Assembly: GCA_965221205.1 (NCBI GenBank) | Contig: OZ244870.1 | Coordinates: 1,426,001-1,490,000 of the forward strand | Reading direction: 5' to 3' | Source of the DNA: CBDFMG01 sp965221205 [NCBI: bacterium] | GTDB lineage: Bacteria > SM23-31 | DNA length: 64,000 nucleotides | In this document: one piece after another, positions 1 to 64,000 of the stretch | Numbering within the stretch: the stretch's first letter is position 1 | Layout: every line of letters begins with the position of its first letter | The notes under the pieces: model-generated | Databases searched by the model: none | Seen by the model: only the letters and a program-made list of their open reading frames with translations | What the model was told of the DNA's origin: nothing | Made by a program: the position numbers and the translations under genes

Positions 1-588
1 GCAATATTATGCCGACAAAATCCGTGGAGCCGTGGAACTGGCACTTTTTCGTATTACCAATGATCACACAGCAGCGACAGGCAGTTCGAGCACTGGAAGC
101 AGCGGTTGACACATTGGAAATCATACGCCACTGCCGCCAGCAATCAGTATAAGCCGCAACTGCTTGCTACAACACAGCAGCTTGACTGGTGGAAGATCAT
201 GGAAGATGTCGAAATGGACGTCATTATTGCAAAAGAGAACATTCAGCTTTGGTCTGGGGCTCCTCTATTAAGATCTCTTGAAACTGAATTTCAACCGAAA
301 TGGGAAGAATTAAAAGATACATTGACTAAAAATAAAATCGAAGAATTTGCTATCGATATAGAAAAGCTTGGCATAGAATATAGATATTTCCAATTAACGC
401 AATGGGGAAAGAAACTTGCAGCTCAGGCAGGTAGAGGTCCGACATTGATGCCATGTCGAAAACTCTGGAGAGGTTTCCGAATCCGATCAAGGAACATCAA
501 GGAACTTAAAGACAAAAGGTATGCCGAATACATCCGCGGTATGATCAGGAATAATGTGTTTTTCTTCTGGAAAATCTATATATTTTAA
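1..588 (+). pseudogene. Decayed fusion of two gene ends: unidentified enzyme tail plus hybrid histidine kinase tail
   Basis: Coding-like sequence runs through three frames. Bases 2-78 read YYADKIRGAVELALFR, about 81-104 read AVRALEAAV in another frame, and from 106 a third frame continues THWKSYA...QYKPQLLATTQQLDWWKIMEDV. Joined, these look like the C-terminus of one protein that I do not firmly recognise, perhaps a carbohydrate-active enzyme. From about base 240 the text changes to a pattern I know from the extreme C-termini of hybrid sensor kinases (LETEFQPKWEELKDTLTKNK, then IEEFAIDIEKLGIEYRYFQL). Near base 445 the frame breaks again: SDIDAMSKTLERFPNPIKE continues one frame away from the open reading. 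At least three frameshifts and an apparent junction of unrelated tails mark this as a relic. The left part lies outside the window. Confidence 0.55.
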
Positions 589-736
589 GGAACATTTTTC
601 TTTAGCACTTTGTTCAAACGTGGTGTACATTAATGATTTTCTACAAACTAATCTTGCAGTTCAGGCAGGTAGAAGTCCGACATCGATGCCATATCGAAAA
701 CTCTGGAGAGGTTTCCGAATCTGATCAAGGAACTTA
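415..736 (+). repeat. Imperfect direct repeat of a kinase-tail segment (about 80 bp, two copies)
   Basis: About 80 bases starting with CTTGCAG at 415 recur from 653 with only a few substitutions. Both copies encode, in one frame, SDIDA(M/I)SKTLERFPN(P/L)IKE, the end of the hybrid-kinase tail described for the preceding remnant. In the second copy this frame continues ELKDKL. The spacer (about 495-652) has no recognisable coding content. Two copies of a protein tail without the protein suggest repeated insertion, deletion or recombination at the 3' end of a former gene. Confidence 0.7.
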
Positions 737-1248
737 AAGACAAACTGATACTGTTTATGCATTTACTCCATGAATATCTATACAAATAATTGTCTATGTG
801 TATGACATCACAAATAATGTCATATTTCAACACTAACCCAATTTATTCTCTTTTTGATAATTGATATGAGGAATGTCAGATGTAGATACTCGGTTACACA
901 AAGATTCAATTTATGAGACGACTGCAAATTTTCGTGCAGTGTTCGTAACATCACTTCATACTGGTTCCTGAATTCTCGAATAGAAGTCGATATTTCAATG
1001 TAATTGCCCGCTGGAACAACTTCTTGGTGTTTAAATGATTCAAAAATCATTTAAAAAAATGAATCTTTTTCTTACAGTTGATGTCCTGATTTAACGAGCA
1101 TCGCAGGATATAAATAAAGATAGTTGAAAATTTATAGCGTACCCAGAGCATTCAAAAGTATGAATCGTATAATGAAAAACAGTATTTACTGGAGGCGATT
1201 AATGTTAGAACTGTATAGCAATCATACTATGTATAAGGAGAAATGATT
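590..1248. other. Gene-poor stretch with a perfect hairpin
   Basis: Apart from the second kinase-tail copy (653-732) no convincing gene is present. A perfect 11-bp inverted repeat, TTTAAATGATT at 1030-1040 and its complement at 1045-1055 with a 4-base loop, is followed by an A-rich stretch. It could be a weak terminator or a protein-binding site. A minus-strand reading of 76 codons (820-1050) begins inside this hairpin and resembles nothing I know. The last 100 bases should hold the promoter of the next gene, but I could not choose a clear -10/-35 pair. Confidence 0.4.
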
Positions 1249-4200
1249 ATGAAAAGAATGCAATTAAATGAGCTTGTTTTTGTGGCGTATTTCATAGTGC
1301 TTTTCACTATAGCGCAGCCGGGCGATCTTCCGGCGCAAAATGTTTCTGAACTTCTTGAATCGACTGCAAATAATCTTCATTTTCGAAATATCGGTCCCGC
1401 CATCATGGGGGGAAGGATCGATGACATAGCGGTTGTGGAGAGCGATCCCTATACCATATATGTTGGGACCGCTGCCGGAGGTCTATGGAAAACAGTCAAT
1501 AACGGAGTGACCTGGCGGCCGATATTCGACGATCAGAAAACGAGTTCTATCGGTGCTGTCTCCATAGCGCCATCCAATCCGGAAATACTCTGGGTAGGAA
1601 CTGGTGAAGCGAATAACCGGCAAAGTTCATCTTGGGGTAGTGGTGTGATGAAAAGTTATGACGGGGGAACTACCTGGAAACATACCGGTCTGGAAGATAC
1701 ACATCATATCGGCGGGATAGCTATTAATCATACTGATCCGGATGTCGTTTTTATTGCTGCTGCCGGGCACCTTTGGGGACCGAACGAAGACCGGGGGCTA
1801 TACAGAACGCTCGATGGGGGTGATACCTGGGATAAGGTACTGTATACCGATAAAGATACCGGCTGTATCGACGTTATGATGGATCCGTCGAACAATAAGA
1901 TCATCTACGCGGCAATGTATCAGCGGAGAAGAAGAGGATGGGGATTTATCGGCGGTGGATCCGGAAGTGGTCTATATAAATCAGTAGACGGTGGATCGAC
2001 ATGGAAGCAATTGACCAATGGACTTCCGGACGGAGATACCGGCAGGATAGGCATCGATATTTACCTAAAGGATCCGAATGTAGTGTATACCACATATGAG
2101 AACAAAAATGGTGGCGTTTTTAGATCCGAAGACAAAGGCGAATCGTGGGTCAAAATGAGCGATACCAATCCACGACCGATGTATTATAGCACTATCAGGA
2201 TAGATCCGAATAACGATCAGAGGATATGGATGCTCGGTGCACAGATGTTTACATCGGTGGATGGAGGCAAGATATTTGTTACCGATGTTGTCTCGAGGAT
2301 ACATGGAGACCATCAGGCACTCTGGATCAATCCGGCAAATTCGGATCACATGATTATTGGATCGGATGGCGGTATTTATTTTTCATATGACAGAGGCCTG
2401 ACATGGGACTTCATCAATACGCTGCCGCTGGCACAGTTTTATGAGATCGGGTACGATATGCGAGAACCGTATAATGTATACGGGGGATTGCAGGACAACG
2501 GAAGCTGGCAGGGACCATCAGCAACGAAAAACCGTATTGGTATAACCAATGACGATTGGTTCACTGTCGGGGGAGGTGACGGTTTTTACACGCAGATTGA
2601 ACTCACCGATCAGGAACTGCTCTATCTCGAGAGCCAGAACGGTGAATTGATGTTCTTCAATCTTAATACTAAAGAAAGTAAATTCATTTATCCCGAACCC
2701 GGTGACGGTGAAGAGTCGTACAGGTTCAACTGGAATTCTCCGATAGTGGTGTCGTCACACAATTCTGATATAATTTACTTTGGCGGTAATAGACTGTTCA
2801 GATCAGGAGATAAAGGAATCAACTGGACGAGAAGTAAAGATCTCACTAAACAAAAGAACAGGAAAGAACTGCCGTTCATGGGAATGCTTCCCAACGAGAA
2901 TAGCCTTTCGCTCAATGACGGAACTACTTCATACGGAAATATCATAACGATCGCTGAATCACCAGTGACGCAGGGTGTGCTTTGGATAGGTACCGATGAC
3001 GGGAATGTACAACTCACCCGTGATGACGGCGCGACATGGACAGATATGACCGAAAAATTTCCCGGTTTACCTGATGATACATACGTCAGCAGAATCGCTG
3101 CGTCCTATTTTGACGAATCGCGTGTCTATGTAACGTTTGACGGTCATCGGAACAACGATTTTAAGCCCTATGTCTATGTTACGGACAATTTCGGGCGCAC
3201 TTGGCGTTCGATAAACAGCGGCTTGCCTGAGGGTGGTACCGTTAATGTAATAAGAGAACACCACAGGAATCCTGATCTGTTGTTCATCGGAACGGAGCGT
3301 GAAGCATATTTTTCAATCAACCGGGGAATCTCATGGACAAGGTTCAAAAATATCCCGGTCGTTCCGGTTGACGATATTGCAATTCACCCCCGTGAGAATG
3401 ACCTGATCTTCGGAACTCATGGAAGGAGTATCTACATTCTCGATGACATCACTTCACTTGAATTGCTCACTGAGGATGTTCTGGCAAGAGAAATGTATCT
3501 TTTTCCTGTCCGTGATGCAGAACGATTTCAATTTTATAACGGTAAAGCTAATCCCGGATTTAAAATTTTCACCGGTGAAAATCCCGAATTTGGAGCGCTT
3601 ATCACCTACTATTTAAATACTCACCTCGATACCGATGATGAAGTTTTAATCAACATCTATTACGATACAAGTTCAGTCCGTACACTGAAGGGTTCGAAAG
3701 TGAAAGGTTTCAACAGAATCGCATGGGATTTACGCTCGGAAAGTCTCGATGACGATGGCCGTAGCCGGGCACCCTTCGTTCTTCCTGGTGATTATACGAT
3801 CGAATTATCGGTGAAGGGAATGAAGGAAACAGTAGCGGTCAGAGTAAAACTCGATCCTCGGATATCGGTTACGATGACCGATTTGCAGGCACAGCGTTCG
3901 GCAGCATTAAGGATTCACAGGATGGAAGTCCTTTCATCGTCAGCAGAGAGAAAAATTCATGATCTTCAAAAACAGGTGACTGAGATATCCGAATCAGAGA
4001 AATCGTTGCAGGTTCTCGGTTCGGTGTCTGATGAGATCCGGTCGCTATCGGATAATCTTCAGAATCTCAACACTCAACTGAGAGGAGAAGGGCAGAGGAT
4101 CAGTGAACGATCTATCTTGAGATTGATCGGAAATCTTGAAGAAAATATTAACGGATATACTGCGGCTCCGACTTCGAGACGGTTGGAACAAATTGGATCT

Positions 4201-4341
4201 TTAGAAATGAAACTTGATTCGATTCTTGACAATCTGAACCGGATAATAACAGTGGAGATCCCCGCGGTCAACAGGAAATTAAATGAATACGGAGCACCAT
4301 TTCTGGATCCGGGTTCAATTATTGAATTATCCGGCAGATGA
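1249..4341 (+). CDS. Secreted Asp-box (BNR/VPS10-like) beta-propeller protein
   Basis: About 1,030 residues. An N-terminal signal peptide (hydrophobic VAYFIVLFTIA, ending near LPAQ) is followed by FRNIGPAIMGGRI, the characteristic opening of the large exported sortilin/VPS10-like propeller family. Repeated Asp-box motifs (SYDGGTTWK, TLDGGDTW, SVDGGSTWK, SYDRGLTWD, TRDDGATW) spread over roughly residues 80-750 indicate two stacked propellers. The last 250 residues form a beta domain and then a Leu/Glu-rich, probably coiled-coil segment. Family members are often annotated as glycosyl hydrolases, but catalytic activity is not established; binding of glycan or peptide is equally possible. AAGGAG at 1235-1240 lies 8 bases before ATG 1249 but only 2 before ATG 1243, so 1249 is preferred. 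It is monocistronic here. Confidence 0.9.
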   Translation: MKRMQLNELVFVAYFIVLFTIAQPGDLPAQNVSELLESTANNLHFRNIGPAIMGGRIDDIAVVESDPYTIYVGTAAGGLWKTVNNGVTWRPIFDDQKTSSIGAVSIAPSNPEILWVGTGEANNRQSSSWGSGVMKSYDGGTTWKHTGLEDTHHIGGIAINHTDPDVVFIAAAGHLWGPNEDRGLYRTLDGGDTWDKVLYTDKDTGCIDVMMDPSNNKIIYAAMYQRRRRGWGFIGGGSGSGLYKSVDGGSTWKQLTNGLPDGDTGRIGIDIYLKDPNVVYTTYENKNGGVFRSEDKGESWVKMSDTNPRPMYYSTIRIDPNNDQRIWMLGAQMFTSVDGGKIFVTDVVSRIHGDHQALWINPANSDHMIIGSDGGIYFSYDRGLTWDFINTLPLAQFYEIGYDMREPYNVYGGLQDNGSWQGPSATKNRIGITNDDWFTVGGGDGFYTQIELTDQELLYLESQNGELMFFNLNTKESKFIYPEPGDGEESYRFNWNSPIVVSSHNSDIIYFGGNRLFRSGDKGINWTRSKDLTKQKNRKELPFMGMLPNENSLSLNDGTTSYGNIITIAESPVTQGVLWIGTDDGNVQLTRDDGATWTDMTEKFPGLPDDTYVSRIAASYFDESRVYVTFDGHRNNDFKPYVYVTDNFGRTWRSINSGLPEGGTVNVIREHHRNPDLLFIGTEREAYFSINRGISWTRFKNIPVVPVDDIAIHPRENDLIFGTHGRSIYILDDITSLELLTEDVLAREMYLFPVRDAERFQFYNGKANPGFKIFTGENPEFGALITYYLNTHLDTDDEVLINIYYDTSSVRTLKGSKVKGFNRIAWDLRSESLDDDGRSRAPFVLPGDYTIELSVKGMKETVAVRVKLDPRISVTMTDLQAQRSAALRIHRMEVLSSSAERKIHDLQKQVTEISESEKSLQVLGSVSDEIRSLSDNLQNLNTQLRGEGQRISERSILRLIGNLEENINGYTAAPTSRRLEQIGSLEMKLDSILDNLNRIITVEIPAVNRKLNEYGAPFLDPGSIIELSGR

Positions 4342-4439
4342 AAGTAACAGCAGGCAATCACAGATTAGTTTTAAGAACGAATACTTGTGTATCAACAGGT
4401 CCATAAATAACCTGATCAAAGTAAATCTGGAGAAAACTT

Positions 4440-5356
4440 ATGAAAGCAATAGTATACACAAGATATGGACCATCTGATGTTCTTCAGCTCAAAGAAGTAG
4501 AAAAACCTACTCCCAAGGACAATGAAGTATTGATAAGGGCGTATGCGACAACAGTAACGTCAAAGGAGTGCGCCTTTCGAGAAAGGGTGACCAATTTGCT
4601 GCAAGACTTTACACTGGTCTCATAAGACCCAAAAATTACTATACTAGGAGAAGAGCTAGCTGGGGAAATTGAAGCAGTAGGCAAAGATGTAAAGCGATTT
4701 AGAGAAGGTGACTAGATTTCTGGATGTATCGGTACCAGTTTTGGTGCTTATACCGCGTACATATGTCTGCCAGGAGAAGGAGTACTGGTGATAAAACCGG
4801 CCAATATGACCTATTAAGAATCCGCATCAATGGTGCCCCTGGAAGTATAGGTACTTTCTCGGTACAGCTTGGCAAGTACTTTGGGGCGGAAGTTACAGAG
4901 GTATGCAGTACCACGAATTTAGAATTGGTGAAATCTCTGGGAGCCGATAAGGTAATTGATTACATTCAAGGGGATTTTACCAAAACCGGCCAGACCTATG
5001 ATATTATTTTTGATTCAGTAGGCAAGAGTTCATATTCACGCTGTAAAAGCTCGCTAAAGCAAAGAGGGGGTTTATCTTTCAACTGTCTTTTTGCTGCCAA
5101 TTATTCTTCAAGTGTTATGGACTTCAAAGATCGGCAGCAAAAAGGCAATGATTGCGGCTACAGGTTTGAGGCTAGCAAGCGAAAAGACTAAATATCTACT
5201 CTTCCTCAAAGAGCATATTGAGGTGGGAAAGATAAAACCGGTCATAGATAAACGCTATCCGCGTTGGAACAGACTGCCGAGGCTCACAGGTATGTCGACA
5301 AAGGGCACAAAAAGGGAAATGTAGTAATAACTGTGGAACATAATAACAAAACCTAA
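4440..5356 (+). pseudogene. Decayed NAD(P)-dependent quinone oxidoreductase-like MDR gene
   Basis: Starts with an intact site (GGAG, ATG 4440) and MKAIVYTRYGPSDVLQLKEV, the opening of zinc-independent medium-chain dehydrogenases. Near 4600 the frame is lost; the continuation reads ILGEELAGEIEAVGKDVKRF with in-frame stops close to 4714 and 4815. The Rossmann part is in a third frame (GAPGSIGTFSVQLGKYFGAE at about 4830, then GADKVIDYIQGDF), and the C-terminus (KKAMIAATGLRLASEKTKY, then [19 protein letters not shown]) needs two more shifts to reach TAA 5354-5356. The total of about 305 codons fits a nearly full-length ancestor of about 320. At least four lesions make it non-functional. Its stop codon overlaps an attC-like element, as cassette genes often do. 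Confidence 0.88.
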
Positions 5357-5476
5357 CAGAGCGTTGCAGTTGACGACGTGGAGCTGTGGTTTTTAATAAT
5401 GTTTCTGAGTTGCGATAGGTTTGGTTGGTCGGACGCCAAGACCCCCCTCCCCGCAACTGAACTTAGGTCGTTATGT
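5351..5476 (+). other. attC-like integron recombination site (candidate)
   Basis: ACCTAAC (5351-5357) matches the attC R'' consensus RYYYAAC, and GTTATGT (5470-5476) matches R' GTTRRRY with one mismatch. Just inside, GTTGCAGTTG (5363-5372) pairs with CAACTGAAC (5454-5462) except for one unpaired G, the extrahelical-base arrangement expected of L''/L'. The unpaired spacers are 5 and 7 bases, and the total of 126 bp is within the known attC range. The R'' box overlaps the stop codon of the upstream decayed oxidoreductase, the usual cassette layout. No integrase or second attC was found, so this would be a stray or relic cassette. Confidence 0.55.
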
Positions 5477-6079
5477 GCAGGAAAATTGAATATGACTGTG
5501 TCGGTTCAGAATCTGTTGGACATTTAGGAGTCTAAAGTTAAGAGACAGTTTGATTTTGCTATAGTGTTTGGATTAGCAGAGCTGTTGAGAGAATATCCAG
5601 CGAATGCAAAACTAAACATTTTACAACTCAGTATCACCCGTACAACCAATCGAATTCCATTTCGGCTTTGCTCAATTTTTTGACTCTTCAACCAACTTGT
5701 CTATTCGTTATAAATCTTCTTAATGGAAAATAAAATTTGAAAAGTTTTTTTGTTTTGGTAGTTGAAGAACTGTCTATGTAGGTGGTATATGACTGAATAA
5801 GAACAGTTTAGAATCAGAAATAACTCTTGTTCTTGCCAAAGGTTTTTATAATATTTAATTCAAAGTATTTGAAGGTTTTGATGACGAACAACCTATAGAA
5901 ACATTTTTAATCGTAATGGAAATAACATTTTGCTGTGCTCGAACAAAATTGTATTGAATACTATAACAGTGAAAAGCTACTGGAGTTATATTACACGATA
6001 CACGATGGCCCATTTTTAACCTGAATACTTAATTTGTTTAAATACTGGAAATGCTGAATTTGCCAATTTGGAGACCGAT
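5477..6079. other. Gene-poor stretch after the attC-like element
   Basis: Directly after the element, AGGA and ATG 5492 open a reading of 63 codons (to TGA 5681-5683) interrupted by one TAG at 5525; the uninterrupted part includes FDFAIVFGLAELLREYPANA. I do not recognise it. It may be the remains of a second cassette gene or chance. The rest, to 6079, is AT-rich with no convincing gene and should contain the promoter for gnd. Confidence 0.35.
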
Positions 6080-7498
6080 ATGAGTGAGCAAAACTTTGGA
6101 ATGATTGGATTAGGTGTCATGGGGCGAAATCTTACCATGAATATCGAAAGAAATGGATTCTCGGTTGTTGGATTCGATAAATATATAAACAAAGAAAATA
6201 CTGCTCTCAAAGTTTTTGAAGGGAAAGACATAATTGTAACACAGTCGATAGGAGAATTACTCAAAAATCTTGAAAAACCACGTATTATAATGATACAGGT
6301 GCCAGCAGGAAACCCTGTCAATTCTGTAATAGGTGATCTCAAACCGCATTTATCTCGTGGTGATGTTATAATCGATAGTGGTAATTCTTTTTTTAAAGAT
6401 ACAAATCTGAGAAATGAAGAATTAAAAAAGGATAAAATTCTTTATATAGGAGCCGGAGTCAGTGGAGGTGAAAAAGGTGCACTGTACGGCCCATCAATAA
6501 TGCCGGGGGGAAATCCTGATGCATGGCCGATAGTTAAACCTATTTTTCAAGCAATATCCGCAAAAATGGATAACGGAACGCCATGCTGCGACTGGATTGG
6601 TAGCGGTGGAGCCGGACATTTTGTCAAAATGGTTCACAACGGCATTGAATACAGCGATATGCAGATGATTTGCGAAGCATATTTTCTTATGGATAAATTC
6701 CTGAAGTTAACTTCTGAAGAAATGAAGGATATATTTGCAGATTGGAATGAAGGTGAGTTGAAAAGCTATTTGATTGAAATTACCAGCAGAATTATGGCAA
6801 AAAAAGATCCAGGAACAGGGAAACCTATGATAAATATAATTCTTGATACTGCCGGTCAAAAAGGAACTGGAAAATGGACGAGCCAGACTGCACTTGATTT
6901 GGGAATTCCCGCACAGACAATCGCAGAAGCTGTATTTGCAAGAACATTGAGCGCAGCTAAAGAAGAACGAGTAGTTGCTGCTAGAGAATTACAGGGCCCG
7001 TCGAATAAATTTAAGGGAAATAAAAAGGAATTTATTGAAAAAATCAAAAAAACCCTTTACGCGTCAAAAATATGCTCTTATGCACAGGGTTTTCAGTTAA
7101 TACGGGCTGCTTCGAAAGAGTATAACTGGAATATAAATGTTGGAAATTTAGCAATGATCTGGCGTGGAGGATGCATAATCCAAGCTCAATTTCTGGATAG
7201 AATCATAGATGTGTATGATAGTAATCCGAATATTCCAAATTTACTATTGGATACCTATTTCAAATCGGTTATGGAATCGTATCAAAATGCTTGGAGAGAC
7301 GTTGTTGTTCAAGCAATTAATTTAGGGGTACCGGTTCCAGCATTCAGCAGCGCATTATCCTATTACGACAGTTATCGAAGCAGTCGATTACCAGCAAATT
7401 TACTCCAGGCCCAAAGAGACTATTTTGGTGCACACAAATATGAACGTGTAGATAGACCGCGAAATCAGTTTTTTCATACAGATTGGTTGAAAGATTAG
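6080..7498 (+). CDS. gnd: 6-phosphogluconate dehydrogenase (decarboxylating)
   Basis: Oxidises 6-phosphogluconate to ribulose 5-phosphate and CO2 with NAD(P), the last oxidative step of the pentose phosphate pathway, in the cytoplasm. The 472 residues are normal for the long form. The nucleotide-binding motif GLGVMGRNL lies at residues 8-16. Substrate-site signatures follow: GAGVSGGEKGALYGPSIMPG, KMVHNGIEYSDMQM and DTAGQKGTGKWT. The C-terminal tail includes ALSYYDSYRSSRLPANLLQA and YERVDRP. GGAG at 6070-6073 is 6 bases before ATG 6080; an upstream TTG at 6068 lacks a site. It is first in a plus-strand group with the racemase, phosphofructokinase and HAD genes. Confidence 0.95.
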   Translation: MSEQNFGMIGLGVMGRNLTMNIERNGFSVVGFDKYINKENTALKVFEGKDIIVTQSIGELLKNLEKPRIIMIQVPAGNPVNSVIGDLKPHLSRGDVIIDSGNSFFKDTNLRNEELKKDKILYIGAGVSGGEKGALYGPSIMPGGNPDAWPIVKPIFQAISAKMDNGTPCCDWIGSGGAGHFVKMVHNGIEYSDMQMICEAYFLMDKFLKLTSEEMKDIFADWNEGELKSYLIEITSRIMAKKDPGTGKPMINIILDTAGQKGTGKWTSQTALDLGIPAQTIAEAVFARTLSAAKEERVVAARELQGPSNKFKGNKKEFIEKIKKTLYASKICSYAQGFQLIRAASKEYNWNINVGNLAMIWRGGCIIQAQFLDRIIDVYDSNPNIPNLLLDTYFKSVMESYQNAWRDVVVQAINLGVPVPAFSSALSYYDSYRSSRLPANLLQAQRDYFGAHKYERVDRPRNQFFHTDWLKD

Positions 7499-7573
7499 AC
7501 CAGTCTTATATAATTGTTCTTAAAATAATTTGTATAAAACAAATATTTTAATTAATTTCTTGCAGGAAACCTC

Positions 7574-8839
7574 ATGATTATTGGGACAGGTTCACGGGAC
7601 GATTTGCTTTCCGAAAAAATAATTTTAGAACTATGTAAAGAGGCTTTCTCTAAAAAGAATCTTAATAATAAACGTGTTCTTGCAATTATTCCCGATAATA
7701 CTCGGACAGCACCCATCGACACTATGTTTAGAATAGTCTTCAATCTGTTGAAAAACCGAGTAAAGTCACTTGATTTTCTTATCGCTCTCGGTACTCATCC
7801 CGCTCTGAGTGAAAAAATGATATATGAAAGAGTAGGTATCACCCGGAAAGAAAGGCAGTCTCTTTATGCTGATGTCAAGTTTTACAATCATGAGTGGAAA
7901 AATCTTGACCAGTTGCAATATATTGGAACAATCGATGAATGTGAGGTTGAAGAAATCTCACATGGATTAATGCGCCAAAATGTGGATATAACGATCAATA
8001 AGCTTGTTTTTGGGTATGATGTACTTTTAATTATAGGCCCTACGTTCCCTCATGAAGTGGTAGGTTTTTCAGGTGGAAATAAATATCTGTTTCCTGGAAT
8101 TGCCGGAGAGAAGACAATACATATGTTTCACTGGCTTGGAGCGCTCATTTCAAATCCATACATTAGTGGCATAAAAGACAATTCTGTTCGACAGATAGTG
8201 GATAAAGCAGCTTCTTTATTACCCATGGAGCGGGTTTGCATGAGTCTTGTTGTAAAAGAAGAAGGTCTTGCGGGTCTTTTTATTGGTATACCGGAAGAGG
8301 CTTATTCAGCTGCAGCAGATCTTTCAAAAGAAATACATATAATTTACAAAAATCATTCATTTAACAAGGTACTGACATGTGCTCCCGCGATGTATAAGGA
8401 CTTGTGGACAGGCGGAAAGTGTATATACAAGCTTGAATCGGTAGTATCGGACGGTGGGGAATTGATAATGTACGCTCCGCATATAACAGAAGTCTCCGTA
8501 ACTCATGGGAAAATACTGGAAAACATTGGCTATCATGCCATGGATTATTTTATAAAAAATTCAACAAAATTCAACAATATCCCGGGAGCATTAAAAGCTC
8601 ATTCAACTCATGTAAAAGGAATTGGTTCTTATGATAACGGCATAGAAAAATCTCGGATTAATGTGGTACTGGCTTCAAAAATTCCTGAACAATTATGTAA
8701 AAAAATAAATCTCGGATATCGTGATCCGAATTCAATTCATATTGATGAATGGAAAAACCGTGAAGATGATGGAGTTTTATTTGTTTCTAAAGCAGGAGAA
8801 ATATTATATCGGCTAAAAGAAGACCCATTCATAAATTGA
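7574..8839 (+). CDS. LarA family nickel-pincer 2-hydroxyacid racemase/epimerase
   Basis: 421 residues of the LarA (DUF2088) family, whose founding member interconverts D- and L-lactate using a nickel-pincer nucleotide. Visible signatures are IIPDNTRTAPIDT (residues about 36-48), GTHPALSEKM (about 75), and HEVVGFSGGNKYLFPGIAG (about 160-178), which carries the lysine used to bind the cofactor in LarA. The family also includes enzymes acting on other 2-hydroxy acids, so lactate is only one candidate. Placement near fucosidases and Fe-ADHs would fit lactate from L-lactaldehyde, a fucose breakdown product. No larB, larC or larE cofactor genes are in the window. Confidence 0.85.
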   Translation: MIIGTGSRDDLLSEKIILELCKEAFSKKNLNNKRVLAIIPDNTRTAPIDTMFRIVFNLLKNRVKSLDFLIALGTHPALSEKMIYERVGITRKERQSLYADVKFYNHEWKNLDQLQYIGTIDECEVEEISHGLMRQNVDITINKLVFGYDVLLIIGPTFPHEVVGFSGGNKYLFPGIAGEKTIHMFHWLGALISNPYISGIKDNSVRQIVDKAASLLPMERVCMSLVVKEEGLAGLFIGIPEEAYSAAADLSKEIHIIYKNHSFNKVLTCAPAMYKDLWTGGKCIYKLESVVSDGGELIMYAPHITEVSVTHGKILENIGYHAMDYFIKNSTKFNNIPGALKAHSTHVKGIGSYDNGIEKSRINVVLASKIPEQLCKKINLGYRDPNSIHIDEWKNREDDGVLFVSKAGEILYRLKEDPFIN

Positions 8840-8880
8840 AGCATTAATTTATTATCCTGCATAAAGAGTGTTCAAAAAAG

Positions 8881-10170
8881 ATGTCGAATAAAAATGTCAT
8901 TATAGCCCAATCGGGTGGTCCAACAACTGTTATAAATAATACACTCCGGGGAATTATCGAAACCTGCAAAATGTTTCCGAACAAATTCAGTAAAATTTAT
9001 GGCGGTTATCATGGTATCGAAGGGATTCTCAAAGAAGAACTGATTAATATTTCTGCTCAAAGTAATGAAGAAATTCAATTACTTAGAACAACTCCTGCTT
9101 CTGGATCTATCGGTACATGTCGATATAAATTAAAGAATAATCAGAAGGAAGATTTTAATCGAATCATTGAAGTGTTTAAGACTCACAACATCGGATATTT
9201 TTTCTATATTGGTGGGAATGATTCTATGGATACTGCTCATAAAGTTGCACAACTTGCACACGATCAGGGCCTTGATGTAACAGTAGTAGGTGTGGCAAAA
9301 ACGATTGACAATGATCTTGGTGATTCCCAATTTAAATTGATAGATCATACCCCAGGCTACGGCAGTATTGCGCGGTATTGGGCTTATTATATACAAAATG
9401 TGAATGAAGAAAATCTTGGATCCAGTCCTTCTGATCCTGTTATGGTGATTCAAGTAATGGGGAGAAAAATTGGATTCATTCCGGCCTCTGCTCGACTTGC
9501 CGACTGTAATAGAGAACTACCACTCCAGATTTATATGCCGGAATCCAGTTTAAGCATTGATGAAGCCACTGATACTATAAACGATGGACTCAATAAGAAC
9601 GGGAGAGTCATTGTTGTTATTAGCGAAGGATTTGATGTTGGAAGTATTAAGAAAGTAAAAGATTCCTTTGGACATACACAATATGGTTCAAGTGCAATAT
9701 CCGCTCAACAGCTGCTTGTAAATCATCTCAACACGGTTGGAATAAATGCCCACGGTTCTGCCCGAGGGCAAATTTCAGGAACTGACCAGCGTAATGCTAT
9801 GATTTATGCTTCAACGATCGATCTTGACGAGTCATATAAAATTGGTCAGAATGCAGTCGTGATTGCAGTTAATCACGGTACAGGATTTATGTCAACTATT
9901 CTCCGCAAAAACGGATTTATTTATGATGTTGAATATGATAGAGTATTATTAGAAACTGTAGCAAATTCAGAACGGAAATTTCCCGAACACTGGATCGCTT
10001 CGAACAGAATCGACGTAACGGATGATTTCATCAAATATGCACTCCCCTTAATCGGTGAAGATTGGGTGAGCATACCCTTAATAAATGGAGTACAGCGATT
10101 CACACGTTTCGAGAAAATATTTGCTGATCAAAAACTGCCTCAATACATACCTCAAGCTTATCGACATTGA
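8881..10170 (+). CDS. Pyrophosphate-type 6-phosphofructokinase
   Basis: 429 residues of the phosphofructokinase superfamily, interconverting fructose 6-phosphate and fructose 1,6-bisphosphate in glycolysis. IIAQSGGPTTVINNTLRG is the N-terminal nucleotide loop. GGNDS (about residue 110) and KTIDND (about 139) have Asp and Lys where ATP-dependent enzymes have Gly (GGDGS, GTIDND), the two diagnostic positions of PPi-dependent enzymes. MGRKIGFIPA is the substrate-binding MGR segment. It begins 41 bases after the racemase gene with only a weak ribosome site. PPi use is inferred from these residues. Confidence 0.9.
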   Translation: MSNKNVIIAQSGGPTTVINNTLRGIIETCKMFPNKFSKIYGGYHGIEGILKEELINISAQSNEEIQLLRTTPASGSIGTCRYKLKNNQKEDFNRIIEVFKTHNIGYFFYIGGNDSMDTAHKVAQLAHDQGLDVTVVGVAKTIDNDLGDSQFKLIDHTPGYGSIARYWAYYIQNVNEENLGSSPSDPVMVIQVMGRKIGFIPASARLADCNRELPLQIYMPESSLSIDEATDTINDGLNKNGRVIVVISEGFDVGSIKKVKDSFGHTQYGSSAISAQQLLVNHLNTVGINAHGSARGQISGTDQRNAMIYASTIDLDESYKIGQNAVVIAVNHGTGFMSTILRKNGFIYDVEYDRVLLETVANSERKFPEHWIASNRIDVTDDFIKYALPLIGEDWVSIPLINGVQRFTRFEKIFADQKLPQYIPQAYRH

Positions 10171-10204
10171 TATACACTGAATAGTATTATGGAGATTATT
10201 GGCG

Positions 10205-11092
10205 ATGTCTGATCCTCAGGCTGGATTGAAAGAACTAAAACCTGAACATGATTTTTTAGTTGCAATAGATTCGGATGGATGTGCTTTTGATTCAATGGGA
10301 ATAAAACATAAAGAATGTTTTATTCCAAATATAATAAAATTTTGGAATCTTCAACCGGTTTCGAAATATGCGCGTGCGGCCGCTGAATTTGTGAATCTGT
10401 ACTCAAAATGGCGGGGAACGAACCGTTTTCCAGCGTTGGTTAAAGTCTTTGAATTACTTCTTGATTGGCAGGATGTTAAAAATCGAAATGCTGAAATTCC
10501 CTCCACTCTTTCTTTGATCGAGTGGATTAATAAAGAAACTAAACTGAGTAATCTTAGTTTAAAAGCCGAAGTAGATAAATCAAATGATCAAGTATTAGAA
10601 AATGCTTTAAAGTGGAGCGAATCTGTAAACTCATCAATAGAAGATATTGTCCAGGGAATTCCCCCATTTCCTTATGTCCGTGAAAGTCTGAAGAAAATCA
10701 GTCAATGGGCGGATATTATCGTATGTTCGGCAACTCCTTATGACGCGTTGAAACGTGAATGGGAAGAACATGCTATTGCTGAATACGCAAAGGTCATCGC
10801 TGGTCAAGAAATGGGAAGCAAAAAAGAGCATATACATTTAGCCTTGAATGGAAAATATGATAAAAATAAAGTTTTAATGATCGGGGATGCACCTGGTGAT
10901 AAAAATGCAGCAAAATTGAATGACGTGTTCTTTTATCCAATTAATCCAGGGCGGGAAGCAATATCATGGAAATTGTTTTTTGATGAAGTGAGTGACACAT
11001 TTTTCAAAGGAAATTATACAATAAAACATGAATCAAGATTAATCGCTGATTTTGAAAAGCTTCTCCCCGAAATTCCACCCTGGAAAAAATAA
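10205..11092 (+). CDS. HAD superfamily hydrolase (sugar-phosphate phosphatase-like)
   Basis: 295 residues with the four HAD motifs: DSDGCAFDS (nucleophile and acid Asp, about residue 22), CSATPYD (motif II Ser/Thr, about 177), the SKKEH lysine (about 212), and MIGDAPGDKNAA (motif IV acidic pair, about 227). A large alpha-helical cap lies between motifs I and II. The substrate cannot be read from sequence; being last in the gnd-larA-pfp group suggests a phosphorylated sugar or acid. GGAG at 10191-10194 favours ATG 10205 over TTG 10199. Confidence 0.85.
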   Translation: MSDPQAGLKELKPEHDFLVAIDSDGCAFDSMGIKHKECFIPNIIKFWNLQPVSKYARAAAEFVNLYSKWRGTNRFPALVKVFELLLDWQDVKNRNAEIPSTLSLIEWINKETKLSNLSLKAEVDKSNDQVLENALKWSESVNSSIEDIVQGIPPFPYVRESLKKISQWADIIVCSATPYDALKREWEEHAIAEYAKVIAGQEMGSKKEHIHLALNGKYDKNKVLMIGDAPGDKNAAKLNDVFFYPINPGREAISWKLFFDEVSDTFFKGNYTIKHESRLIADFEKLLPEIPPWKK

Positions 11093-11136
11093 CATAAAAC
11101 ATTGCTCGAACGCAAAATCGTAAACGATAATATTAT

Positions 11137-11151
11137 CTTTTCGAAGAAAAG
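11137..11151 (+). terminator. Short hairpin between convergent operons (possible terminator)
   Basis: CTTTTC and GAAAAG form a perfect 6-bp stem with a GAA loop, followed by TTGTTATTT. It lies between the HAD gene (+) and dctM (-). A 12-bp palindrome, GATAATATTATC, lies just upstream. The stem is short and AT-rich, so terminator function is uncertain. Confidence 0.35.
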
Positions 11152-11159
11152 TTGTTATT

Positions 11160-12437
11160 TCACCGAGCGAAAAATTCCGGTAAAAAGAGTACAAGGTCCG
11201 GAAAAAGAGCAAGTAATAGAGCTATTACAAACATAATACCCACAAAAGGCAAAACGGTCTTGGAAACACTATGTATTGTTTCGCCGGAAATCGAACATGC
11301 AATAAATAAGGTGACACCGACCGGTGGAGTTGCAAGCCCTATAGCAAGAACAAACACCATTAAAACACCGAAATGAATTGGATTAACTCCAACTTGGACA
11401 ACAGCGGGCAGTAATATCGGTACAAGTATTATCAATGCTGGAGTAGGATCAAGAAATGTCCCAATTGCAAGCAAAAAAAAGCATATAAATATCAGTAATA
11501 TAGTTTGGTTTTGCGAAACTATGAGAAGTAGTTCGACAACTTTTTGGGGAATTTGCTCACTTGCTATTATCCATGCAAAACTGAACGAGGTTGCTATGAG
11601 TAGCATGGACAAAGATGTTTTAACGGCAGTATCAAGAAAGATTGCAGATAGGTCTCTTAGTTTTAGCTTTTTATAGACAAAAAATCCAAGAATAAAACCA
11701 TAAAACACGGCTAGTATTGCAGCTTCGGTTGGTGTAACGATCCCTCCGAATATTCCACCTAAAATAATCACGGGCATCATAAATGCAATGATTGAATCCT
11801 TGAACGAAAGGGCAATTGATTTCAGGCTCTGTTTTTGTCGTACAGGGTAATTGTTTTTTTTAGCAATAAAATACATTACGAACATAAGAGCAAAACCGAC
11901 AATAATCCCCGGAATAATACCTCCCAAAAATAAATCGCCGATTGAAGCCGAGCCGACAACACCGAAAATAATCATCGGAATACTTGGTGGAATTATAACT
12001 CCTATAGAACCGGCTGCTGCCTGTACCGATGTTGCAACAGGTTTGTCATATGAGTTCTTTATCATTGCTGGTATCAATACCGCACCGATTGCAGCTGTGG
12101 CCGCTGCTGCTGCACCACTCATGCTTGCGAAGAGCATCGCAGCCAGTATACATACCATTCCAATGCCACCGCTAATGTGCCCGATAACATTATCTGCAAA
12201 TTTGATCAATTGTGACGATATACCACCATGTTCCATTAAGGAACCTGCAAGCATGAAGAAGGGAAGTGCCATTAACGGAAATGAATCGCATGCGACAAAC
12301 ATGCGCTGGGCTAACAATGTTAATGGGATATCGCCGGCAAAAAGCAGTGCAATAAGTGATGTAAGCCCGATCGAAAATGCTATGGGAACGTTAATGGTAA
12401 AGAAAAACAGAAGACTGAGTACTAGAATAATTTCCAT
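11160..12437 (-). CDS. dctM: TRAP transporter large permease subunit
   Basis: 425 residues, hydrophobic throughout with about 12 membrane segments, typical DctM length. It catalyses sodium-coupled uptake of an organic acid or sugar acid with DctQ and the binding protein. Signatures include PLMALPFFMLAGSLMEHGGI, MSGAAAAATAAIGAVLIPAM and the IIPPSIPMI segment. It is last in a minus-strand operon: LamG, GH95, dctP, dctQ, dctM. The substrate is not evident; location after a fucosidase suggests a sugar or sugar acid derived from the same glycan. Confidence 0.95.
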   Translation of the reverse strand: MEIILVLSLLFFFTINVPIAFSIGLTSLIALLFAGDIPLTLLAQRMFVACDSFPLMALPFFMLAGSLMEHGGISSQLIKFADNVIGHISGGIGMVCILAAMLFASMSGAAAAATAAIGAVLIPAMIKNSYDKPVATSVQAAAGSIGVIIPPSIPMIIFGVVGSASIGDLFLGGIIPGIIVGFALMFVMYFIAKKNNYPVRQKQSLKSIALSFKDSIIAFMMPVIILGGIFGGIVTPTEAAILAVFYGFILGFFVYKKLKLRDLSAIFLDTAVKTSLSMLLIATSFSFAWIIASEQIPQKVVELLLIVSQNQTILLIFICFFLLAIGTFLDPTPALIILVPILLPAVVQVGVNPIHFGVLMVFVLAIGLATPPVGVTLFIACSISGETIHSVSKTVLPFVGIMFVIALLLALFPDLVLFLPEFFAR

Positions 12438-12466
12438 ATTATTAATACCGGATCAACCAAAAACTC

Positions 12467-12934
12467 TTATTCTTTTTTGAGTGATGATATAATTTCCTTA
12501 ATAACATACATGCTCATAATAAATGATGAAAATGGTATTGCAGCATATGGAAAACTCATTGGTATTCTCATAGCGGGAGAATACTGAGTCCAATTTCTTA
12601 TTGTCAATTGGAAACCTTCAAACAATACCACACCAAGGAAACAAAGTATGAACCAACTACCCACTATTTTGAGAATGTGTTGAGACCTCGGTTTCAATTT
12701 TTTGACCACCATATCCACACCGAAGTGTGCATTTTTCTTTACCCCTGCCGCCGCACCCATGAGAGAAAGCCAAACAAACAGGTATCGCGCTAGCTCTTCT
12801 GACCAGGGAAGCGAATATTTTATGACATACCTGAACAATACCTGTAGGAAAATCACGATACTCATTAACGAAAGAAGGGAAAAAATAAAGTATTCTATAG
12901 TTTTATCGATTTTTCTGAACAATAGACTACCCAC
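12467..12934 (-). CDS. dctQ: TRAP transporter small permease subunit
   Basis: 155 residues with four predicted membrane segments and the typical DctQ core (YSLPWSEELARYLFVWLSLM, then GAAAGVKKNAHFGVD). It forms the membrane complex with DctM, whose gene starts 29 bases downstream. Length and motifs are normal. Confidence 0.95.
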   Translation of the reverse strand: MGSLLFRKIDKTIEYFIFSLLSLMSIVIFLQVLFRYVIKYSLPWSEELARYLFVWLSLMGAAAGVKKNAHFGVDMVVKKLKPRSQHILKIVGSWFILCFLGVVLFEGFQLTIRNWTQYSPAMRIPMSFPYAAIPFSSFIMSMYVIKEIISSLKKE

Positions 12935-13021
12935 ATAATTGTTGGATGAACATATTTTTCTTGATATTAGTAATTTCTGACTTTTTGTGAGTAAAAAACT
13001 ATATACTGCAAATTAATAAAA

Positions 13022-14008
13022 TTAGTTAATATTTCTTATTTTTTCAATAAATGAGCTATCAATAATCTCCTTGAAATCAGCATAGACTTCTTCAGATTTC
13101 ATTTTAAATGAGTCCAGAGAAGGGTGGTTAATTATAACTCCTTCATCCTCAAGTTTCATTAAAGAATCATTAGTCATATTTTTCACGATCTCGCGCTGGT
13201 AATCCCGTGCAGTCACAGCAGCATTTTGAATGATGATTTTGTGCTCATCGGATAAACCATCAAAAAACAGTTTACTCACCATAAATGGTGCTGGATTGTA
13301 AAAATGTTGTGTTAAAGTGTAGAACTTTGTTAACTGCCAGAATCCAAATGTGTAAAATGAGTTCGGATCGTTTTCTGCTCCGTCTATAACACCCTGCTGA
13401 AGCGCAGAGAAAACTTCACCCGAGGCCATTGGCGTTGCCTGTGCACCAAAGGCGTTGAACGTTTCAATATGGATAGGATTTTCCATTACACGTATCTTCA
13501 ATCCTGTTAAATCGGCAAGAGTATTAACCGGCGTTTTTGTGAAAACACTTCTTGTTCCTGCTGACCAGAATGCGAGTATCTTTATACCAAAATCCTCAGT
13601 CTTTGATGCAATTTCTCGTCCGACAGATCCATCCAATACTTTCGCTGCATGTTCATTATCTCGGAATATATACGGAAAATCAAAAACCATTAATTCTGGC
13701 ACCCAGGAGCTCAGGGGCGCATTTGATGTGGGTGCTATTTGAATAGTTCCAATTTGTAATCCCTCAATTATGTCCCGTTCATTTCCAAGTTGAGTGCTTG
13801 GATATATGTTAACTTGTATCTCATTATCTGTCTCAGTTTCAACGATATTCTTAAATTTTAGCAAACCAAGTTGAAAAGGATGATCGATCGCTGTAACATG
13901 AGCGGCTTTCAGGATTATTTTACCATCATTTGAACTACAGCCAAAACCAATAATAAAAAAGAGAATAACCACGGATAGCATCGATTTTGCAAATGGGGAC
14001 TTTTTCAT
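13022..14008 (-). CDS. dctP: TRAP transporter solute-binding protein (DctP family)
   Basis: 328 residues. The N-terminus is a signal peptide with a possible lipobox ending FGCSS (Cys about 24), so it may be a lipid-anchored binding protein. The mature part is of the DctP fold: AAHVTAIDHPFQLGLLKF near the start, the conserved LTGLKIRVMENPIHIETFNA region with the ligand-binding Arg, and GVIDGAENDPNSFYTF. It lies 51 bases after GH95 and 87 before dctQ. An AGAGGAT ribosome site precedes ATG. Confidence 0.93.
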   Translation of the reverse strand: MKKSPFAKSMLSVVILFFIIGFGCSSNDGKIILKAAHVTAIDHPFQLGLLKFKNIVETETDNEIQVNIYPSTQLGNERDIIEGLQIGTIQIAPTSNAPLSSWVPELMVFDFPYIFRDNEHAAKVLDGSVGREIASKTEDFGIKILAFWSAGTRSVFTKTPVNTLADLTGLKIRVMENPIHIETFNAFGAQATPMASGEVFSALQQGVIDGAENDPNSFYTFGFWQLTKFYTLTQHFYNPAPFMVSKLFFDGLSDEHKIIIQNAAVTARDYQREIVKNMTNDSLMKLEDEGVIINHPSLDSFKMKSEEVYADFKEIIDSSFIEKIRNIN

Positions 14009-14059
14009 TCTATCCTCTTAAAAGTTGGACAAAAAAAGTATTAATATTTTAAGATTAGA

Positions 14060-16492
14060 TCATCTTCTGTTCACCGTAAGCAGGTATTGTTTTCCGAGTT
14101 GAGTTTCAAACTCAATGGTTGCATTGCCTGATTTTCTTATCGGTACAGCCTGGTTATCAGATTTCACTTCGACTTCCCCTTTTACACTAATTTTGCATGT
14201 ATTACCTGTATTGGAGATTATCGTAGCCGAAGTAAGATTCCCGTATTTCCAAGAGAAGTCCACTTCAAATCCGCCTCGTGCCCTGAGACCTGTAATAGAG
14301 CCTTCAGACCACTCTTTTGGCAACGCTGGCAGCATTCTGATAATACCATTCTGACTTTGTAATAACATTTCAGCAATAGCCGCTGTAGAGCCGAGATTTC
14401 CGTCTATTTGAAAAGGATTAAGCTCAGTAAAGAGATTCGGATTAACATTTGAAGCAAGCATTTTCTTAAAGATCGATAATGCACGGTCGCCATTTTGCAA
14501 CCGAGACCAGCAGGCAGCTCTCCAGGCCATGCCCCATGCCATACGTGCCATGTCACCTCTGCGGTCTAATGATATTTTAGCTGCTTCAGCTAAATCGGGA
14601 GTCAATTCCGGCGAAATCTGAGTTCCCGGAAATAATGCGAACAGGTGGGAAATGTGCAGTTGATTAGGATCTGGCTCTTCATAATCTTCCATCCATTCTT
14701 GCAACTGACCATATTTTCCGATTTTCACACCAGGTAAGCGCTTCAATGCGAAAATGAGTTCATCACGAAAATCAATGTCAACATTTAAAAGATTACTTGC
14801 TTCAATACATTTTTTGAACAACTCATTTGTAATTTGAATATCCATTGAAGGTGCCATGCTTATTCTTCCGAATTCTCTATCAGGGAGAAAATATGAGTTT
14901 TCAGGTGACATTGAGGGACCCGTTACTAAATTTCCATGAGGATCTTCCACAAGATTATCAAGTAGAAATTCTGCCGCTTCTTTCATGACGGGATATGCTT
15001 TCTGGGCAAGAAAATTTTTGTCCATTCCGAAGGCATAATGTTCCCACAGATGAAGACTAAGCCACGCTCCTCCCATAGGCCATAGCCCCCATTGCGCTGC
15101 ATCTACCGGAGCGGCATTCCCCCAGATATCGGTATTGTGGTGTGCTACAAAACCTCTCGAACCATACATGATTTTCGCTGTACGACGACCTGTTTCCCTG
15201 ATAACATTAATTAAATCAAACAATGGCAGATGGCATTCCTTTAAATTTGTAACCTCAATGGGCCAGTAATTCATTTCCGCATTAATATTTAATGTCCACT
15301 TACTACCCCATTCAGGATATAGTTGATCATTCCAAATTCCTTGTAAATTTGCTGGCAATGTTCTAGGGCGTGAGGAGGAAATTAGCAGATACCTACCGAA
15401 TTGAAACAGTAATGCAACCAGTTGTGGATCGTCCTCTTCAAGAGCAGATTTAATGCGATTATCAGTTGGCTGTTCTATCTTTGCAGTTTCACCCAAATTG
15501 ATTGTCACACGATGAAACAGGTTCTGATAATCTGATACATGATCCTCTTGTAAATTTTCAGAAGATTTTTCCTTGACATCATCAATATATTTTTTTGTTA
15601 ATGCCTGAGGGTCACCCTTAATATCATTTCTGTTTTTAAAACTTGTTGCTGCAGCGAATATCAAGGTGACCGTATTGGCATTTCGTACATGAATCTGATT
15701 TTTAGATGAATATTTGGAACCATCTTCTGTTGTTATATGTAATCGACCCTCAAATTTCATCCCTTTTCCATCCCATATTGCATTCTCAGGCTGGAGAGCC
15801 AGACGTTTTCCTTGCTGGCCAAATAACCGCAACACATTGTTTTCTACTGATTGTGTTTCAGTATCCGGTTGAGGGCTCGTTAGTGATGCATCAAAAGATA
15901 TTTTTCCGGGCTCATCACTGGTAAGGCGAATAACAATGACTTGATCAACTGCCGATGAAAAAATCTCACGGGTAAATGTAACACCATCAATTTTATACCT
16001 TATTTTTACAATTGCCCGGTTGAGATCAAGTTCTCTATGATATTCGGTGAAACTATGATGTCCGTGAAACTGGATATAAAGGTCACCTAAAGGTTGGTAG
16101 GAGTGAAGCTGCCTCGGTATACCTATCATAGAGCTGTCTGCCAGCTCAAAAGCATCCTTATGCTTCCCCTCAAATAGCAGACTTCGGATCTTAGGAAGAT
16201 TTTCTAAAGATTTCGGATTATTCCTGTCTACATAGTCACCCGACCAAAAAGTGTCTTCATTAAGTTGAATATGCTCTGTTTGAACAGAGCCGTATATCAT
16301 TCCACCAAGACGACCATTCCCAACAGGGAGAGCTTCCGTCCATATCCCTGCAGGTTGTTGGTACCAGAGGATGTTGCTTCTATCAATATCGTCAGTTTGA
16401 AATGGAAATGTCGAAAGAACACCTGCGTTTGCACATATTCCGGTAATAATTATGCAATATTCTATGACGAATATTTTGATCAACTTTTTCAT
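14060..16492 (-). CDS. GH95 family alpha-L-fucosidase-like glycoside hydrolase
   Basis: 810 residues, normal for GH95, with a signal peptide (ends near ICANAG). The N-terminal beta domain opens with [20 protein letters not shown] (from about residue 40). The (alpha/alpha)6 catalytic part has [10 protein letters not shown] (about 405), carrying the two conserved Asn; TGPSMSPEN (about 527), carrying the catalytic Glu; and FQIDGNLG (about 695), carrying the conserved Asp. GH95 enzymes invert alpha-1,2-L-fucosides or, in some members, alpha-L-galactosides. It is probably periplasmic or extracellular. It lies between the LamG gene (46 bases) and dctP, so released sugar may feed the TRAP system. 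Confidence 0.93.
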
Positions 16493-16538
16493 TCTTTACT
16501 TTATCTCATTAATATTAGCAGGTTTTAACTACACAATA

Positions 16539-18674
16539 TCATTTTATCGGTACCAAGATAAGTTTCAAAGATTTATATGTAATCTTATTTATCCAGACAA
16601 TCAAGTCTCTGTCTTGTGATGTTTGTTGGTGGCCGACACGGAAGCCTTTACCTTTATCAACCGGCTCTCCATTCATGAACAAATCTACATCGGCATTTCC
16701 CCAGTTTTTGATGACAAACGAAGGATTGATAACAGGATGCTCTTCACTTCCAGCAAGTTCTAAATTTAACTCTGAAGGGCCTCCATTTTCGGGAGTGGAA
16801 AGTACATAGGCGCGCTGGTATTTATCATAGCCAATATTATTGAATCCGAAACTGCCAAGTGTTAATTCTGCCGGTTTGATCCACGAGCGTGCCAAAAGTG
16901 CCAGTTCTCCGGCTTTTTGTTCGGTAAGACCGTAAAGAGAAACAGACAGGTATGAATCGCCCTCACCTTTTACAACAAGAGGACGGCCTTCTGCCAGCGC
17001 GGTGTGAGATGGACGATCGATGCTCGTGACACTACGAGAGTCATTTGGTATCCGACTAACAGGCCAATGGTTTCTCCAGTGAAAATTCGACCATTCCTTC
17101 CGAACACCCCATGGATATTCAATGATTTCGCCGCCGGGTTCAAATATAATATACGGTTTATAATTTGCCTTCAGGTTCGTCATCTGGATATTGGCGTTTG
17201 CAGGTTTGTCATAGGGAGCAGGAGGCCCATTTTCCCATGAATAGGTATGAGTCTCACCATCCATATTCGCAAGGGTTAATGCTCCGATCTCGACATTGTC
17301 TTCTGGTTTTGTACCGGGCTGATTAAAGAATATTGTCTCCTGCCACTGATGAATGTTCTCATCCGCCCATAACACCTGTTTACGGACAACAACACGGTCG
17401 GGATAAATAGTAAAATACTCGTCTGCCCACGAACCCCAGCCAGTCTCAGGATTCTCGCCGGTAATCTGATACAGTATATTCGTTATCGCATAACGCCAGT
17501 GAACAACAATCCTGGCATCGTTGTTTTCAATGATTCTTACGTGTGAATACCTATTTTGTTTGTCCGCCATGTGTTCAGAACTGCCCCAGCCCGACCTGCC
17601 GCTCCACAATTCAATACTTTGATCACCCATCCACAGTCCGTTCTCAGTGACATAACTGGCACCATAGTTTACTCCTCTCCAGAAGACTACCTTAACCGGC
17701 GAATCATCAAATGTAACAACGACATCTGCATAGTCACCCGCTCTCCATAGCTCATCCCAGGTATTACTGTATTCAAGTTTTGTATAGTATGCACCAAATT
17801 CATTTTTGTTCTCAGAAACTGAGGGGAATGACCGCCATGACAAAGGCTGTGGTTCTTTCAGTGTGATAAGCCTAAACGATTTATTTACCTCATCAGGACT
17901 CAATGCCCTATTATAAAGCTTCACTTCGTCGATACGACCGTCAATGACCATGTTGGATAACGATTTTCGGGATGGTTCTCTGTTGGTGAACAAAGGGTAC
18001 ATCTTTTGGTGGCTTTTACCAATGAAGAGTTTCAATGTGTTTTTCGGCTGTGGGAGCAGTTTGCCTTCAGGTGTATAGACCGCTTCACCAACCGGCGACA
18101 TTGAACCTTGGAAAAATTGAGTTCCTGCTGCTTCCCCGTTGATATAAACAGTCAATCCTTTGCCTTGTTCAAAGGTGCCCGCAATATGTGTCCACCGTAA
18201 CAACGGGATCTTTGCATCGGAGACACATTTACGCCAATCATCATTGACCGCCACATGAAAGCCGACCTGACCCAAAGCATTGATACCAAAAAAATAACCC
18301 CCGCGATGGTCAACTTCATGAGACACGACAGCCGTCCAGTTCCAGGGGTATGTCTGCGGGGCTATCCAGGCTTCAATGGTGAAAGAACCTTCAAACATCG
18401 GGACATGATCAACTTCTCTGACAACATGGGTTGTATACCCGTCAAACTGTATTGAATTGCCGGTCACACCCCCGACATGCTTATAGTTACCCCGAAGAGA
18501 ATCTTCGATTTTGCTTGCTTTGTCAAATACGGTTTCACCCGAATTTTCGTCAAAACTCCACCAGGCTACCGGACCGGTCTCCTGCGCTGGTGCAGGGAGT
18601 ATTGAGAATAGTAAAATAAATACGATCACAACCTTGTGTATAAGAATATTGTACATTGCCTCTAACCACCGCAT
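16539..18674 (-). CDS. Secreted LamG-domain protein, copy 1
   Basis: 711 residues. A signal peptide (IVFILLFSILPAPAQ) is followed by a concanavalin-like LamG domain at about 35-265 (PVAWWSFDENSGETVFDKAS near the start, later VIDGRIDEVKLYNRALSPDE). The remaining 440 residues (with VFWRGVNYGASYVTENGLWM) belong to no family I can name; a glycan-binding or glycan-degrading role is inferred from context only. The first 512 or so residues are identical to the paralogue at 26528-28666; the last 200 have diverged except for islands. The start is uncertain: ATG 18674 has no good ribosome site, and ATG 18656 has GAGG very close. It is first gene of the TRAP/GH95 operon. Confidence 0.85.
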   Translation of the reverse strand: MRWLEAMYNILIHKVVIVFILLFSILPAPAQETGPVAWWSFDENSGETVFDKASKIEDSLRGNYKHVGGVTGNSIQFDGYTTHVVREVDHVPMFEGSFTIEAWIAPQTYPWNWTAVVSHEVDHRGGYFFGINALGQVGFHVAVNDDWRKCVSDAKIPLLRWTHIAGTFEQGKGLTVYINGEAAGTQFFQGSMSPVGEAVYTPEGKLLPQPKNTLKLFIGKSHQKMYPLFTNREPSRKSLSNMVIDGRIDEVKLYNRALSPDEVNKSFRLITLKEPQPLSWRSFPSVSENKNEFGAYYTKLEYSNTWDELWRAGDYADVVVTFDDSPVKVVFWRGVNYGASYVTENGLWMGDQSIELWSGRSGWGSSEHMADKQNRYSHVRIIENNDARIVVHWRYAITNILYQITGENPETGWGSWADEYFTIYPDRVVVRKQVLWADENIHQWQETIFFNQPGTKPEDNVEIGALTLANMDGETHTYSWENGPPAPYDKPANANIQMTNLKANYKPYIIFEPGGEIIEYPWGVRKEWSNFHWRNHWPVSRIPNDSRSVTSIDRPSHTALAEGRPLVVKGEGDSYLSVSLYGLTEQKAGELALLARSWIKPAELTLGSFGFNNIGYDKYQRAYVLSTPENGGPSELNLELAGSEEHPVINPSFVIKNWGNADVDLFMNGEPVDKGKGFRVGHQQTSQDRDLIVWINKITYKSLKLILVPIK

Positions 18675-19164
18675 TAAATGAAATGAGAATAATCACTCCG
18701 GAAATTATTATTATTCTAAATCTTTTTAGAACAATCATAATAACAAATTAAAACAATATCAAGCTCTTTATATTCTTTGAATCTGGAGATATGGTTTTTA
18801 ATACTATCCGTAATTGTCCGTAATTGTCCGGAAAATCCGTATTATTGAGGAAAATAATTGTTTTCCTCAATATTTATTCCTACTATTTTGTATTCCAATC
18901 TTAAACACTATTTTCTTACCGCCATTTTTATTTATTTCATTAACCACATTCCATTTTTATTATTGAGGTATTGCTTATGAAAATATTTATGAAATCATAC
19001 TTTTCTATCTTTGTTGTAATGTTCTTATTTCCGGGGCAGGTTTATTCTCAGAACACAGGTGAAATCAGAACCATACTCACGAATTGTAATGTGATCGATT
19101 GTACCGGAAATCCAATTATGGAAGATATGACCATCGTGATCACAGGCAATAGAATCACTGAAAT
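17139..19164. repeat. 2,026-bp direct repeat, copy 1
   Basis: Matches 27131-29156 at a constant offset of 9,992 bases, with no mismatch found in reading. It spans codons 1-512 of the LamG gene, the whole divergent promoter region and the first 62 codons of the amidohydrolase gene. Both edges fall inside coding sequence, where the paralogues abruptly become different. Confidence 0.95.
18675..18976. promoter_or_regulatory. Divergent control region of the LamG/TRAP operon and amidohydrolase, copy 1
   Basis: The 302 bases between two divergent genes hold three symmetric or repeated elements: inverted repeat TTCTAAA-TCTT-TTTAGAA at 18714-18731; a 10-base tandem (TCCGTAATTG twice, then TCCGG) at 18807-18831; and a 12-bp perfect inverted repeat TATTGAGGAAAA / TTTTCCTCAATA with a 6-base loop at 18843-18872. 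One-turn spacing and dyad symmetry suggest regulator binding, though the last could also act as a hairpin. The same region recurs unchanged at 28667-28968. GAGG at 18965-18968 is the amidohydrolase ribosome site. Confidence 0.6.
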
Positions 19165-20317
19165 CAGCGAAGGCGAGTACACTGGCGGTGAGGATCCCTA
19201 CACTCGTATCCTCGACCTTAACGGCAGCTATGTGCTTCCCGGGTTCTGGAACATGCATTCCCATTTGTCCGATTTACACCCCGATGTTAATAATATTTTG
19301 GGAACTGAACCAGTGCTTCCGGCGGCAATTCGTTCTGGAAGAAACGCAATGGACGCTCTCAAAAGAGGTTTCACTTCTTTACGAATGACCGGCGAACGTG
19401 ATTATATAGATGTCGCCTGGAGAGACGCTTTTAACGCCGGTGTGTTTGTCGGACCTCGCATTTTCGCTTCGGGGAAAATACTTACAGCTACGGAAGGTAA
19501 TGCGTGGGAAGCTGAATGGCCTGCGGCAGTATTTATTGACGGCCCGTATGAAATGAGAAAGGCAATAAGGGAAAATATAAAAAGAGGTGTTGATTTTATC
19601 AAGCTTTCATCAAATAGTATGGAGAAAGATGAAATTGTCGAAGCGATACGAATAGCACATAAAGCCGGATTACGGGTAACAGCAGACATTGATGATCCTA
19701 TGGCGCGGATAGCCGTGGAAGCAGGTATTGATTGTATCGAACACGGTACCCCTTTGACCGATGAAACAATCAATCTGATGGCTGAAAAAGGAACCTTTTT
19801 CGACCCGACAATGGCATGTTATCTCAGTACCGAATATATTGTTGACCGTGAATCGCACATTGCCGACATCGGACTCAACGAAGACCCGGTAATTATCGAA
19901 GGGAGGATCGCTGTTTCGAATGCCGACCTCAGACCCCATAGGAACGCTGTGAAACAGCGGGAAATCCTTATGAAAGCTGTCAAAGCTGGAGTAAAGATCA
20001 TTACTGGAAGCGATACCAACCCGCTTGGAGAGATCGGTCTGCTGGAAATAGAGCAGCTTGTGTTTTCCGGATTAACAGAAATGCAGGCGCTCATCGCCGC
20101 CACGCGAAACTGCGCTGATATGGTTGATGTACTTGATGACCTTGGAACTATCGAAGAAGGAAAACTAGCCGATCTGATCGTCGTTGAGGACAATCCTCTC
20201 AAACACATTTCGAACATTAGAACACTCAAAATGGTCTTCAAAGACGGTCTGCCCGTTAACTTGGAAAAGAATGAAGGACAGGCCAGTTTTTGGGAGTTGT
20301 ATTTTACTAAGAAGTGA
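18977..20317 (+). CDS. Secreted amidohydrolase, imidazolonepropionase-like, copy 1 (lacks one metal-site His)
   Basis: 446 residues with a signal peptide (FSIFVVMFLFPGQVYSQ). Amidohydrolase landmarks are HSHL (about 94), FIKLSS with the bridging-type Lys (about 208), IEHG (about 254) and ITGSDTNP with the catalytic Asp (about 343). The family hydrolyses amide or related C-N bonds, often in dipeptides, at a metal centre. Where the paralogue and relatives have a His (TAHAS), this copy has TADID, so a metal ligand seems replaced by Asp. Activity may be altered or lost. GAGG at 18965-18968 favours ATG 18977. Its first 62 codons belong to the 2-kb repeat. Confidence 0.88.
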   Translation: MKIFMKSYFSIFVVMFLFPGQVYSQNTGEIRTILTNCNVIDCTGNPIMEDMTIVITGNRITEISEGEYTGGEDPYTRILDLNGSYVLPGFWNMHSHLSDLHPDVNNILGTEPVLPAAIRSGRNAMDALKRGFTSLRMTGERDYIDVAWRDAFNAGVFVGPRIFASGKILTATEGNAWEAEWPAAVFIDGPYEMRKAIRENIKRGVDFIKLSSNSMEKDEIVEAIRIAHKAGLRVTADIDDPMARIAVEAGIDCIEHGTPLTDETINLMAEKGTFFDPTMACYLSTEYIVDRESHIADIGLNEDPVIIEGRIAVSNADLRPHRNAVKQREILMKAVKAGVKIITGSDTNPLGEIGLLEIEQLVFSGLTEMQALIAATRNCADMVDVLDDLGTIEEGKLADLIVVEDNPLKHISNIRTLKMVFKDGLPVNLEKNEGQASFWELYFTKK

Positions 20318-20449
20318 GAGACAAATATGACAGTTCTTCGTTGTCGCTCAACATCAACCGCATCGAGAGGGGGACAGCACATCGTCAGGACAAGTTGGAT
20401 AGTAATTAATAGCAGTATTATTTTTTTCAGTCAGAGAAACAATTATATA

Positions 20450-20908
20450 TTACTCATTAAAATAAACTTGTTCCATCTCAATCCACCCATTCGATCCAGG
20501 AAGGGAAATCTGCATCGGATCGCAAACCTTTAACCATTCTATATTTCTGGGCTCTAATGCCAGTTTTTCCATATCACTTTCAAAATCATCCCCTGTGTAT
20601 TCATAATATCCAAATTCGTACCATTTCCCTTCAATCTGTTGAAGAAAAATGGAGAAATTTCTCATATTATATTGTGTCAAAAGATCTCTTACTCCCGGAT
20701 TAGAATCGGCATGCAATTTTTTGTATTCTTCTAGCATATCTGGCTTGATGCCAATGATCATTCCAACTCGTTTCACACTCTCTATCGCTTGAAATTCTCC
20801 CGTATCATCTGATATTTCATTAGTGCTCGTGTTCTGAGAACACATAATACCCGAAATAAGGACTATTACTATCAGAAACAGTATACATGTAGCTTTTATC
20901 AGATGCAT
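20450..20908 (-). CDS. L-rhamnose/L-fucose mutarotase-like lipoprotein
   Basis: 152 residues. A lipoprotein-type leader (hydrophobic core ending SGIMCSQ) precedes a ferredoxin-like domain of the RhaM family (DUF718): VGMIIGIKPDMLEEYKKLHA, then NMRNFSIFL, GYYEYTGDDFESDMEKLA and LKVCDP. RhaM enzymes interconvert alpha and beta anomers of L-rhamnose and related 6-deoxysugars. Being exported and last in the operon with a GH29 fucosidase, it may act on released L-fucose outside the cytoplasm. It could also be a non-catalytic relative. Confidence 0.8.
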   Translation of the reverse strand: MHLIKATCILFLIVIVLISGIMCSQNTSTNEISDDTGEFQAIESVKRVGMIIGIKPDMLEEYKKLHADSNPGVRDLLTQYNMRNFSIFLQQIEGKWYEFGYYEYTGDDFESDMEKLALEPRNIEWLKVCDPMQISLPGSNGWIEMEQVYFNE

Positions 20909-20970
20909 ATTTATTCCTTTCTGGTCATAAGGATGTATAGGGTTTTACTATGCAACTTTAATATCATCTG

Positions 20971-22386
20971 TTATCTTGCCTTGTCAACATCAAGTACTAC
21001 AACAGAATTCATAGGATCCCACGCCCGTCCGTCCAGAGTAACAACTATGTAAGCGTTACCTTCTATTGCAACTTTGAAATTTTTCCGAGGGATGCTTCTT
21101 AGAGCATAGGCTTGTATTGGACGGCGTCGCACAGTGTCTAACACCAACCTTCCATCATCAGGCCAGTCGAATACATGCAGGAACAGTCGCGTTGTACCGT
21201 CCGGAAGGATCTTATGGGTGATTCTTCCCCACTCGGGCTGCCCCCACTGAGTGCCCTTTGTCCTATAGATACTTTCACCGTATTTTTTAAGCCAATCTCC
21301 TCCTCCAAGGAGGGCATCAACCGACTCCTCGGGAATTATACCTTCGGGTGTTGGTCCGACGTTCAGCAAGTAATTTCCGCCCATACTGGCTATGTGGGCG
21401 AGATTTTGAACCACATCTTCTGCGCTCATAAAGTCAGGTCTGTCTTCGCGGTACATCCAGGAGCCATTCATTGTGGTATTTACCTCGAAATTATGAAAAG
21501 TCGAAATATCACCCAGTTTCGGGTAATACCCTTCGGGAGTCAAATAATCCATCGTTCCATGTGCAAACCGGTCATTAAAAATTACATCGGGCTGGATTGA
21601 ACGTATCATATCCATGATTTCATAAGCGTGAATCAGTTTTGGATGTTCTTCAACATAGAATTCCAACGGACCGTCACCTTCGGTCATAAATGCACCGCCG
21701 TCATCAGAAAAGAATATGTCTATCTGTCCGTAATCGGTGAACAGTTCACGGATCTGATTTTTCATATATACGATGTATTTTTCAAGGTCAGCATCAGGTT
21801 TCGGATAGTAGTGCTGGTTTCGGTACCACTTCGCGGGAAATTCGGGATGATGCATATCGGTAACAGAATAATAGATACCCAGCCGTATACCTGCTTTCAG
21901 ACAAGCATCCGCCAGTTCTTTCAGCGGGTCCCGGCCGAAAGGAGTAAAATCCGTTATATCGTATTCGGTATATTTGGAGTCGTACATACTGAAGCCATTA
22001 TGGTGCTTGGTGATATACACGATGTATTTCATTCCAGCATTCCGCGCAATATCGACCCATTCTTCAGCATCGAAATCCACCGGATTCAACACCAGACCCC
22101 GTTGTAGTAATTCGTCATAGTTTCTCCATCCTCTATCCTCTGGAGTTCTCGGCAGGGCATCGGGCCCCCAATGGATAAACATTCCGTAACGGGCATCGTG
22201 CCACCATTCCATCCTGTTATCCATAGACGGATTCCAGTCAGGACGGATCTCGATCATTTGGCCCGACCCCAGATTCTGATCCGGATAATCAGGTACCTGG
22301 GCTAGTACAGATGTTGCCGCTACATAAAGCAAGAAAATGCAAAACAAAACACTGCGAAATACTAATTTTGATAATAGAGCACTCAT
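20971..22386 (-). CDS. GH29 alpha-L-fucosidase
   Basis: 471 residues with a signal peptide (LYVAATSVLAQ). GH29 landmarks are WWHDARYGMFIHWGP (about 60-75), YIVYITKHHNGFSMYDSKYT (about 120-140), FGRDPLKELADACLKAGIRL and FFSDDGGAF (about 224-232), which holds the likely nucleophile Asp. The usual context is WFDGG, so this is a slightly unusual variant. It is a retaining exo-fucosidase family. AAAGGAGG precedes ATG 22386. It is transcribed with the dehydrogenases and SSS symporter upstream and the mutarotase-like gene downstream. Confidence 0.92.
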   Translation of the reverse strand: MSALLSKLVFRSVLFCIFLLYVAATSVLAQVPDYPDQNLGSGQMIEIRPDWNPSMDNRMEWWHDARYGMFIHWGPDALPRTPEDRGWRNYDELLQRGLVLNPVDFDAEEWVDIARNAGMKYIVYITKHHNGFSMYDSKYTEYDITDFTPFGRDPLKELADACLKAGIRLGIYYSVTDMHHPEFPAKWYRNQHYYPKPDADLEKYIVYMKNQIRELFTDYGQIDIFFSDDGGAFMTEGDGPLEFYVEEHPKLIHAYEIMDMIRSIQPDVIFNDRFAHGTMDYLTPEGYYPKLGDISTFHNFEVNTTMNGSWMYREDRPDFMSAEDVVQNLAHIASMGGNYLLNVGPTPEGIIPEESVDALLGGGDWLKKYGESIYRTKGTQWGQPEWGRITHKILPDGTTRLFLHVFDWPDDGRLVLDTVRRRPIQAYALRSIPRKNFKVAIEGNAYIVVTLDGRAWDPMNSVVVLDVDKAR

Positions 22387-22492
22387 AATTGCCTCCTTTT
22401 AATATTTAGTTTTTATAAGTCTTTTTATAATAAATTGTACATAGTCATACTAAGTTGAATATTTTGAGTTAAAAGTAAAAAGACAGTAACTA

Positions 22493-23659
22493 CTATCTCT
22501 CATAACACTGATTGAGTAAGTCCAACATTTCATCGTACGTAGCGACACGCGGATTATTTTTGTAATCAGGCAAAACTTGCGAAGCATGTGCCAAGTCTGC
22601 CAATTCAATTTTAGGAATCTTCAACTCTTTAAGATTAATCCACAATCCGATGTTCTTAAGAAACGTATCGAGTTCTTTACAGGACTCATTGGCTGCTGTC
22701 TCATCAGATTCATTATTCAATTCCTTCTTTACAATTCTACCTAGTGTTGCAAATTGCTTAATTGCTGACTTGAATGTATAGCGAGTAAATGAAGGATACA
22801 CCGCTGCAAGTGCTTCAGCGTGTGCCACATGAGGATAAAGACCACCTATTGCCATAGAAATACCATGAGGTAATGTAACACCAGCGTTGGCAATACAAAG
22901 TCCGGCAAGAGTGTCTGCCCAAGCCATTACATCGCGTGCTTCTTTATTCGAGCCGTCTAAAACACATTTTTCTAAATTATGCATCACGAGCCAAATAGCT
23001 TCTTTCGCCACCATATCCGTATAAAGTGATGCATTGCTATGAATATATGACTCAAATGCATGAGTAAAAACATCAAAACCTGTAATCGCTGTCATTCTCG
23101 CAGGTACTGTTACCGTTAATTCCGGGTCAACAATTCCGACTTTTGGAAAAATATTATTATTATAAAGAGCAGATTTACATTTCTCTGATGGATTAGTCAC
23201 AACGGAAACTTGTGTTACATGAGAACCGGTTCCCGAAGTGGTGTTAATCGCTATAACCGGTAGAGTCTTTCTGGTTGGCTGCTTTTCTCTAAACCAAAGG
23301 TAGTCCCAACAGGTACCATCATGTGTGGCTTCAACAGCAATGGCTTTGGCAGTATCCAAACTCGAACCACCGCCAACTCCGAGAATTACGTTTGCTTTAT
23401 GTTTCTTAGCTATATCAGCACCATCAGAAACACAGTCGGTTGTCGGATTGGGTATAACTCCGCTAAAATGTGCAAAATCAACACCAGCCTTACCAAGAGA
23501 GGAGACAATTTTATTGAAAGCTGGCGAAACATTTTGAAAAACTTGGCCGGTTACAATCAGACACCGTTTTCCAAATTGTGATACTACCTCACCAACATCA
23601 TCTACACGACCCCAACCAAATCTGATTTCTGTCGGTTGACCAAAATTAAAATTTTTCAT
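22493..23659 (-). CDS. Iron-containing alcohol dehydrogenase (FucO-like group III)
   Basis: 388 residues, usual length. The N-terminal nucleotide domain has GVGGGSSLDTAKAIA (about 98-112). The metal domain has GFDVFTHAFESYI (about 195-207) and LPHGISMAIGGLYPHVAHAE (about 265-284) with the conserved His ligands. The family reduces aldehydes or oxidises alcohols with NAD(H). In a fucosidase operon, L-lactaldehyde:1,2-propanediol oxidoreductase activity is a reasonable guess, but specificity cannot be read. It lies 20 bases after the Zn-ADH gene. Confidence 0.9.
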   Translation of the reverse strand: MKNFNFGQPTEIRFGWGRVDDVGEVVSQFGKRCLIVTGQVFQNVSPAFNKIVSSLGKAGVDFAHFSGVIPNPTTDCVSDGADIAKKHKANVILGVGGGSSLDTAKAIAVEATHDGTCWDYLWFREKQPTRKTLPVIAINTTSGTGSHVTQVSVVTNPSEKCKSALYNNNIFPKVGIVDPELTVTVPARMTAITGFDVFTHAFESYIHSNASLYTDMVAKEAIWLVMHNLEKCVLDGSNKEARDVMAWADTLAGLCIANAGVTLPHGISMAIGGLYPHVAHAEALAAVYPSFTRYTFKSAIKQFATLGRIVKKELNNESDETAANESCKELDTFLKNIGLWINLKELKIPKIELADLAHASQVLPDYKNNPRVATYDEMLDLLNQCYER

Positions 23660-23679
23660 GTTGATTCTTAAATTTTCTA

Positions 23680-24699
23680 TTATAAGTCTATCATGATTTT
23701 TAGACTTTTATCACCTTGTTCGTCGATAAAATCGTACGCTGCCATGTATTGTTCAAAAGGAAAATGTCTGGTAACCAGCGGTTCTGTAATCACTTCACCT
23801 TTAGCAAGTAGTTCAACTGCTTTCAGATAATCATCGTGTTTATACATTAAAGTTCCGATAATATTCAGTTCTCGATCTCCAACAATAGACATATCAATTC
23901 TCGGTTTTTTGCCAAAAACACCAAGAACAATGAAGATACCCCCTTTATTAATGGCATCTACTCCGGCATCCATAGTTGCTTCAACACCAACCGCTTCGAA
24001 AGCCACCTCAAAGCCCTCATCTCCAAAAACGCGGGTAGATGCATCAATGAGTGATTCTTTATTTGCGTTGGATGTTTCAGCAATTCCACATTTCCTGGCA
24101 ATGTCAAGGCGGAAATCGCTCAAATCTGTTATTAATATTTTTTTTGCACCCCGGCATTTTGCCACCTGTGCTACCAGATTTCCAATGGGACCTGCTCCTA
24201 AAACGACAATGTTTTTCCCTGTTATATCTCCTGCCCTTTGCGTTGAATGTACTGCTACGGATGTTGGCTCTACGAGAGCACCTTGTTCAAATGTTATTGA
24301 ATCAGGTAAAGGTACCATGTTTTCCTGTTTTATTATGAATAATTCCTGTGCACATCCTGGGGCTTGAAATCCCTGTACTTTCAATGTATCACAAATGTTG
24401 TAGTCACCTCGTAAACATGGGGGACATTTGCCGCACACTATCTGTGGTCTTGCAGTAGCATTCATTCCAGGTTTAACATTTGTAACACCCGTACCGACAT
24501 TTTCAACAACACCGGAAAACTCATGACCTTGTACCACAGGGTAAGATGTAAATGGGTGCTGGCCGTGATTTACATGAACATCCGAACCACAGACACCGAT
24601 CCGCTTGATCCGCAATAATATTTCACCCTGATCTAAGACAGGCTCAGGAACTTCCTGAAACTCTATTGTACCCGGTTCTTTCATTATAGCCTGCCGCAT
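23680..24699 (-). CDS. Zinc-dependent medium-chain dehydrogenase (sugar/threonine dehydrogenase-like)
   Basis: 339 residues. Catalytic zinc site GVCGSDVH (about 36-43) and GHEFSG (about 58); structural zinc Cys cluster CGKCPPCLRGDYNIC (about 89-103); Rossmann motif VLGAGPIGNLVAQVAK (about 166-181). The family oxidises polyols, sugars or threonine with NAD(P). With its neighbours it may oxidise L-fucose or a derivative. AAGGAAA precedes ATG 24699. Length and key residues are normal. Confidence 0.92.
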   Translation of the reverse strand: MRQAIMKEPGTIEFQEVPEPVLDQGEILLRIKRIGVCGSDVHVNHGQHPFTSYPVVQGHEFSGVVENVGTGVTNVKPGMNATARPQIVCGKCPPCLRGDYNICDTLKVQGFQAPGCAQELFIIKQENMVPLPDSITFEQGALVEPTSVAVHSTQRAGDITGKNIVVLGAGPIGNLVAQVAKCRGAKKILITDLSDFRLDIARKCGIAETSNANKESLIDASTRVFGDEGFEVAFEAVGVEATMDAGVDAINKGGIFIVLGVFGKKPRIDMSIVGDRELNIIGTLMYKHDDYLKAVELLAKGEVITEPLVTRHFPFEQYMAAYDFIDEQGDKSLKIMIDL

Positions 24700-24829
24700 T
24701 TTTGTTTCCTTGAATAGAGGTTAGAGATTAAGTTGCCAAATCAGCTATATTGTTGACAGAGTATAGCGACTATCCTCAAAATAGCAGCACCTTCTTTGAC
24801 CATTTTATCCGTCTCGACGACCTTATGCG

Positions 24830-26479
24830 CTAACGAAATAAGTAGTATAATATAATTATGACTACAAACAGAAAAACAGAAATTGACCGCAGATCCATTA
24901 TGCCGGTCAGTTTATTGTTGGTTACTGCTTTCAGAGGATGTTCCCAGCAAAGATTTTCGATTTGTTCCGCCGCCGGTTTTGGCGTCAGCAAGCTAACAGA
25001 CACGTAAACCACGCTGCAGAAGCAGAATAACCACCACCCTACCTGCATAAACGGAATACCCCACAAGTCGGTTACGATTCGCAAATCACCGACCAGCGGT
25101 TTGAAAGGCAGATCTATCACAAAGTATATACTGCCTACTATTAAACCGGAGATAAGAGTTATCAGGGCAGCTTCCTTTGTGCCACGAGACCAAAAGACAC
25201 CCCAGATAAAAACACAGGTAATTGCCGGCGCAAAAATCATAGGTATCTTGTTTATAGCAACGAAGATACTTTCGAACCTGCCACCCTGGGTCGACCATAA
25301 CATCGCCAGGATCATAACCACAACAGCACTGATGCGGCCAATGAAAACCTGGGTTTGATCATTCGTAGAAGGGCGGATGCGTTTGACAATATCCACTGCA
25401 ACCAGAGTAGCAGAACTGTTAAGAGCTCCGGCTATCGTACTCATTAGTGCAGCAAGTAAACCAGCCGCAACTATACCTTTCAAGCCGGAAGGCAGGAGCT
25501 GCTCAATCAGCACCGGCAATGTGCTGTTGTTGTCCGTGCCGATAATGTCCTTAAAGAGAACATATCCTATTACACCCGGGAAGACCATGATGAAAACGGG
25601 GAGAATTTTCAGAAAGCCGGCAAAAATAGGACCGCTCTGGGCGTGGAACTGACTTTTGGCACCCAATACTCTCTGTACAATGGTTTGATCAGTACACCAA
25701 TACCAGATGCCCAATATCGGATACCCCAGCAATACCGAGAGCCAGGAAAACTCATTCAAGATACCCTGTTCATTGTGGATGGGATGAATCATGCTCATTT
25801 GGCGAGGCTTGATCGCTTCCTGGAATTGTTGCAGCGATTCAATGCCGTGCTCCGGCAGAGCAAATATCGCAGCGATGGTTACCGCCACAGCACCCAGCAA
25901 GAGTACAAAAGTCTGGACTGTTTCGGTTACCACCACTGCCTTCAGTCCACCAAGAACAGTATAGATTGCAGTTATGACCGATATGATTACAATCGAATAA
26001 ATCACATCAATGTTGAAAAAATACTCGAAAACTTTTGCGCCAGCATACAGGCTGATACCTATATGGATTAACATCGCAGACAATACTGATATGAAAGCAA
26101 GGGCTGTTCTTGAACCGGGACTGTACCGTTTCTCGAGGTATTCCGGCAGAGTAGTGATCTTGCTTCTGAAATAAAACGGTGCAAAGATCAGCCCCAAAAT
26201 AATCAAACAAAACGCGGCCATCCATTCAAAATTTCCTATTACAAGCCCAATCCTATATCCGTCGGAAGCCAGACCGACCAGGTGGATAGTTGAAATGTTT
26301 GTGGCAAACAATGCCGCACCGACCATTATCCAACCCAGAGATCTGCCCGCCAGGAAATATTCATTACTCGTTGTTTGCCGTTTATGGCTTGCTATGATAC
26401 CGATAGCCAATATTCCGATAAGGTAGACGATTATGATTATCAAATCGATGGTGGGAATTGCAATTCCTGAATCTGACAT
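24830..26479 (-). CDS. Sodium:solute symporter (SSS family, sugar type)
   Basis: 549 residues with about 13-14 membrane segments. The N-terminus contains TTSNEYFLAGRSLGW and ATNISTIHLVGLAS, typical of SSS/SGLT sugar transporters; a central QTIVQRVLGAK segment and AGLLAALMSTIAGALNSSAT (with the conserved sodium-site Ser residues) follow. It imports a solute with Na+. In an operon with GH29, dehydrogenases and a mutarotase-like protein, L-fucose or a fucose-containing oligosaccharide is likely. Confidence 0.92.
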   Translation of the reverse strand: MSDSGIAIPTIDLIIIIVYLIGILAIGIIASHKRQTTSNEYFLAGRSLGWIMVGAALFATNISTIHLVGLASDGYRIGLVIGNFEWMAAFCLIILGLIFAPFYFRSKITTLPEYLEKRYSPGSRTALAFISVLSAMLIHIGISLYAGAKVFEYFFNIDVIYSIVIISVITAIYTVLGGLKAVVVTETVQTFVLLLGAVAVTIAAIFALPEHGIESLQQFQEAIKPRQMSMIHPIHNEQGILNEFSWLSVLLGYPILGIWYWCTDQTIVQRVLGAKSQFHAQSGPIFAGFLKILPVFIMVFPGVIGYVLFKDIIGTDNNSTLPVLIEQLLPSGLKGIVAAGLLAALMSTIAGALNSSATLVAVDIVKRIRPSTNDQTQVFIGRISAVVVMILAMLWSTQGGRFESIFVAINKIPMIFAPAITCVFIWGVFWSRGTKEAALITLISGLIVGSIYFVIDLPFKPLVGDLRIVTDLWGIPFMQVGWWLFCFCSVVYVSVSLLTPKPAAEQIENLCWEHPLKAVTNNKLTGIMDLRSISVFLFVVIIILYYLFR

Positions 26480-26527
26480 ATTGCACTTTCTTGATAAAAA
26501 GAGAGAGTTTAGTTCACTGATCGATTT

Positions 26528-28666
26528 TTATCGCGTAACCGGTGAAAGGGTAAATGTTAAGGAACTTCTCGCTTCCTTTTTAATCCAGACGATCAGATCT
26601 ATACCTTCGGAAGTCTGCCGGTGACCAAATCGAAAGTCTTTTTCACGCTCAATCCTTGACCCATTCAACATCAAAGCTGCACCAGCATTTCCCCAGTTTT
26701 TGATGACAAACGAAGGATTGATAATTGGCTGGTTTCTGCTTCCTGTGAGTTCAATAATCAGGTCATTTGGACTATCAGTATTGATACAAGATAATACGTA
26801 AGCGCGTTGATACTTATCATATCCGCCATCTAGATACTCTGCGCTTTTGAGTAACAATTCTGCCGGTTTGATCCACGAGCGTGCCAAAAGTGCCAGTTCT
26901 CCGGCTTTTTGTTCGGTAAGACCGTAAAGAGAAACAGACAGGTATGAATCGCCCTCACCTTTTACAACAAGAGGATGTCCTTCTGCCAGCGCGGAGTGAG
27001 AAGGGCGATCGACATTTGTAGCATCTCTTCCATCGTTCGGCAATAGACCGGTCGGCCAATGGTTCCACCATGGAAAATGGGACCACTCGTCACGTATTCC
27101 CCATGGGAAAGCCAGTATTTCACTTCCCGATTCAAATATAATATACGGTTTATAATTTGCCTTCAGGTTCGTCATCTGGATATTGGCGTTTGCAGGTTTG
27201 TCATAGGGAGCAGGAGGCCCATTTTCCCATGAATAGGTATGAGTCTCACCATCCATATTCGCAAGGGTTAATGCTCCGATCTCGACATTGTCTTCTGGTT
27301 TTGTACCGGGCTGATTAAAGAATATTGTCTCCTGCCACTGATGAATGTTCTCATCCGCCCATAACACCTGTTTACGGACAACAACACGGTCGGGATAAAT
27401 AGTAAAATACTCGTCTGCCCACGAACCCCAGCCAGTCTCAGGATTCTCGCCGGTAATCTGATACAGTATATTCGTTATCGCATAACGCCAGTGAACAACA
27501 ATCCTGGCATCGTTGTTTTCAATGATTCTTACGTGTGAATACCTATTTTGTTTGTCCGCCATGTGTTCAGAACTGCCCCAGCCCGACCTGCCGCTCCACA
27601 ATTCAATACTTTGATCACCCATCCACAGTCCGTTCTCAGTGACATAACTGGCACCATAGTTTACTCCTCTCCAGAAGACTACCTTAACCGGCGAATCATC
27701 AAATGTAACAACGACATCTGCATAGTCACCCGCTCTCCATAGCTCATCCCAGGTATTACTGTATTCAAGTTTTGTATAGTATGCACCAAATTCATTTTTG
27801 TTCTCAGAAACTGAGGGGAATGACCGCCATGACAAAGGCTGTGGTTCTTTCAGTGTGATAAGCCTAAACGATTTATTTACCTCATCAGGACTCAATGCCC
27901 TATTATAAAGCTTCACTTCGTCGATACGACCGTCAATGACCATGTTGGATAACGATTTTCGGGATGGTTCTCTGTTGGTGAACAAAGGGTACATCTTTTG
28001 GTGGCTTTTACCAATGAAGAGTTTCAATGTGTTTTTCGGCTGTGGGAGCAGTTTGCCTTCAGGTGTATAGACCGCTTCACCAACCGGCGACATTGAACCT
28101 TGGAAAAATTGAGTTCCTGCTGCTTCCCCGTTGATATAAACAGTCAATCCTTTGCCTTGTTCAAAGGTGCCCGCAATATGTGTCCACCGTAACAACGGGA
28201 TCTTTGCATCGGAGACACATTTACGCCAATCATCATTGACCGCCACATGAAAGCCGACCTGACCCAAAGCATTGATACCAAAAAAATAACCCCCGCGATG
28301 GTCAACTTCATGAGACACGACAGCCGTCCAGTTCCAGGGGTATGTCTGCGGGGCTATCCAGGCTTCAATGGTGAAAGAACCTTCAAACATCGGGACATGA
28401 TCAACTTCTCTGACAACATGGGTTGTATACCCGTCAAACTGTATTGAATTGCCGGTCACACCCCCGACATGCTTATAGTTACCCCGAAGAGAATCTTCGA
28501 TTTTGCTTGCTTTGTCAAATACGGTTTCACCCGAATTTTCGTCAAAACTCCACCAGGCTACCGGACCGGTCTCCTGCGCTGGTGCAGGGAGTATTGAGAA
28601 TAGTAAAATAAATACGATCACAACCTTGTGTATAAGAATATTGTACATTGCCTCTAACCACCGCAT
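26528..28666 (-). CDS. Secreted LamG-domain protein, copy 2
   Basis: 712 residues. Residues 1-512 are identical to the copy at 16539-18674: signal peptide, LamG domain and most of the unidentified second domain. The last 200 differ (for example FPWWNHWPTGLLPNDGRDAT against FHWRNHWPVSRIPNDSRSVT) apart from short identical islands. It is first gene of the SSS/dehydrogenase/GH29 operon, the same position as copy 1 in its own operon, which suggests the two proteins serve related substrates with differences in the C-terminal part. Function is not established. Confidence 0.85.
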   Translation of the reverse strand: MRWLEAMYNILIHKVVIVFILLFSILPAPAQETGPVAWWSFDENSGETVFDKASKIEDSLRGNYKHVGGVTGNSIQFDGYTTHVVREVDHVPMFEGSFTIEAWIAPQTYPWNWTAVVSHEVDHRGGYFFGINALGQVGFHVAVNDDWRKCVSDAKIPLLRWTHIAGTFEQGKGLTVYINGEAAGTQFFQGSMSPVGEAVYTPEGKLLPQPKNTLKLFIGKSHQKMYPLFTNREPSRKSLSNMVIDGRIDEVKLYNRALSPDEVNKSFRLITLKEPQPLSWRSFPSVSENKNEFGAYYTKLEYSNTWDELWRAGDYADVVVTFDDSPVKVVFWRGVNYGASYVTENGLWMGDQSIELWSGRSGWGSSEHMADKQNRYSHVRIIENNDARIVVHWRYAITNILYQITGENPETGWGSWADEYFTIYPDRVVVRKQVLWADENIHQWQETIFFNQPGTKPEDNVEIGALTLANMDGETHTYSWENGPPAPYDKPANANIQMTNLKANYKPYIIFESGSEILAFPWGIRDEWSHFPWWNHWPTGLLPNDGRDATNVDRPSHSALAEGHPLVVKGEGDSYLSVSLYGLTEQKAGELALLARSWIKPAELLLKSAEYLDGGYDKYQRAYVLSCINTDSPNDLIIELTGSRNQPIINPSFVIKNWGNAGAALMLNGSRIEREKDFRFGHRQTSEGIDLIVWIKKEARSSLTFTLSPVTR

Positions 28667-29156
28667 TAAATGAAATGAGAATAATCACTCCGGAAATTAT
28701 TATTATTCTAAATCTTTTTAGAACAATCATAATAACAAATTAAAACAATATCAAGCTCTTTATATTCTTTGAATCTGGAGATATGGTTTTTAATACTATC
28801 CGTAATTGTCCGTAATTGTCCGGAAAATCCGTATTATTGAGGAAAATAATTGTTTTCCTCAATATTTATTCCTACTATTTTGTATTCCAATCTTAAACAC
28901 TATTTTCTTACCGCCATTTTTATTTATTTCATTAACCACATTCCATTTTTATTATTGAGGTATTGCTTATGAAAATATTTATGAAATCATACTTTTCTAT
29001 CTTTGTTGTAATGTTCTTATTTCCGGGGCAGGTTTATTCTCAGAACACAGGTGAAATCAGAACCATACTCACGAATTGTAATGTGATCGATTGTACCGGA
29101 AATCCAATTATGGAAGATATGACCATCGTGATCACAGGCAATAGAATCACTGAAAT
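27131..29156. repeat. 2,026-bp direct repeat, copy 2
   Basis: Identical as read to 17139-19164, in the same orientation. It contains the 5' part of LamG copy 2, the divergent control region and the first 62 codons of amidohydrolase copy 2. Confidence 0.95.
28667..28968. promoter_or_regulatory. Divergent control region of the LamG/SSS operon and amidohydrolase, copy 2
   Basis: Identical to 18675-18976, so it has the same TTCTAAA dyad (28706-28723), 10-base tandem (28799-28823) and 12-bp inverted repeat (28835-28864). The two operons should therefore respond to the same regulator. No regulator gene lies beside either copy. Confidence 0.6.
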
Positions 29157-30306
29157 GTCGAATAGAAGGTATCGTGGTTCTGATCAGGCCAATGATGTCA
29201 GAGTACTCGATCTGGATGGAGCATATGTACTGCCAGGTTTGTGGAATAATCATACACATTTGACGGACCTCCACCCCGATATCCATAATGTTATAGGAAC
29301 GGAAGCATTGCTCCCTGCTGCTATTCGAGCCGGCAGGATGGCTATGGACGCACTTAAAAAAGGTTTTACATCACTTAGAATGGTAGCGGAGCGTGACTAT
29401 GCCGATGTCGCCTGGAAAAAAGCGTTTGATTCAGGTGTGTTTGTCGGTCCACGTATTATTCCATCAGGATATCATATTGCCTCGACACATGGAGACGCAT
29501 CAGTTTTATCATGGCCAGGTGATATTCAAGTGGACGGACCTCTTGAAATAAGAAAGATGGTGCGGCAAAATATTAGGAACGGTGCAAAAATAATAAAAAT
29601 TCAGGCAAATGTATTGAGCCGTGATGAGATTCAATCAGCTATTGAAACTGCACACAGTTTTGGAGTCCCTGTTACTGCACATGCTTCTGAAAAGGGAGCG
29701 CGGATAGCCGTGGAAGCAGGTATTGATTGTATCGAACACGGTTACGGCCTAACAGACGAAACACTACAGCTCATGGCAGAAAAAGGCACCTTTTATGATC
29801 CAACTATTGTATGTAATTTGAGTGCTGAATTCATAGCTGAGCGCGAGCATAAAATTGCTGAACTGGGCTTTAAAGAAGATCAAGCGATGATCGATGGCAG
29901 GATAAAAGTAGCTTATGCGGACGAACGATCACCGGAAGCTGCCATGCTTCAGCGGGAAATACTATTGAAAGCTGTTGAGGCTGGAGTGAAAGTCATCACT
30001 GGCGGAGATTCGAATCCGGTTGGGGAACAGGGATTGCTTGAGATTGAACAGCAAGTGTTTTCAGGACTTTCCGAGATGCAGGTATTAATAAATGCGACTA
30101 AAAATTCTGCGGAAATGATTGGAATGCTCGATGATCTGGGCACTATCGAAGAAGGAAAACTAGCCGATCTGATTGTCGTTGAGGACAATCCCCTTGATAA
30201 TATATCGAATCTCAGAAAACTTAAGATGGTAATAAAAGATGGAAAATTTGTTAATCTCACAAAAAATGAAGGGCAGAAAAGCCTTTGGGAGCTTTACTTC
30301 AAATGA
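28969..30306 (+). CDS. Secreted amidohydrolase, imidazolonepropionase-like, copy 2
   Basis: 445 residues, with the same signal peptide and first 62 residues as the copy at 18977. Unlike that copy it keeps the full set of landmarks: NHTHLTDL (about 92-99), KIIKIQ with the Lys (about 207), VTAHAS (His about 236), IEHG (about 255) and ITGGDSNP with Asp (about 344). It is likely an active exported metal-dependent amidohydrolase; the substrate is unknown. The next gene on this strand is an Fe-ADH 155 bases downstream. ATG 28969 is preferred for the GAGG site 8 bases upstream. Confidence 0.9.
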   Translation: MKIFMKSYFSIFVVMFLFPGQVYSQNTGEIRTILTNCNVIDCTGNPIMEDMTIVITGNRITEMSNRRYRGSDQANDVRVLDLDGAYVLPGLWNNHTHLTDLHPDIHNVIGTEALLPAAIRAGRMAMDALKKGFTSLRMVAERDYADVAWKKAFDSGVFVGPRIIPSGYHIASTHGDASVLSWPGDIQVDGPLEIRKMVRQNIRNGAKIIKIQANVLSRDEIQSAIETAHSFGVPVTAHASEKGARIAVEAGIDCIEHGYGLTDETLQLMAEKGTFYDPTIVCNLSAEFIAEREHKIAELGFKEDQAMIDGRIKVAYADERSPEAAMLQREILLKAVEAGVKVITGGDSNPVGEQGLLEIEQQVFSGLSEMQVLINATKNSAEMIGMLDDLGTIEEGKLADLIVVEDNPLDNISNLRKLKMVIKDGKFVNLTKNEGQKSLWELYFK

Positions 30307-30461
30307 TTTTTATCTAAATTGATTGTCTGATATATACATCAGTTTTATACAAAATTGTGGTCAAGAAAAATTGTGAGATATTAGTCAATAAATGTTGAAA
30401 TAAAACTAAAAAATATATTAAACTAACATTATTATTAATTTACAATTTAAACAGAGGTATT

Positions 30462-31619
30462 ATGACAATAAATATTGATTTGCCTCATCCGAGAGAATTG
30501 ATATGTTATCCGGGAAGCATAAAGATGTTACCGGATAAAATTGGCGGAACAAACAAAAAAGTATTTATAATGGGAAGATTAAATAAGTTGAAAATGCCGG
30601 GTGTGTATGATTCAATCATGTCAAGTCTTGAAGATAAAAAACACAAAGTCACCATTTTCGATAAAATAAATTATGAGCCGACAATACAGGATATTGATGA
30701 AGCTGTAGATATATGCCGTGATGAACAATGCGACGTAATTGTATCTATTGGAGGTGGAAGTAGCATTGATGCGGCAAAAGCTGTTTCAATATTAATAAAA
30801 AATCCTGGTTCAGTTCGTGAATACCAGATGGATGATAAACCTATCACCAAACCGGGGTTACAACTGATCGCCGTCCCGACGACTGCGGGAACCGGTGCAG
30901 AAAGTAATTGGGTTTCGGTGGTTACGAATAAAGAAGAGAACATCAAAAAGAGCATAAAACATTCTTATCTTGTTCCGGATGTTGCGCTTCTTGATCCGGA
31001 ATTGATGGTTTCACTATCTCCCGAATTTACTGCTCTTACAGGAATAGACGCTTTCTCACATGCCCTGGAAAATATTGTTTCAACGAATTCTAACCATTAT
31101 ACACGAGCACTCGATATTAAAGCTATTGAATTAATAGGTAAAAATATAGTTCGTGCTTACAGGAATGGTACTGATATTGAGGCGCGATATAATATGGCCA
31201 TTGCAAGCTGCATGGCAGGTGTTGCTATTCAGACCGGTGTAGGAAGTGCTCATATGCTTTCACAGCCACTTGGTATGGTTTTGGGATTGAGACACAGCGA
31301 AACAATTGCCGCAGTTTTAGCGGCAACTATTGAAAGTAATCTTGAATATGCGAAAGATACGTATTGTCAGGTCGCATCGGTACTTATTCCACAAGCAAAT
31401 GGAAAATCTAGCAATAAAGTAGCGGCGTCGACGGCAACATTTTTTAGAGATATGCTTGAAAAACTCGATGTAAGAATAAAGCTTTCGGACAGAGGATTGA
31501 CAGAGAGTCAATTTCAGGAAGTTTTAGATAATGTCAAAATGTCAACTGCAGGCATCAAAACAAATCCGAGACCAATTGATGACGATGTTTTAATAGAGAT
31601 AATGAATAAGTCAATGTGA
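30462..31619 (+). CDS. Iron-containing alcohol dehydrogenase, second paralogue
   Basis: 385 residues. IGGGSSIDAAKAVSIL (about 98-113), PTTAGTGAESNWVSVVTN (about 139-156), GIDAFSHALENIVS (about 196-209) and a C-terminal HMLSQPLGMVLGLRHSE (about 266-282) give the nucleotide motif and metal-binding His pattern. It differs widely from the Fe-ADH at 22493-23659, so the two are not recent duplicates. An AGAGG site precedes ATG 30462. It may reduce an aldehyde produced by sugar breakdown. Confidence 0.9.
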   Translation: MTINIDLPHPRELICYPGSIKMLPDKIGGTNKKVFIMGRLNKLKMPGVYDSIMSSLEDKKHKVTIFDKINYEPTIQDIDEAVDICRDEQCDVIVSIGGGSSIDAAKAVSILIKNPGSVREYQMDDKPITKPGLQLIAVPTTAGTGAESNWVSVVTNKEENIKKSIKHSYLVPDVALLDPELMVSLSPEFTALTGIDAFSHALENIVSTNSNHYTRALDIKAIELIGKNIVRAYRNGTDIEARYNMAIASCMAGVAIQTGVGSAHMLSQPLGMVLGLRHSETIAAVLAATIESNLEYAKDTYCQVASVLIPQANGKSSNKVAASTATFFRDMLEKLDVRIKLSDRGLTESQFQEVLDNVKMSTAGIKTNPRPIDDDVLIEIMNKSM

Positions 31620-31641
31620 TTCACTCATTGACTTATTCATT
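31601..31641. terminator. Bidirectional terminator hairpin inside two convergent gene ends
   Basis: AATGAATAAGTCAATG (31601-31616) and its exact complement (31626-31641) form a 16-bp perfect stem with a 9-base loop. The left arm encodes the last residues of the Fe-ADH (stop TGA 31617-31619) and the right arm covers the end and stop (31633-31635) of the minus-strand M20 gene. A short T run follows on the plus side. It can serve both genes. Confidence 0.7.
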
Positions 31642-33087
31642 ATTTTCCACCGGCAAGCGAGGTTTCTGGTCCTGCGGAATGGCGCTCTTATATGCGAATC
31701 CTTCTGTTTTCTCTTTGAATTCCTCCTGTGCGCGTTCGATGATAGAATGGTCAAGGAGCGTTTCAATGCCGGCTGCGGCAATAGTTTTTGCGGCGGTCCT
31801 CATTACTTTGTGACCAAAAGACGAACCGGAGCATGTCACAAACGCCCAATGGTGTCCGGGCGTTTCCAGTGGATGGCCGGCCAGGTTTAACGAAGCGGTT
31901 GGGACAATCCAGCTTACATCCGCTACGTCGGTCGAAAGTGCACTTATGAAGCCTTCTGGCTCTTCCAGAGGATTGATTTCCGCGTGCATGCCGAGTTCTT
32001 CCGCTTCAAGGTTTTTCTGAATCTGACGTGCAAACATCTGTTCCTCTTCGCTGAATGGCGGTACACCGACAAATTTTAGATTCCGTTGTAAAACTCGTGC
32101 GACTTCGCGGTTCACTAACATGTTGTACACTCCAGTGGTAAGATAATTTTCATGCTCCGTATTGCTCATCTTTGCGGCACCTTCCGCAATATCGAGTACA
32201 CGCGAATACACTTCTTCAACTTCCTGTCGGTCTTTACCGCGGACATAATACCAGACCTTCGCATGGTCAGGAACGATATTCGGTGCCAACCCGGCGTCGG
32301 GTATCACATAATGGATGCGGACGGTCGGTCTTACATGTTCACGCAAGAAATTGACGCCGACGTTCATGAGTTCAACCGCATCGAGTGCACTCCTGCCTGC
32401 CCAAGGATCTCCGGCAGCATGCGCAGTTTTTCCGTAAAACGTAACTTCAAAATTGTTGAGAGCATTGGTCGTAAAGAGGGGCACCTCGTTTTTCGTTTCA
32501 GGATGCCAGTCAAAACAGATGTCGAGGTCATCGAATACCCCCGCTTTGGCCATATATACTTTTCCTACTAAAACTTCTTCGGCCGGGCAGCCGTAAAACC
32601 TCACGGTACCCTGAAGATTATGCGTCTCCATGACTTGTTTCATGGCAATCGCAGCCGCCATGCTCGCAACGCTGAATAAATTGTGACCACAGCCATGACC
32701 CGGTTTTCCTATTTCAAGTGGGTCCTTATGCGGTGTAAAAGCCCTCTGCGAAAGCCCCGGAAGGGCGTCATATTCTCCTAAAATGCCGATTACCGGTTTT
32801 CCCGAACCGTACGATGCCACAAATGCAGTCGGCATGTCTGCAACACTGCGTTCTATTTTAAAACCGTGTCGCTCAATCATGTCGGTAAGATATTCGGAAG
32901 ACTTGTATTCGAGCAGGGCAATTTCGGCAAATTCCCATATCTTTTGTGCAGCTTCATTAAGATCTTCTTTGTTGTCTTCGATCCACGCGAGGGCTTCTTT
33001 TTTGTAAATATCCATCCGCTCTTGAGCAGTTGCCCTCCCGAACAGGGCAAGAATAGAGACCATGATTATGATTTTCGTCATACGCAT
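31633..33087 (-). CDS. Secreted M20 family amidohydrolase (AbgB-like)
   Basis: 484 residues from ATG 33087, which has GGAGG 7 bases upstream; longer reading from 33117 would translate the ribosome site. Signal peptide IIIMVSILALFGRATAQ. M20 signatures are GILGEYDALPGLSQ (about 100-113), GHGCGHNLF (about 130, metal His), CPAEEVLVGK (catalytic and ligand Glu, about 165) and the dimerisation-domain FYGKTAHAAG. Closest in style to p-aminobenzoyl-glutamate hydrolase subunit B and related peptidases. It would cleave amide-linked amino acids outside the cytoplasm. Its stop lies in the shared terminator stem. Confidence 0.9.
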   Translation of the reverse strand: MRMTKIIIMVSILALFGRATAQERMDIYKKEALAWIEDNKEDLNEAAQKIWEFAEIALLEYKSSEYLTDMIERHGFKIERSVADMPTAFVASYGSGKPVIGILGEYDALPGLSQRAFTPHKDPLEIGKPGHGCGHNLFSVASMAAAIAMKQVMETHNLQGTVRFYGCPAEEVLVGKVYMAKAGVFDDLDICFDWHPETKNEVPLFTTNALNNFEVTFYGKTAHAAGDPWAGRSALDAVELMNVGVNFLREHVRPTVRIHYVIPDAGLAPNIVPDHAKVWYYVRGKDRQEVEEVYSRVLDIAEGAAKMSNTEHENYLTTGVYNMLVNREVARVLQRNLKFVGVPPFSEEEQMFARQIQKNLEAEELGMHAEINPLEEPEGFISALSTDVADVSWIVPTASLNLAGHPLETPGHHWAFVTCSGSSFGHKVMRTAAKTIAAAGIETLLDHSIIERAQEEFKEKTEGFAYKSAIPQDQKPRLPVENNE

Positions 33088-33611
33088 GATAATCCTCCAG
33101 AAAAAATGTTGAATCATTATACCGACATTACCAATATCAATTTTCTGTAAGAGTTTGACATGGATTTTTTAAATTTATGATAGAATACTAACATATAATT
33201 CTGTCATTTGCAAAAGGAAAATGACTATTAAAAATCAACATATCATCGTTTCTTACATTTCAAGTATTCTATTCTGTATGTGTTCAAAATATTTGAGACA
33301 GATTTATGCTTATTATTAAAGACTTGCAAGTCGTATAGCCTGATGAACAGAAAACACTTGTAAATTCACAAAGCATACCTTATTATTTATAGCCCTTTTT
33401 ACCGAAAATGGCCTGGGATATCTTGACAGGCCCTTCAAAACAACGTCCGGCACATTATAAAGTAATTCTTATAGTGAAATATTACACATAACGTATTGAA
33501 TAGTATAGATTAAATCATCTTAATTGAGCGTGGATAATTAACTGTATGTTTTGAAGCATGTGAGGAATTAACATGGTTGATCTTACCTTTTAAATAAAAG
33601 GAGAGGAAATT
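33088..33611. other. Intergenic region between divergent M20 and M24 genes
   Basis: No gene recognised. A 34-base segment at 33331-33364 resembles 35037-35070 (27 of 34 matching), downstream of the following M24 gene, which may reflect an old segmental duplication. AAAGGAGAGG at 33597-33606 is the ribosome site of the next gene. Confidence 0.45.
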
Positions 33612-35020
33612 ATGATGTTTCGAGTTCTGGTATTATCAATTTCTGTAATGTTCACCGTACCAGTTGCCAATGCACAACCTGGTGTACATACGGCAAAACC
33701 GGTTCTGAAGTTCTCCGGCTGATACGGAATGAAAAACTTGATCTTATCCTTCCGGGTGTCATGCGTGACAATAATGTGGACATGTGGATTCACGTCACAC
33801 GTAATGGAGATCCTGATCCATTGACTGAGAATTTCGGATCGACGTCGGGATATCTGATTTTTACCGACTTGGGTGACAGGATCGAGCGGGCTGTGTTTGG
33901 TACGGCAGGAGCTGTTGAAAAAATTGACGTACGAGGTTCTCGTAACATCGTACGTGCTATCTCAGGGTATGATTTTCGAACGCAAGACTTCTCAGTTTAT
34001 GATGAATTGAGAGATTTTGTTGCCGAACGCGATCCGCAGACTATCGCGGTCAATACATCCGATTGGCTCGCTATTGCGGACGGAATTTCACATTCTCAAT
34101 ATGTAAAACTGGAAAAAATATTAGGGCAAAAATACTCTGCACGAATTGTTTCAGCAGAGAGTGTGGTCACCGATTTCAGAGTAAGAAGGACACTGAGGGA
34201 AGTGGCTCTTATGACCAATGCACTTGAAACACATCGTCAGATTCTAGAACGTGCTTTATCGAGTGAGGTTATTACACCGGGTGTAACAACATTAGAAGAT
34301 GTTGGCTGGTGGGTAAAGGAGCAATTTTTTATGCGGGGTTTAACAAGTGGATTCAGTTCCAGGGTTGGCAGTCCAGGAGTTCTCTATTCTGCAGTTTCCG
34401 ATCAATCAGAGACCGATTCACCTCAATATGTCTTACAACGCGGTGATTTTCTTTCGTTTGATACTGGTGTACGATATCTTGACTACTTTTCAACAGATTA
34501 CAAACGTAATGCCTATATTATGATGGAAGGGGAAAAAAGTGTTCCTAAGAGTTTGCAGCATGCTTTTGATCGTGCAATAGCAGCTCGCGATATTATTCGG
34601 AAACAAATAAAAATCGGCAGAACATCGGGGGAAACTTTGAGAGCAATAATCTTAGCCCTTGAAAAAGCAGACTATATTTATATATCTACTAATGATATGG
34701 GATTAGAGGATTACCAGTTGACACAAAAAACACTCGCAAATACTAATAAATCAGGGGCAGCTGTCGATCTTCATAGCCAAGGTCATCATGGCGGCAGCCT
34801 GGTGACGGTCGGACCCTCAATGGGACCTTTTCGGTCAGACCGTGATCATTTGATGATTCAAGAGAATCATATTTTTTCCTTAGAATATCTTGTAAGTACG
34901 AACCTTCCTGAAAGACCCGGTTTTCCGATTATCATTAATATAGAAGGTAATCACATTGTATCCAGCCGGGGAGTTGAATTTCTTCATCCGCCAAATGAAA
35001 AAATTTTACTGATCCATTGA
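33612..35020 (+). pseudogene. M24 family (Xaa-Pro aminopeptidase-like) gene with a single frameshift near its start
   Basis: A strong ribosome site precedes ATG 33612/33615 and an apparent signal peptide (VLVLSISVMFTVPVANAQ). That frame ends at a TGA near 33720, while the neighbouring frame continues GKTGSEVLRLIRNEKLDLIL into the long reading to 35020. One missing base near 33693 explains both. The body has M24 features: DTGVRYLDYFSTD (metal Asp pair), HSQGHHGG, SLEY and NIEGNHIVSSRG (Glu ligands). About 469 residues if restored. It may be a real null allele or a sequence error; an internal ATG 33761 could only give a protein without a signal peptide. Confidence 0.8.
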
Positions 35021-35777
35021 TCGGGTTAATTGTAAATCGTGCAGCCTTGTGAGCAGAGAATACTTGTAAAGGATAAATGTTTCTATAAAGTTTCTACTAC
35101 AGACATCCGAATTATTCTGCGGGTTTCACATTTAATGAGCATCTTATATCAACACATTTCCAAGTAATCTCTTACAGAAGTTTGTAATAATTAATACCAG
35201 TATCAATAAGTTACTATGCGGAGGAAATAGATGATACGTTCACTATATCTATTAAGCTGTATAATGTTGATTGTATCGAATGCCGACATTTATGCTCAAA
35301 CTGAACAACAATACGATTTACAGGTAACAATAGGGATAGTAATAGACGGCCTCTGGGAAAGAAATGACCAGATTCTCAACATGTTCCTGAAAGAAATGTC
35401 CGGCTCATGAGGAATTCGATCAGCTTAAATATAGAACGTGTATACCGTCTGCTCTTCATCTGTCGGGCGCATCAAATGCGAATATAACGCTATCTCGAGC
35501 TGGTCCGTAGCCCAAAAAATTCAGAAGATTTCTTAAATAGACGTGATCAGTTTGCTCAGGCCTGTGAACGTTAAAATTTTAGAATTCAAAACAACATTGT
35601 GAAGCCGGAGGAAATGAGGAAATAATGTCAAGGTTGCCTACCACATATAGTATAAAAATTGCTATAATTCAGACAATTATATATATTATGCTGCTCATTC
35701 ACGACACATAGTGTTTGGCGAGCACATTTCAGTATGAGGAAACAGCATAAGCATTCAAGTGTAATCAATATTGTACA
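35021..35777. other. Stretch of decayed sequence between M24 and helicase genes
   Basis: Holds a short TolC-like start fragment (35231-35409, separate entry) and further coding-like scraps. Around 35500-35573 one frame reads SPKNSEDFLNRRDQFAQACE before a stop. A good ribosome-like site (GGAGG at about 35607) has no gene after it. No intact gene is seen. Confidence 0.45.
35231..35409 (+). pseudogene. Truncated N-terminus of an exported TolC-family-like protein
   Basis: GGAGG precedes ATG 35231, and the 59-codon reading has a signal peptide (LLSCIMLIVSNADIYAQ) and then QVTIGIVIDGLWERNDQIL, which resembles the opening I associate with an N-terminal extension of some TolC-family proteins (IGVVVDGPWERNDEIL type). 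It then stops at TGA. No downstream TolC domain is visible. Likely a remnant rather than a functional small protein; the family link is tentative. Confidence 0.4.
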
Positions 35778-38700
35778 TTGCAGAGCAGAATGAATTATAA
35801 ATATATTGAAGAGATCAATCATCTGGAAAGATTGATTGTAAAAAAATCTTTTAAAGCGTCTAAAACATATTTAGAGCAATTAGACACGACAATCAAGGGC
35901 TATGTGTTTGTAGAATATTTGGCGCTGTTATATAGAGGTAATGGGTGGTTAGCTGCAATACAGGAAGGCAAAGGCGATGCGGGAGGAGATTTATTATTGT
36001 TCCATCCGGAAGCACCGGATACCGTTGCCTTTGTAGTGCAAGCAAAGAATTGGATGCATCCTTTGACGTATGACGACACAAAAATTGAACTGCTCAAATT
36101 TGAAGAACAGGGGAAGAACAAATACACCTGTTCATTGTATAAGCTGGTTGCTGTTAATGGTTTCGTGAAAGGAGCGCGTGCCTTATCCAGATTTAATCTT
36201 CAGTTGTCTTCCTGGCACTCCATTGAGCAAGACTTACTACGCAGTTACAATAAAGATGGTCATACTGAGCCCCGATTGGAATTGTATCCACATAATGAGC
36301 GCAGCTATAAAAATGTGGTAAAATTATTTAAAAAGAACCGGAAAGTGTGCCTTATCCAGGCAACGGGCACGGGTAAAAGTTATGTCATTGCACAACTCAT
36401 TGCGGATACTATGAAAACACAATCAATCATTGTTGCCCCGTCACATTATATCTTAAATCAATTGAGGGGAAAATTTCGATCTGTTTTATCGAAGTGCACA
36501 TTAATGACATATGCGAAAGTATCACGGTATTCATCACAAGCATTCCATGACAAACAGTATGATCTTATCGTGTTGGACGAATTCCATCGTCCAGGCTCAA
36601 AAGTGTAGGGTAAAGGAGTTGAGAGATTACTGAAAATAAACAAAAATTCAAAGGTGTTTGGAACAAGCGCGACACCGATTAGATATCTTGATCACAGCAG
36701 AGACATGTCATCAGAGTTATTTGAGGGTAACATAGCTGAGCATATAAGTCTCATTACTGCTATTGTGCGAGGCATAGTAAAAGCGCCCGTTTATGTTTCA
36801 GCGCTCTAGACACTGGATGAAGAGTATACCACTCTAAAACAAAAAATTTCTGAGAACAATCTGGATAGCGCTGATAAAGAAGAAAAACTTGAAGCAATTA
36901 AGAATGCTGCTATTAATTGGGAAAACACGAAAGGAATTCCCCATATACTCACAAAGTACCTTAAAAGCAATGTTCATAAACTCATAGTATTCTGCCGGGA
37001 TACAAATCATTTAAATGAAATGGAACTTGAAGTTCAAAAATGGTTTTTAAGGGCATTTCGGGATAGGAAAAGGAGAACGTATCGTGTCTTGAGTTCAGAC
37101 AATGAAAATGACACATGTATCCATTTACTGTTCTGTATTGATATGTTAAATGAGGGGCTGCATGTTCCGGATGCGGCAGGAGTGATCCTTGTAAGACCGA
37201 CTGAATCTCCAAGAGTGTTTTATCAGCAGATAGGACGCTGCATTCAGGCTGGCAGCGGAAACACACCCATTATATTTGACTTTGTTAATAATTTCCGAAA
37301 TATTTCTGCAAATAATTTTATTGAGGATATAAAGACAGAAGTTGACGAAGAAAACGAGATTAGAAAAACCATGATTTACCTGCAAGAGTTTGTGACGTAC
37401 ACATCTACGATGAAACCAAAGAAATCATTGAGCTTTTTGAAACAATTGAAGTAACACTGCAATCATGGAGAGTGAATTATAATCATTTACAGGAATACCG
37501 GAAAACATATCCCGACACATGGCCGGCTCTGAGAGAAGAATATCCCGTTGGTAATAACCTGGGTTCGTGGTGTTCTCACCAACGAACAGCTTATACTCAG
37601 CAGAAATTATCTCATGAGCGAATACAACTCCTTGAAGACATAGGGTTTATGTGGGATCTATTTGAATCAGCATGGCAGAAGCAGTATAACTATCTGCAAG
37701 AATACCGGAAAATATATCCCGACACGTGGCCTCAAGCCAGTGAAGAATATCCCGTTGATAATATAACCTGGGTTCGTGGTGTAGCGAACAACGTAAAGCT
37801 TATACTAAGCAGGAATTGTCTCCTGATCGAATACAACTCCTTGAAGCTCTGGGATTTATGTGGGATCCGCTGGAAGCTGCATGGCAGAAACAATATCACT
37901 ACGTGAAAGAATACCGGAAAATACATCCCGACACGTGGCCTCAAGCCAGTGAAGAATATCCCGTTGATAATAACATGGGTTCGTGGTGTAATACACAACG
38001 TGTAAAATACACTAAGCAGGAATTATCTCCTGAGCGGATACACCTGCTTGGAGAAATAGGATTTATGTGGGATCCATTTGAATCAGCATGGCAGGAACAG
38101 TATAACTACGTACAAGAATACCGGACAATACATCCCGACACGTGGCCGGCTCAGAAAGAAGAATATCCTGTTGATAATAACCTGGGTTCGTGGTGTAGCG
38201 AACAACGTAAAGCTTATACTAAGCAGGAATTGTCTCCTGATCGAATACAACTCCTTGAAGCTCTGGGATTTATGTGGGATCCGCTGGAAACTGCATGGCA
38301 GGAACAATATAACTACCTGCAAGAATACCGGAAAACATATCCTGACAGACGGCCTCAAGCCAGTGAAGAATATCCGATTGGTAATAACCTGGGAAAATGG
38401 TGTTCTCACCAACGAGCCGCTTATACGAGGCATGAATTATCTCATGAGCGGATACAACTGTTTGAAGCCATAGGATTTATGTGGGACCCGCTGGAATCAG
38501 CATGGCAGAAGCAGTATAACTATCTGCAAGAATACCGGAAAACATATCCTGACAGATGGCCGGCTAAGAAAGAAGAATATCCTGTTGGTAATAACTTGGG
38601 AAAATGGTGTTCTCACCAACGAGCCGCTTATACGAGGCATGAATTATCTCATGAGCGGATACAACTGTTTGAAGCCATAGGATTTATGTGGGACCCGCTG

Positions 38701-39117
38701 GAAACTGCATGGCAGGAACAATATAACTATTTGAAAGAATACCGGAAAACATATCCCGACAGATGGCCGGCTCAGAAAGAAGAATATCCGATTGGTAATA
38801 ACCTGGGAAAATGGTGTTCTCGCCAACGAGCCGCTTATACGAGGCATGAACTATCTCATGAGCGGATACAACTGTTTGAAGCCATAGGATTTATGTGGGA
38901 CCCGCTGGAATCAGCATGGCAGAAGCAGTATAACTATCTGCAAGAATACCGGAAAACATATCCCGACACGTGGCCTCAAGCCAGTGAAGAATATCCGATT
39001 GGTAATAACCTGGGAAAATGGTGTTCTCGCCAACGTGTAAAATACAGTAAGAAGAAGCTATCTCATGAGCGGATACAACTGCTTGGAGAAATAGGATTTA
39101 TGTGTGTAAACAAATAG
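35778..39117 (+). pseudogene. Broken Mrr-like nuclease/SF2 helicase with helicase-associated repeat array
   Basis: Reconstructed product of about 1,110 residues. The N-terminus (about 40-110) resembles a PD-(D/E)XK fold (GDAGGDLLLF, then FVVQAKNW). Helicase motifs follow: Walker A QATGTGKSYV (about 197), DEFH (about 269), GTSATPIR (about 298) and QQIGRCIQAG (about 486), the last with Gln where a motif VI Arg is usual. The C-terminus is eight HA repeats. Lesions: TAG at 36606-36608, TAG at 36807-36809, a one-base loss near 37396 and a two-base gain near 37764. The first three segments share one frame. TAG ends normal genes here (gnd), so readthrough is unlikely. Such proteins are often accessory or defence-related, which is an inference here. 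Confidence 0.85.
37466..39117 (+). repeat. Eight tandem helicase-associated (HA) repeats of 207 bp
   Basis: Eight units of about 69 codons, each opening W(Q)xQYNYxxEYRKxYPD and containing WCSxQRxAYT and (E)RIQLxExIGFMWDP. This is the tryptophan-rich helicase-associated domain (PF03457 type), a likely nucleic-acid-binding module. Units 5-8 are nearly identical, units 1-4 less so, implying recent local expansion or homogenisation. The last unit is cut at GFMC before the stop. A two-base insertion in unit 2 changes the frame. Confidence 0.9.
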
Positions 39118-39125
39118 GAGGATTT

Positions 39126-40208
39126 ATGGAACCACCTGCTTTTAGTAAAATATTGAGAGTGTTCATGTGTGCGGTTGTGATATTGGCGGGGTGCAGCGTG
39201 TCGAGCGCTCCGGCACCCTACAATTATTATCATCTCGCATGGACGGTAAAGAATTCTCAGGCGATCCTTGACAAACTGGACCATGGAGAAAACGGTTCGA
39301 CCTCGTTTCAACGTCTGGTTGATCGTGCAAATGAGTTGGCTGCCGATCAATCTGCGCCGCTTGAGGAAGTCTCTCAGCTAGTACTCGATCTTATCGAATG
39401 GCAGTATTTTTTCACCCCGTCAACAGAACATATTCCTCCGATTCCGCTCATTGAATCGGGCGATGCAATTGTGCCGCCGCCGCCCGGTGTACACAATTTT
39501 TACAAGAAATATCTCAATGTCTATGAAGACGATTACACGCTCGGTATTCCTATTATTGCATCTGATCTGGTTCCAGACGCCGCTCTGTACAAAGTAAAGG
39601 AATCGATGGAAGTGCTTCTGGGAAAAACACCGACTATTCGTGAGGCAATGGTGATGAATAACATCCGTGTAGCACTCCGTGCAGATGATGAACAAAACAG
39701 AGATCATCCCGGCGAAATTGGGCCTGGCGGTGCACGTCCCGGACGTCCAACTACGTACATCGAGGAAGAAGGAGTCGCATGGCGTGATGAAACCGGAGAA
39801 ATCCATGAAGGTTTTAAACGGCTTAACAGACATGTCGCAGTTGAGGAATTCGGACATTCGATCCATAGGAGCGGACTGCCGTTTATCGATCCCGACCATG
39901 ACATTATAAAAGAGATCAATGACGCATTTGTCTATGCAGTGAGCAATGACATCTATGTTCCGCCGCAATACCTTGATGGCCCGCCGCTTTCTAATCCATC
40001 AATGAGGGCTGAACTTAACAAAGTTATCTCCGAACTTCGTGACGGTGAATATTTCGCTGTGGCGCTCGATCTCTTTTACGGTGTTCTGCACGAAAACTCA
40101 GAGTGGAAACTCAAAACGCGCGAAGAACTCGCAGAGAAAAATCCCCAGCTCTACGAAATCATAACCCGTTACTTTCCGACTATCGACTGGTCGCCCTACG
40201 ACCCGTAG
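39126..40208 (+). CDS. Metalloprotease-like lipoprotein with EExxH in place of HExxH, paralogue A
   Basis: About 360 residues. A lipobox (VVILAGCS) anchors it to a membrane. The body has GVHNFYKKYLNVYEDDYTLG and GIPIIASDLVPDAALYK, then VEEFGHSIHR at about 240. I associate this layout with uncharacterised exported proteins that carry HEFAH at this point; here the first His is Glu. A paralogue at 56653-57783 shares all of these. Function is unknown: a diverged zinc peptidase or a binding protein. AGGAGG at 39116-39121, overlapping the stop of the broken helicase gene, fixes ATG 39126. A terminator follows. Confidence 0.75.
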   Translation: MEPPAFSKILRVFMCAVVILAGCSVSSAPAPYNYYHLAWTVKNSQAILDKLDHGENGSTSFQRLVDRANELAADQSAPLEEVSQLVLDLIEWQYFFTPSTEHIPPIPLIESGDAIVPPPPGVHNFYKKYLNVYEDDYTLGIPIIASDLVPDAALYKVKESMEVLLGKTPTIREAMVMNNIRVALRADDEQNRDHPGEIGPGGARPGRPTTYIEEEGVAWRDETGEIHEGFKRLNRHVAVEEFGHSIHRSGLPFIDPDHDIIKEINDAFVYAVSNDIYVPPQYLDGPPLSNPSMRAELNKVISELRDGEYFAVALDLFYGVLHENSEWKLKTREELAEKNPQLYEIITRYFPTIDWSPYDP

Positions 40209-40237
40209 ACAATAGAAGTTCTAAAGTAATTGTATTG

Positions 40238-40273
40238 AAAAAGGGACACGGTAATCAACCATGTCCCCTTTTT
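40238..40273. terminator. Bidirectional intrinsic terminator
   Basis: AAAAAGGGACACGG and CCATGTCCCCTTTTT form a GC-rich stem with one bulge and a 7-base loop, with A and T runs on either side. It lies between convergent genes (39126-40208 and 40310-41851) and can end both. Confidence 0.85.
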
Positions 40274-40309
40274 CATGTATTCAAAAATTAGACGTGCTAA
40301 GATTGAGCG

Positions 40310-41851
40310 CTATTCAACCGGAATACGGGGCATCATTTCATCCCGCATTGCGGCTTGATACGCCATAGCTGCCGAAACAACCGCGCCCTGCATCAGGTAC
40401 TCCGGAACAATCCTGTCGAAGGTGTCCATGTTGGTGTGCCATGTACGAGTGTCGTTCTCGACCGGGTCCTGCAGAAATGGATAAATGGGCAGGCCAACCG
40501 CCTGAAACTGTTGATGGTCGCTGCCAATGTCGCTGCCGGCAATCAAAACAACATGTTTCAACCCGATATCGTGAAACGGTTTGATCCATTCTGAAATAAT
40601 CGGTTTTGCTAACAAATTGTTCATAATGTAAATTCCCCGTATCAGTCCGGTGCCGTAATCAAGGTTAAAATAGGCAGAAAACTTCTCGTGACCGGGTAGA
40701 TACTCCTGTGTATCTCTATCACCGAGATATTTCTTTACATAGGCACGTGATCCGAGATGCCCAATCTCTTCTCCGCCCCAGAAAGCAAACCGGATTGTCC
40801 TGCGCGGCTGTACACCGATTGCACTGAGGATACGTGCTGCTTCAAGTGCATGGGCAGCGCCGGTCGCATTGTCTTCGGTCCCGGTTGACGCTGAGTGGGC
40901 ATCGTAATGCGCGCCCAGCATGACCATCTGATTCTTCAGCTCAGGGTCTGTACCAGGTATATCGGCAAGAACATTGTAATCGTTGTAATCGTCATCAGTC
41001 AAGGTGACTCGAAGCTCTACTTCCATCTCAACCGGTATTCCTTTCTCCATCACGCGCATGATCCGGTTATAGTGCTCGGCAGCCATGACAAACGATGTCG
41101 GATTAGGCGGAGCGTCAGGTGCCCACGGTGTGCCGGGGAGACGTGTTACCCGCACGGTTCCGTCATCGTGAAAATTGTCTGTCTTGACGATAGCCGCAAT
41201 ACTCTCGTCCATTAGAAAATTGACGATCTGACGCCAGGGAAGCGAATCGGAATCTCTCCGCCGGACCGGCGGCGGCGGAATAATAGGAGTCTCGGCCATT
41301 CTGTCGAGCTGCTCATCTGTGTATACAATAGCCTCGGGCTCCCAACCCAATTTCATCTTCTGTTCCGGGTTGCTGAAAATAATTGCATTTTTGAGTTCGC
41401 CCCGGTACTGTGCAAGATCAGATAACGATTTGATATCCTGAAAGTTAATATAGACAACCGGACCTCGAATTTTCCCGTTTGTTGGAGAAGACCACGACTC
41501 CGGATAAGCAATGATCGGCATATACTGTGGTGTCATCATGTGTACCGATGTGTAGTCATTCCTCCAACCAACACCCAGCTCATATGGATCCAGTACAACG
41601 TTTTTCAGCCCGTACTCTTCTAACTTCTCCTTCAGCCATTCGACCGACTCCAGATATGACGGGGACTTTGCCAGTCTCGGTCCGAACACATCGGTCATAT
41701 AACTCACATCCTCCATGATATGGGAATTATTGAATCCTTCATTGCGAATTTGCTGTGCAACATCCCAATAGACCGTTTCCTGTGCCCCGGCAGGGGCTGC
41801 AAGGAAAAAACTCAGGAAAGCATACACAAGAGTGCAATTGTAGTACTTCAT
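40310..41851 (-). CDS. Secreted M28 family metallopeptidase, paralogue 1
   Basis: 513 residues from ATG 41851, set by GGAGG upstream (an earlier ATG at 41869 precedes that site). Signal peptide FLSFFLAAPAGAQ. The N-terminal half includes a protease-associated insert. M28 zinc residues appear in order: GAHYDAHS (about 316), the EDNATGA Asp, GGEEIGHLG (about 360), LDYGTG Asp and WHTNMDTFD (His about 470). Family members are aminopeptidases or carboxypeptidases with a two-zinc centre. It is related to 45377-46900, 50311-51906 and the broken copy at 51949. It is convergent with the EExxH lipoprotein gene. Confidence 0.92.
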   Translation of the reverse strand: MKYYNCTLVYAFLSFFLAAPAGAQETVYWDVAQQIRNEGFNNSHIMEDVSYMTDVFGPRLAKSPSYLESVEWLKEKLEEYGLKNVVLDPYELGVGWRNDYTSVHMMTPQYMPIIAYPESWSSPTNGKIRGPVVYINFQDIKSLSDLAQYRGELKNAIIFSNPEQKMKLGWEPEAIVYTDEQLDRMAETPIIPPPPVRRRDSDSLPWRQIVNFLMDESIAAIVKTDNFHDDGTVRVTRLPGTPWAPDAPPNPTSFVMAAEHYNRIMRVMEKGIPVEMEVELRVTLTDDDYNDYNVLADIPGTDPELKNQMVMLGAHYDAHSASTGTEDNATGAAHALEAARILSAIGVQPRRTIRFAFWGGEEIGHLGSRAYVKKYLGDRDTQEYLPGHEKFSAYFNLDYGTGLIRGIYIMNNLLAKPIISEWIKPFHDIGLKHVVLIAGSDIGSDHQQFQAVGLPIYPFLQDPVENDTRTWHTNMDTFDRIVPEYLMQGAVVSAAMAYQAAMRDEMMPRIPVE

Positions 41852-41911
41852 AAAAACCTCCGTATTCATTTACTACTCATCGTAATTGTAATATTACTAT
41901 GTGAATCTGAA

Positions 41912-43582
41912 TTATCGATAGTTCCACAGATTCGAATCGTCACTCCGAGGTGTATTCTTTACAATATGCTCGGTCATTTCACGATACATGTTAACGTTAT
42001 GACCGTCGCGTTCCCGCCAGGGATTCCAGCCGTGTTCGCCACGGTTTCCGTACTCAAACCGCCCGGCATAATGGGGTTTTGTTGTCGATTCGAAGAACTC
42101 TTCGAGTAAATAGACCGCCTCATTCAGATAAAAATTGTCCATGCGGCCGCAGAAAATATTGATCTTTCCGACGAGTTTGGGTCCGACATCAGACCAGTTT
42201 GTTTCGAGATAGTGCCGAATGTCGAAATGTTCCTTTGCCCATTCGGCAGTCTCACGGTCAATTTCTCCCGTCCATGGATCCCAGAGCGGTTTTGGATAGC
42301 CATCATCATAGACGGGTGCGAACACTGCGTTGAAAATTGCCATCTGGCCGCCCGAACGGTACCGGTCACCGATAACCGTTTCTGCAAGATTGAACTGCTC
42401 CATTGTAAGTAAAATTTCCCCGTCCTTTCCTCTCATCAGAGGTTTGTGAACCATATTCCACTCGTGTATCGTATAATAGGCGTTATCGTCTTCATACAGA
42501 TTTGCCTGCTGATAATATCTGAAATCGACCTGATCGGGGTAAAATGTCCAGGTACCTCCGAAGAAATCGGGATTCCAGACTTGCATTGCGAGTGATATCC
42601 ACCCGCCGGTAGAACCTCCGGTCAAAAGACGAGAATAGGGTTTGCCGATTCCCCGAAATTCCTGTTCCAGATAAGGGATCACTTCCTGTGTGAACGCATC
42701 GCCATACGGCCCATTGTTCTCCGAATTGACGCCGTATGAATCGTCATAATACGGTGTCGGATGTTCATAGGTAACCATCAGAAAACGTGGAAAATCGTCA
42801 CTGATCCATGCATCATAAAGCGGGTTACCTGGTTCCGGTTCGAAACCGCCCGGATTGCCGCGGGGAAAATGACCAACCTGACTGATAAGAGGATACAGGG
42901 CTTCGGGATGGTCGTCAAAACCTTTGGGTATGAGAACTCTCGCATTGATGTACATGGGATGTCCCCAAAATTCGGTCAGAAGATCGCTTTTGATCTTCAC
43001 ATATTTCACCCACTCGGTTTCCTGAAACTCATGAATCGGTGGAATCACCTGATCCATGACGATCGATATCGAACTGCCCCGGTTCGGATCGTAATATATT
43101 TTTTTCGGTGTGCTGAATAAATTTCCCGGTGAACGGCGCCAGTTCTGTCCTTCACCCTGGTCCATGTGCAACTTCACCGTGTGACCGTCGGAGCGTTCAA
43201 AGGTTGTGTAAACATTTAGATATGCCTGAACGTAGTATTCACCTGCCGGTAGATCCTTTAAATACCGGACCGGATACCCCTTCACTGTGCCATCGATGAT
43301 TGCGTCTGCTCCCGGTGCCAGATCGTCCACATTTATGCCGAAGATTGGTGTAAAATCTCCGTTCATTTCACGCGTTCTGAACTCTTCAGTGGTTGAGAGC
43401 AGCAAAAGGACTCTGCCGGAGGTCGATTCTTCACGTATGGAACTGTCAAACGATATAGCAAACTGCGTCGCATTGCCACTGTTTTCAATCTTTTTTATCG
43501 TGCACTGGACACCTGAAATAAGTATTAATATAAAAAGTGTAAGAATACTATTTTTTATTGCAGCGGGTTTAGAAAATTTCAT
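41912..43582 (-). CDS. Esterase-like alpha/beta hydrolase lipoprotein, paralogue A
   Basis: 556 residues from ATG 43582 (GAGGG 9 bases upstream). A leader with possible lipobox (LILISGVQC) is followed by an N-terminal beta domain (about 30-200) and an alpha/beta hydrolase domain like the enterochelin/feruloyl esterase group. Nucleophile elbow GGSTGGW at about 323; WTFYPDQVDFRYYQ follows; the conserved GRMDNFYLN near 480 and HGWNPWRERDGH near 535 may provide the Asp and His. Substrate unknown. The next gene upstream is a close paralogue 17 bases away, so the two are probably co-transcribed. Confidence 0.8.
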   Translation of the reverse strand: MKFSKPAAIKNSILTLFILILISGVQCTIKKIENSGNATQFAISFDSSIREESTSGRVLLLLSTTEEFRTREMNGDFTPIFGINVDDLAPGADAIIDGTVKGYPVRYLKDLPAGEYYVQAYLNVYTTFERSDGHTVKLHMDQGEGQNWRRSPGNLFSTPKKIYYDPNRGSSISIVMDQVIPPIHEFQETEWVKYVKIKSDLLTEFWGHPMYINARVLIPKGFDDHPEALYPLISQVGHFPRGNPGGFEPEPGNPLYDAWISDDFPRFLMVTYEHPTPYYDDSYGVNSENNGPYGDAFTQEVIPYLEQEFRGIGKPYSRLLTGGSTGGWISLAMQVWNPDFFGGTWTFYPDQVDFRYYQQANLYEDDNAYYTIHEWNMVHKPLMRGKDGEILLTMEQFNLAETVIGDRYRSGGQMAIFNAVFAPVYDDGYPKPLWDPWTGEIDRETAEWAKEHFDIRHYLETNWSDVGPKLVGKINIFCGRMDNFYLNEAVYLLEEFFESTTKPHYAGRFEYGNRGEHGWNPWRERDGHNVNMYREMTEHIVKNTPRSDDSNLWNYR

Positions 43583-43599
43583 AAAATCCCTCATCGTAT

Positions 43600-45285
43600 T
43601 TAGTAGTTCCACTGTGCGGTATTTTCACCCGGAGGGGCAGTCCGCATTATATGTGCAGCAATATCCCGATACATGCCGCCGTAGTCTCCTTTTTCACGCC
43701 ACGGGTCCCAGCCGTGCAGCCCTTTGACGCCATACTCAAACCTGCCTGTAAAATGGGGATTCTCGGTCGTTTTGAGAAAATCCTCGAGCAAATAGACCGC
43801 CTGCTCGATCCACCAGTTATCCATGCGGCCGCAGAAAATATTGATCTTTCCGACAAGCTTCGGGCCAACAGTCTCCCAGTTTTTCCGCAGATAATTGGTA
43901 ATATCGTAGTGATCGATTGCCCATTGTGCGGTTTCGGGGTTGACTTTGCCGGTCCATGGGTCCCATATCGGTTTTGGATAACCGTCATCATCAACCGGCC
44001 CAAACACCGCATTCCAGATTGCCCACTGGCCGCCAGAACGGTACCGGTCGCCTGTTACTTCTTCTTTAAAATTTTCCTCGGTCATCATATGTCTCGGCAT
44101 TCCATCCGTCTGTCTGCTGCCGGGTATGGGAATTTTCGACCATTCTCGCTCGATATAGTAGGCATTTTTCGGTTCATACAGATTTACAAGTTGGTAATAG
44201 TGGAAATCGACCTGATCGGGATAGAAAGTCCACGTACTGCCGTAAAAATCAGGATACCAGACGAGCTGTGCAAGTGATTCCCAGCCGCCCGTCGAACCGC
44301 CGGTCAGGATACGGGAATAGGGCTTTCCGATTGCACGGAACTGTCTTTCAACTTCGGGAATGACCTCTTCAATAAACGCATCACCATAAGGTCCGACATT
44401 CTCGGAGTTGATTGCGTATGAGTCGTCATAATAAGGATTGGCATGCTGAAATGTTACAAGGAACATCCGTGGAAAATCATCGGACGTCCAAGCTTTATAA
44501 AATCCATTACCCTCTTTACCATGTTCAGGCGGTTGGAATCCACCGGGATTTCCGGTTGAAAAATGGCCGTGCCAGTAAACAATGGGGTATCGCGCCTCTG
44601 GATGTTCATAAAATCCTTTCGGAAGCAGGACACGGGCGCCGATATACATATCACGTCCCCAAAACTCGGATACCATTTCGCTTTTGACTGTTATGTTTTT
44701 GACCCATTCGGTATCCTGTGGTGGTGGAATCGGAGGAATTTTCTGGTCCATAACGATATCGATTGAGCCTGAATCGTTCGAATCAAAGTGAATTTTCTTG
44801 GTTTCGCTGAAAAGATTCCCTGGTGAGATGCGCCACTGCTGTCCCTCGCCTTGATCCATGTGAAGTTTGACGGTGTGGCCATCCGACCGACGAAAGGTTG
44901 TGTAGATATTCAAATAAGCTTTTACAAAATATTCACCAGCAGGAATATCACGAATGCTTCTGAGCGGGTCGCCCTTTGCCGATTCGTCGATCATCACTTC
45001 TGTTCCCGGTACAAGATCGTCGATATTAATCCCGAACATCGGTGTGCCATTAAAATAGCCGTCGGTATCAAATTCCTCCGTCCGCGATAGCAGCAGGATG
45101 ATCCTGCCTGAGATCGGTTCATCGCTCACCGACTCGCTGAACGAAATGGAAAATATCATGCCGGAATAGTTGTTGTCTTGTGCCGACACTTCTGAAAAAC
45201 TTAACAATATGATAAAAAACACAGGCAAAAAAAGTCCGCAAAATCGTGCTTGGAAATCGTTGCGTTGACCGGATTGAATAGCCAT
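43600..45285 (-). CDS. Secreted esterase-like alpha/beta hydrolase, paralogue B
   Basis: 561 residues. AGGAGG (complement at 45291-45296) sets ATG 45285; an upstream in-frame ATG at 45423 would overlap the neighbouring gene. Signal peptide FFIILLSFSEVSAQ. Same two-domain layout as paralogue A: nucleophile GGSTGGWESLA at about 332, GRMDNWWIE and HGWDPWREKGD further on. The pair probably arose by tandem duplication and then diverged. Function may be peptide or ester hydrolysis; not determined. Confidence 0.8.
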   Translation of the reverse strand: MAIQSGQRNDFQARFCGLFLPVFFIILLSFSEVSAQDNNYSGMIFSISFSESVSDEPISGRIILLLSRTEEFDTDGYFNGTPMFGINIDDLVPGTEVMIDESAKGDPLRSIRDIPAGEYFVKAYLNIYTTFRRSDGHTVKLHMDQGEGQQWRISPGNLFSETKKIHFDSNDSGSIDIVMDQKIPPIPPPQDTEWVKNITVKSEMVSEFWGRDMYIGARVLLPKGFYEHPEARYPIVYWHGHFSTGNPGGFQPPEHGKEGNGFYKAWTSDDFPRMFLVTFQHANPYYDDSYAINSENVGPYGDAFIEEVIPEVERQFRAIGKPYSRILTGGSTGGWESLAQLVWYPDFYGSTWTFYPDQVDFHYYQLVNLYEPKNAYYIEREWSKIPIPGSRQTDGMPRHMMTEENFKEEVTGDRYRSGGQWAIWNAVFGPVDDDGYPKPIWDPWTGKVNPETAQWAIDHYDITNYLRKNWETVGPKLVGKINIFCGRMDNWWIEQAVYLLEDFLKTTENPHFTGRFEYGVKGLHGWDPWREKGDYGGMYRDIAAHIMRTAPPGENTAQWNY

Positions 45286-45376
45286 GATTTCCTCCTGAAA
45301 ATAATATTTAGCTGTAGTTATTATCCGGATTATTTTTATCACTCTATAGTGATAATGTACAAGACTTTTATTACCC

Positions 45377-46900
45377 CTACTTTCTCGGAAGCATTTCATC
45401 GCGCATTGCTGCGTGATATGCAAGAATTGCCATAACTACCGACGACTGCACAAGGTCTTCCGGTATAAACCGGTCATACGTATCCATATTGGTATGGTAT
45501 GAACGCCGCTCAATCGGATCCTGCACAAAAGAAAGCCCGATAAGTCCCGCGTCGTTATACGAAGCATGGTCCGAATTTTCCGAAATCTGCGATGTCAAGT
45601 GGGAAGCACCGAGATCGCGAAGTGGACTCAACCAGTCGGAGAGAATTGCACGCAATTGATCATTACCCTGCATATGAATACCACGAATTCTGCCGCCACC
45701 GCCATCTCTATTGATATATACTGCCAATTTTTTATGGTCTGGTTTTACCGGTATATTCCCGACACCTCCGAAATTAGCTTCGACATATTTTTCTGAACCC
45801 AGGAGGCCATATTCTTCACCTCCCCAGAGTGCCGCTCTGATTGTCCTGCGTGGCGTAACACCAATTGCTTTCAGTATACGCATCGCCTCCATCACAACTA
45901 CTGCCCCGGAAGCATTGTCAGTGGCACCCTGTCCCGCAGAATTCGCATCGAGATGACCACCCACCATAACGATTTCATCAGCGAGATCTCTGCCAGGGAG
46001 CTCAGCAAGAACATTATGATCCATCCGGTCTTCAGTGATAGATATCCTGACATCCGCCAGTAATTCAACCTCGATTCCTTTATCGAGAATGCGGACAATT
46101 CTGTTATAATGTTCGGCAGCTAATACGAGATAGGGGGGATGAATCGTATCGAGGTTTTCCCATGCTCTGCCGGGAACTTCATTCACGAGGACAGTACCGT
46201 AATTTTCACGGCCATCCGGCGCTGCTACGGCCGCGGCGCCTTCGTAAAAGATAAAATCGATTACCTCACTCTTCGGCAATACTCCTGACACTCTATCTTG
46301 TTCGAACTCACGCGGCATCTGTGCAGTTATGTCTGTCCGCGAGAGATTTTCCAGTTCTTTCTTACTATACCGAACTGCAAGCGGATCCCATGCCGGTGAT
46401 AGCGTCTGAATCGGTTCAATAAACACAATAGCATTGCGCAGTTTTCCCTTGTATTGTGACAGTTCGGATGCTGATGCAATCCCCTCGGCGTTGATATAGA
46501 CAGCTTTTCCTCTGATTTCACCATTTGTCCCCCGAGACCAGGTATTCGGATAAGCAATAACCGGCATGTACTGCGGACTGAGCATGTGGACAGATATAAA
46601 TTCGACATTCCAGCTTACACCGAATTCACCGTATGGTTCCACTATGGCGTTCGATAATCCATCTGATTCAAACCGCTTTTTAGCCCATTCGGCTGACGCT
46701 TTGTATGACGTAGAATTGGCGAGTCTCGGACCGTATACGTCGGTCATGTAACTGGCGATGTTCATCACCTGCGAATTTCGAATTCCTTCGTCACGGATAT
46801 CCTGTACAACGTCCCAATAAATGGTTTCCTGTGCAAGCACGGGAAAGCTGAAAATAGCGAGAATTAGGAATAAAAATACATAAGTCGCAATACGATACAT
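45377..46900 (-). CDS. Secreted M28 family metallopeptidase, paralogue 2
   Basis: 507 residues, signal peptide FLFLILAIFSFPVLAQ, with AAGGAGGAGG before ATG 46900. M28 residues: GGHLDANSAG (about 316), ATDNASGA Asp, WGGEEYGLLG (about 360), YINRDGGG Asp and SYHTNMDTYD (His about 474). The Asp region NRDGGGG differs from the NMDW/NLDY of its relatives but keeps the metal Asp. Probably the distal promoter lies in 46901-47211, shared divergently with the M24 gene. Confidence 0.92.
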   Translation of the reverse strand: MYRIATYVFLFLILAIFSFPVLAQETIYWDVVQDIRDEGIRNSQVMNIASYMTDVYGPRLANSTSYKASAEWAKKRFESDGLSNAIVEPYGEFGVSWNVEFISVHMLSPQYMPVIAYPNTWSRGTNGEIRGKAVYINAEGIASASELSQYKGKLRNAIVFIEPIQTLSPAWDPLAVRYSKKELENLSRTDITAQMPREFEQDRVSGVLPKSEVIDFIFYEGAAAVAAPDGRENYGTVLVNEVPGRAWENLDTIHPPYLVLAAEHYNRIVRILDKGIEVELLADVRISITEDRMDHNVLAELPGRDLADEIVMVGGHLDANSAGQGATDNASGAVVVMEAMRILKAIGVTPRRTIRAALWGGEEYGLLGSEKYVEANFGGVGNIPVKPDHKKLAVYINRDGGGGRIRGIHMQGNDQLRAILSDWLSPLRDLGASHLTSQISENSDHASYNDAGLIGLSFVQDPIERRSYHTNMDTYDRFIPEDLVQSSVVMAILAYHAAMRDEMLPRK

Positions 46901-47211
46901 GAAACTATCCTCCTCCTTAAAAATTCGATTGATTTCCCAAAAATTTTGAATATTAGTTGTGTAGATTTGTACTTAGAGCATGAGTGGTGTGGTGCTTTAA
47001 AGAGTAATATTTGATTTTATACGAATATATAACTAAAATCTTTATCAACATTCGCACCGAATCAATCAATAATACACAATTTTCCTCATTTTTAAAAATC
47101 TTTTTTTACCAAATCAAGAACACACTGTATTTACATAATACTTAAAATTAAATGTGTAAAATTTATAGCTATTCAGAACCTGTGAATATGTGGTAAATGG
47201 AGTAAGCAAAT
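46901..47211. promoter_or_regulatory. Divergent intergenic region (M28 / M24)
   Basis: 311 AT-rich bases between divergent peptidase genes, expected to hold both promoters. I saw no strong dyad or repeat in it. AAGGAGGAGG for the M28 gene is at its left edge; GGAG before ATG 47212 is at its right. Confidence 0.45.
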
Positions 47212-48691
47212 ATGAAGATTTTGAAAATCCTTGTAACATTTAGTATCACCTTATTCATCAATACATCGGTTTTTGCCCAAAAAAACTATCCGGTATTTCA
47301 ACAGGATTTTCCGCTTGAAGAATTTAAAGAACGGCGTGAAAAGGTGTATGATGCAATCGGAGAGAATGCCATAGCGCTATTGCAGGGTGCGGCGAATCCT
47401 CTTGGATATATAACCTTCCGGCAGGATAACACGTTTTATTATCTCTCGGGTGTTGAAAGCCCGCACGCCTATATGCTGCTTGATGGAACCAGAAGGAGAG
47501 CCACACTTTATCTTGCACATGCGGATGAAGACAGAATGGCGTGGGAAGGGACAATGCTGTCTGCGAGTAATCCCGGTTTCGTGCGGAAAACGACCGGCAT
47601 CGAGAATGTTGCAGGTACCGACCAGCTTGCAGTCCATCTGACAAATTATGCCCGCCGTCCAAATCCCGTCACTGCGTACATGCAGTATGCGCCAGCAGGG
47701 AATTATGCAGGAAGCAGAGATATAATAATCCGCGCATTCGGTGATATTGCGAGTGACGCCTGGGATGGTAGGCCGTCACGAAAGGCACATTTCGTGAACT
47801 TGGTGCGTGATCGGTTTCCGCAATTCATACTTAATGATCTTTCACCAATTACAGACCGGCTCCGGCTCATCAAAAGTCCTCGTGAGATCGAGATGATTCG
47901 AAAATCCACGCGCATATCGGGTCTTGCACTGATGGAAGCGATGCGCTCGACGCGCCCCGGTCTCTATGAATATGAACTCGATGCACTTGCCAAACTCGTG
48001 TTTTACCGCAATGGAGCACAAGGTGACGCCTACTATTCACTTGTTTCAGCCGGTATTAATGCCTATGTTCCGCATTATAATGCAAAAAAATCTCGCCTTG
48101 AGGATGGTGAACTGCTCCTCATGGACTATGGCACCAGATATTGGTTATTACGTCAGTGACGTTACCCGTATGTGGCCGGTGAATGGCAATTTCTCTCAGG
48201 CACAGGGAGAATACTACCAGTTTTACCTCGATTTTCATTCGAGTATTCTTGAACGGATCCGTCCTGGTGTTACAGCACAGACTATTATGCTTGAAGCAGT
48301 CGAATCGATGGAAAAATTGCTCGAAACCACTTCGTTTTCCAATCCGCTCTACGTAAAAGCCGCAGAACGATGGGTAGACGAATATCGCAAAAATGCCCAG
48401 AGTCCGAATGCACGGCTTGGGCACTGGCTCGGAATGGCTGCTCATGACGTCGGGTACAGTGTAGGGCCGTTGGAGCCGGGGATGATGTTCACGGTTGAAC
48501 CGGATCGGACAGTACCCGAAGAGCAGATTTTCTTGAGTGTCGAAGATGTCATTCTCATAACCGAAACAGGTATCGAGAATATGTCAAGTTTTATTCCGAA
48601 AACGATTGAAGATATCGAAAAAATTATGAAAGAAGATGGACTACTCGATGTCATGGACAAGAGTGGTAATTTTATGATACACGATAGATGA
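47212..48691 (+). pseudogene. Aminopeptidase P-like M24 gene with a one-base frameshift
   Basis: Signal peptide (FSITLFINTSVFAQ), then an aminopeptidase P N-terminal domain (LLQGAANPLGYITFRQDNTF) up to LLLMDYG. There the frame is lost, and the adjacent frame continues PDIGYYVSDVTRMWPVNG to TGA at 48691. Removing one G from GGCACC near 48131 restores DYAPDIGYY. The restored 493-residue protein has the M24 metal set: Asp pair in DYAPDIGYYVSD, His in GHWLGMAAHD, Glu in FTVEPD and SVEDVILITETG. One lesion only: a recent null mutation or a sequence error. Confidence 0.85.
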
Positions 48692-48738
48692 AATATAAAT
48701 TTTCTTCGACGTTTCTCTACGACAGGAGGAGGAGAACC

Positions 48739-50018
48739 ATGATTCGAATCATCACCGTTTTTTCAATGTGCTTGCTTTTTGCATTTTCATGTTCGGCACC
48801 AAGTTCCGATTCAGGCGCAGTACAGGCAACATCTGATTACGAAGGTTTACTGATTCTTTCACGCGAATTCCGTGAATATCTGATTCCGAATGTCGTGAAC
48901 GGAGCACCAGATTACACACCCGCAGCTATGCGTGAGCAATTCTCAGGACTGGTGTCGTTCAGGAAGCGTCTGAATACAATCAATATCAGTACATGGCCGG
49001 TTTCACAGCAAGTCGATTACCATATTGTTCGGGCAGAAATGAACGGATTCGAATTCGATCACAGAGTCCGGAAACCGTGGTCACGCGACCCAGCCTTTTA
49101 TCTCCAATCGCAAGGCGGTGCTGGTCCGACCCGGTACGGAGCACTCCGAACTTCCGATTTTCCGGTCAGTGAGGCTGAGCTGCCGGATTTCACCATGAAG
49201 CTCAAAGCAGTACCTGTGATTTTTGAACAAGCAAAAGCGAATCTATCCGAGGCATCGGGTGATCTTGCAGCATTTGCTATCCACTTTCTCGAAAACGATA
49301 TCGGAATCTACCAAAATATTGTCAATGGAGTCACACAACACCATCCAGGGTTTGTTCCCGATGCTGAACGTGCTGTTGCAGCAATCGAGGAATACGGCAC
49401 TTGGCTTGAAGAAAACCAGAGTTCAATGACCGAACCGGCTGGTCTCGGCAAAGAAAACTACAACTGGTGGATGAAGAATGTACAGCTTGTGCCCTATACA
49501 TGGGATGAACTTATGACCATCATGGAACATGAGTATAACCGCGCACTCGCTGCACTCAAACTCGAGCAGAAGGGGTTTCATATGCACTCGAAGAGATTTT
49601 CATGCATTCTGGATTATTGGACAAATATCCACAGGGGCGTGAAATTAACTACATCATGATGGCGTTCCGGTCTGTTCGAGCTATAGCAGACTTGAAACTC
49701 CACAGCAATGAATTCGATCTAGCGGAATCGTTCGAATACTGTTACGAAGCAACGCCTTATAACTGGATGCAGCCGGATGGATTTGAAGTGTGGTATGAAA
49801 TGGAGACAACGCTCCGGTATCCAGGATGGCATATGGGGATGGTGCTTGGCAAAATTCAATTGCTGAACATCATTGCAGACCGTGGCAGCCAGCTCGGAGA
49901 TGATTTTATCCTAAAAGACTTCATGGATGGCTTTTTCGGTGCAGGCATGATTCCAATAGCCCTCACACGCTGGGAACTCACCGGCCTGTCTGACGAAATG
50001 GAGAAGCTGCTGGAATAA
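48739..50018 (+). pseudogene. DUF885 family gene with internal deletion
   Basis: AGGAGGAGG precedes ATG 48739 and a lipoprotein leader (CLLFAFSCS). The N-terminal half is a normal DUF885 start (VSQQVDYHIVRAEMNGFEFD; MTIMEHEYNRALAALKLEQ). At about 49575 it jumps, with a frame change, to SYALEEIFMHSGLLDKYPQG and ends at TAA 50016-50018. The intact relative at 57834-59549 has well over 100 residues between these points, including its HEVYPGHFFED site, so the presumed active site is lost. Confidence 0.85.
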
Positions 50019-50310
50019 GATGATTGCTAAAGCTTTTGCAGGAAATGTGACAACTTTTATTATTACTTAATGCACTATAAACAGAATTATATAGAAATCC
50101 TGTTTTGATTTTATTGAATCTATATGGTGGCACTTGGTTTACGCTAGTATAGTCCATAATCAGCTTGATTTCCCTTGATTAAATCAAATATTATTGTCAC
50201 ATTACAGCTTCTACTCGCACAAAATTTTAGCTATTACAAATCAATACAAGTTGCCTCAAATTTTATTATAATTTTTCAACACACTAACCATGTATAAGGA
50301 GTATTGTACT

Positions 50311-51906
50311 ATGGAAGCATTAAAAGCGATTATGATGCTGACACTGACAGTGCTTGTTTCTGTTTCGCTGGCCCGCGCTCAGGAAGAGATCGATTATGAG
50401 ATGGCCGACAAGTTCAGAGATGAAGGTTTCAACAGATCGCAGGTGATGGACATTGCGAGTTATATGACCGATGTCTACGGTCCCCGGTTGTCTAACTCCC
50501 CGAGCTACAACCGTTCTGCACAGTGGGCGACCGACAAATTCAGAGAATACGGCATTTCTGCCGAGATGCAGGCATACGGCCAGTTAGGGACCGGCTGGGA
50601 AAACAGATACACATCGGTCCATATGCATAAACCGGAATATCAGCCGGTTATTGCCTATCCGCTGCCGTGGACACGCAGTACGAATGGCAAAGTAATCAGC
50701 AATGTCGTTTACATAAATACACAGGGGATTTATTCAGAGAGAGACCTCGATCAATATCGCGGAAAACTCCGCAATAAAATTGTTTTCACTATGCCGAAAC
50801 GGAAACTCAAACTGCAATTCAGTCCCCTTGCTGTCCGTCTGTCAGAAGAAGAACTTGAAGGTATGGCAAAATTGCATGTTGTGCCGGAAGAAAACACCGT
50901 TTCGATCTCTCAGGATGAATATCGGCGGCTACAACAGGGCTCAGTAAAAGAGCCGTTTTTACGCAACAAACTCAACGAATTTTTTGAATTGGAAGGTGCA
51001 GCTGTCCTTGTGTCGCCGGGGAGAGAAGGTACAGGACCTTTCGACAAAGGTGTCGTATTCGTTCCCGGCGGCCGTCCGCTGCCGTTAGATGCGCCAAGAC
51101 CGATTCCTGAGCTTTTTATGTCGGCTGAACATTACAACAGAGTGATCCGAGTACTCGAGAAAAATATCGATGTCGAAATGGAAGTTGAGATTGACAACTA
51201 TTACGAGGAAGAAGACCTCAATGACTATAATGTCATTGCAGAGATACAGGGAACTGACCTCCGAGATGAATTTGTCATGATCGGCGGTCACTACGATGCA
51301 AAACCGGCAGGAACCGGTGCAACTGACAACGCTTCAGGAGCAGCGGCTGTCATGGAAGCAATGCGAATTCTCAAAGAAACTGGAGCACAGCCGCGCCGTA
51401 CCATCCGTGCGGCCCTCTGGGGTTCTGAAGAAATCGGTCACCATGGATCGAGTGCATATGTTGAGCAGAATTTCGGCGGCCCAGACATTGCAAACAGGCT
51501 TCCCGAACACGATAAATTGTCGGTCTATTTCAACATGGACTGGTACGGAAGATTCCGTGGTGTATTCTTACAGGGGAATGATCTTGTTCGTCCGATTTTT
51601 GAAGAATGGATGAAACCGTTCCACGACGTTGGTATGGCCTATCTGGTCCCTGGAAATACCGGCGGATCCGACCATCTTGATTTTATCCAGGCTGGTCTGC
51701 CGGGATTCCAGTTTATACAGGATGACCTCGAGTTCTTTACCACGAATTGGCACACCAATATGGACGTGTATGACCGCTTAGTAGAAGAAGACCTGATGCA
51801 GGCTTCGGTCATTCTTGCAAGCTGGGCATATTTTGCTGCAATGCGCGATGAGATGATCCCAAGAAGTGAGCGGCAGATGAAAAACAACCGGAGATGGCAT
51901 AAATAA
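50311..51906 (+). CDS. Secreted M28 family metallopeptidase, paralogue 3
   Basis: 531 residues from ATG 50311, 9 bases after AAGGAG (an ATG at 50290 precedes that site). Signal peptide TLTVLVSVSLARAQ. M28 residues: GGHYDAKPAG (about 327), ATDNASGA, WGSEEIGHHG (about 370), YFNMDWYG and [10 protein letters not shown] (about 483). The C-terminus ends in a basic, Arg/Asn-rich tail. A decayed tandem copy follows at 51949. Confidence 0.92.
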   Translation: MEALKAIMMLTLTVLVSVSLARAQEEIDYEMADKFRDEGFNRSQVMDIASYMTDVYGPRLSNSPSYNRSAQWATDKFREYGISAEMQAYGQLGTGWENRYTSVHMHKPEYQPVIAYPLPWTRSTNGKVISNVVYINTQGIYSERDLDQYRGKLRNKIVFTMPKRKLKLQFSPLAVRLSEEELEGMAKLHVVPEENTVSISQDEYRRLQQGSVKEPFLRNKLNEFFELEGAAVLVSPGREGTGPFDKGVVFVPGGRPLPLDAPRPIPELFMSAEHYNRVIRVLEKNIDVEMEVEIDNYYEEEDLNDYNVIAEIQGTDLRDEFVMIGGHYDAKPAGTGATDNASGAAAVMEAMRILKETGAQPRRTIRAALWGSEEIGHHGSSAYVEQNFGGPDIANRLPEHDKLSVYFNMDWYGRFRGVFLQGNDLVRPIFEEWMKPFHDVGMAYLVPGNTGGSDHLDFIQAGLPGFQFIQDDLEFFTTNWHTNMDVYDRLVEEDLMQASVILASWAYFAAMRDEMIPRSERQMKNNRRWHK

Positions 51907-51948
51907 GAAGATACTCAAGATTTACATTCGCTTAGCAAGAAAAACACG

Positions 51949-53223
51949 ATGAAACAATCTCAGCTATCTCAAAGAATATATACTGTTCTGCAGAGTGGGC
52001 GAATGAACGGTTTGAAAGCTATGGAATCGACGTGGAAATTCAGGCGTATGGTGAAGTTGGACTCGGTTGGGAGAATAAATACACCTCAGTCCATATGCAT
52101 AAGCCGGAATATCAACCGATCATTGCCTATCCGGTTGCATGGTCTCGGAGTAGAGACGGCAAAGCGGCGAGTAATGTTATCTATGTGAATATCCATGAGC
52201 TCTACTTAGACGCCGACCTCAATAAATTCCGGGGAAAGCTCGGGGGTAAAATTGTTTTGACAGCCCCAAAAAGGGAACTTGAACTGCAATTCAATCCGCT
52301 TGCTGTCCGGTTGTCCGAAGAAGATCTTGAGAGTATGGCCGAATTGAAAGTCGGTGGTATTGAAGGCGGTTGGAGACGGCAGCGCGAATCGGATGATGAA
52401 GACAAGACCACTTTCTCAGGGAGAAGTCGAACTTTTCTTTGAGGCGGAAGGAGTTGCTGCACTCATTGAACCGGGAGCCCGCGGAAGAAACGGCCATTTT
52501 GATAAGGGTGTTGTGAGTGTTGGCAGCGGTAGACCCATCGGTAAAGGAGACCGGAAACCGCTCCCCCGACTGATCTTTGTGATGAAGGCGTCATGATCGG
52601 AGGACATTACGACGCTAAATCGTCCAGGACCGGAGCAACCGATAAAATGCTTCCGATGCAGCAGCAGTTATGGAAGCGATGCGGATCCTCAAAGAGACCG
52701 GCACGCAACCACGCCGTACCATCCGCCCGGCGCTGCACTTTGGGGCTCTGAAGAAGCCGGACTCCTCGGTGCACGGGCGTATGTTCGTGACACGTTTGGA
52801 GGTCTCGACCATGAAAGCCGTAAACCTGAACATGATAAGTTATCGGTCTACCTCAATATGGATTGGTACGGCACAGGGGTATCTACCTGCAGGGGAATGA
52901 CCTTGTTCGTTCGATCTTTGAAGCGTGGATGAAGCCGTTCCATGATGTCGGAATGACTTATCTTGCTTCCTGGCAATACGAGTGGGACTGATCATATGGC
53001 TTTTGTTCTTGCAGGACTTCCAGGATTTCAATTTATCCAGGATGATTTAGAATTTCCCACTACGGCGTTTCACACAAATATGGATGTATATGACCGGTTG
53101 GTACCCGAAGATATGATGCAGGCGTCGGTAATCCTCGCAAGCTGGACTTATGTAGCGGCTGTGCGTGCTGAGATGATTCCTCGGAGTGAGCAGCAGATGG
53201 AAAATAACCGCAGGTGGCATTAG
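51949..53223 (+). pseudogene. Decayed tandem copy of the M28 peptidase
   Basis: Segments of the preceding gene recur in changing frames: SAEWANERFESYGIDVEIQA, SVHMHKPEYQPIIAYPVAWS, LELQFNPLAVRLSEEDLESM, then VELFFEAEGVAALIEPGARG in another, GGHYDAKSSRTGATDK, and finally [20 protein letters not shown] to TAG 53221-53223. The signal peptide and about 45 N-terminal residues are missing, and at least four frameshifts and one deletion (between KPLPRLIFV and the GGHYDA region) are present. Confidence 0.9.
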
Positions 53224-53471
53224 GTAAAAAAGTAAAGAACTATGTAATGCGTTTTTCTGATGTACAATGAAAAAGTGTAGTACTTTAGCAGGATAGCATT
53301 TGAACAGGACATTTTGTTCACGACTGACGGTGTAATATGCCTTTCGAGAAGACAAACAGATTTTTATCTGATAAAATAAATATTCCAAACATAACCCTTC
53401 ACACTTCACACTTTTGAACGATGAATATTGTGACTGGAAAACAATGAGAATGACATTATGGAGAGATCAAT

Positions 53472-54824
53472 ATGAAGATTTCCATAAAAACCGTCCTGTT
53501 TTTTTATAGTATAGTTGTTTTATTTCCAACAAATTCTTCATCACAAGATACCGGAGTTCAATCGGTTCAAGATATAGATTCTGTAATGCCGTTCCGCAAG
53601 CGTGTTGAGCTCATGTCACACTGGCGTCAGCAAAAAATTGCTACTGTCCTGCCTGCAGTTATGAATGAGCAAGATATAGAAATGTGGATAGTCCGCCGCT
53701 CCGAAGGCCAATTGTTCTACTCTCTTTTACCGTTGAATGACATCGGTGTGCCTGTAACTGAACAAACACCGGTAACGGTTCCTTCAATTATTCTTTATTA
53801 CAAAAAAAGCGAATCAGAAGAAGTTGAATTTAGTGAAGTGCGGGACATGATACATCTCAACGAGTTAGTATCTGAGTGGAATCCAAAACAAATCGGCATA
53901 TTTACCGAAAATATAGAAGAGTATCGAGCTGCACTCGGTAAAAAATATGGTTCAAAACTGGTATCATCCTATTTCCTTGGTGTCCGCTGGGTTGAATCAC
54001 AACTTAATCAACAACTCAGCGCATACCGCCATTCTGTCGGTGTAACACATGATGTGATTGGCCAGGCTCTTTCAAACAGAGTAATTACTCCCGATGTGAC
54101 AACATCTGAAGATGTGAAATGGTGGCTCATTCATACGCTTCTTGATCATGGCATAAGTCTCAACAATCCGCCAAGTATTACCCACTATAGAAGTCAGCTT
54201 GAAATACCGAACTATGATGATCCCGCAAAACTTTTTGGTTCCGAAATGCAGGAGGACGGCCTAGAAATAATTATACGGCGTGGTGACATAATTCGATTCG
54301 ATATTGAACCGCTCTATCTCGGATTTGGTGCCGATGTGCATCAGGCAGGCTACGTTCTAAAAAAAGGTGAAACAGACGCACCTGAAGGCCTCAAACAGGC
54401 AATGAAACTGTGTAACCGCGTCCACGATATTATGATTGCTGAAATTACAGCAGGAAAATCCGGTGATGAGATGTATGGTGCGGCACAGTCAAATGCAGAA
54501 AAAGAAGGTATTAACACTCGCGTAATCATGCACCCGGTGCTCTATTATAACATGCCTCTCTATCACGGATTTCCGTTTCTTGCACGAACATTGTCCGGAG
54601 CGGGTATGTCAATCAATTCGGATGGAGGCAGGGGTGAAAACTGGAATGGCCGCCATATACTCTACCCCAATACTGTCTATGCCATGGAACCCTATACAAT
54701 GGTGACTATTCCCGAATGGGGAAATCAGATAATCGAACTCGGATTAGGTGAAGTTGTTGCTTTCACTGATGACGGTTTTCAGTATGTCAACGGTCGCCAG
54801 ACAGAATGGTATCTGATAAAATAA
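53472..54824 (+). CDS. Secreted M24-like peptidase (Xaa-Pro type), paralogue 1
   Basis: 450 residues with a signal peptide (FYSIVVLFPTNSSSQ). The N-terminal creatinase-like domain (about 40-180) precedes an M24 fold (about 190-450). Metal residues can be assigned: FDIEPLYLGFGAD supplies two Asp 11 apart as in family members, a HPVLYY or LYHGF His, MEP and LGEVVAFTDDG Glu. The usual GHG context of the His is absent, so activity against Xaa-Pro peptides is uncertain. It is followed after 91 bases by a paralogue. Confidence 0.85.
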   Translation: MKISIKTVLFFYSIVVLFPTNSSSQDTGVQSVQDIDSVMPFRKRVELMSHWRQQKIATVLPAVMNEQDIEMWIVRRSEGQLFYSLLPLNDIGVPVTEQTPVTVPSIILYYKKSESEEVEFSEVRDMIHLNELVSEWNPKQIGIFTENIEEYRAALGKKYGSKLVSSYFLGVRWVESQLNQQLSAYRHSVGVTHDVIGQALSNRVITPDVTTSEDVKWWLIHTLLDHGISLNNPPSITHYRSQLEIPNYDDPAKLFGSEMQEDGLEIIIRRGDIIRFDIEPLYLGFGADVHQAGYVLKKGETDAPEGLKQAMKLCNRVHDIMIAEITAGKSGDEMYGAAQSNAEKEGINTRVIMHPVLYYNMPLYHGFPFLARTLSGAGMSINSDGGRGENWNGRHILYPNTVYAMEPYTMVTIPEWGNQIIELGLGEVVAFTDDGFQYVNGRQTEWYLIK

Positions 54825-54915
54825 ATTGAATTTGGTACGGCACAATGTTGCTGATATCTAAGCATGATACTGGAAAATTATTATTCATAATAGTAATGAG
54901 ACAGGAGGTGATTAC

Positions 54916-56241
54916 ATGAAACGGCTAATGCAATTTTTTGTTATATCCGGATTGTTGATTGCAACAACCACAAGTAGTGTACTTGCACAGGATGTTGGAT
55001 TTGGAGATGTTAACGATATCAGCAATATACTTCCGCTGCGTGAGCGGGAACAGTATATGAATGAAGTGGTCGAATGGAGAGTTGAGAATCTCCTGCCCGA
55101 GCTGATGAACAAACACGGAATCGATATGTGGCTTATTTTGTCCCAGGAAAATAATAAAGACCCTGTAGCTGTGACGCTCGGAGACAGATTGTTTCTCGGC
55201 AGATCGATGATTATTTATAATACCGGAACTGGTGAAGGTGTCCGCCGGTATGGCGGCGGCATCGGGCAGGTGAAAGAGCTTGTGAATGAACTCGACCCGA
55301 AAAAAATAGGGATCAATACGTCGGATTTGTGGAATACCGGCGATGGATTGACAAAAGGCCTCTATGACAAGCTTGTCAGTGCTCTCGGTGATGATGAGGA
55401 CAGGCTTGTGTCGGCCGAAAATCTTAGCAACGAATGGCTTGAAACGAAAACTGATCGGGAATTAAGTGTGTATCGCCATGTCGCGGGTGTTACGCATGAT
55501 GTGATTTCGGAAGCATTCTCAAACAAAGTGATCATTCCTGGTGTCACAACGACAGAAGGTGTCCGATGGTTTATCGCCCAACGATTTAACGATATAGGTA
55601 TTAAAGGCTATGGATTCACCGTTGAACTGCAGAGAAGCCCCTCAGACAGAAAACGGTATGGAAGTCCGTCTGTTCCGCTTGAATATGATGCCGATTCCAA
55701 AATGTCCGGCGATGTAGTGATCAGTAGAGGGGATATTATTCACAGCGATATCGGCAGCGAATATCTCGGTCTCAACACAGACAATCAGCAGCACGCCTAT
55801 GTTCTCAGAGAAGGCGAAACCGATGTTCCACAGGGATTGAAGCAAGCACTCCAGAATTCAAACCGGCTTCAAGATATCTTTATGAGTGAATTTGTTGAAG
55901 GCCGTTCGGGTAATGATATTACCTTCAGAACACTTGACCGTGCCCGGCGCGAAGGGCTGAAACCGATGGTCTACACCCATCCTATCGGATATCATCAACA
56001 CAGCGGCGGTACTATTATGGGGGCTGACAGCGACTATGCTCAGTACAATCCGCTGCCCAAAGCAGAATACCCGCTTCATTATAACACAGTTTGGTCGATT
56101 GAACTTGAAACGGTTACAGCCATACCGGAATGGGATGGCATGGAGGTTGAAATCTCTCTGGAAGAGGAAGGTGCTTTTACCGAGGATAAGGGAGCTTACT
56201 TTCTTGATGGCCGCCAGACACAATGGTTTATTATTCATTAA
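54916..56241 (+). CDS. Secreted M24-like peptidase (Xaa-Pro type), paralogue 2
   Basis: 441 residues, with AGGAGGTGATT, close to the perfect complement of the 16S tail, before ATG. Signal peptide FFVISGLLIATTTSSVLAQ. Two-domain creatinase-like layout. Asp pair in SDIGSEYLGLNTD (11 apart), His in THPIGYHQH, Glu in SIELETV and SLEEEGAFTED. It resembles the previous gene along its length and the M24 gene at 33612. The three look like one family expanded locally. Confidence 0.87.
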   Translation: MKRLMQFFVISGLLIATTTSSVLAQDVGFGDVNDISNILPLREREQYMNEVVEWRVENLLPELMNKHGIDMWLILSQENNKDPVAVTLGDRLFLGRSMIIYNTGTGEGVRRYGGGIGQVKELVNELDPKKIGINTSDLWNTGDGLTKGLYDKLVSALGDDEDRLVSAENLSNEWLETKTDRELSVYRHVAGVTHDVISEAFSNKVIIPGVTTTEGVRWFIAQRFNDIGIKGYGFTVELQRSPSDRKRYGSPSVPLEYDADSKMSGDVVISRGDIIHSDIGSEYLGLNTDNQQHAYVLREGETDVPQGLKQALQNSNRLQDIFMSEFVEGRSGNDITFRTLDRARREGLKPMVYTHPIGYHQHSGGTIMGADSDYAQYNPLPKAEYPLHYNTVWSIELETVTAIPEWDGMEVEISLEEEGAFTEDKGAYFLDGRQTQWFIIH

Positions 56242-56268
56242 ATATTATAATGTGAGTTTGTCATAACA

Positions 56269-56589
56269 GTGATACGAATACTTATCACACTTTGCACTAT
56301 GATATGGTTCTCAGGCTGTCAAATGAATAACGATATGCCGAACCATGTTAATGACATCCAATCGAAAGCGGCTGCACTATCAGTCAATAAATAAGGGTAC
56401 TGGGAAGCAAATATAGGTGACGATCACCCTGTTATCAGCGTAAGTTAGTATGATGCACAGAAATACTATAAATGGCTATCGGAAAAGAATAGGTATCGAT
56501 TTCGTGCTCCCGACCGGTTGTTGTTACTATTAAAACGTGGAGAGCTAAAACTGGCAGAGACGAAAAATTGTTACAATTGGGCGGGGTAA
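56269..56589 (+). pseudogene. Remnant of a SUMF1/formylglycine-generating enzyme-like lipoprotein gene
   Basis: One frame from GTG 56269 gives a lipoprotein leader (IRILITLCTMIWFSGCQ), a TAA at 56392, then GDDHPVISVS, a TAG near 56446, and YDAQKYYKWLSEKNRYRFRA, followed by KRGELKLAETK and TAA 56587-56589. The (P)VISVSxYDAQKYYKWLSEK segment is characteristic of the SUMF1 fold (PVVNVSWxDAxxYCxWL). Two nonsense codons and loss of most of the domain make it a relic. No sulfatase gene is in the window. Confidence 0.65.
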
Positions 56590-56652
56590 TAACTAAGTTA
56601 TTGGAATACCAGCCTGGTGACAAGTATAATAAAACAGTTTTTGAGGAGAAAA

Positions 56653-57783
56653 ATGAATAATATTACTATTTTTTCAATCATGAGAAGAAGTGTGATGTAC
56701 AGCTCGCTTCTTCTCTTTGTTGCATGCGATGGAGGTGCCGATTATTCGGCACTCCTCGATGCCGCACGAAGTGCCCAGGAAAGCATCAACAATTTTTCCT
56801 CCGGGAGAGGTTACAGCCTCAATTCCTTACAAGGATTTGTCAATGAATCGATAGAAATGGCTGAAGCAGGGCTGATTTCGCAGGAAAAAGTGGATGAGAC
56901 AGTTAATGACTTGCAGGAATGGAGTCAGTGGTTCGACGATGAACTTTTCCGCAGCCCGATGCTGCCAGTATCGCTCTTGGATTCGGGACCGAACGTTGTT
57001 TCTCCACCTAGGGGAGTCCATCCGTTCTACAAAAAGTATCTCAATGCCTACAATGAAGACTATACTAAGGGAATTCCAATTATAGCATCTCACAAAGTGG
57101 ACGATAGGGCGATGCTCAAGATTCGGAGCACCATACTGAAAATGTTGAGTAAGCGTCCCGATGTGCGGGATGCAATGGTTGCTAACAAGGAAAGAATTGT
57201 GGTTAGAGCGGTCCTGGAAGAGAGTTGGAACCATCCCGAATTCAGGTTCGGCACAGAAGGAGGTGGCTCCAGACCTTCGTTCCCTTCTACGCTTATCGAA
57301 GAGGAAGGAATCTATTATCTAACTGAATATGGTGAAGTGCAGCCGCGGTTCTACCACGGCAGATTCATGGGCAGATATCTCATTGTTGAAGAGTTTCTCC
57401 ACTCGATGCAGCGAATGGGAATGCCATTTGTGGAAGATGGCGTAAATATTCAAAAAGAGATTGAAAGTGCATACATCAATGCGGTGAAGACCGGCGCATT
57501 CGACTCAGAGGCGTTCTACGATGAAAGCATATCAGGTACCGACCGGGTCCCATTGACCGATCCTTCACGGCAGTCAGAATTAGAATCTTACCTGACAGAA
57601 CAGCACATACGAAGAATAAACGGAGAATATCTTGCTATTTCGGCAGAACTCTTTTTTTACGGGACAGTGCCGACTGGTGATCCGAAAGCAAAGAACAGAG
57701 AAGAACTCAAGCAATATGACCCGGTTGTCTATAATATTTTAACACGCTATTTTTATGAAGATGACTGGCATCCCTATAAATGA
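56653..57783 (+). CDS. Metalloprotease-like lipoprotein with EExxH in place of HExxH, paralogue B
   Basis: 376 residues. AGGAG at 56644-56648 sets ATG 56653. Leader YSSLLLFVACDGG suggests a lipoprotein. Shares with 39126-40208 the segments GVHPFYKKYLNAYNEDYTKG, GIPIIASHKVDDRAMLK, VEEFLHSMQR, and a C-terminal YNILTRYF...W.PY ending. The EEF(G/L)H pattern is conserved in both, so the replacement of the first His is not a single-gene accident. Function unknown. The next gene (DUF885) starts 50 bases downstream. Confidence 0.75.
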   Translation: MNNITIFSIMRRSVMYSSLLLFVACDGGADYSALLDAARSAQESINNFSSGRGYSLNSLQGFVNESIEMAEAGLISQEKVDETVNDLQEWSQWFDDELFRSPMLPVSLLDSGPNVVSPPRGVHPFYKKYLNAYNEDYTKGIPIIASHKVDDRAMLKIRSTILKMLSKRPDVRDAMVANKERIVVRAVLEESWNHPEFRFGTEGGGSRPSFPSTLIEEEGIYYLTEYGEVQPRFYHGRFMGRYLIVEEFLHSMQRMGMPFVEDGVNIQKEIESAYINAVKTGAFDSEAFYDESISGTDRVPLTDPSRQSELESYLTEQHIRRINGEYLAISAELFFYGTVPTGDPKAKNREELKQYDPVVYNILTRYFYEDDWHPYK

Positions 57784-57833
57784 GCAATACCGAAATAATA
57801 CTAAACGATTTATGAAAAATCCGGAGAATTGAA

Positions 57834-59549
57834 ATGAATACTGGCGGTATAAAAATATCTGTGGTTTTGTTCTTTGGTTTATTCTTTAACTGTACCTTAT
57901 CGGCGCCTGAAATTGATTACGAATTTAAAAGTGAAGGTGATCCGCAAATTGCAGACTTGGTCACCCGCTATTATCAGCAATCCGATGAAGAAAGCGCAGT
58001 TTTATCGGGTATGACTCGTGCTTCATATCAAGCGTGGGCAGAACGCTCAAGGGCGTTTATAGTTGAGCTGGAATCGTCAATCGACTATGATGCGCTCGAT
58101 GTGTCTGGGCAGATCGATTATGACTACTTTCACGCACAGCTCGACAACAGTATCCTTATGATCGAAGACCTCCGACGCTGGGAGGTATCCCCCACAATGT
58201 ACATCCCGTTTAATGCATTTTTCGTTCCATCTCTTGATCTTGAACGTCCCTGGGAAGAGCGGTTCGAAGAGATGATTGCTGGTCTTGAAAACGATCTTGA
58301 TCTTTTTGAACGGGGCAAGGAAAATCTCAATAATCCTCCGCTGATATGGACAGAAAGTTCTATACAGGATTGTGATTATGTGTTGCTGTATCTCAACACT
58401 TCACTTCCTAGCATAATCGAACGGGCACCGAATGAAGACCTTAAAGCAAGAATGACAGCTGCTGCCGAAAAATACCGCGCAGCACTGGAAGATTACCGAC
58501 AGTTTCTCGCGACAGACCTCAGACCGCGCTCACGGGGAAGCTATGTTGTCGGTGAGGAAGTGTTTAACAGGTTACTTAAAAACTATTTCATGGACTATAC
58601 TGTCGACGAGTTGATTGCAATCGGTGAGCAGGAAGTTGAGAATAATATCAGACTCCTTGAGGAAACAGCACGGGAGATCGACCCAACAAAAACATGGGAC
58701 AAACTTTTACGGGAAAACTGGTTTGATCATGTTGCCCCCTGGGATTTGTTCGACGATTTGAAAAATGAAAAAGACAGGGCGAAAAAAATCGTCCTTGAAC
58801 AGCTTGTGGATGTTCCTTCCGGTCTTGAGCCGGAATACCGGTATGCAAAAGAAGCACACTACAACACCATTGCACAGGGTCAGTCAGGAATCGGGCCAAT
58901 TACGTTCACACATGGGAATACATATATTGGCTACTTTGCAATCCCCTATATCGACCATTATGAAACAATGGAACGGAAAAGCATCTTCATGCGTGACTGG
59001 AACCGGAGCTGGTACATAGCACAGCATATTCCCCATGAGGTTTATCCCGGTCACTTTTTTGAAGATTTTATGCAGAAGAAAAACATGAGGCCAGCACGAC
59101 TTCTTGCCGGTAATGCTCCTTTTACATCGATCCGTGCGGCCTTTTCCGAAGGATGGGGTGTCTACGGCGAGGAGGTCATGTCCGACCTCGGTTATTTTGA
59201 AGGTGATAAACGGATGTATCTCTCACATCTTGGACACCGTATGTGGCGAATTGCGCGAATTCTCATCGACCCCAAGATGCATACACGAGGAATGTCGTAC
59301 GATGATGCGCACAAGTTTTTTATGAGTATCGGACTCACTGTCGGTCAGGCACATGTGGAAACCAGGCAAGTCACAACATCACCGGTACACGATGCCGCTT
59401 ACTATATCGGCAAACTTGAGGTGATGAAGCTCAGGGATGACTATATGACAATGACTGGTGACCAATACGATATAAAACAGTTTCATACCAAGCTGCTCCT
59501 GCTTGGGGGTGTTCCTCCCTATCTTGCTCGCAAGGAGATGCTTGAATAA
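57834..59549 (+). CDS. DUF885 family exported protein
   Basis: 571 residues, normal for DUF885. Leader VVLFFGLFFNCTLSAP could be a lipoprotein signal. The helical body includes HIPHEVYPGHFFEDFM (about 395-410), a HExxxGH motif typical of the family, and SEGWGVYGEEVMSDLGY (about 437-453). C-terminal QVTTSPVHDAAYYIGKLE is also typical. A carboxypeptidase-like metal enzyme role is suspected for the family but I cannot state a substrate. It is the intact relative of the broken gene at 48739. Confidence 0.88.
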   Translation: MNTGGIKISVVLFFGLFFNCTLSAPEIDYEFKSEGDPQIADLVTRYYQQSDEESAVLSGMTRASYQAWAERSRAFIVELESSIDYDALDVSGQIDYDYFHAQLDNSILMIEDLRRWEVSPTMYIPFNAFFVPSLDLERPWEERFEEMIAGLENDLDLFERGKENLNNPPLIWTESSIQDCDYVLLYLNTSLPSIIERAPNEDLKARMTAAAEKYRAALEDYRQFLATDLRPRSRGSYVVGEEVFNRLLKNYFMDYTVDELIAIGEQEVENNIRLLEETAREIDPTKTWDKLLRENWFDHVAPWDLFDDLKNEKDRAKKIVLEQLVDVPSGLEPEYRYAKEAHYNTIAQGQSGIGPITFTHGNTYIGYFAIPYIDHYETMERKSIFMRDWNRSWYIAQHIPHEVYPGHFFEDFMQKKNMRPARLLAGNAPFTSIRAAFSEGWGVYGEEVMSDLGYFEGDKRMYLSHLGHRMWRIARILIDPKMHTRGMSYDDAHKFFMSIGLTVGQAHVETRQVTTSPVHDAAYYIGKLEVMKLRDDYMTMTGDQYDIKQFHTKLLLLGGVPPYLARKEMLE

Positions 59550-59583
59550 CGAAAATACCTTTAATAACTCGGAGGAATAGGAC

Positions 59584-60567
59584 ATGATTAGTCTTCATAC
59601 TCGGTTTTTTACAATAATGATAGTTTTCATGCTGACAATCACACACATATATGCACAGGATAAACCTATGGGAAAAATCTTAGTACCAAAAGTCGATGGA
59701 AAATGGTGGTCGATTGCGGGTAATCCAGATCTCGGTCAATACAATAGTAGTGAGCAGGAACCAACCGCATACGGTATCTGGCAGGCGGCAGATGGGACGT
59801 TCCAACTCTGGGGGTGCATCCGCAAAACAAATGTCGGCGGCAACACCCGGCTGTTCTATCGGTGGCAGGGAGATAAAATAACCGATACTGACTGGAAACC
59901 GATGGAGATCGCAATGATTGCAGACCCCAATTTCGGCGAAACTCCCGGCGGCATTCAGACACCTCATGCTACGAAAATCGGAAACGAATATCTCATGGTG
60001 TATGGTGACTGGGAGAGTATCTGTCTTGCCCGGAGCAGAGACGGAAAAACATTCGCACGGCAGCTCAATCGTGATGGAAAATCGGGTATGTTCAACGAAG
60101 GATTGGGAAATAATACACGGGATGCGATGATCACGGTTATTGGCAACACCTATTATATCTATTACACAGCTAATCCAGGACAAAAAGGTGCAATTTACTG
60201 TAGAACGTCAACCGACCTTAAAACATGGAGCGATTCTCAAATTGTCTCGTTCGGCGGCAGTAACGGAGAGGGGTGGTCGGACGCAGAAGTTCCGTACGTC
60301 CTCTACCATCCGCAGGAGCGTGCATATTACCTGTTCCGTACTCATTCACCTCCAGATGGTGAGGGTGATTACCTTACATCGGTATACTGCTCCGAAAATC
60401 CGCTTGACTTCGGAATAGGTAACGACGATTATCTTGTTACGACATTCGATGCCGAAGCAGGATGGATTATTAAGGATGGCACGCAGTACTACATAGCTTC
60501 AGTCAAGCCAGGCCTCACGGGATACCGCATTGCCCGCCTCAAATGGGAATATGAAGATATAAAATAA
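59584..60567 (+). CDS. Secreted five-bladed beta-propeller protein (GH32/GH43-like)
   Basis: 327 residues, signal peptide IMIVFMLTITHIYAQ, and GGAGGA before ATG 59584. Repeating blades: EPTAYGIWQAADGTFQLWGC, YLMVYGDWESICLARSRDGK, YYIYYTANPGQKGAIYCRTS, YYLFRTHSPP and QYYIASVKPGLTGYRIARLKW. The layout matches five-bladed propellers of the GH32/43/62 kind, but no clear catalytic triad can be assigned, so sugar binding or hydrolysis is only suggested. It follows the DUF885 gene by 34 bases. Confidence 0.7.
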   Translation: MISLHTRFFTIMIVFMLTITHIYAQDKPMGKILVPKVDGKWWSIAGNPDLGQYNSSEQEPTAYGIWQAADGTFQLWGCIRKTNVGGNTRLFYRWQGDKITDTDWKPMEIAMIADPNFGETPGGIQTPHATKIGNEYLMVYGDWESICLARSRDGKTFARQLNRDGKSGMFNEGLGNNTRDAMITVIGNTYYIYYTANPGQKGAIYCRTSTDLKTWSDSQIVSFGGSNGEGWSDAEVPYVLYHPQERAYYLFRTHSPPDGEGDYLTSVYCSENPLDFGIGNDDYLVTTFDAEAGWIIKDGTQYYIASVKPGLTGYRIARLKWEYEDIK

Positions 60568-60600
60568 ACGTTCTGCTTTTTGCATTTGAAAAATTAGTAT

Positions 60601-62205
60601 TTATTGGACGTTTATCATATCAGAACACGTTTCATTCCCATTGGCATCGGTTGCGCAGATGCGGTACGTAAGTGTACCTGATGAGACAGGGATTATCTCA
60701 GCACGCCAGAGGTATTCACCGTACCATTCCATTGGGATATTGTGTGTCTCATTATCACGTGTCCATTGAAGCACTGCCGACTGCCATTCAAATGGTAGGG
60801 TGGGGCTTTTGTTGTCATGTATCCGAGCACGGATTCTAAGTGAGTCACCGGTATTTATATTTTCAAACTCTTCTACAAGCGATATAACTGGCGGAGCAGT
60901 ATCGACCGGAATATTCGTGCCGAGATACACTTTGTCTTCAAACGCTCCTTCCTCGATTTTGTCCACCGTTTCACCCTGTGCCTGAATCACATCGATTTTT
61001 CCATCACGGTTCAAATCGGCAACGGTAAGATGGAGCGTACCCTCTGTAGGTCTACCTCCATACAGCACATCCTGCGCCATCCTCAAATGTCCTTTACCGT
61101 CATTTACAAGGAGCCGGTCAGGTCCGGTTAGTGACGCAATCATCACGTCGGCATCGCCGTCCGAATCATAATCGAGGTAAGCAGCAACGTTATCGTCGTG
61201 TGCAGGATTTTCCGCATCGGGCCAGTGCGTCGATGATACATCAATGAACTTTCCTGTTCCGTCGTTGAAAAAGATGTGCTGCCTGCGGCTAGATGAACCG
61301 ATGCTCTCAATTTTTTCACCGTCATTGATGGTTACTAAATCGAGGAAATCGTCACCATTCATGTCTATCGCCTCAAAATCGTAATTGTCGGGATACTGGG
61401 GAAGTTGTTTCTGCGACACATCGGTAAACATTCCATTTCCGTCGTTTTCAAAGAGAAAGCTGCTCTCATTAAACCGGGCGGTCACAAGAAAATCGAGGTC
61501 GTAATCATTATCAACATCAACTAACTCACATTCCCATGCAAATTTAGCCCGTACATCAGGAATCCGCACCTCTGTCACATCTGTAAATCGGCCGTTCCCG
61601 TCGTTCAGCCATAGCATCGGTCTGCCGCCGTCATTCTGGGCAGGATCACCCAGCCCCCAATCGGACATCACTATATCGATGTCTCCGTCCTCATCGATAT
61701 CGCCGAATTCCAGATCGGAAACACTTCTGTTTATCTGAGGAAGATGCGTCGTGGTAACATCGTTGAAATTACCTGTCCCGTCCCCAAGGTAAAGCCTGCT
61801 CTGGTTCGAAAATGCCGTTCCGACAACAATATCCGCATGTCCGTCGCTGTTAATATCCCGCGCTTTAATAACCCGTGATATCCACCGTTTATCACCGAAC
61901 ACTAATTCGCTCACATCCTGAAACCCGTTTTCTGCTCCCAGGTTAAAATACACACGGCTCAGCTCCGGGTCCAGTGGTGCATTGTTTGTGCCACCAATAG
62001 CACATAGAATATCGGGCAGACCGTCGCCATTCAGATCAGCTATATCGACTCTATTAGTCCAGTATTGTGTAATACCGATTGTTTCTGCGGTCGAATCCTT
62101 CCAGAGATTGACAGGAAGATCATTGCTACCTTCTGAACAGCTCAATATAAAACTCATGATACAAACGATAAAAAACGAATCCGGTTTTTTGTAAAGAGAG
62201 AACAT
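60601..62205 (-). CDS. FG-GAP/VCBS repeat exported protein
   Basis: 534 residues. Leader FFIVCIMSFILSCSEG with a possible lipobox. About eight calcium-binding loops of the DxNxDGxxD type: DLNGDGLPD, DINSDGHAD, DIDEDGDID, DVDNDYDLD, DMNGDDFLD, DYDSDGDAD and DLNRDGKID. These define a seven-bladed integrin-alpha-like propeller. A C-terminal domain of about 100 residues (from PPVISLVEEF) looks like an Ig or fibronectin-type fold. Likely involved in binding at the cell surface. Confidence 0.85.
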   Translation of the reverse strand: MFSLYKKPDSFFIVCIMSFILSCSEGSNDLPVNLWKDSTAETIGITQYWTNRVDIADLNGDGLPDILCAIGGTNNAPLDPELSRVYFNLGAENGFQDVSELVFGDKRWISRVIKARDINSDGHADIVVGTAFSNQSRLYLGDGTGNFNDVTTTHLPQINRSVSDLEFGDIDEDGDIDIVMSDWGLGDPAQNDGGRPMLWLNDGNGRFTDVTEVRIPDVRAKFAWECELVDVDNDYDLDFLVTARFNESSFLFENDGNGMFTDVSQKQLPQYPDNYDFEAIDMNGDDFLDLVTINDGEKIESIGSSSRRQHIFFNDGTGKFIDVSSTHWPDAENPAHDDNVAAYLDYDSDGDADVMIASLTGPDRLLVNDGKGHLRMAQDVLYGGRPTEGTLHLTVADLNRDGKIDVIQAQGETVDKIEEGAFEDKVYLGTNIPVDTAPPVISLVEEFENINTGDSLRIRARIHDNKSPTLPFEWQSAVLQWTRDNETHNIPMEWYGEYLWRAEIIPVSSGTLTYRICATDANGNETCSDMINVQ

Positions 62206-62344
62206 TCATGGCTACCTCGTAGTTGATGACAAAGAAACGTAAAAAAAGATGGGACTGCGCATTACAGACGCCACCTTAGTTTATATCTTATGTATGAAAC
62301 AGATTCAAAAGAAATTCCCTTTGTATTCTGGATACAGATTTTGG

Positions 62345-63511
62345 TTACATTTTCTTTAATGCGTTCTCAATATCCTCGATGATGTCTTCCGGGTCTTCCA
62401 AGCCAACTGCAATTCTCACAAGTTCATCGAGAATGCCCTGCTCAATCCGTTCTTCGCGGGTAAATGTGTAGAATGACATGCTCGCCGGGTGCGTTACAAG
62501 CGTTTCAGGGCTGCCGAGACTGGGAGCCAAAAGACACATTTTTAATGAATTTACAAACCGCATTGTTTCTTCAAGACCACCGTCCAGCTCTATTGTAACA
62601 ATACCCCCGTATCCCTTCATTTGTGCTTTCGCGACTTCATGATCCTGATGATGGATAAGACCCGGGTAATACACTTTTCTGATTTTCGGATGGCCATCGA
62701 GAAATTCCGCAATTTTTTTTGTGCTTTCATTCGTATGTTTCATTCGCACGGCACCGGTCTTGAGGCCGCGTAGTAGTAAATAACAGGCAAATGGATCGGG
62801 AATCCCACCGAGAACCCGCTGAAACTCTCGGACCCGTGCAATATGTTTTTCTTTACCCAATACCGCTCCGATGAGCAGATCGTTATGGCCACCGAGATAT
62901 TTGGTTGCGCTGTGGATGGCGAGATCGATGCCAAACGTGAGCGGCTGCTGATTGTACGGCGTTGCAAAAGTACTGTCAATCATCGTTATAACGTTGTATT
63001 TGTGGCCGAGATCACGGATTTTGTCAAGATCCATAACATTCAAATACGGATTCGTGGGAGATTCGTTAAAAATAATACGGGTATCACCACTTATAGCTTT
63101 CTCCATAGCATCGTAGTTTCGTACCGGAACAATCGACACATCAATACCGTATCGCGGCAGAATCAGCTCAGCAAAATTCATTGTCTGCCGATACACGTCA
63201 TCTGTCATAACCATGTGGTCGCCGCTTTCGAGAAATGTCATAAGAGCAGTAGTCACCGCAGCCATTCCGCTGTCAAAAAGTAGGCACGACTCGGCATTTT
63301 CCAGATCAGCAAGTTTTTCCTCAGCTGCCCGGCGAGTTGGATTGTCATATCGTCCATATTCGTAATGGTGCCGTTTTCCTTCAATAAATGCATCGACATC
63401 TTCAATATTTTCAAAATAATAAGTTGACGACTGAACAATGGGGGTTGTAAGTGATTTAAATGCTCTATTTTCACCGGCATGAACAGATCGTGTACTTAAG
63501 TGCTTGGTCAT
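62345..63511 (-). CDS. Transsulfuration-family PLP enzyme (cystathionine gamma-synthase/lyase or methionine gamma-lyase type)
   Basis: 388 residues, usual length. The N-terminus has TRSVHAGE and the PIVQSSTY segment; YGRYDNPTR, SGMAAVTTALM and SATKYLGGHNDLL follow, the latter with the PLP Lys at about 203; SLGSPETLVTHPA holds the C-terminal substrate Arg/Ser-type region. The subfamily (synthase, gamma-lyase or sulfhydrylase) cannot be decided from motifs alone. It lies beside an ornithine cyclodeaminase-family gene on the same strand, suggesting amino-acid breakdown. Confidence 0.9.
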   Translation of the reverse strand: MTKHLSTRSVHAGENRAFKSLTTPIVQSSTYYFENIEDVDAFIEGKRHHYEYGRYDNPTRRAAEEKLADLENAESCLLFDSGMAAVTTALMTFLESGDHMVMTDDVYRQTMNFAELILPRYGIDVSIVPVRNYDAMEKAISGDTRIIFNESPTNPYLNVMDLDKIRDLGHKYNVITMIDSTFATPYNQQPLTFGIDLAIHSATKYLGGHNDLLIGAVLGKEKHIARVREFQRVLGGIPDPFACYLLLRGLKTGAVRMKHTNESTKKIAEFLDGHPKIRKVYYPGLIHHQDHEVAKAQMKGYGGIVTIELDGGLEETMRFVNSLKMCLLAPSLGSPETLVTHPASMSFYTFTREERIEQGILDELVRIAVGLEDPEDIIEDIENALKKM

Positions 63512-63769
63512 TCTTAACCTCCGTTACTTCCATCCTCGCAACACTATTAGGATAACGTTATAAATTACAAGATACTTTTCTTTTTCCAAACAGATAATCC
63601 TACAGTCAGTTTAATTAAGTACAATAAAAGCTATAATGAATTTTTATTGTTTCCGCAATTTCATGCATCAACAAACACATATATCGTTCCCCTGCTGTGT
63701 TTAGAAAAGTACATTTAGGGGATTTTTAATGTTTAAAGCAGTGCTTTTGGTTAATTCATATAGCATATG

Positions 63770-64000
63770 TTACAAAGGCAGTTCAGTCCCGATACCCAGC
63801 TCAATTGCTTTTTGATAAATCAGAATTGCAGTTGCCATATCGTCGAGGGCAATACCAAGATTCATACTCATGGTACGTTCCCTGCCTGTTTCTCTACCGG
63901 GTTTCAAGCCGGTGACAATCTCTCCAAGATCGGCATAGGGATTCGGCGTGTTTTCAAAGCGGCCGTCTCCTCGATAATAGTCCATCTGTCCCTTGTCATC
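63770..64000 (-). CDS. Ornithine cyclodeaminase/mu-crystallin family protein, C-terminal part
   Basis: The reading remains open to the right edge, so this is only the C-terminal 76 residues. YADLGEIVTGLKPGRETGRE, then MNLGIALDDMATAILIYQKA and ELGIGTELPL are the standard ending of the family, which includes ornithine cyclodeaminase, alanine dehydrogenase-type and ketimine reductase enzymes. The NAD-binding part lies outside the window. Confidence 0.85.
   Translation of the reverse strand, partial: DDKGQMDYYRGDGRFENTPNPYADLGEIVTGLKPGRETGRERTMSMNLGIALDDMATAILIYQKAIELGIGTELPL

Follow-up and report, generated by a model that had tools for sequence, protein, structure and literature searches.

An identical 2,026-bp tract in two divergent LamG–amidohydrolase gene pairs as a probable product of ectopic gene conversion

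In a 64,000-bp stretch of bacterial DNA (hereafter the window; contig OZ244870.1), two divergent LamG–amidohydrolase gene pairs carry the same 2,026 bp, and our analysis indicates that this block most likely arose by ectopic gene conversion, the two pairs being old duplicates of each other. Gene conversion is a well-known process, of which the block is a clean example; provided that the assembly is correct, it forms part of a statistically clear conversion mosaic and illustrates the process well. The features are collected in Table 1.

Table 1 Features of the two gene pairs and their operons (window positions)
Feature	Position	Strand	Remarks
Identical tract, copy 1	17139–19164		2,026 bp; maximal exact match to 27131–29156
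Identical tract, copy 2	27131–29156		2,026 bp; direct orientation, offset 9,992
40-bp exact run, LamG1	16693–16732 = 26685–26724		Shuffle fraction 0.00025; 0 without the 120-bp run
120-bp exact run, LamG1 3' part	16864–16983 = 26856–26975		0 of 20,000 shuffles reach 120 bp
45-bp exact run, amidohydrolase 1	19703–19747 = 29698–29742		0 of 20,000 shuffles; also a conserved protein stretch
32-bp exact run, amidohydrolase 1	20147–20178 = 30142–30173		Shuffle fraction 0.0012; weakest of the five
TRAP transporter DctP, DctQ, DctM	11160–14008	-	
GH95 family protein	14060–16492	-	Downstream of LamG1
LamG1	16539–18674	-	711 aa; LamG domain at residues 93–264; C-terminal region without Pfam family
Control region, copy 1	18675–18976		302 bp, divergent; 75% A+T; identical to copy 2
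Tandem GTAATTGTCC pair	18810–18829		Just upstream of the palindrome
Near-perfect palindrome, candidate operator	18843–18872; copy 2, 28835–28864		30 bp
Amidohydrolase 1	18971–20317	+	448 aa; likely start ATG 18977
L-rhamnose mutarotase (RhaM) family protein	20450–20908	-	Over the Pfam cut-off, below the NCBIfam cut-off
GH29 alpha-L-fucosidase family protein	20971–22386	-	
Iron-containing alcohol dehydrogenase	22493–23659	-	
Zinc-binding alcohol dehydrogenase	23680–24699	-	
Sodium:solute symporter	24830–26479	-	Downstream of LamG2
LamG2	26528–28666	-	712 aa; residues 1–512 identical to LamG1
Control region, copy 2	28667–28968		302 bp, divergent; identical to 18675–18976
Amidohydrolase 2	28963–30306	+	447 aa
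Second iron-containing alcohol dehydrogenase	30462–31619	+	Downstream of amidohydrolase 2

Two divergent gene pairs share an identical 2-kb tract

The two copies of the block match without a single mismatch, the match is maximal, and the window is free of N. Each copy consists of the 5' 1,536 bp of a LamG gene, the 302-bp control region (from the start of LamG to the probable ATG of the amidohydrolase) and approximately the first 190 bp of an amidohydrolase gene. Both edges are abrupt and lie inside the LamG and amidohydrolase genes, within aligned paralogous codons. The preliminary description of this DNA had claimed the identity, this content, edges inside genes where the paralogues diverge abruptly, and the gene content of two operons, LamG-GH95-TRAP and LamG-SSS-ADH-FeADH-GH29-mutarotase; the exact match, the coordinates and the family assignments confirmed all of these, the gene orders being LamG-GH95-DctP-DctQ-DctM and LamG-SSF-ADH-FeADH-GH29-RhaM. 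Elsewhere in the window, long exact repeats occur only within a helicase-like gene, as its internal repeats at approximately 37.5–39 kb, and homogenised repeats are thus not confined to the LamG–amidohydrolase unit.

Comparison of the window with itself aligned 16584–20304 with 26576–30299. DNA homology stopped no more than 48 bp from the 3' ends of both genes, suggesting that the old duplicated unit was the divergent gene pair alone, and the genes behind the two pairs differ. Beyond the main block, four shorter exact runs (120, 45, 40 and 32 bp) were found on the same alignment, those of 40 and 120 bp sharing the 9,992 offset of the 2,026-bp tract and those of 45 and 32 bp lying at an offset of 9,995. 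The stretches between the exact runs were 52–67% identical in DNA (identical positions 69/109, 68/131 and 100/155 in the LamG genes and 297/493, 253/399 and 75/112 in the amidohydrolase genes), showing that there is no halo of intermediate identity around the tract. A recent duplication of the whole 3.7-kb pair, followed by import of divergent patches from a third homologue into one copy, would likewise make identical stretches alternate sharply with divergent ones, and the GC3 of the amidohydrolase 3' parts does differ between the copies (0.445 compared with 0.347). However, this scenario needs multiple distinct imports at the two outer ends of the pair, as well as an unseen donor, the GC3 values of the LamG 3' parts are the same (0.390 and 0.393), and the difference between the downstream operons does not point to a recent 3.7-kb duplication; we consider it very unlikely. 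An insertion element was rejected as the cause of the block, since no transposase family was found in the 20 ORFs scanned with Pfam between 7574 and 36608 (20 of the 27 listed; the four unscanned ones in this range are antisense to scanned genes) and the edges fall in aligned paralogous codons.

Synonymous sites, shuffles and control gene pairs

All of the degenerate conserved codons in the block were identical (481/481 in LamG and 59/59 in the amidohydrolase, 540/540 together), compared with 142/311 outside the block and the 120-bp run (12/27, 24/54 and 106/230). The NG86 dS outside the block was 1.8 and 3.0, which is near saturation; for a further stretch of 51 codons, no value was obtained. 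These figures bear on purifying selection as the sole keeper of the identity, without any conversion. Although the tract does span the control region and both N-termini, constraint on the proteins would neither preserve synonymous sites so fully nor stop so sharply inside the genes, and we regard this explanation as scarcely credible. Taken together, the sharp intragenic edges, the near-saturated flanks and the identical synonymous sites are the signature of ectopic gene conversion.

Each of the four shorter runs was matched by at most 0.12% of shuffles in a test of 20,000 rounds that used the divergent codons only and treated the rate as uniform along the gene. The 45- and 32-bp amidohydrolase runs may be due in part to conserved protein stretches. 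Eight further pairs of paralogous genes from the window served as controls (M28 peptidases, M24 peptidases, esterases, iron alcohol dehydrogenases and others, some named by eye), the repeats inside the helicase-like gene being left out; these pairs were 28–61% identical in amino acids and 45–65% in DNA, and are less alike than the LamG–amidohydrolase unit. Their longest exact run was 35 bp, in the esterases, for which 1,000 shuffles reached 36 bp, and none of the eight had an exact run beyond that of its own 1,000 shuffles. In a closer control, an M28 gene that is intact and a degenerate copy of it, 72–74% alike over two aligned parts, had no 25-mer in common (13 offsets in the list for the window). 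With control-pair runs of at most 35 bp and these shuffle results, a chance origin of the block was rejected. Zero differences in 2,026 bp set a 95% upper bound on divergence of approximately 0.0015, suggesting that the main event was recent by that measure.

Ectopic gene conversion between the two pairs

We propose that the LamG–amidohydrolase pair was duplicated long ago and that each copy came to stand with its own, different downstream operon. Recently, approximately 2 kb comprising the LamG 5' part, the control region and the amidohydrolase 5' end would have been copied from one pair on to the other by RecA-type homologous recombination, leaving the flanks unexchanged. The smaller exact runs would represent separate small or patchy events, or patches left by mismatch repair. 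Both operons would thereby have gained the same cis-regulatory region. The non-reciprocal nature of the transfer, its recency and the role of RecA are inferred. Both pairs retain homologous outer parts and different operons. The divergent parts of the two pairs are 62–64% alike, which is low for RecA recombination; thus either the 5' halves were once more alike or the exchange started in a short identical run.

The exact identity without any private change is also what would be expected of a collapsed repeat, that is, of an assembly in which the sequence of one paralogue was used twice or the flanks were mis-joined across a repeat whose copies differ slightly in the real genome. A mis-join, however, accounts for one block and not for the further exact runs amid 52–67% identical sequence, and open frames and homologous flanks are present on both sides of both copies. 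In addition, the middle and left segments have a gene content that fits a single pathway, and the segment between the blocks matches its flanks in tetranucleotide make-up (r of 0.93 with the left flank and 0.91 with the right). This fit suits one genome, without proving the join. The correlation of the 2-kb block itself with its neighbours is lower (r of 0.83–0.85), the block being short. On balance, an assembly artefact appears unlikely.

Comparison with known systems and consequences

Ribosomal RNA operons are alike throughout, whereas the two operons described here differ in their downstream content. Conversion between ribosomal RNA operons is described for E. coli in the part of the source drawn upon (PMC8022953), and our case resembles it as conversion between repeated operons. 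Between the Salmonella genes tufA and tufB, which differ at 12 nucleotides, conversion is, according to the relevant part of that report, non-reciprocal, with continuous tracts that are shortened by mismatch repair (PMC5485169). The LamG–amidohydrolase block is similar in that transfer would have occurred between two paralogous loci, but tuf conversion, as presented in that part, lies within one gene, whereas the present tract spans two genes and their common control region, with outer parts that are only 62–64% identical (PMC5485169). Identical copies of nifH in Rhizobium etli recombine with or without conversion, and intervening DNA is deleted, as described in the section of the source used here (PMC10932983). 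Both systems contain identical repeated stretches; however, the events in R. etli were observed in the laboratory, whereas ours are read from sequence alone, in two carbohydrate operons with repeats 10 kb apart (PMC10932983). A literature search on gene conversion, paralogues, promoters and operons returned no title describing this case among the matches listed, from which we do not claim its absence from print.

By analogy with R. etli nifH, the direct repeats (2,026 bp, 9,992 bp apart) are predicted to allow RecA-dependent loss or tandem amplification of the intervening cassette. The copy number of this 10-kb cassette, which has a perfect direct repeat at either end, may vary. Where conversion runs across a divergent promoter, as here, a single step can rewire or re-synchronise two operons. 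There is also a warning for annotation, as the identical LamG 5' halves do not here signify a recent duplication of the operons.

Control region and regulation

The near-perfect palindrome is a candidate operator. As DNA, its hairpin (18830–18885) had a folding energy of -10.9 kcal/mol and a z-score of -4.9. Apart from the two control-region copies, the window contained neither the inner 26 bp of the palindrome, with up to six mismatches allowed, nor the 22-bp tandem GTAATTGTCC pair, with up to five. Looser forms were present: at two mismatches, the half-site TATTGAGGAAAA occurred at 13 places, including two elsewhere in the block, and at one mismatch, a single GTAATTGTCC occurred at six places. 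Viewed as RNA, the leader folded weakly better than its shuffles (z of -1.63; 17 of 200 shuffles folded as well). Across the whole window, no Rfam family reached its gathering score. No tRNA genes were found. Promoter predictions were dropped, with 41 sites compared with 38.2 expected by shuffling; terminator-like sites numbered 10, compared with 12.4. The Pfam scan of 20 ORFs revealed no transcription regulator, and inspection by eye of the other ORFs of at least 150 aa gave none either.

The preliminary description had also proposed that one regulator could drive both operons through a shared promoter block. The identity of the control regions over 302 of 302 bp makes the first part of this proposal reasonable: with identical divergent control regions, the same regulator should see both operons, so that common regulation of the GH95–TRAP and symporter–dehydrogenase–GH29–mutarotase operons is plausible, and both would probably respond to the same signal. 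That signal would perhaps be L-fucose-type sugars, as judged from the GH95, GH29 and mutarotase genes. The notion of a shared promoter block, in contrast, is better replaced by that of a conversion tract, because the identity takes in 1.5 kb of coding sequence in LamG, reaches into the amidohydrolase gene, stops inside both genes and recurs in four short runs away from the promoter. Moreover, of the 1696 positions that a 2,026-bp tract can take within the 3.7-kb unit, 1329 (78%) include the control region in full, and the position of the promoter inside the tract is therefore no evidence of selection for co-regulation. A bolder proposal is that the conversion is not incidental: recurring events anchored on the control region would hold two functionally complementary operons for fucose glycans to a single control sequence as their enzymes and transporters drift apart, and the same repeats would let a population amplify or drop the 10-kb symporter–dehydrogenase–GH29 cassette by RecA, an intact LamG–amidohydrolase pair being left each time; we consider it improbable that this would hold as a whole.

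Genes of the two operons

The grouping of the genes in Table 1 into operons was inferred from their order and strand. Family GH95 includes other activities besides alpha-fucosidase. The likeliest function of the operons, as deduced from their gene families, is the breakdown of fucose-containing glycans. GH29 and GH95 are given as alpha-fucosidase families in the part of the literature consulted (PMC4454575). The best solved-structure matches of the GH29 protein were alpha-L-fucosidases, and no NCBIfam model matched it at 0.001. The iron and zinc dehydrogenases matched many NCBIfam families, each listed match lying below the cut-off. For the amidohydrolases, the best NCBIfam model was Xaa-Pro dipeptidase, below its cut-off, and amidohydrolase 2 matched solved structures of amidohydrolases, including an Xaa-Pro dipeptidase and an arginine carboxypeptidase.

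Beyond the LamG domain, neither LamG1 nor LamG2 matched a Pfam family at 0.001. With the limit raised to 5, the C-terminal part of LamG1 still had none, and that of LamG2 had one sub-threshold match, to DUF3122 (E of 0.12). A structure predicted from the two LamG sequences had a mean pLDDT of 34.8. By eye, the N-terminus of LamG1 resembles a signal peptide.

In the collections searched, no homologue was near enough to reveal the direction or age of the conversion. A search of viral contigs with exact peptide patterns, sensitive to close relatives only, yielded none for LamG, amidohydrolase 2 or GH95, and the palindrome was not found there. Among plasmids, nothing matched the LamG C-terminal part; 342 records contained amidohydrolase matches, all of them below 60% identity, and the twenty listed were 28–32% identical. 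LamG1 matched one locus of the genome contig collection, from Omnitrophota, the best segment being 36% identical over residues 11–268. Among 98 genomes (G001 and its relatives), four contained a LamG match, and all six matches lay within query residues 17–191.

Repeated 11-mer in the control region

Two copies of the 11-mer TATTATTGAGG were found within 18840-18968 of the 302-bp divergent control region. The first extends into the 30-bp near-perfect palindrome (a candidate operator) on its left-arm side and the second directly precedes the start of amidohydrolase 1, so that the right arm of the palindrome could pair with either copy. A translational switch arising from this alternative pairing is conceivable from the sequence. 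The idea is tempered by the weak RNA fold of the leader, which gave a z value of -1.63 against shuffles.

Frame breaks, repeats and paralogues

On reading the ORFs, frame breaks seem to be clustered in parts of the window, and genes between roughly 6 and 33 kb appear unbroken. The helicase-like gene contains TAG stops at 36606 and 36807; the same frame runs on beyond both, and after these stops the continuation switches to other frames. Self-comparison of the window at the DNA level revealed that the end of this gene is formed by repeats of a 207-bp unit (37478-39104), with units 77-85% alike and some long exact runs. The degenerate M28-type peptidase copy has its pieces spread over several frames and aligned with the intact copy in two parts, at 72% and 74% DNA identity, and it looks like a pseudogene.

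Features with their coordinates in the window
Feature	Position	Remark
Helicase-like gene	35751-39117	ResIII/DEAD match
M24-like gene	47212-48691	Named by eye; split over two frames
Another hydrolase-like gene	48688-50018	Named by eye; split over two frames
Intact M28-type peptidase copy	50290-51906	Adjoins the degenerate copy
Degenerate M28-type peptidase copy	51936-53223	Family assigned by eye

A series of secreted-looking peptidase and esterase-like paralogues, named by eye from ORF translations, occupies 40310-63511 in the right half of the window. Close to the left end, self-comparison also detected a 90-bp direct repeat (412-501 and 650-739; 91% identical).
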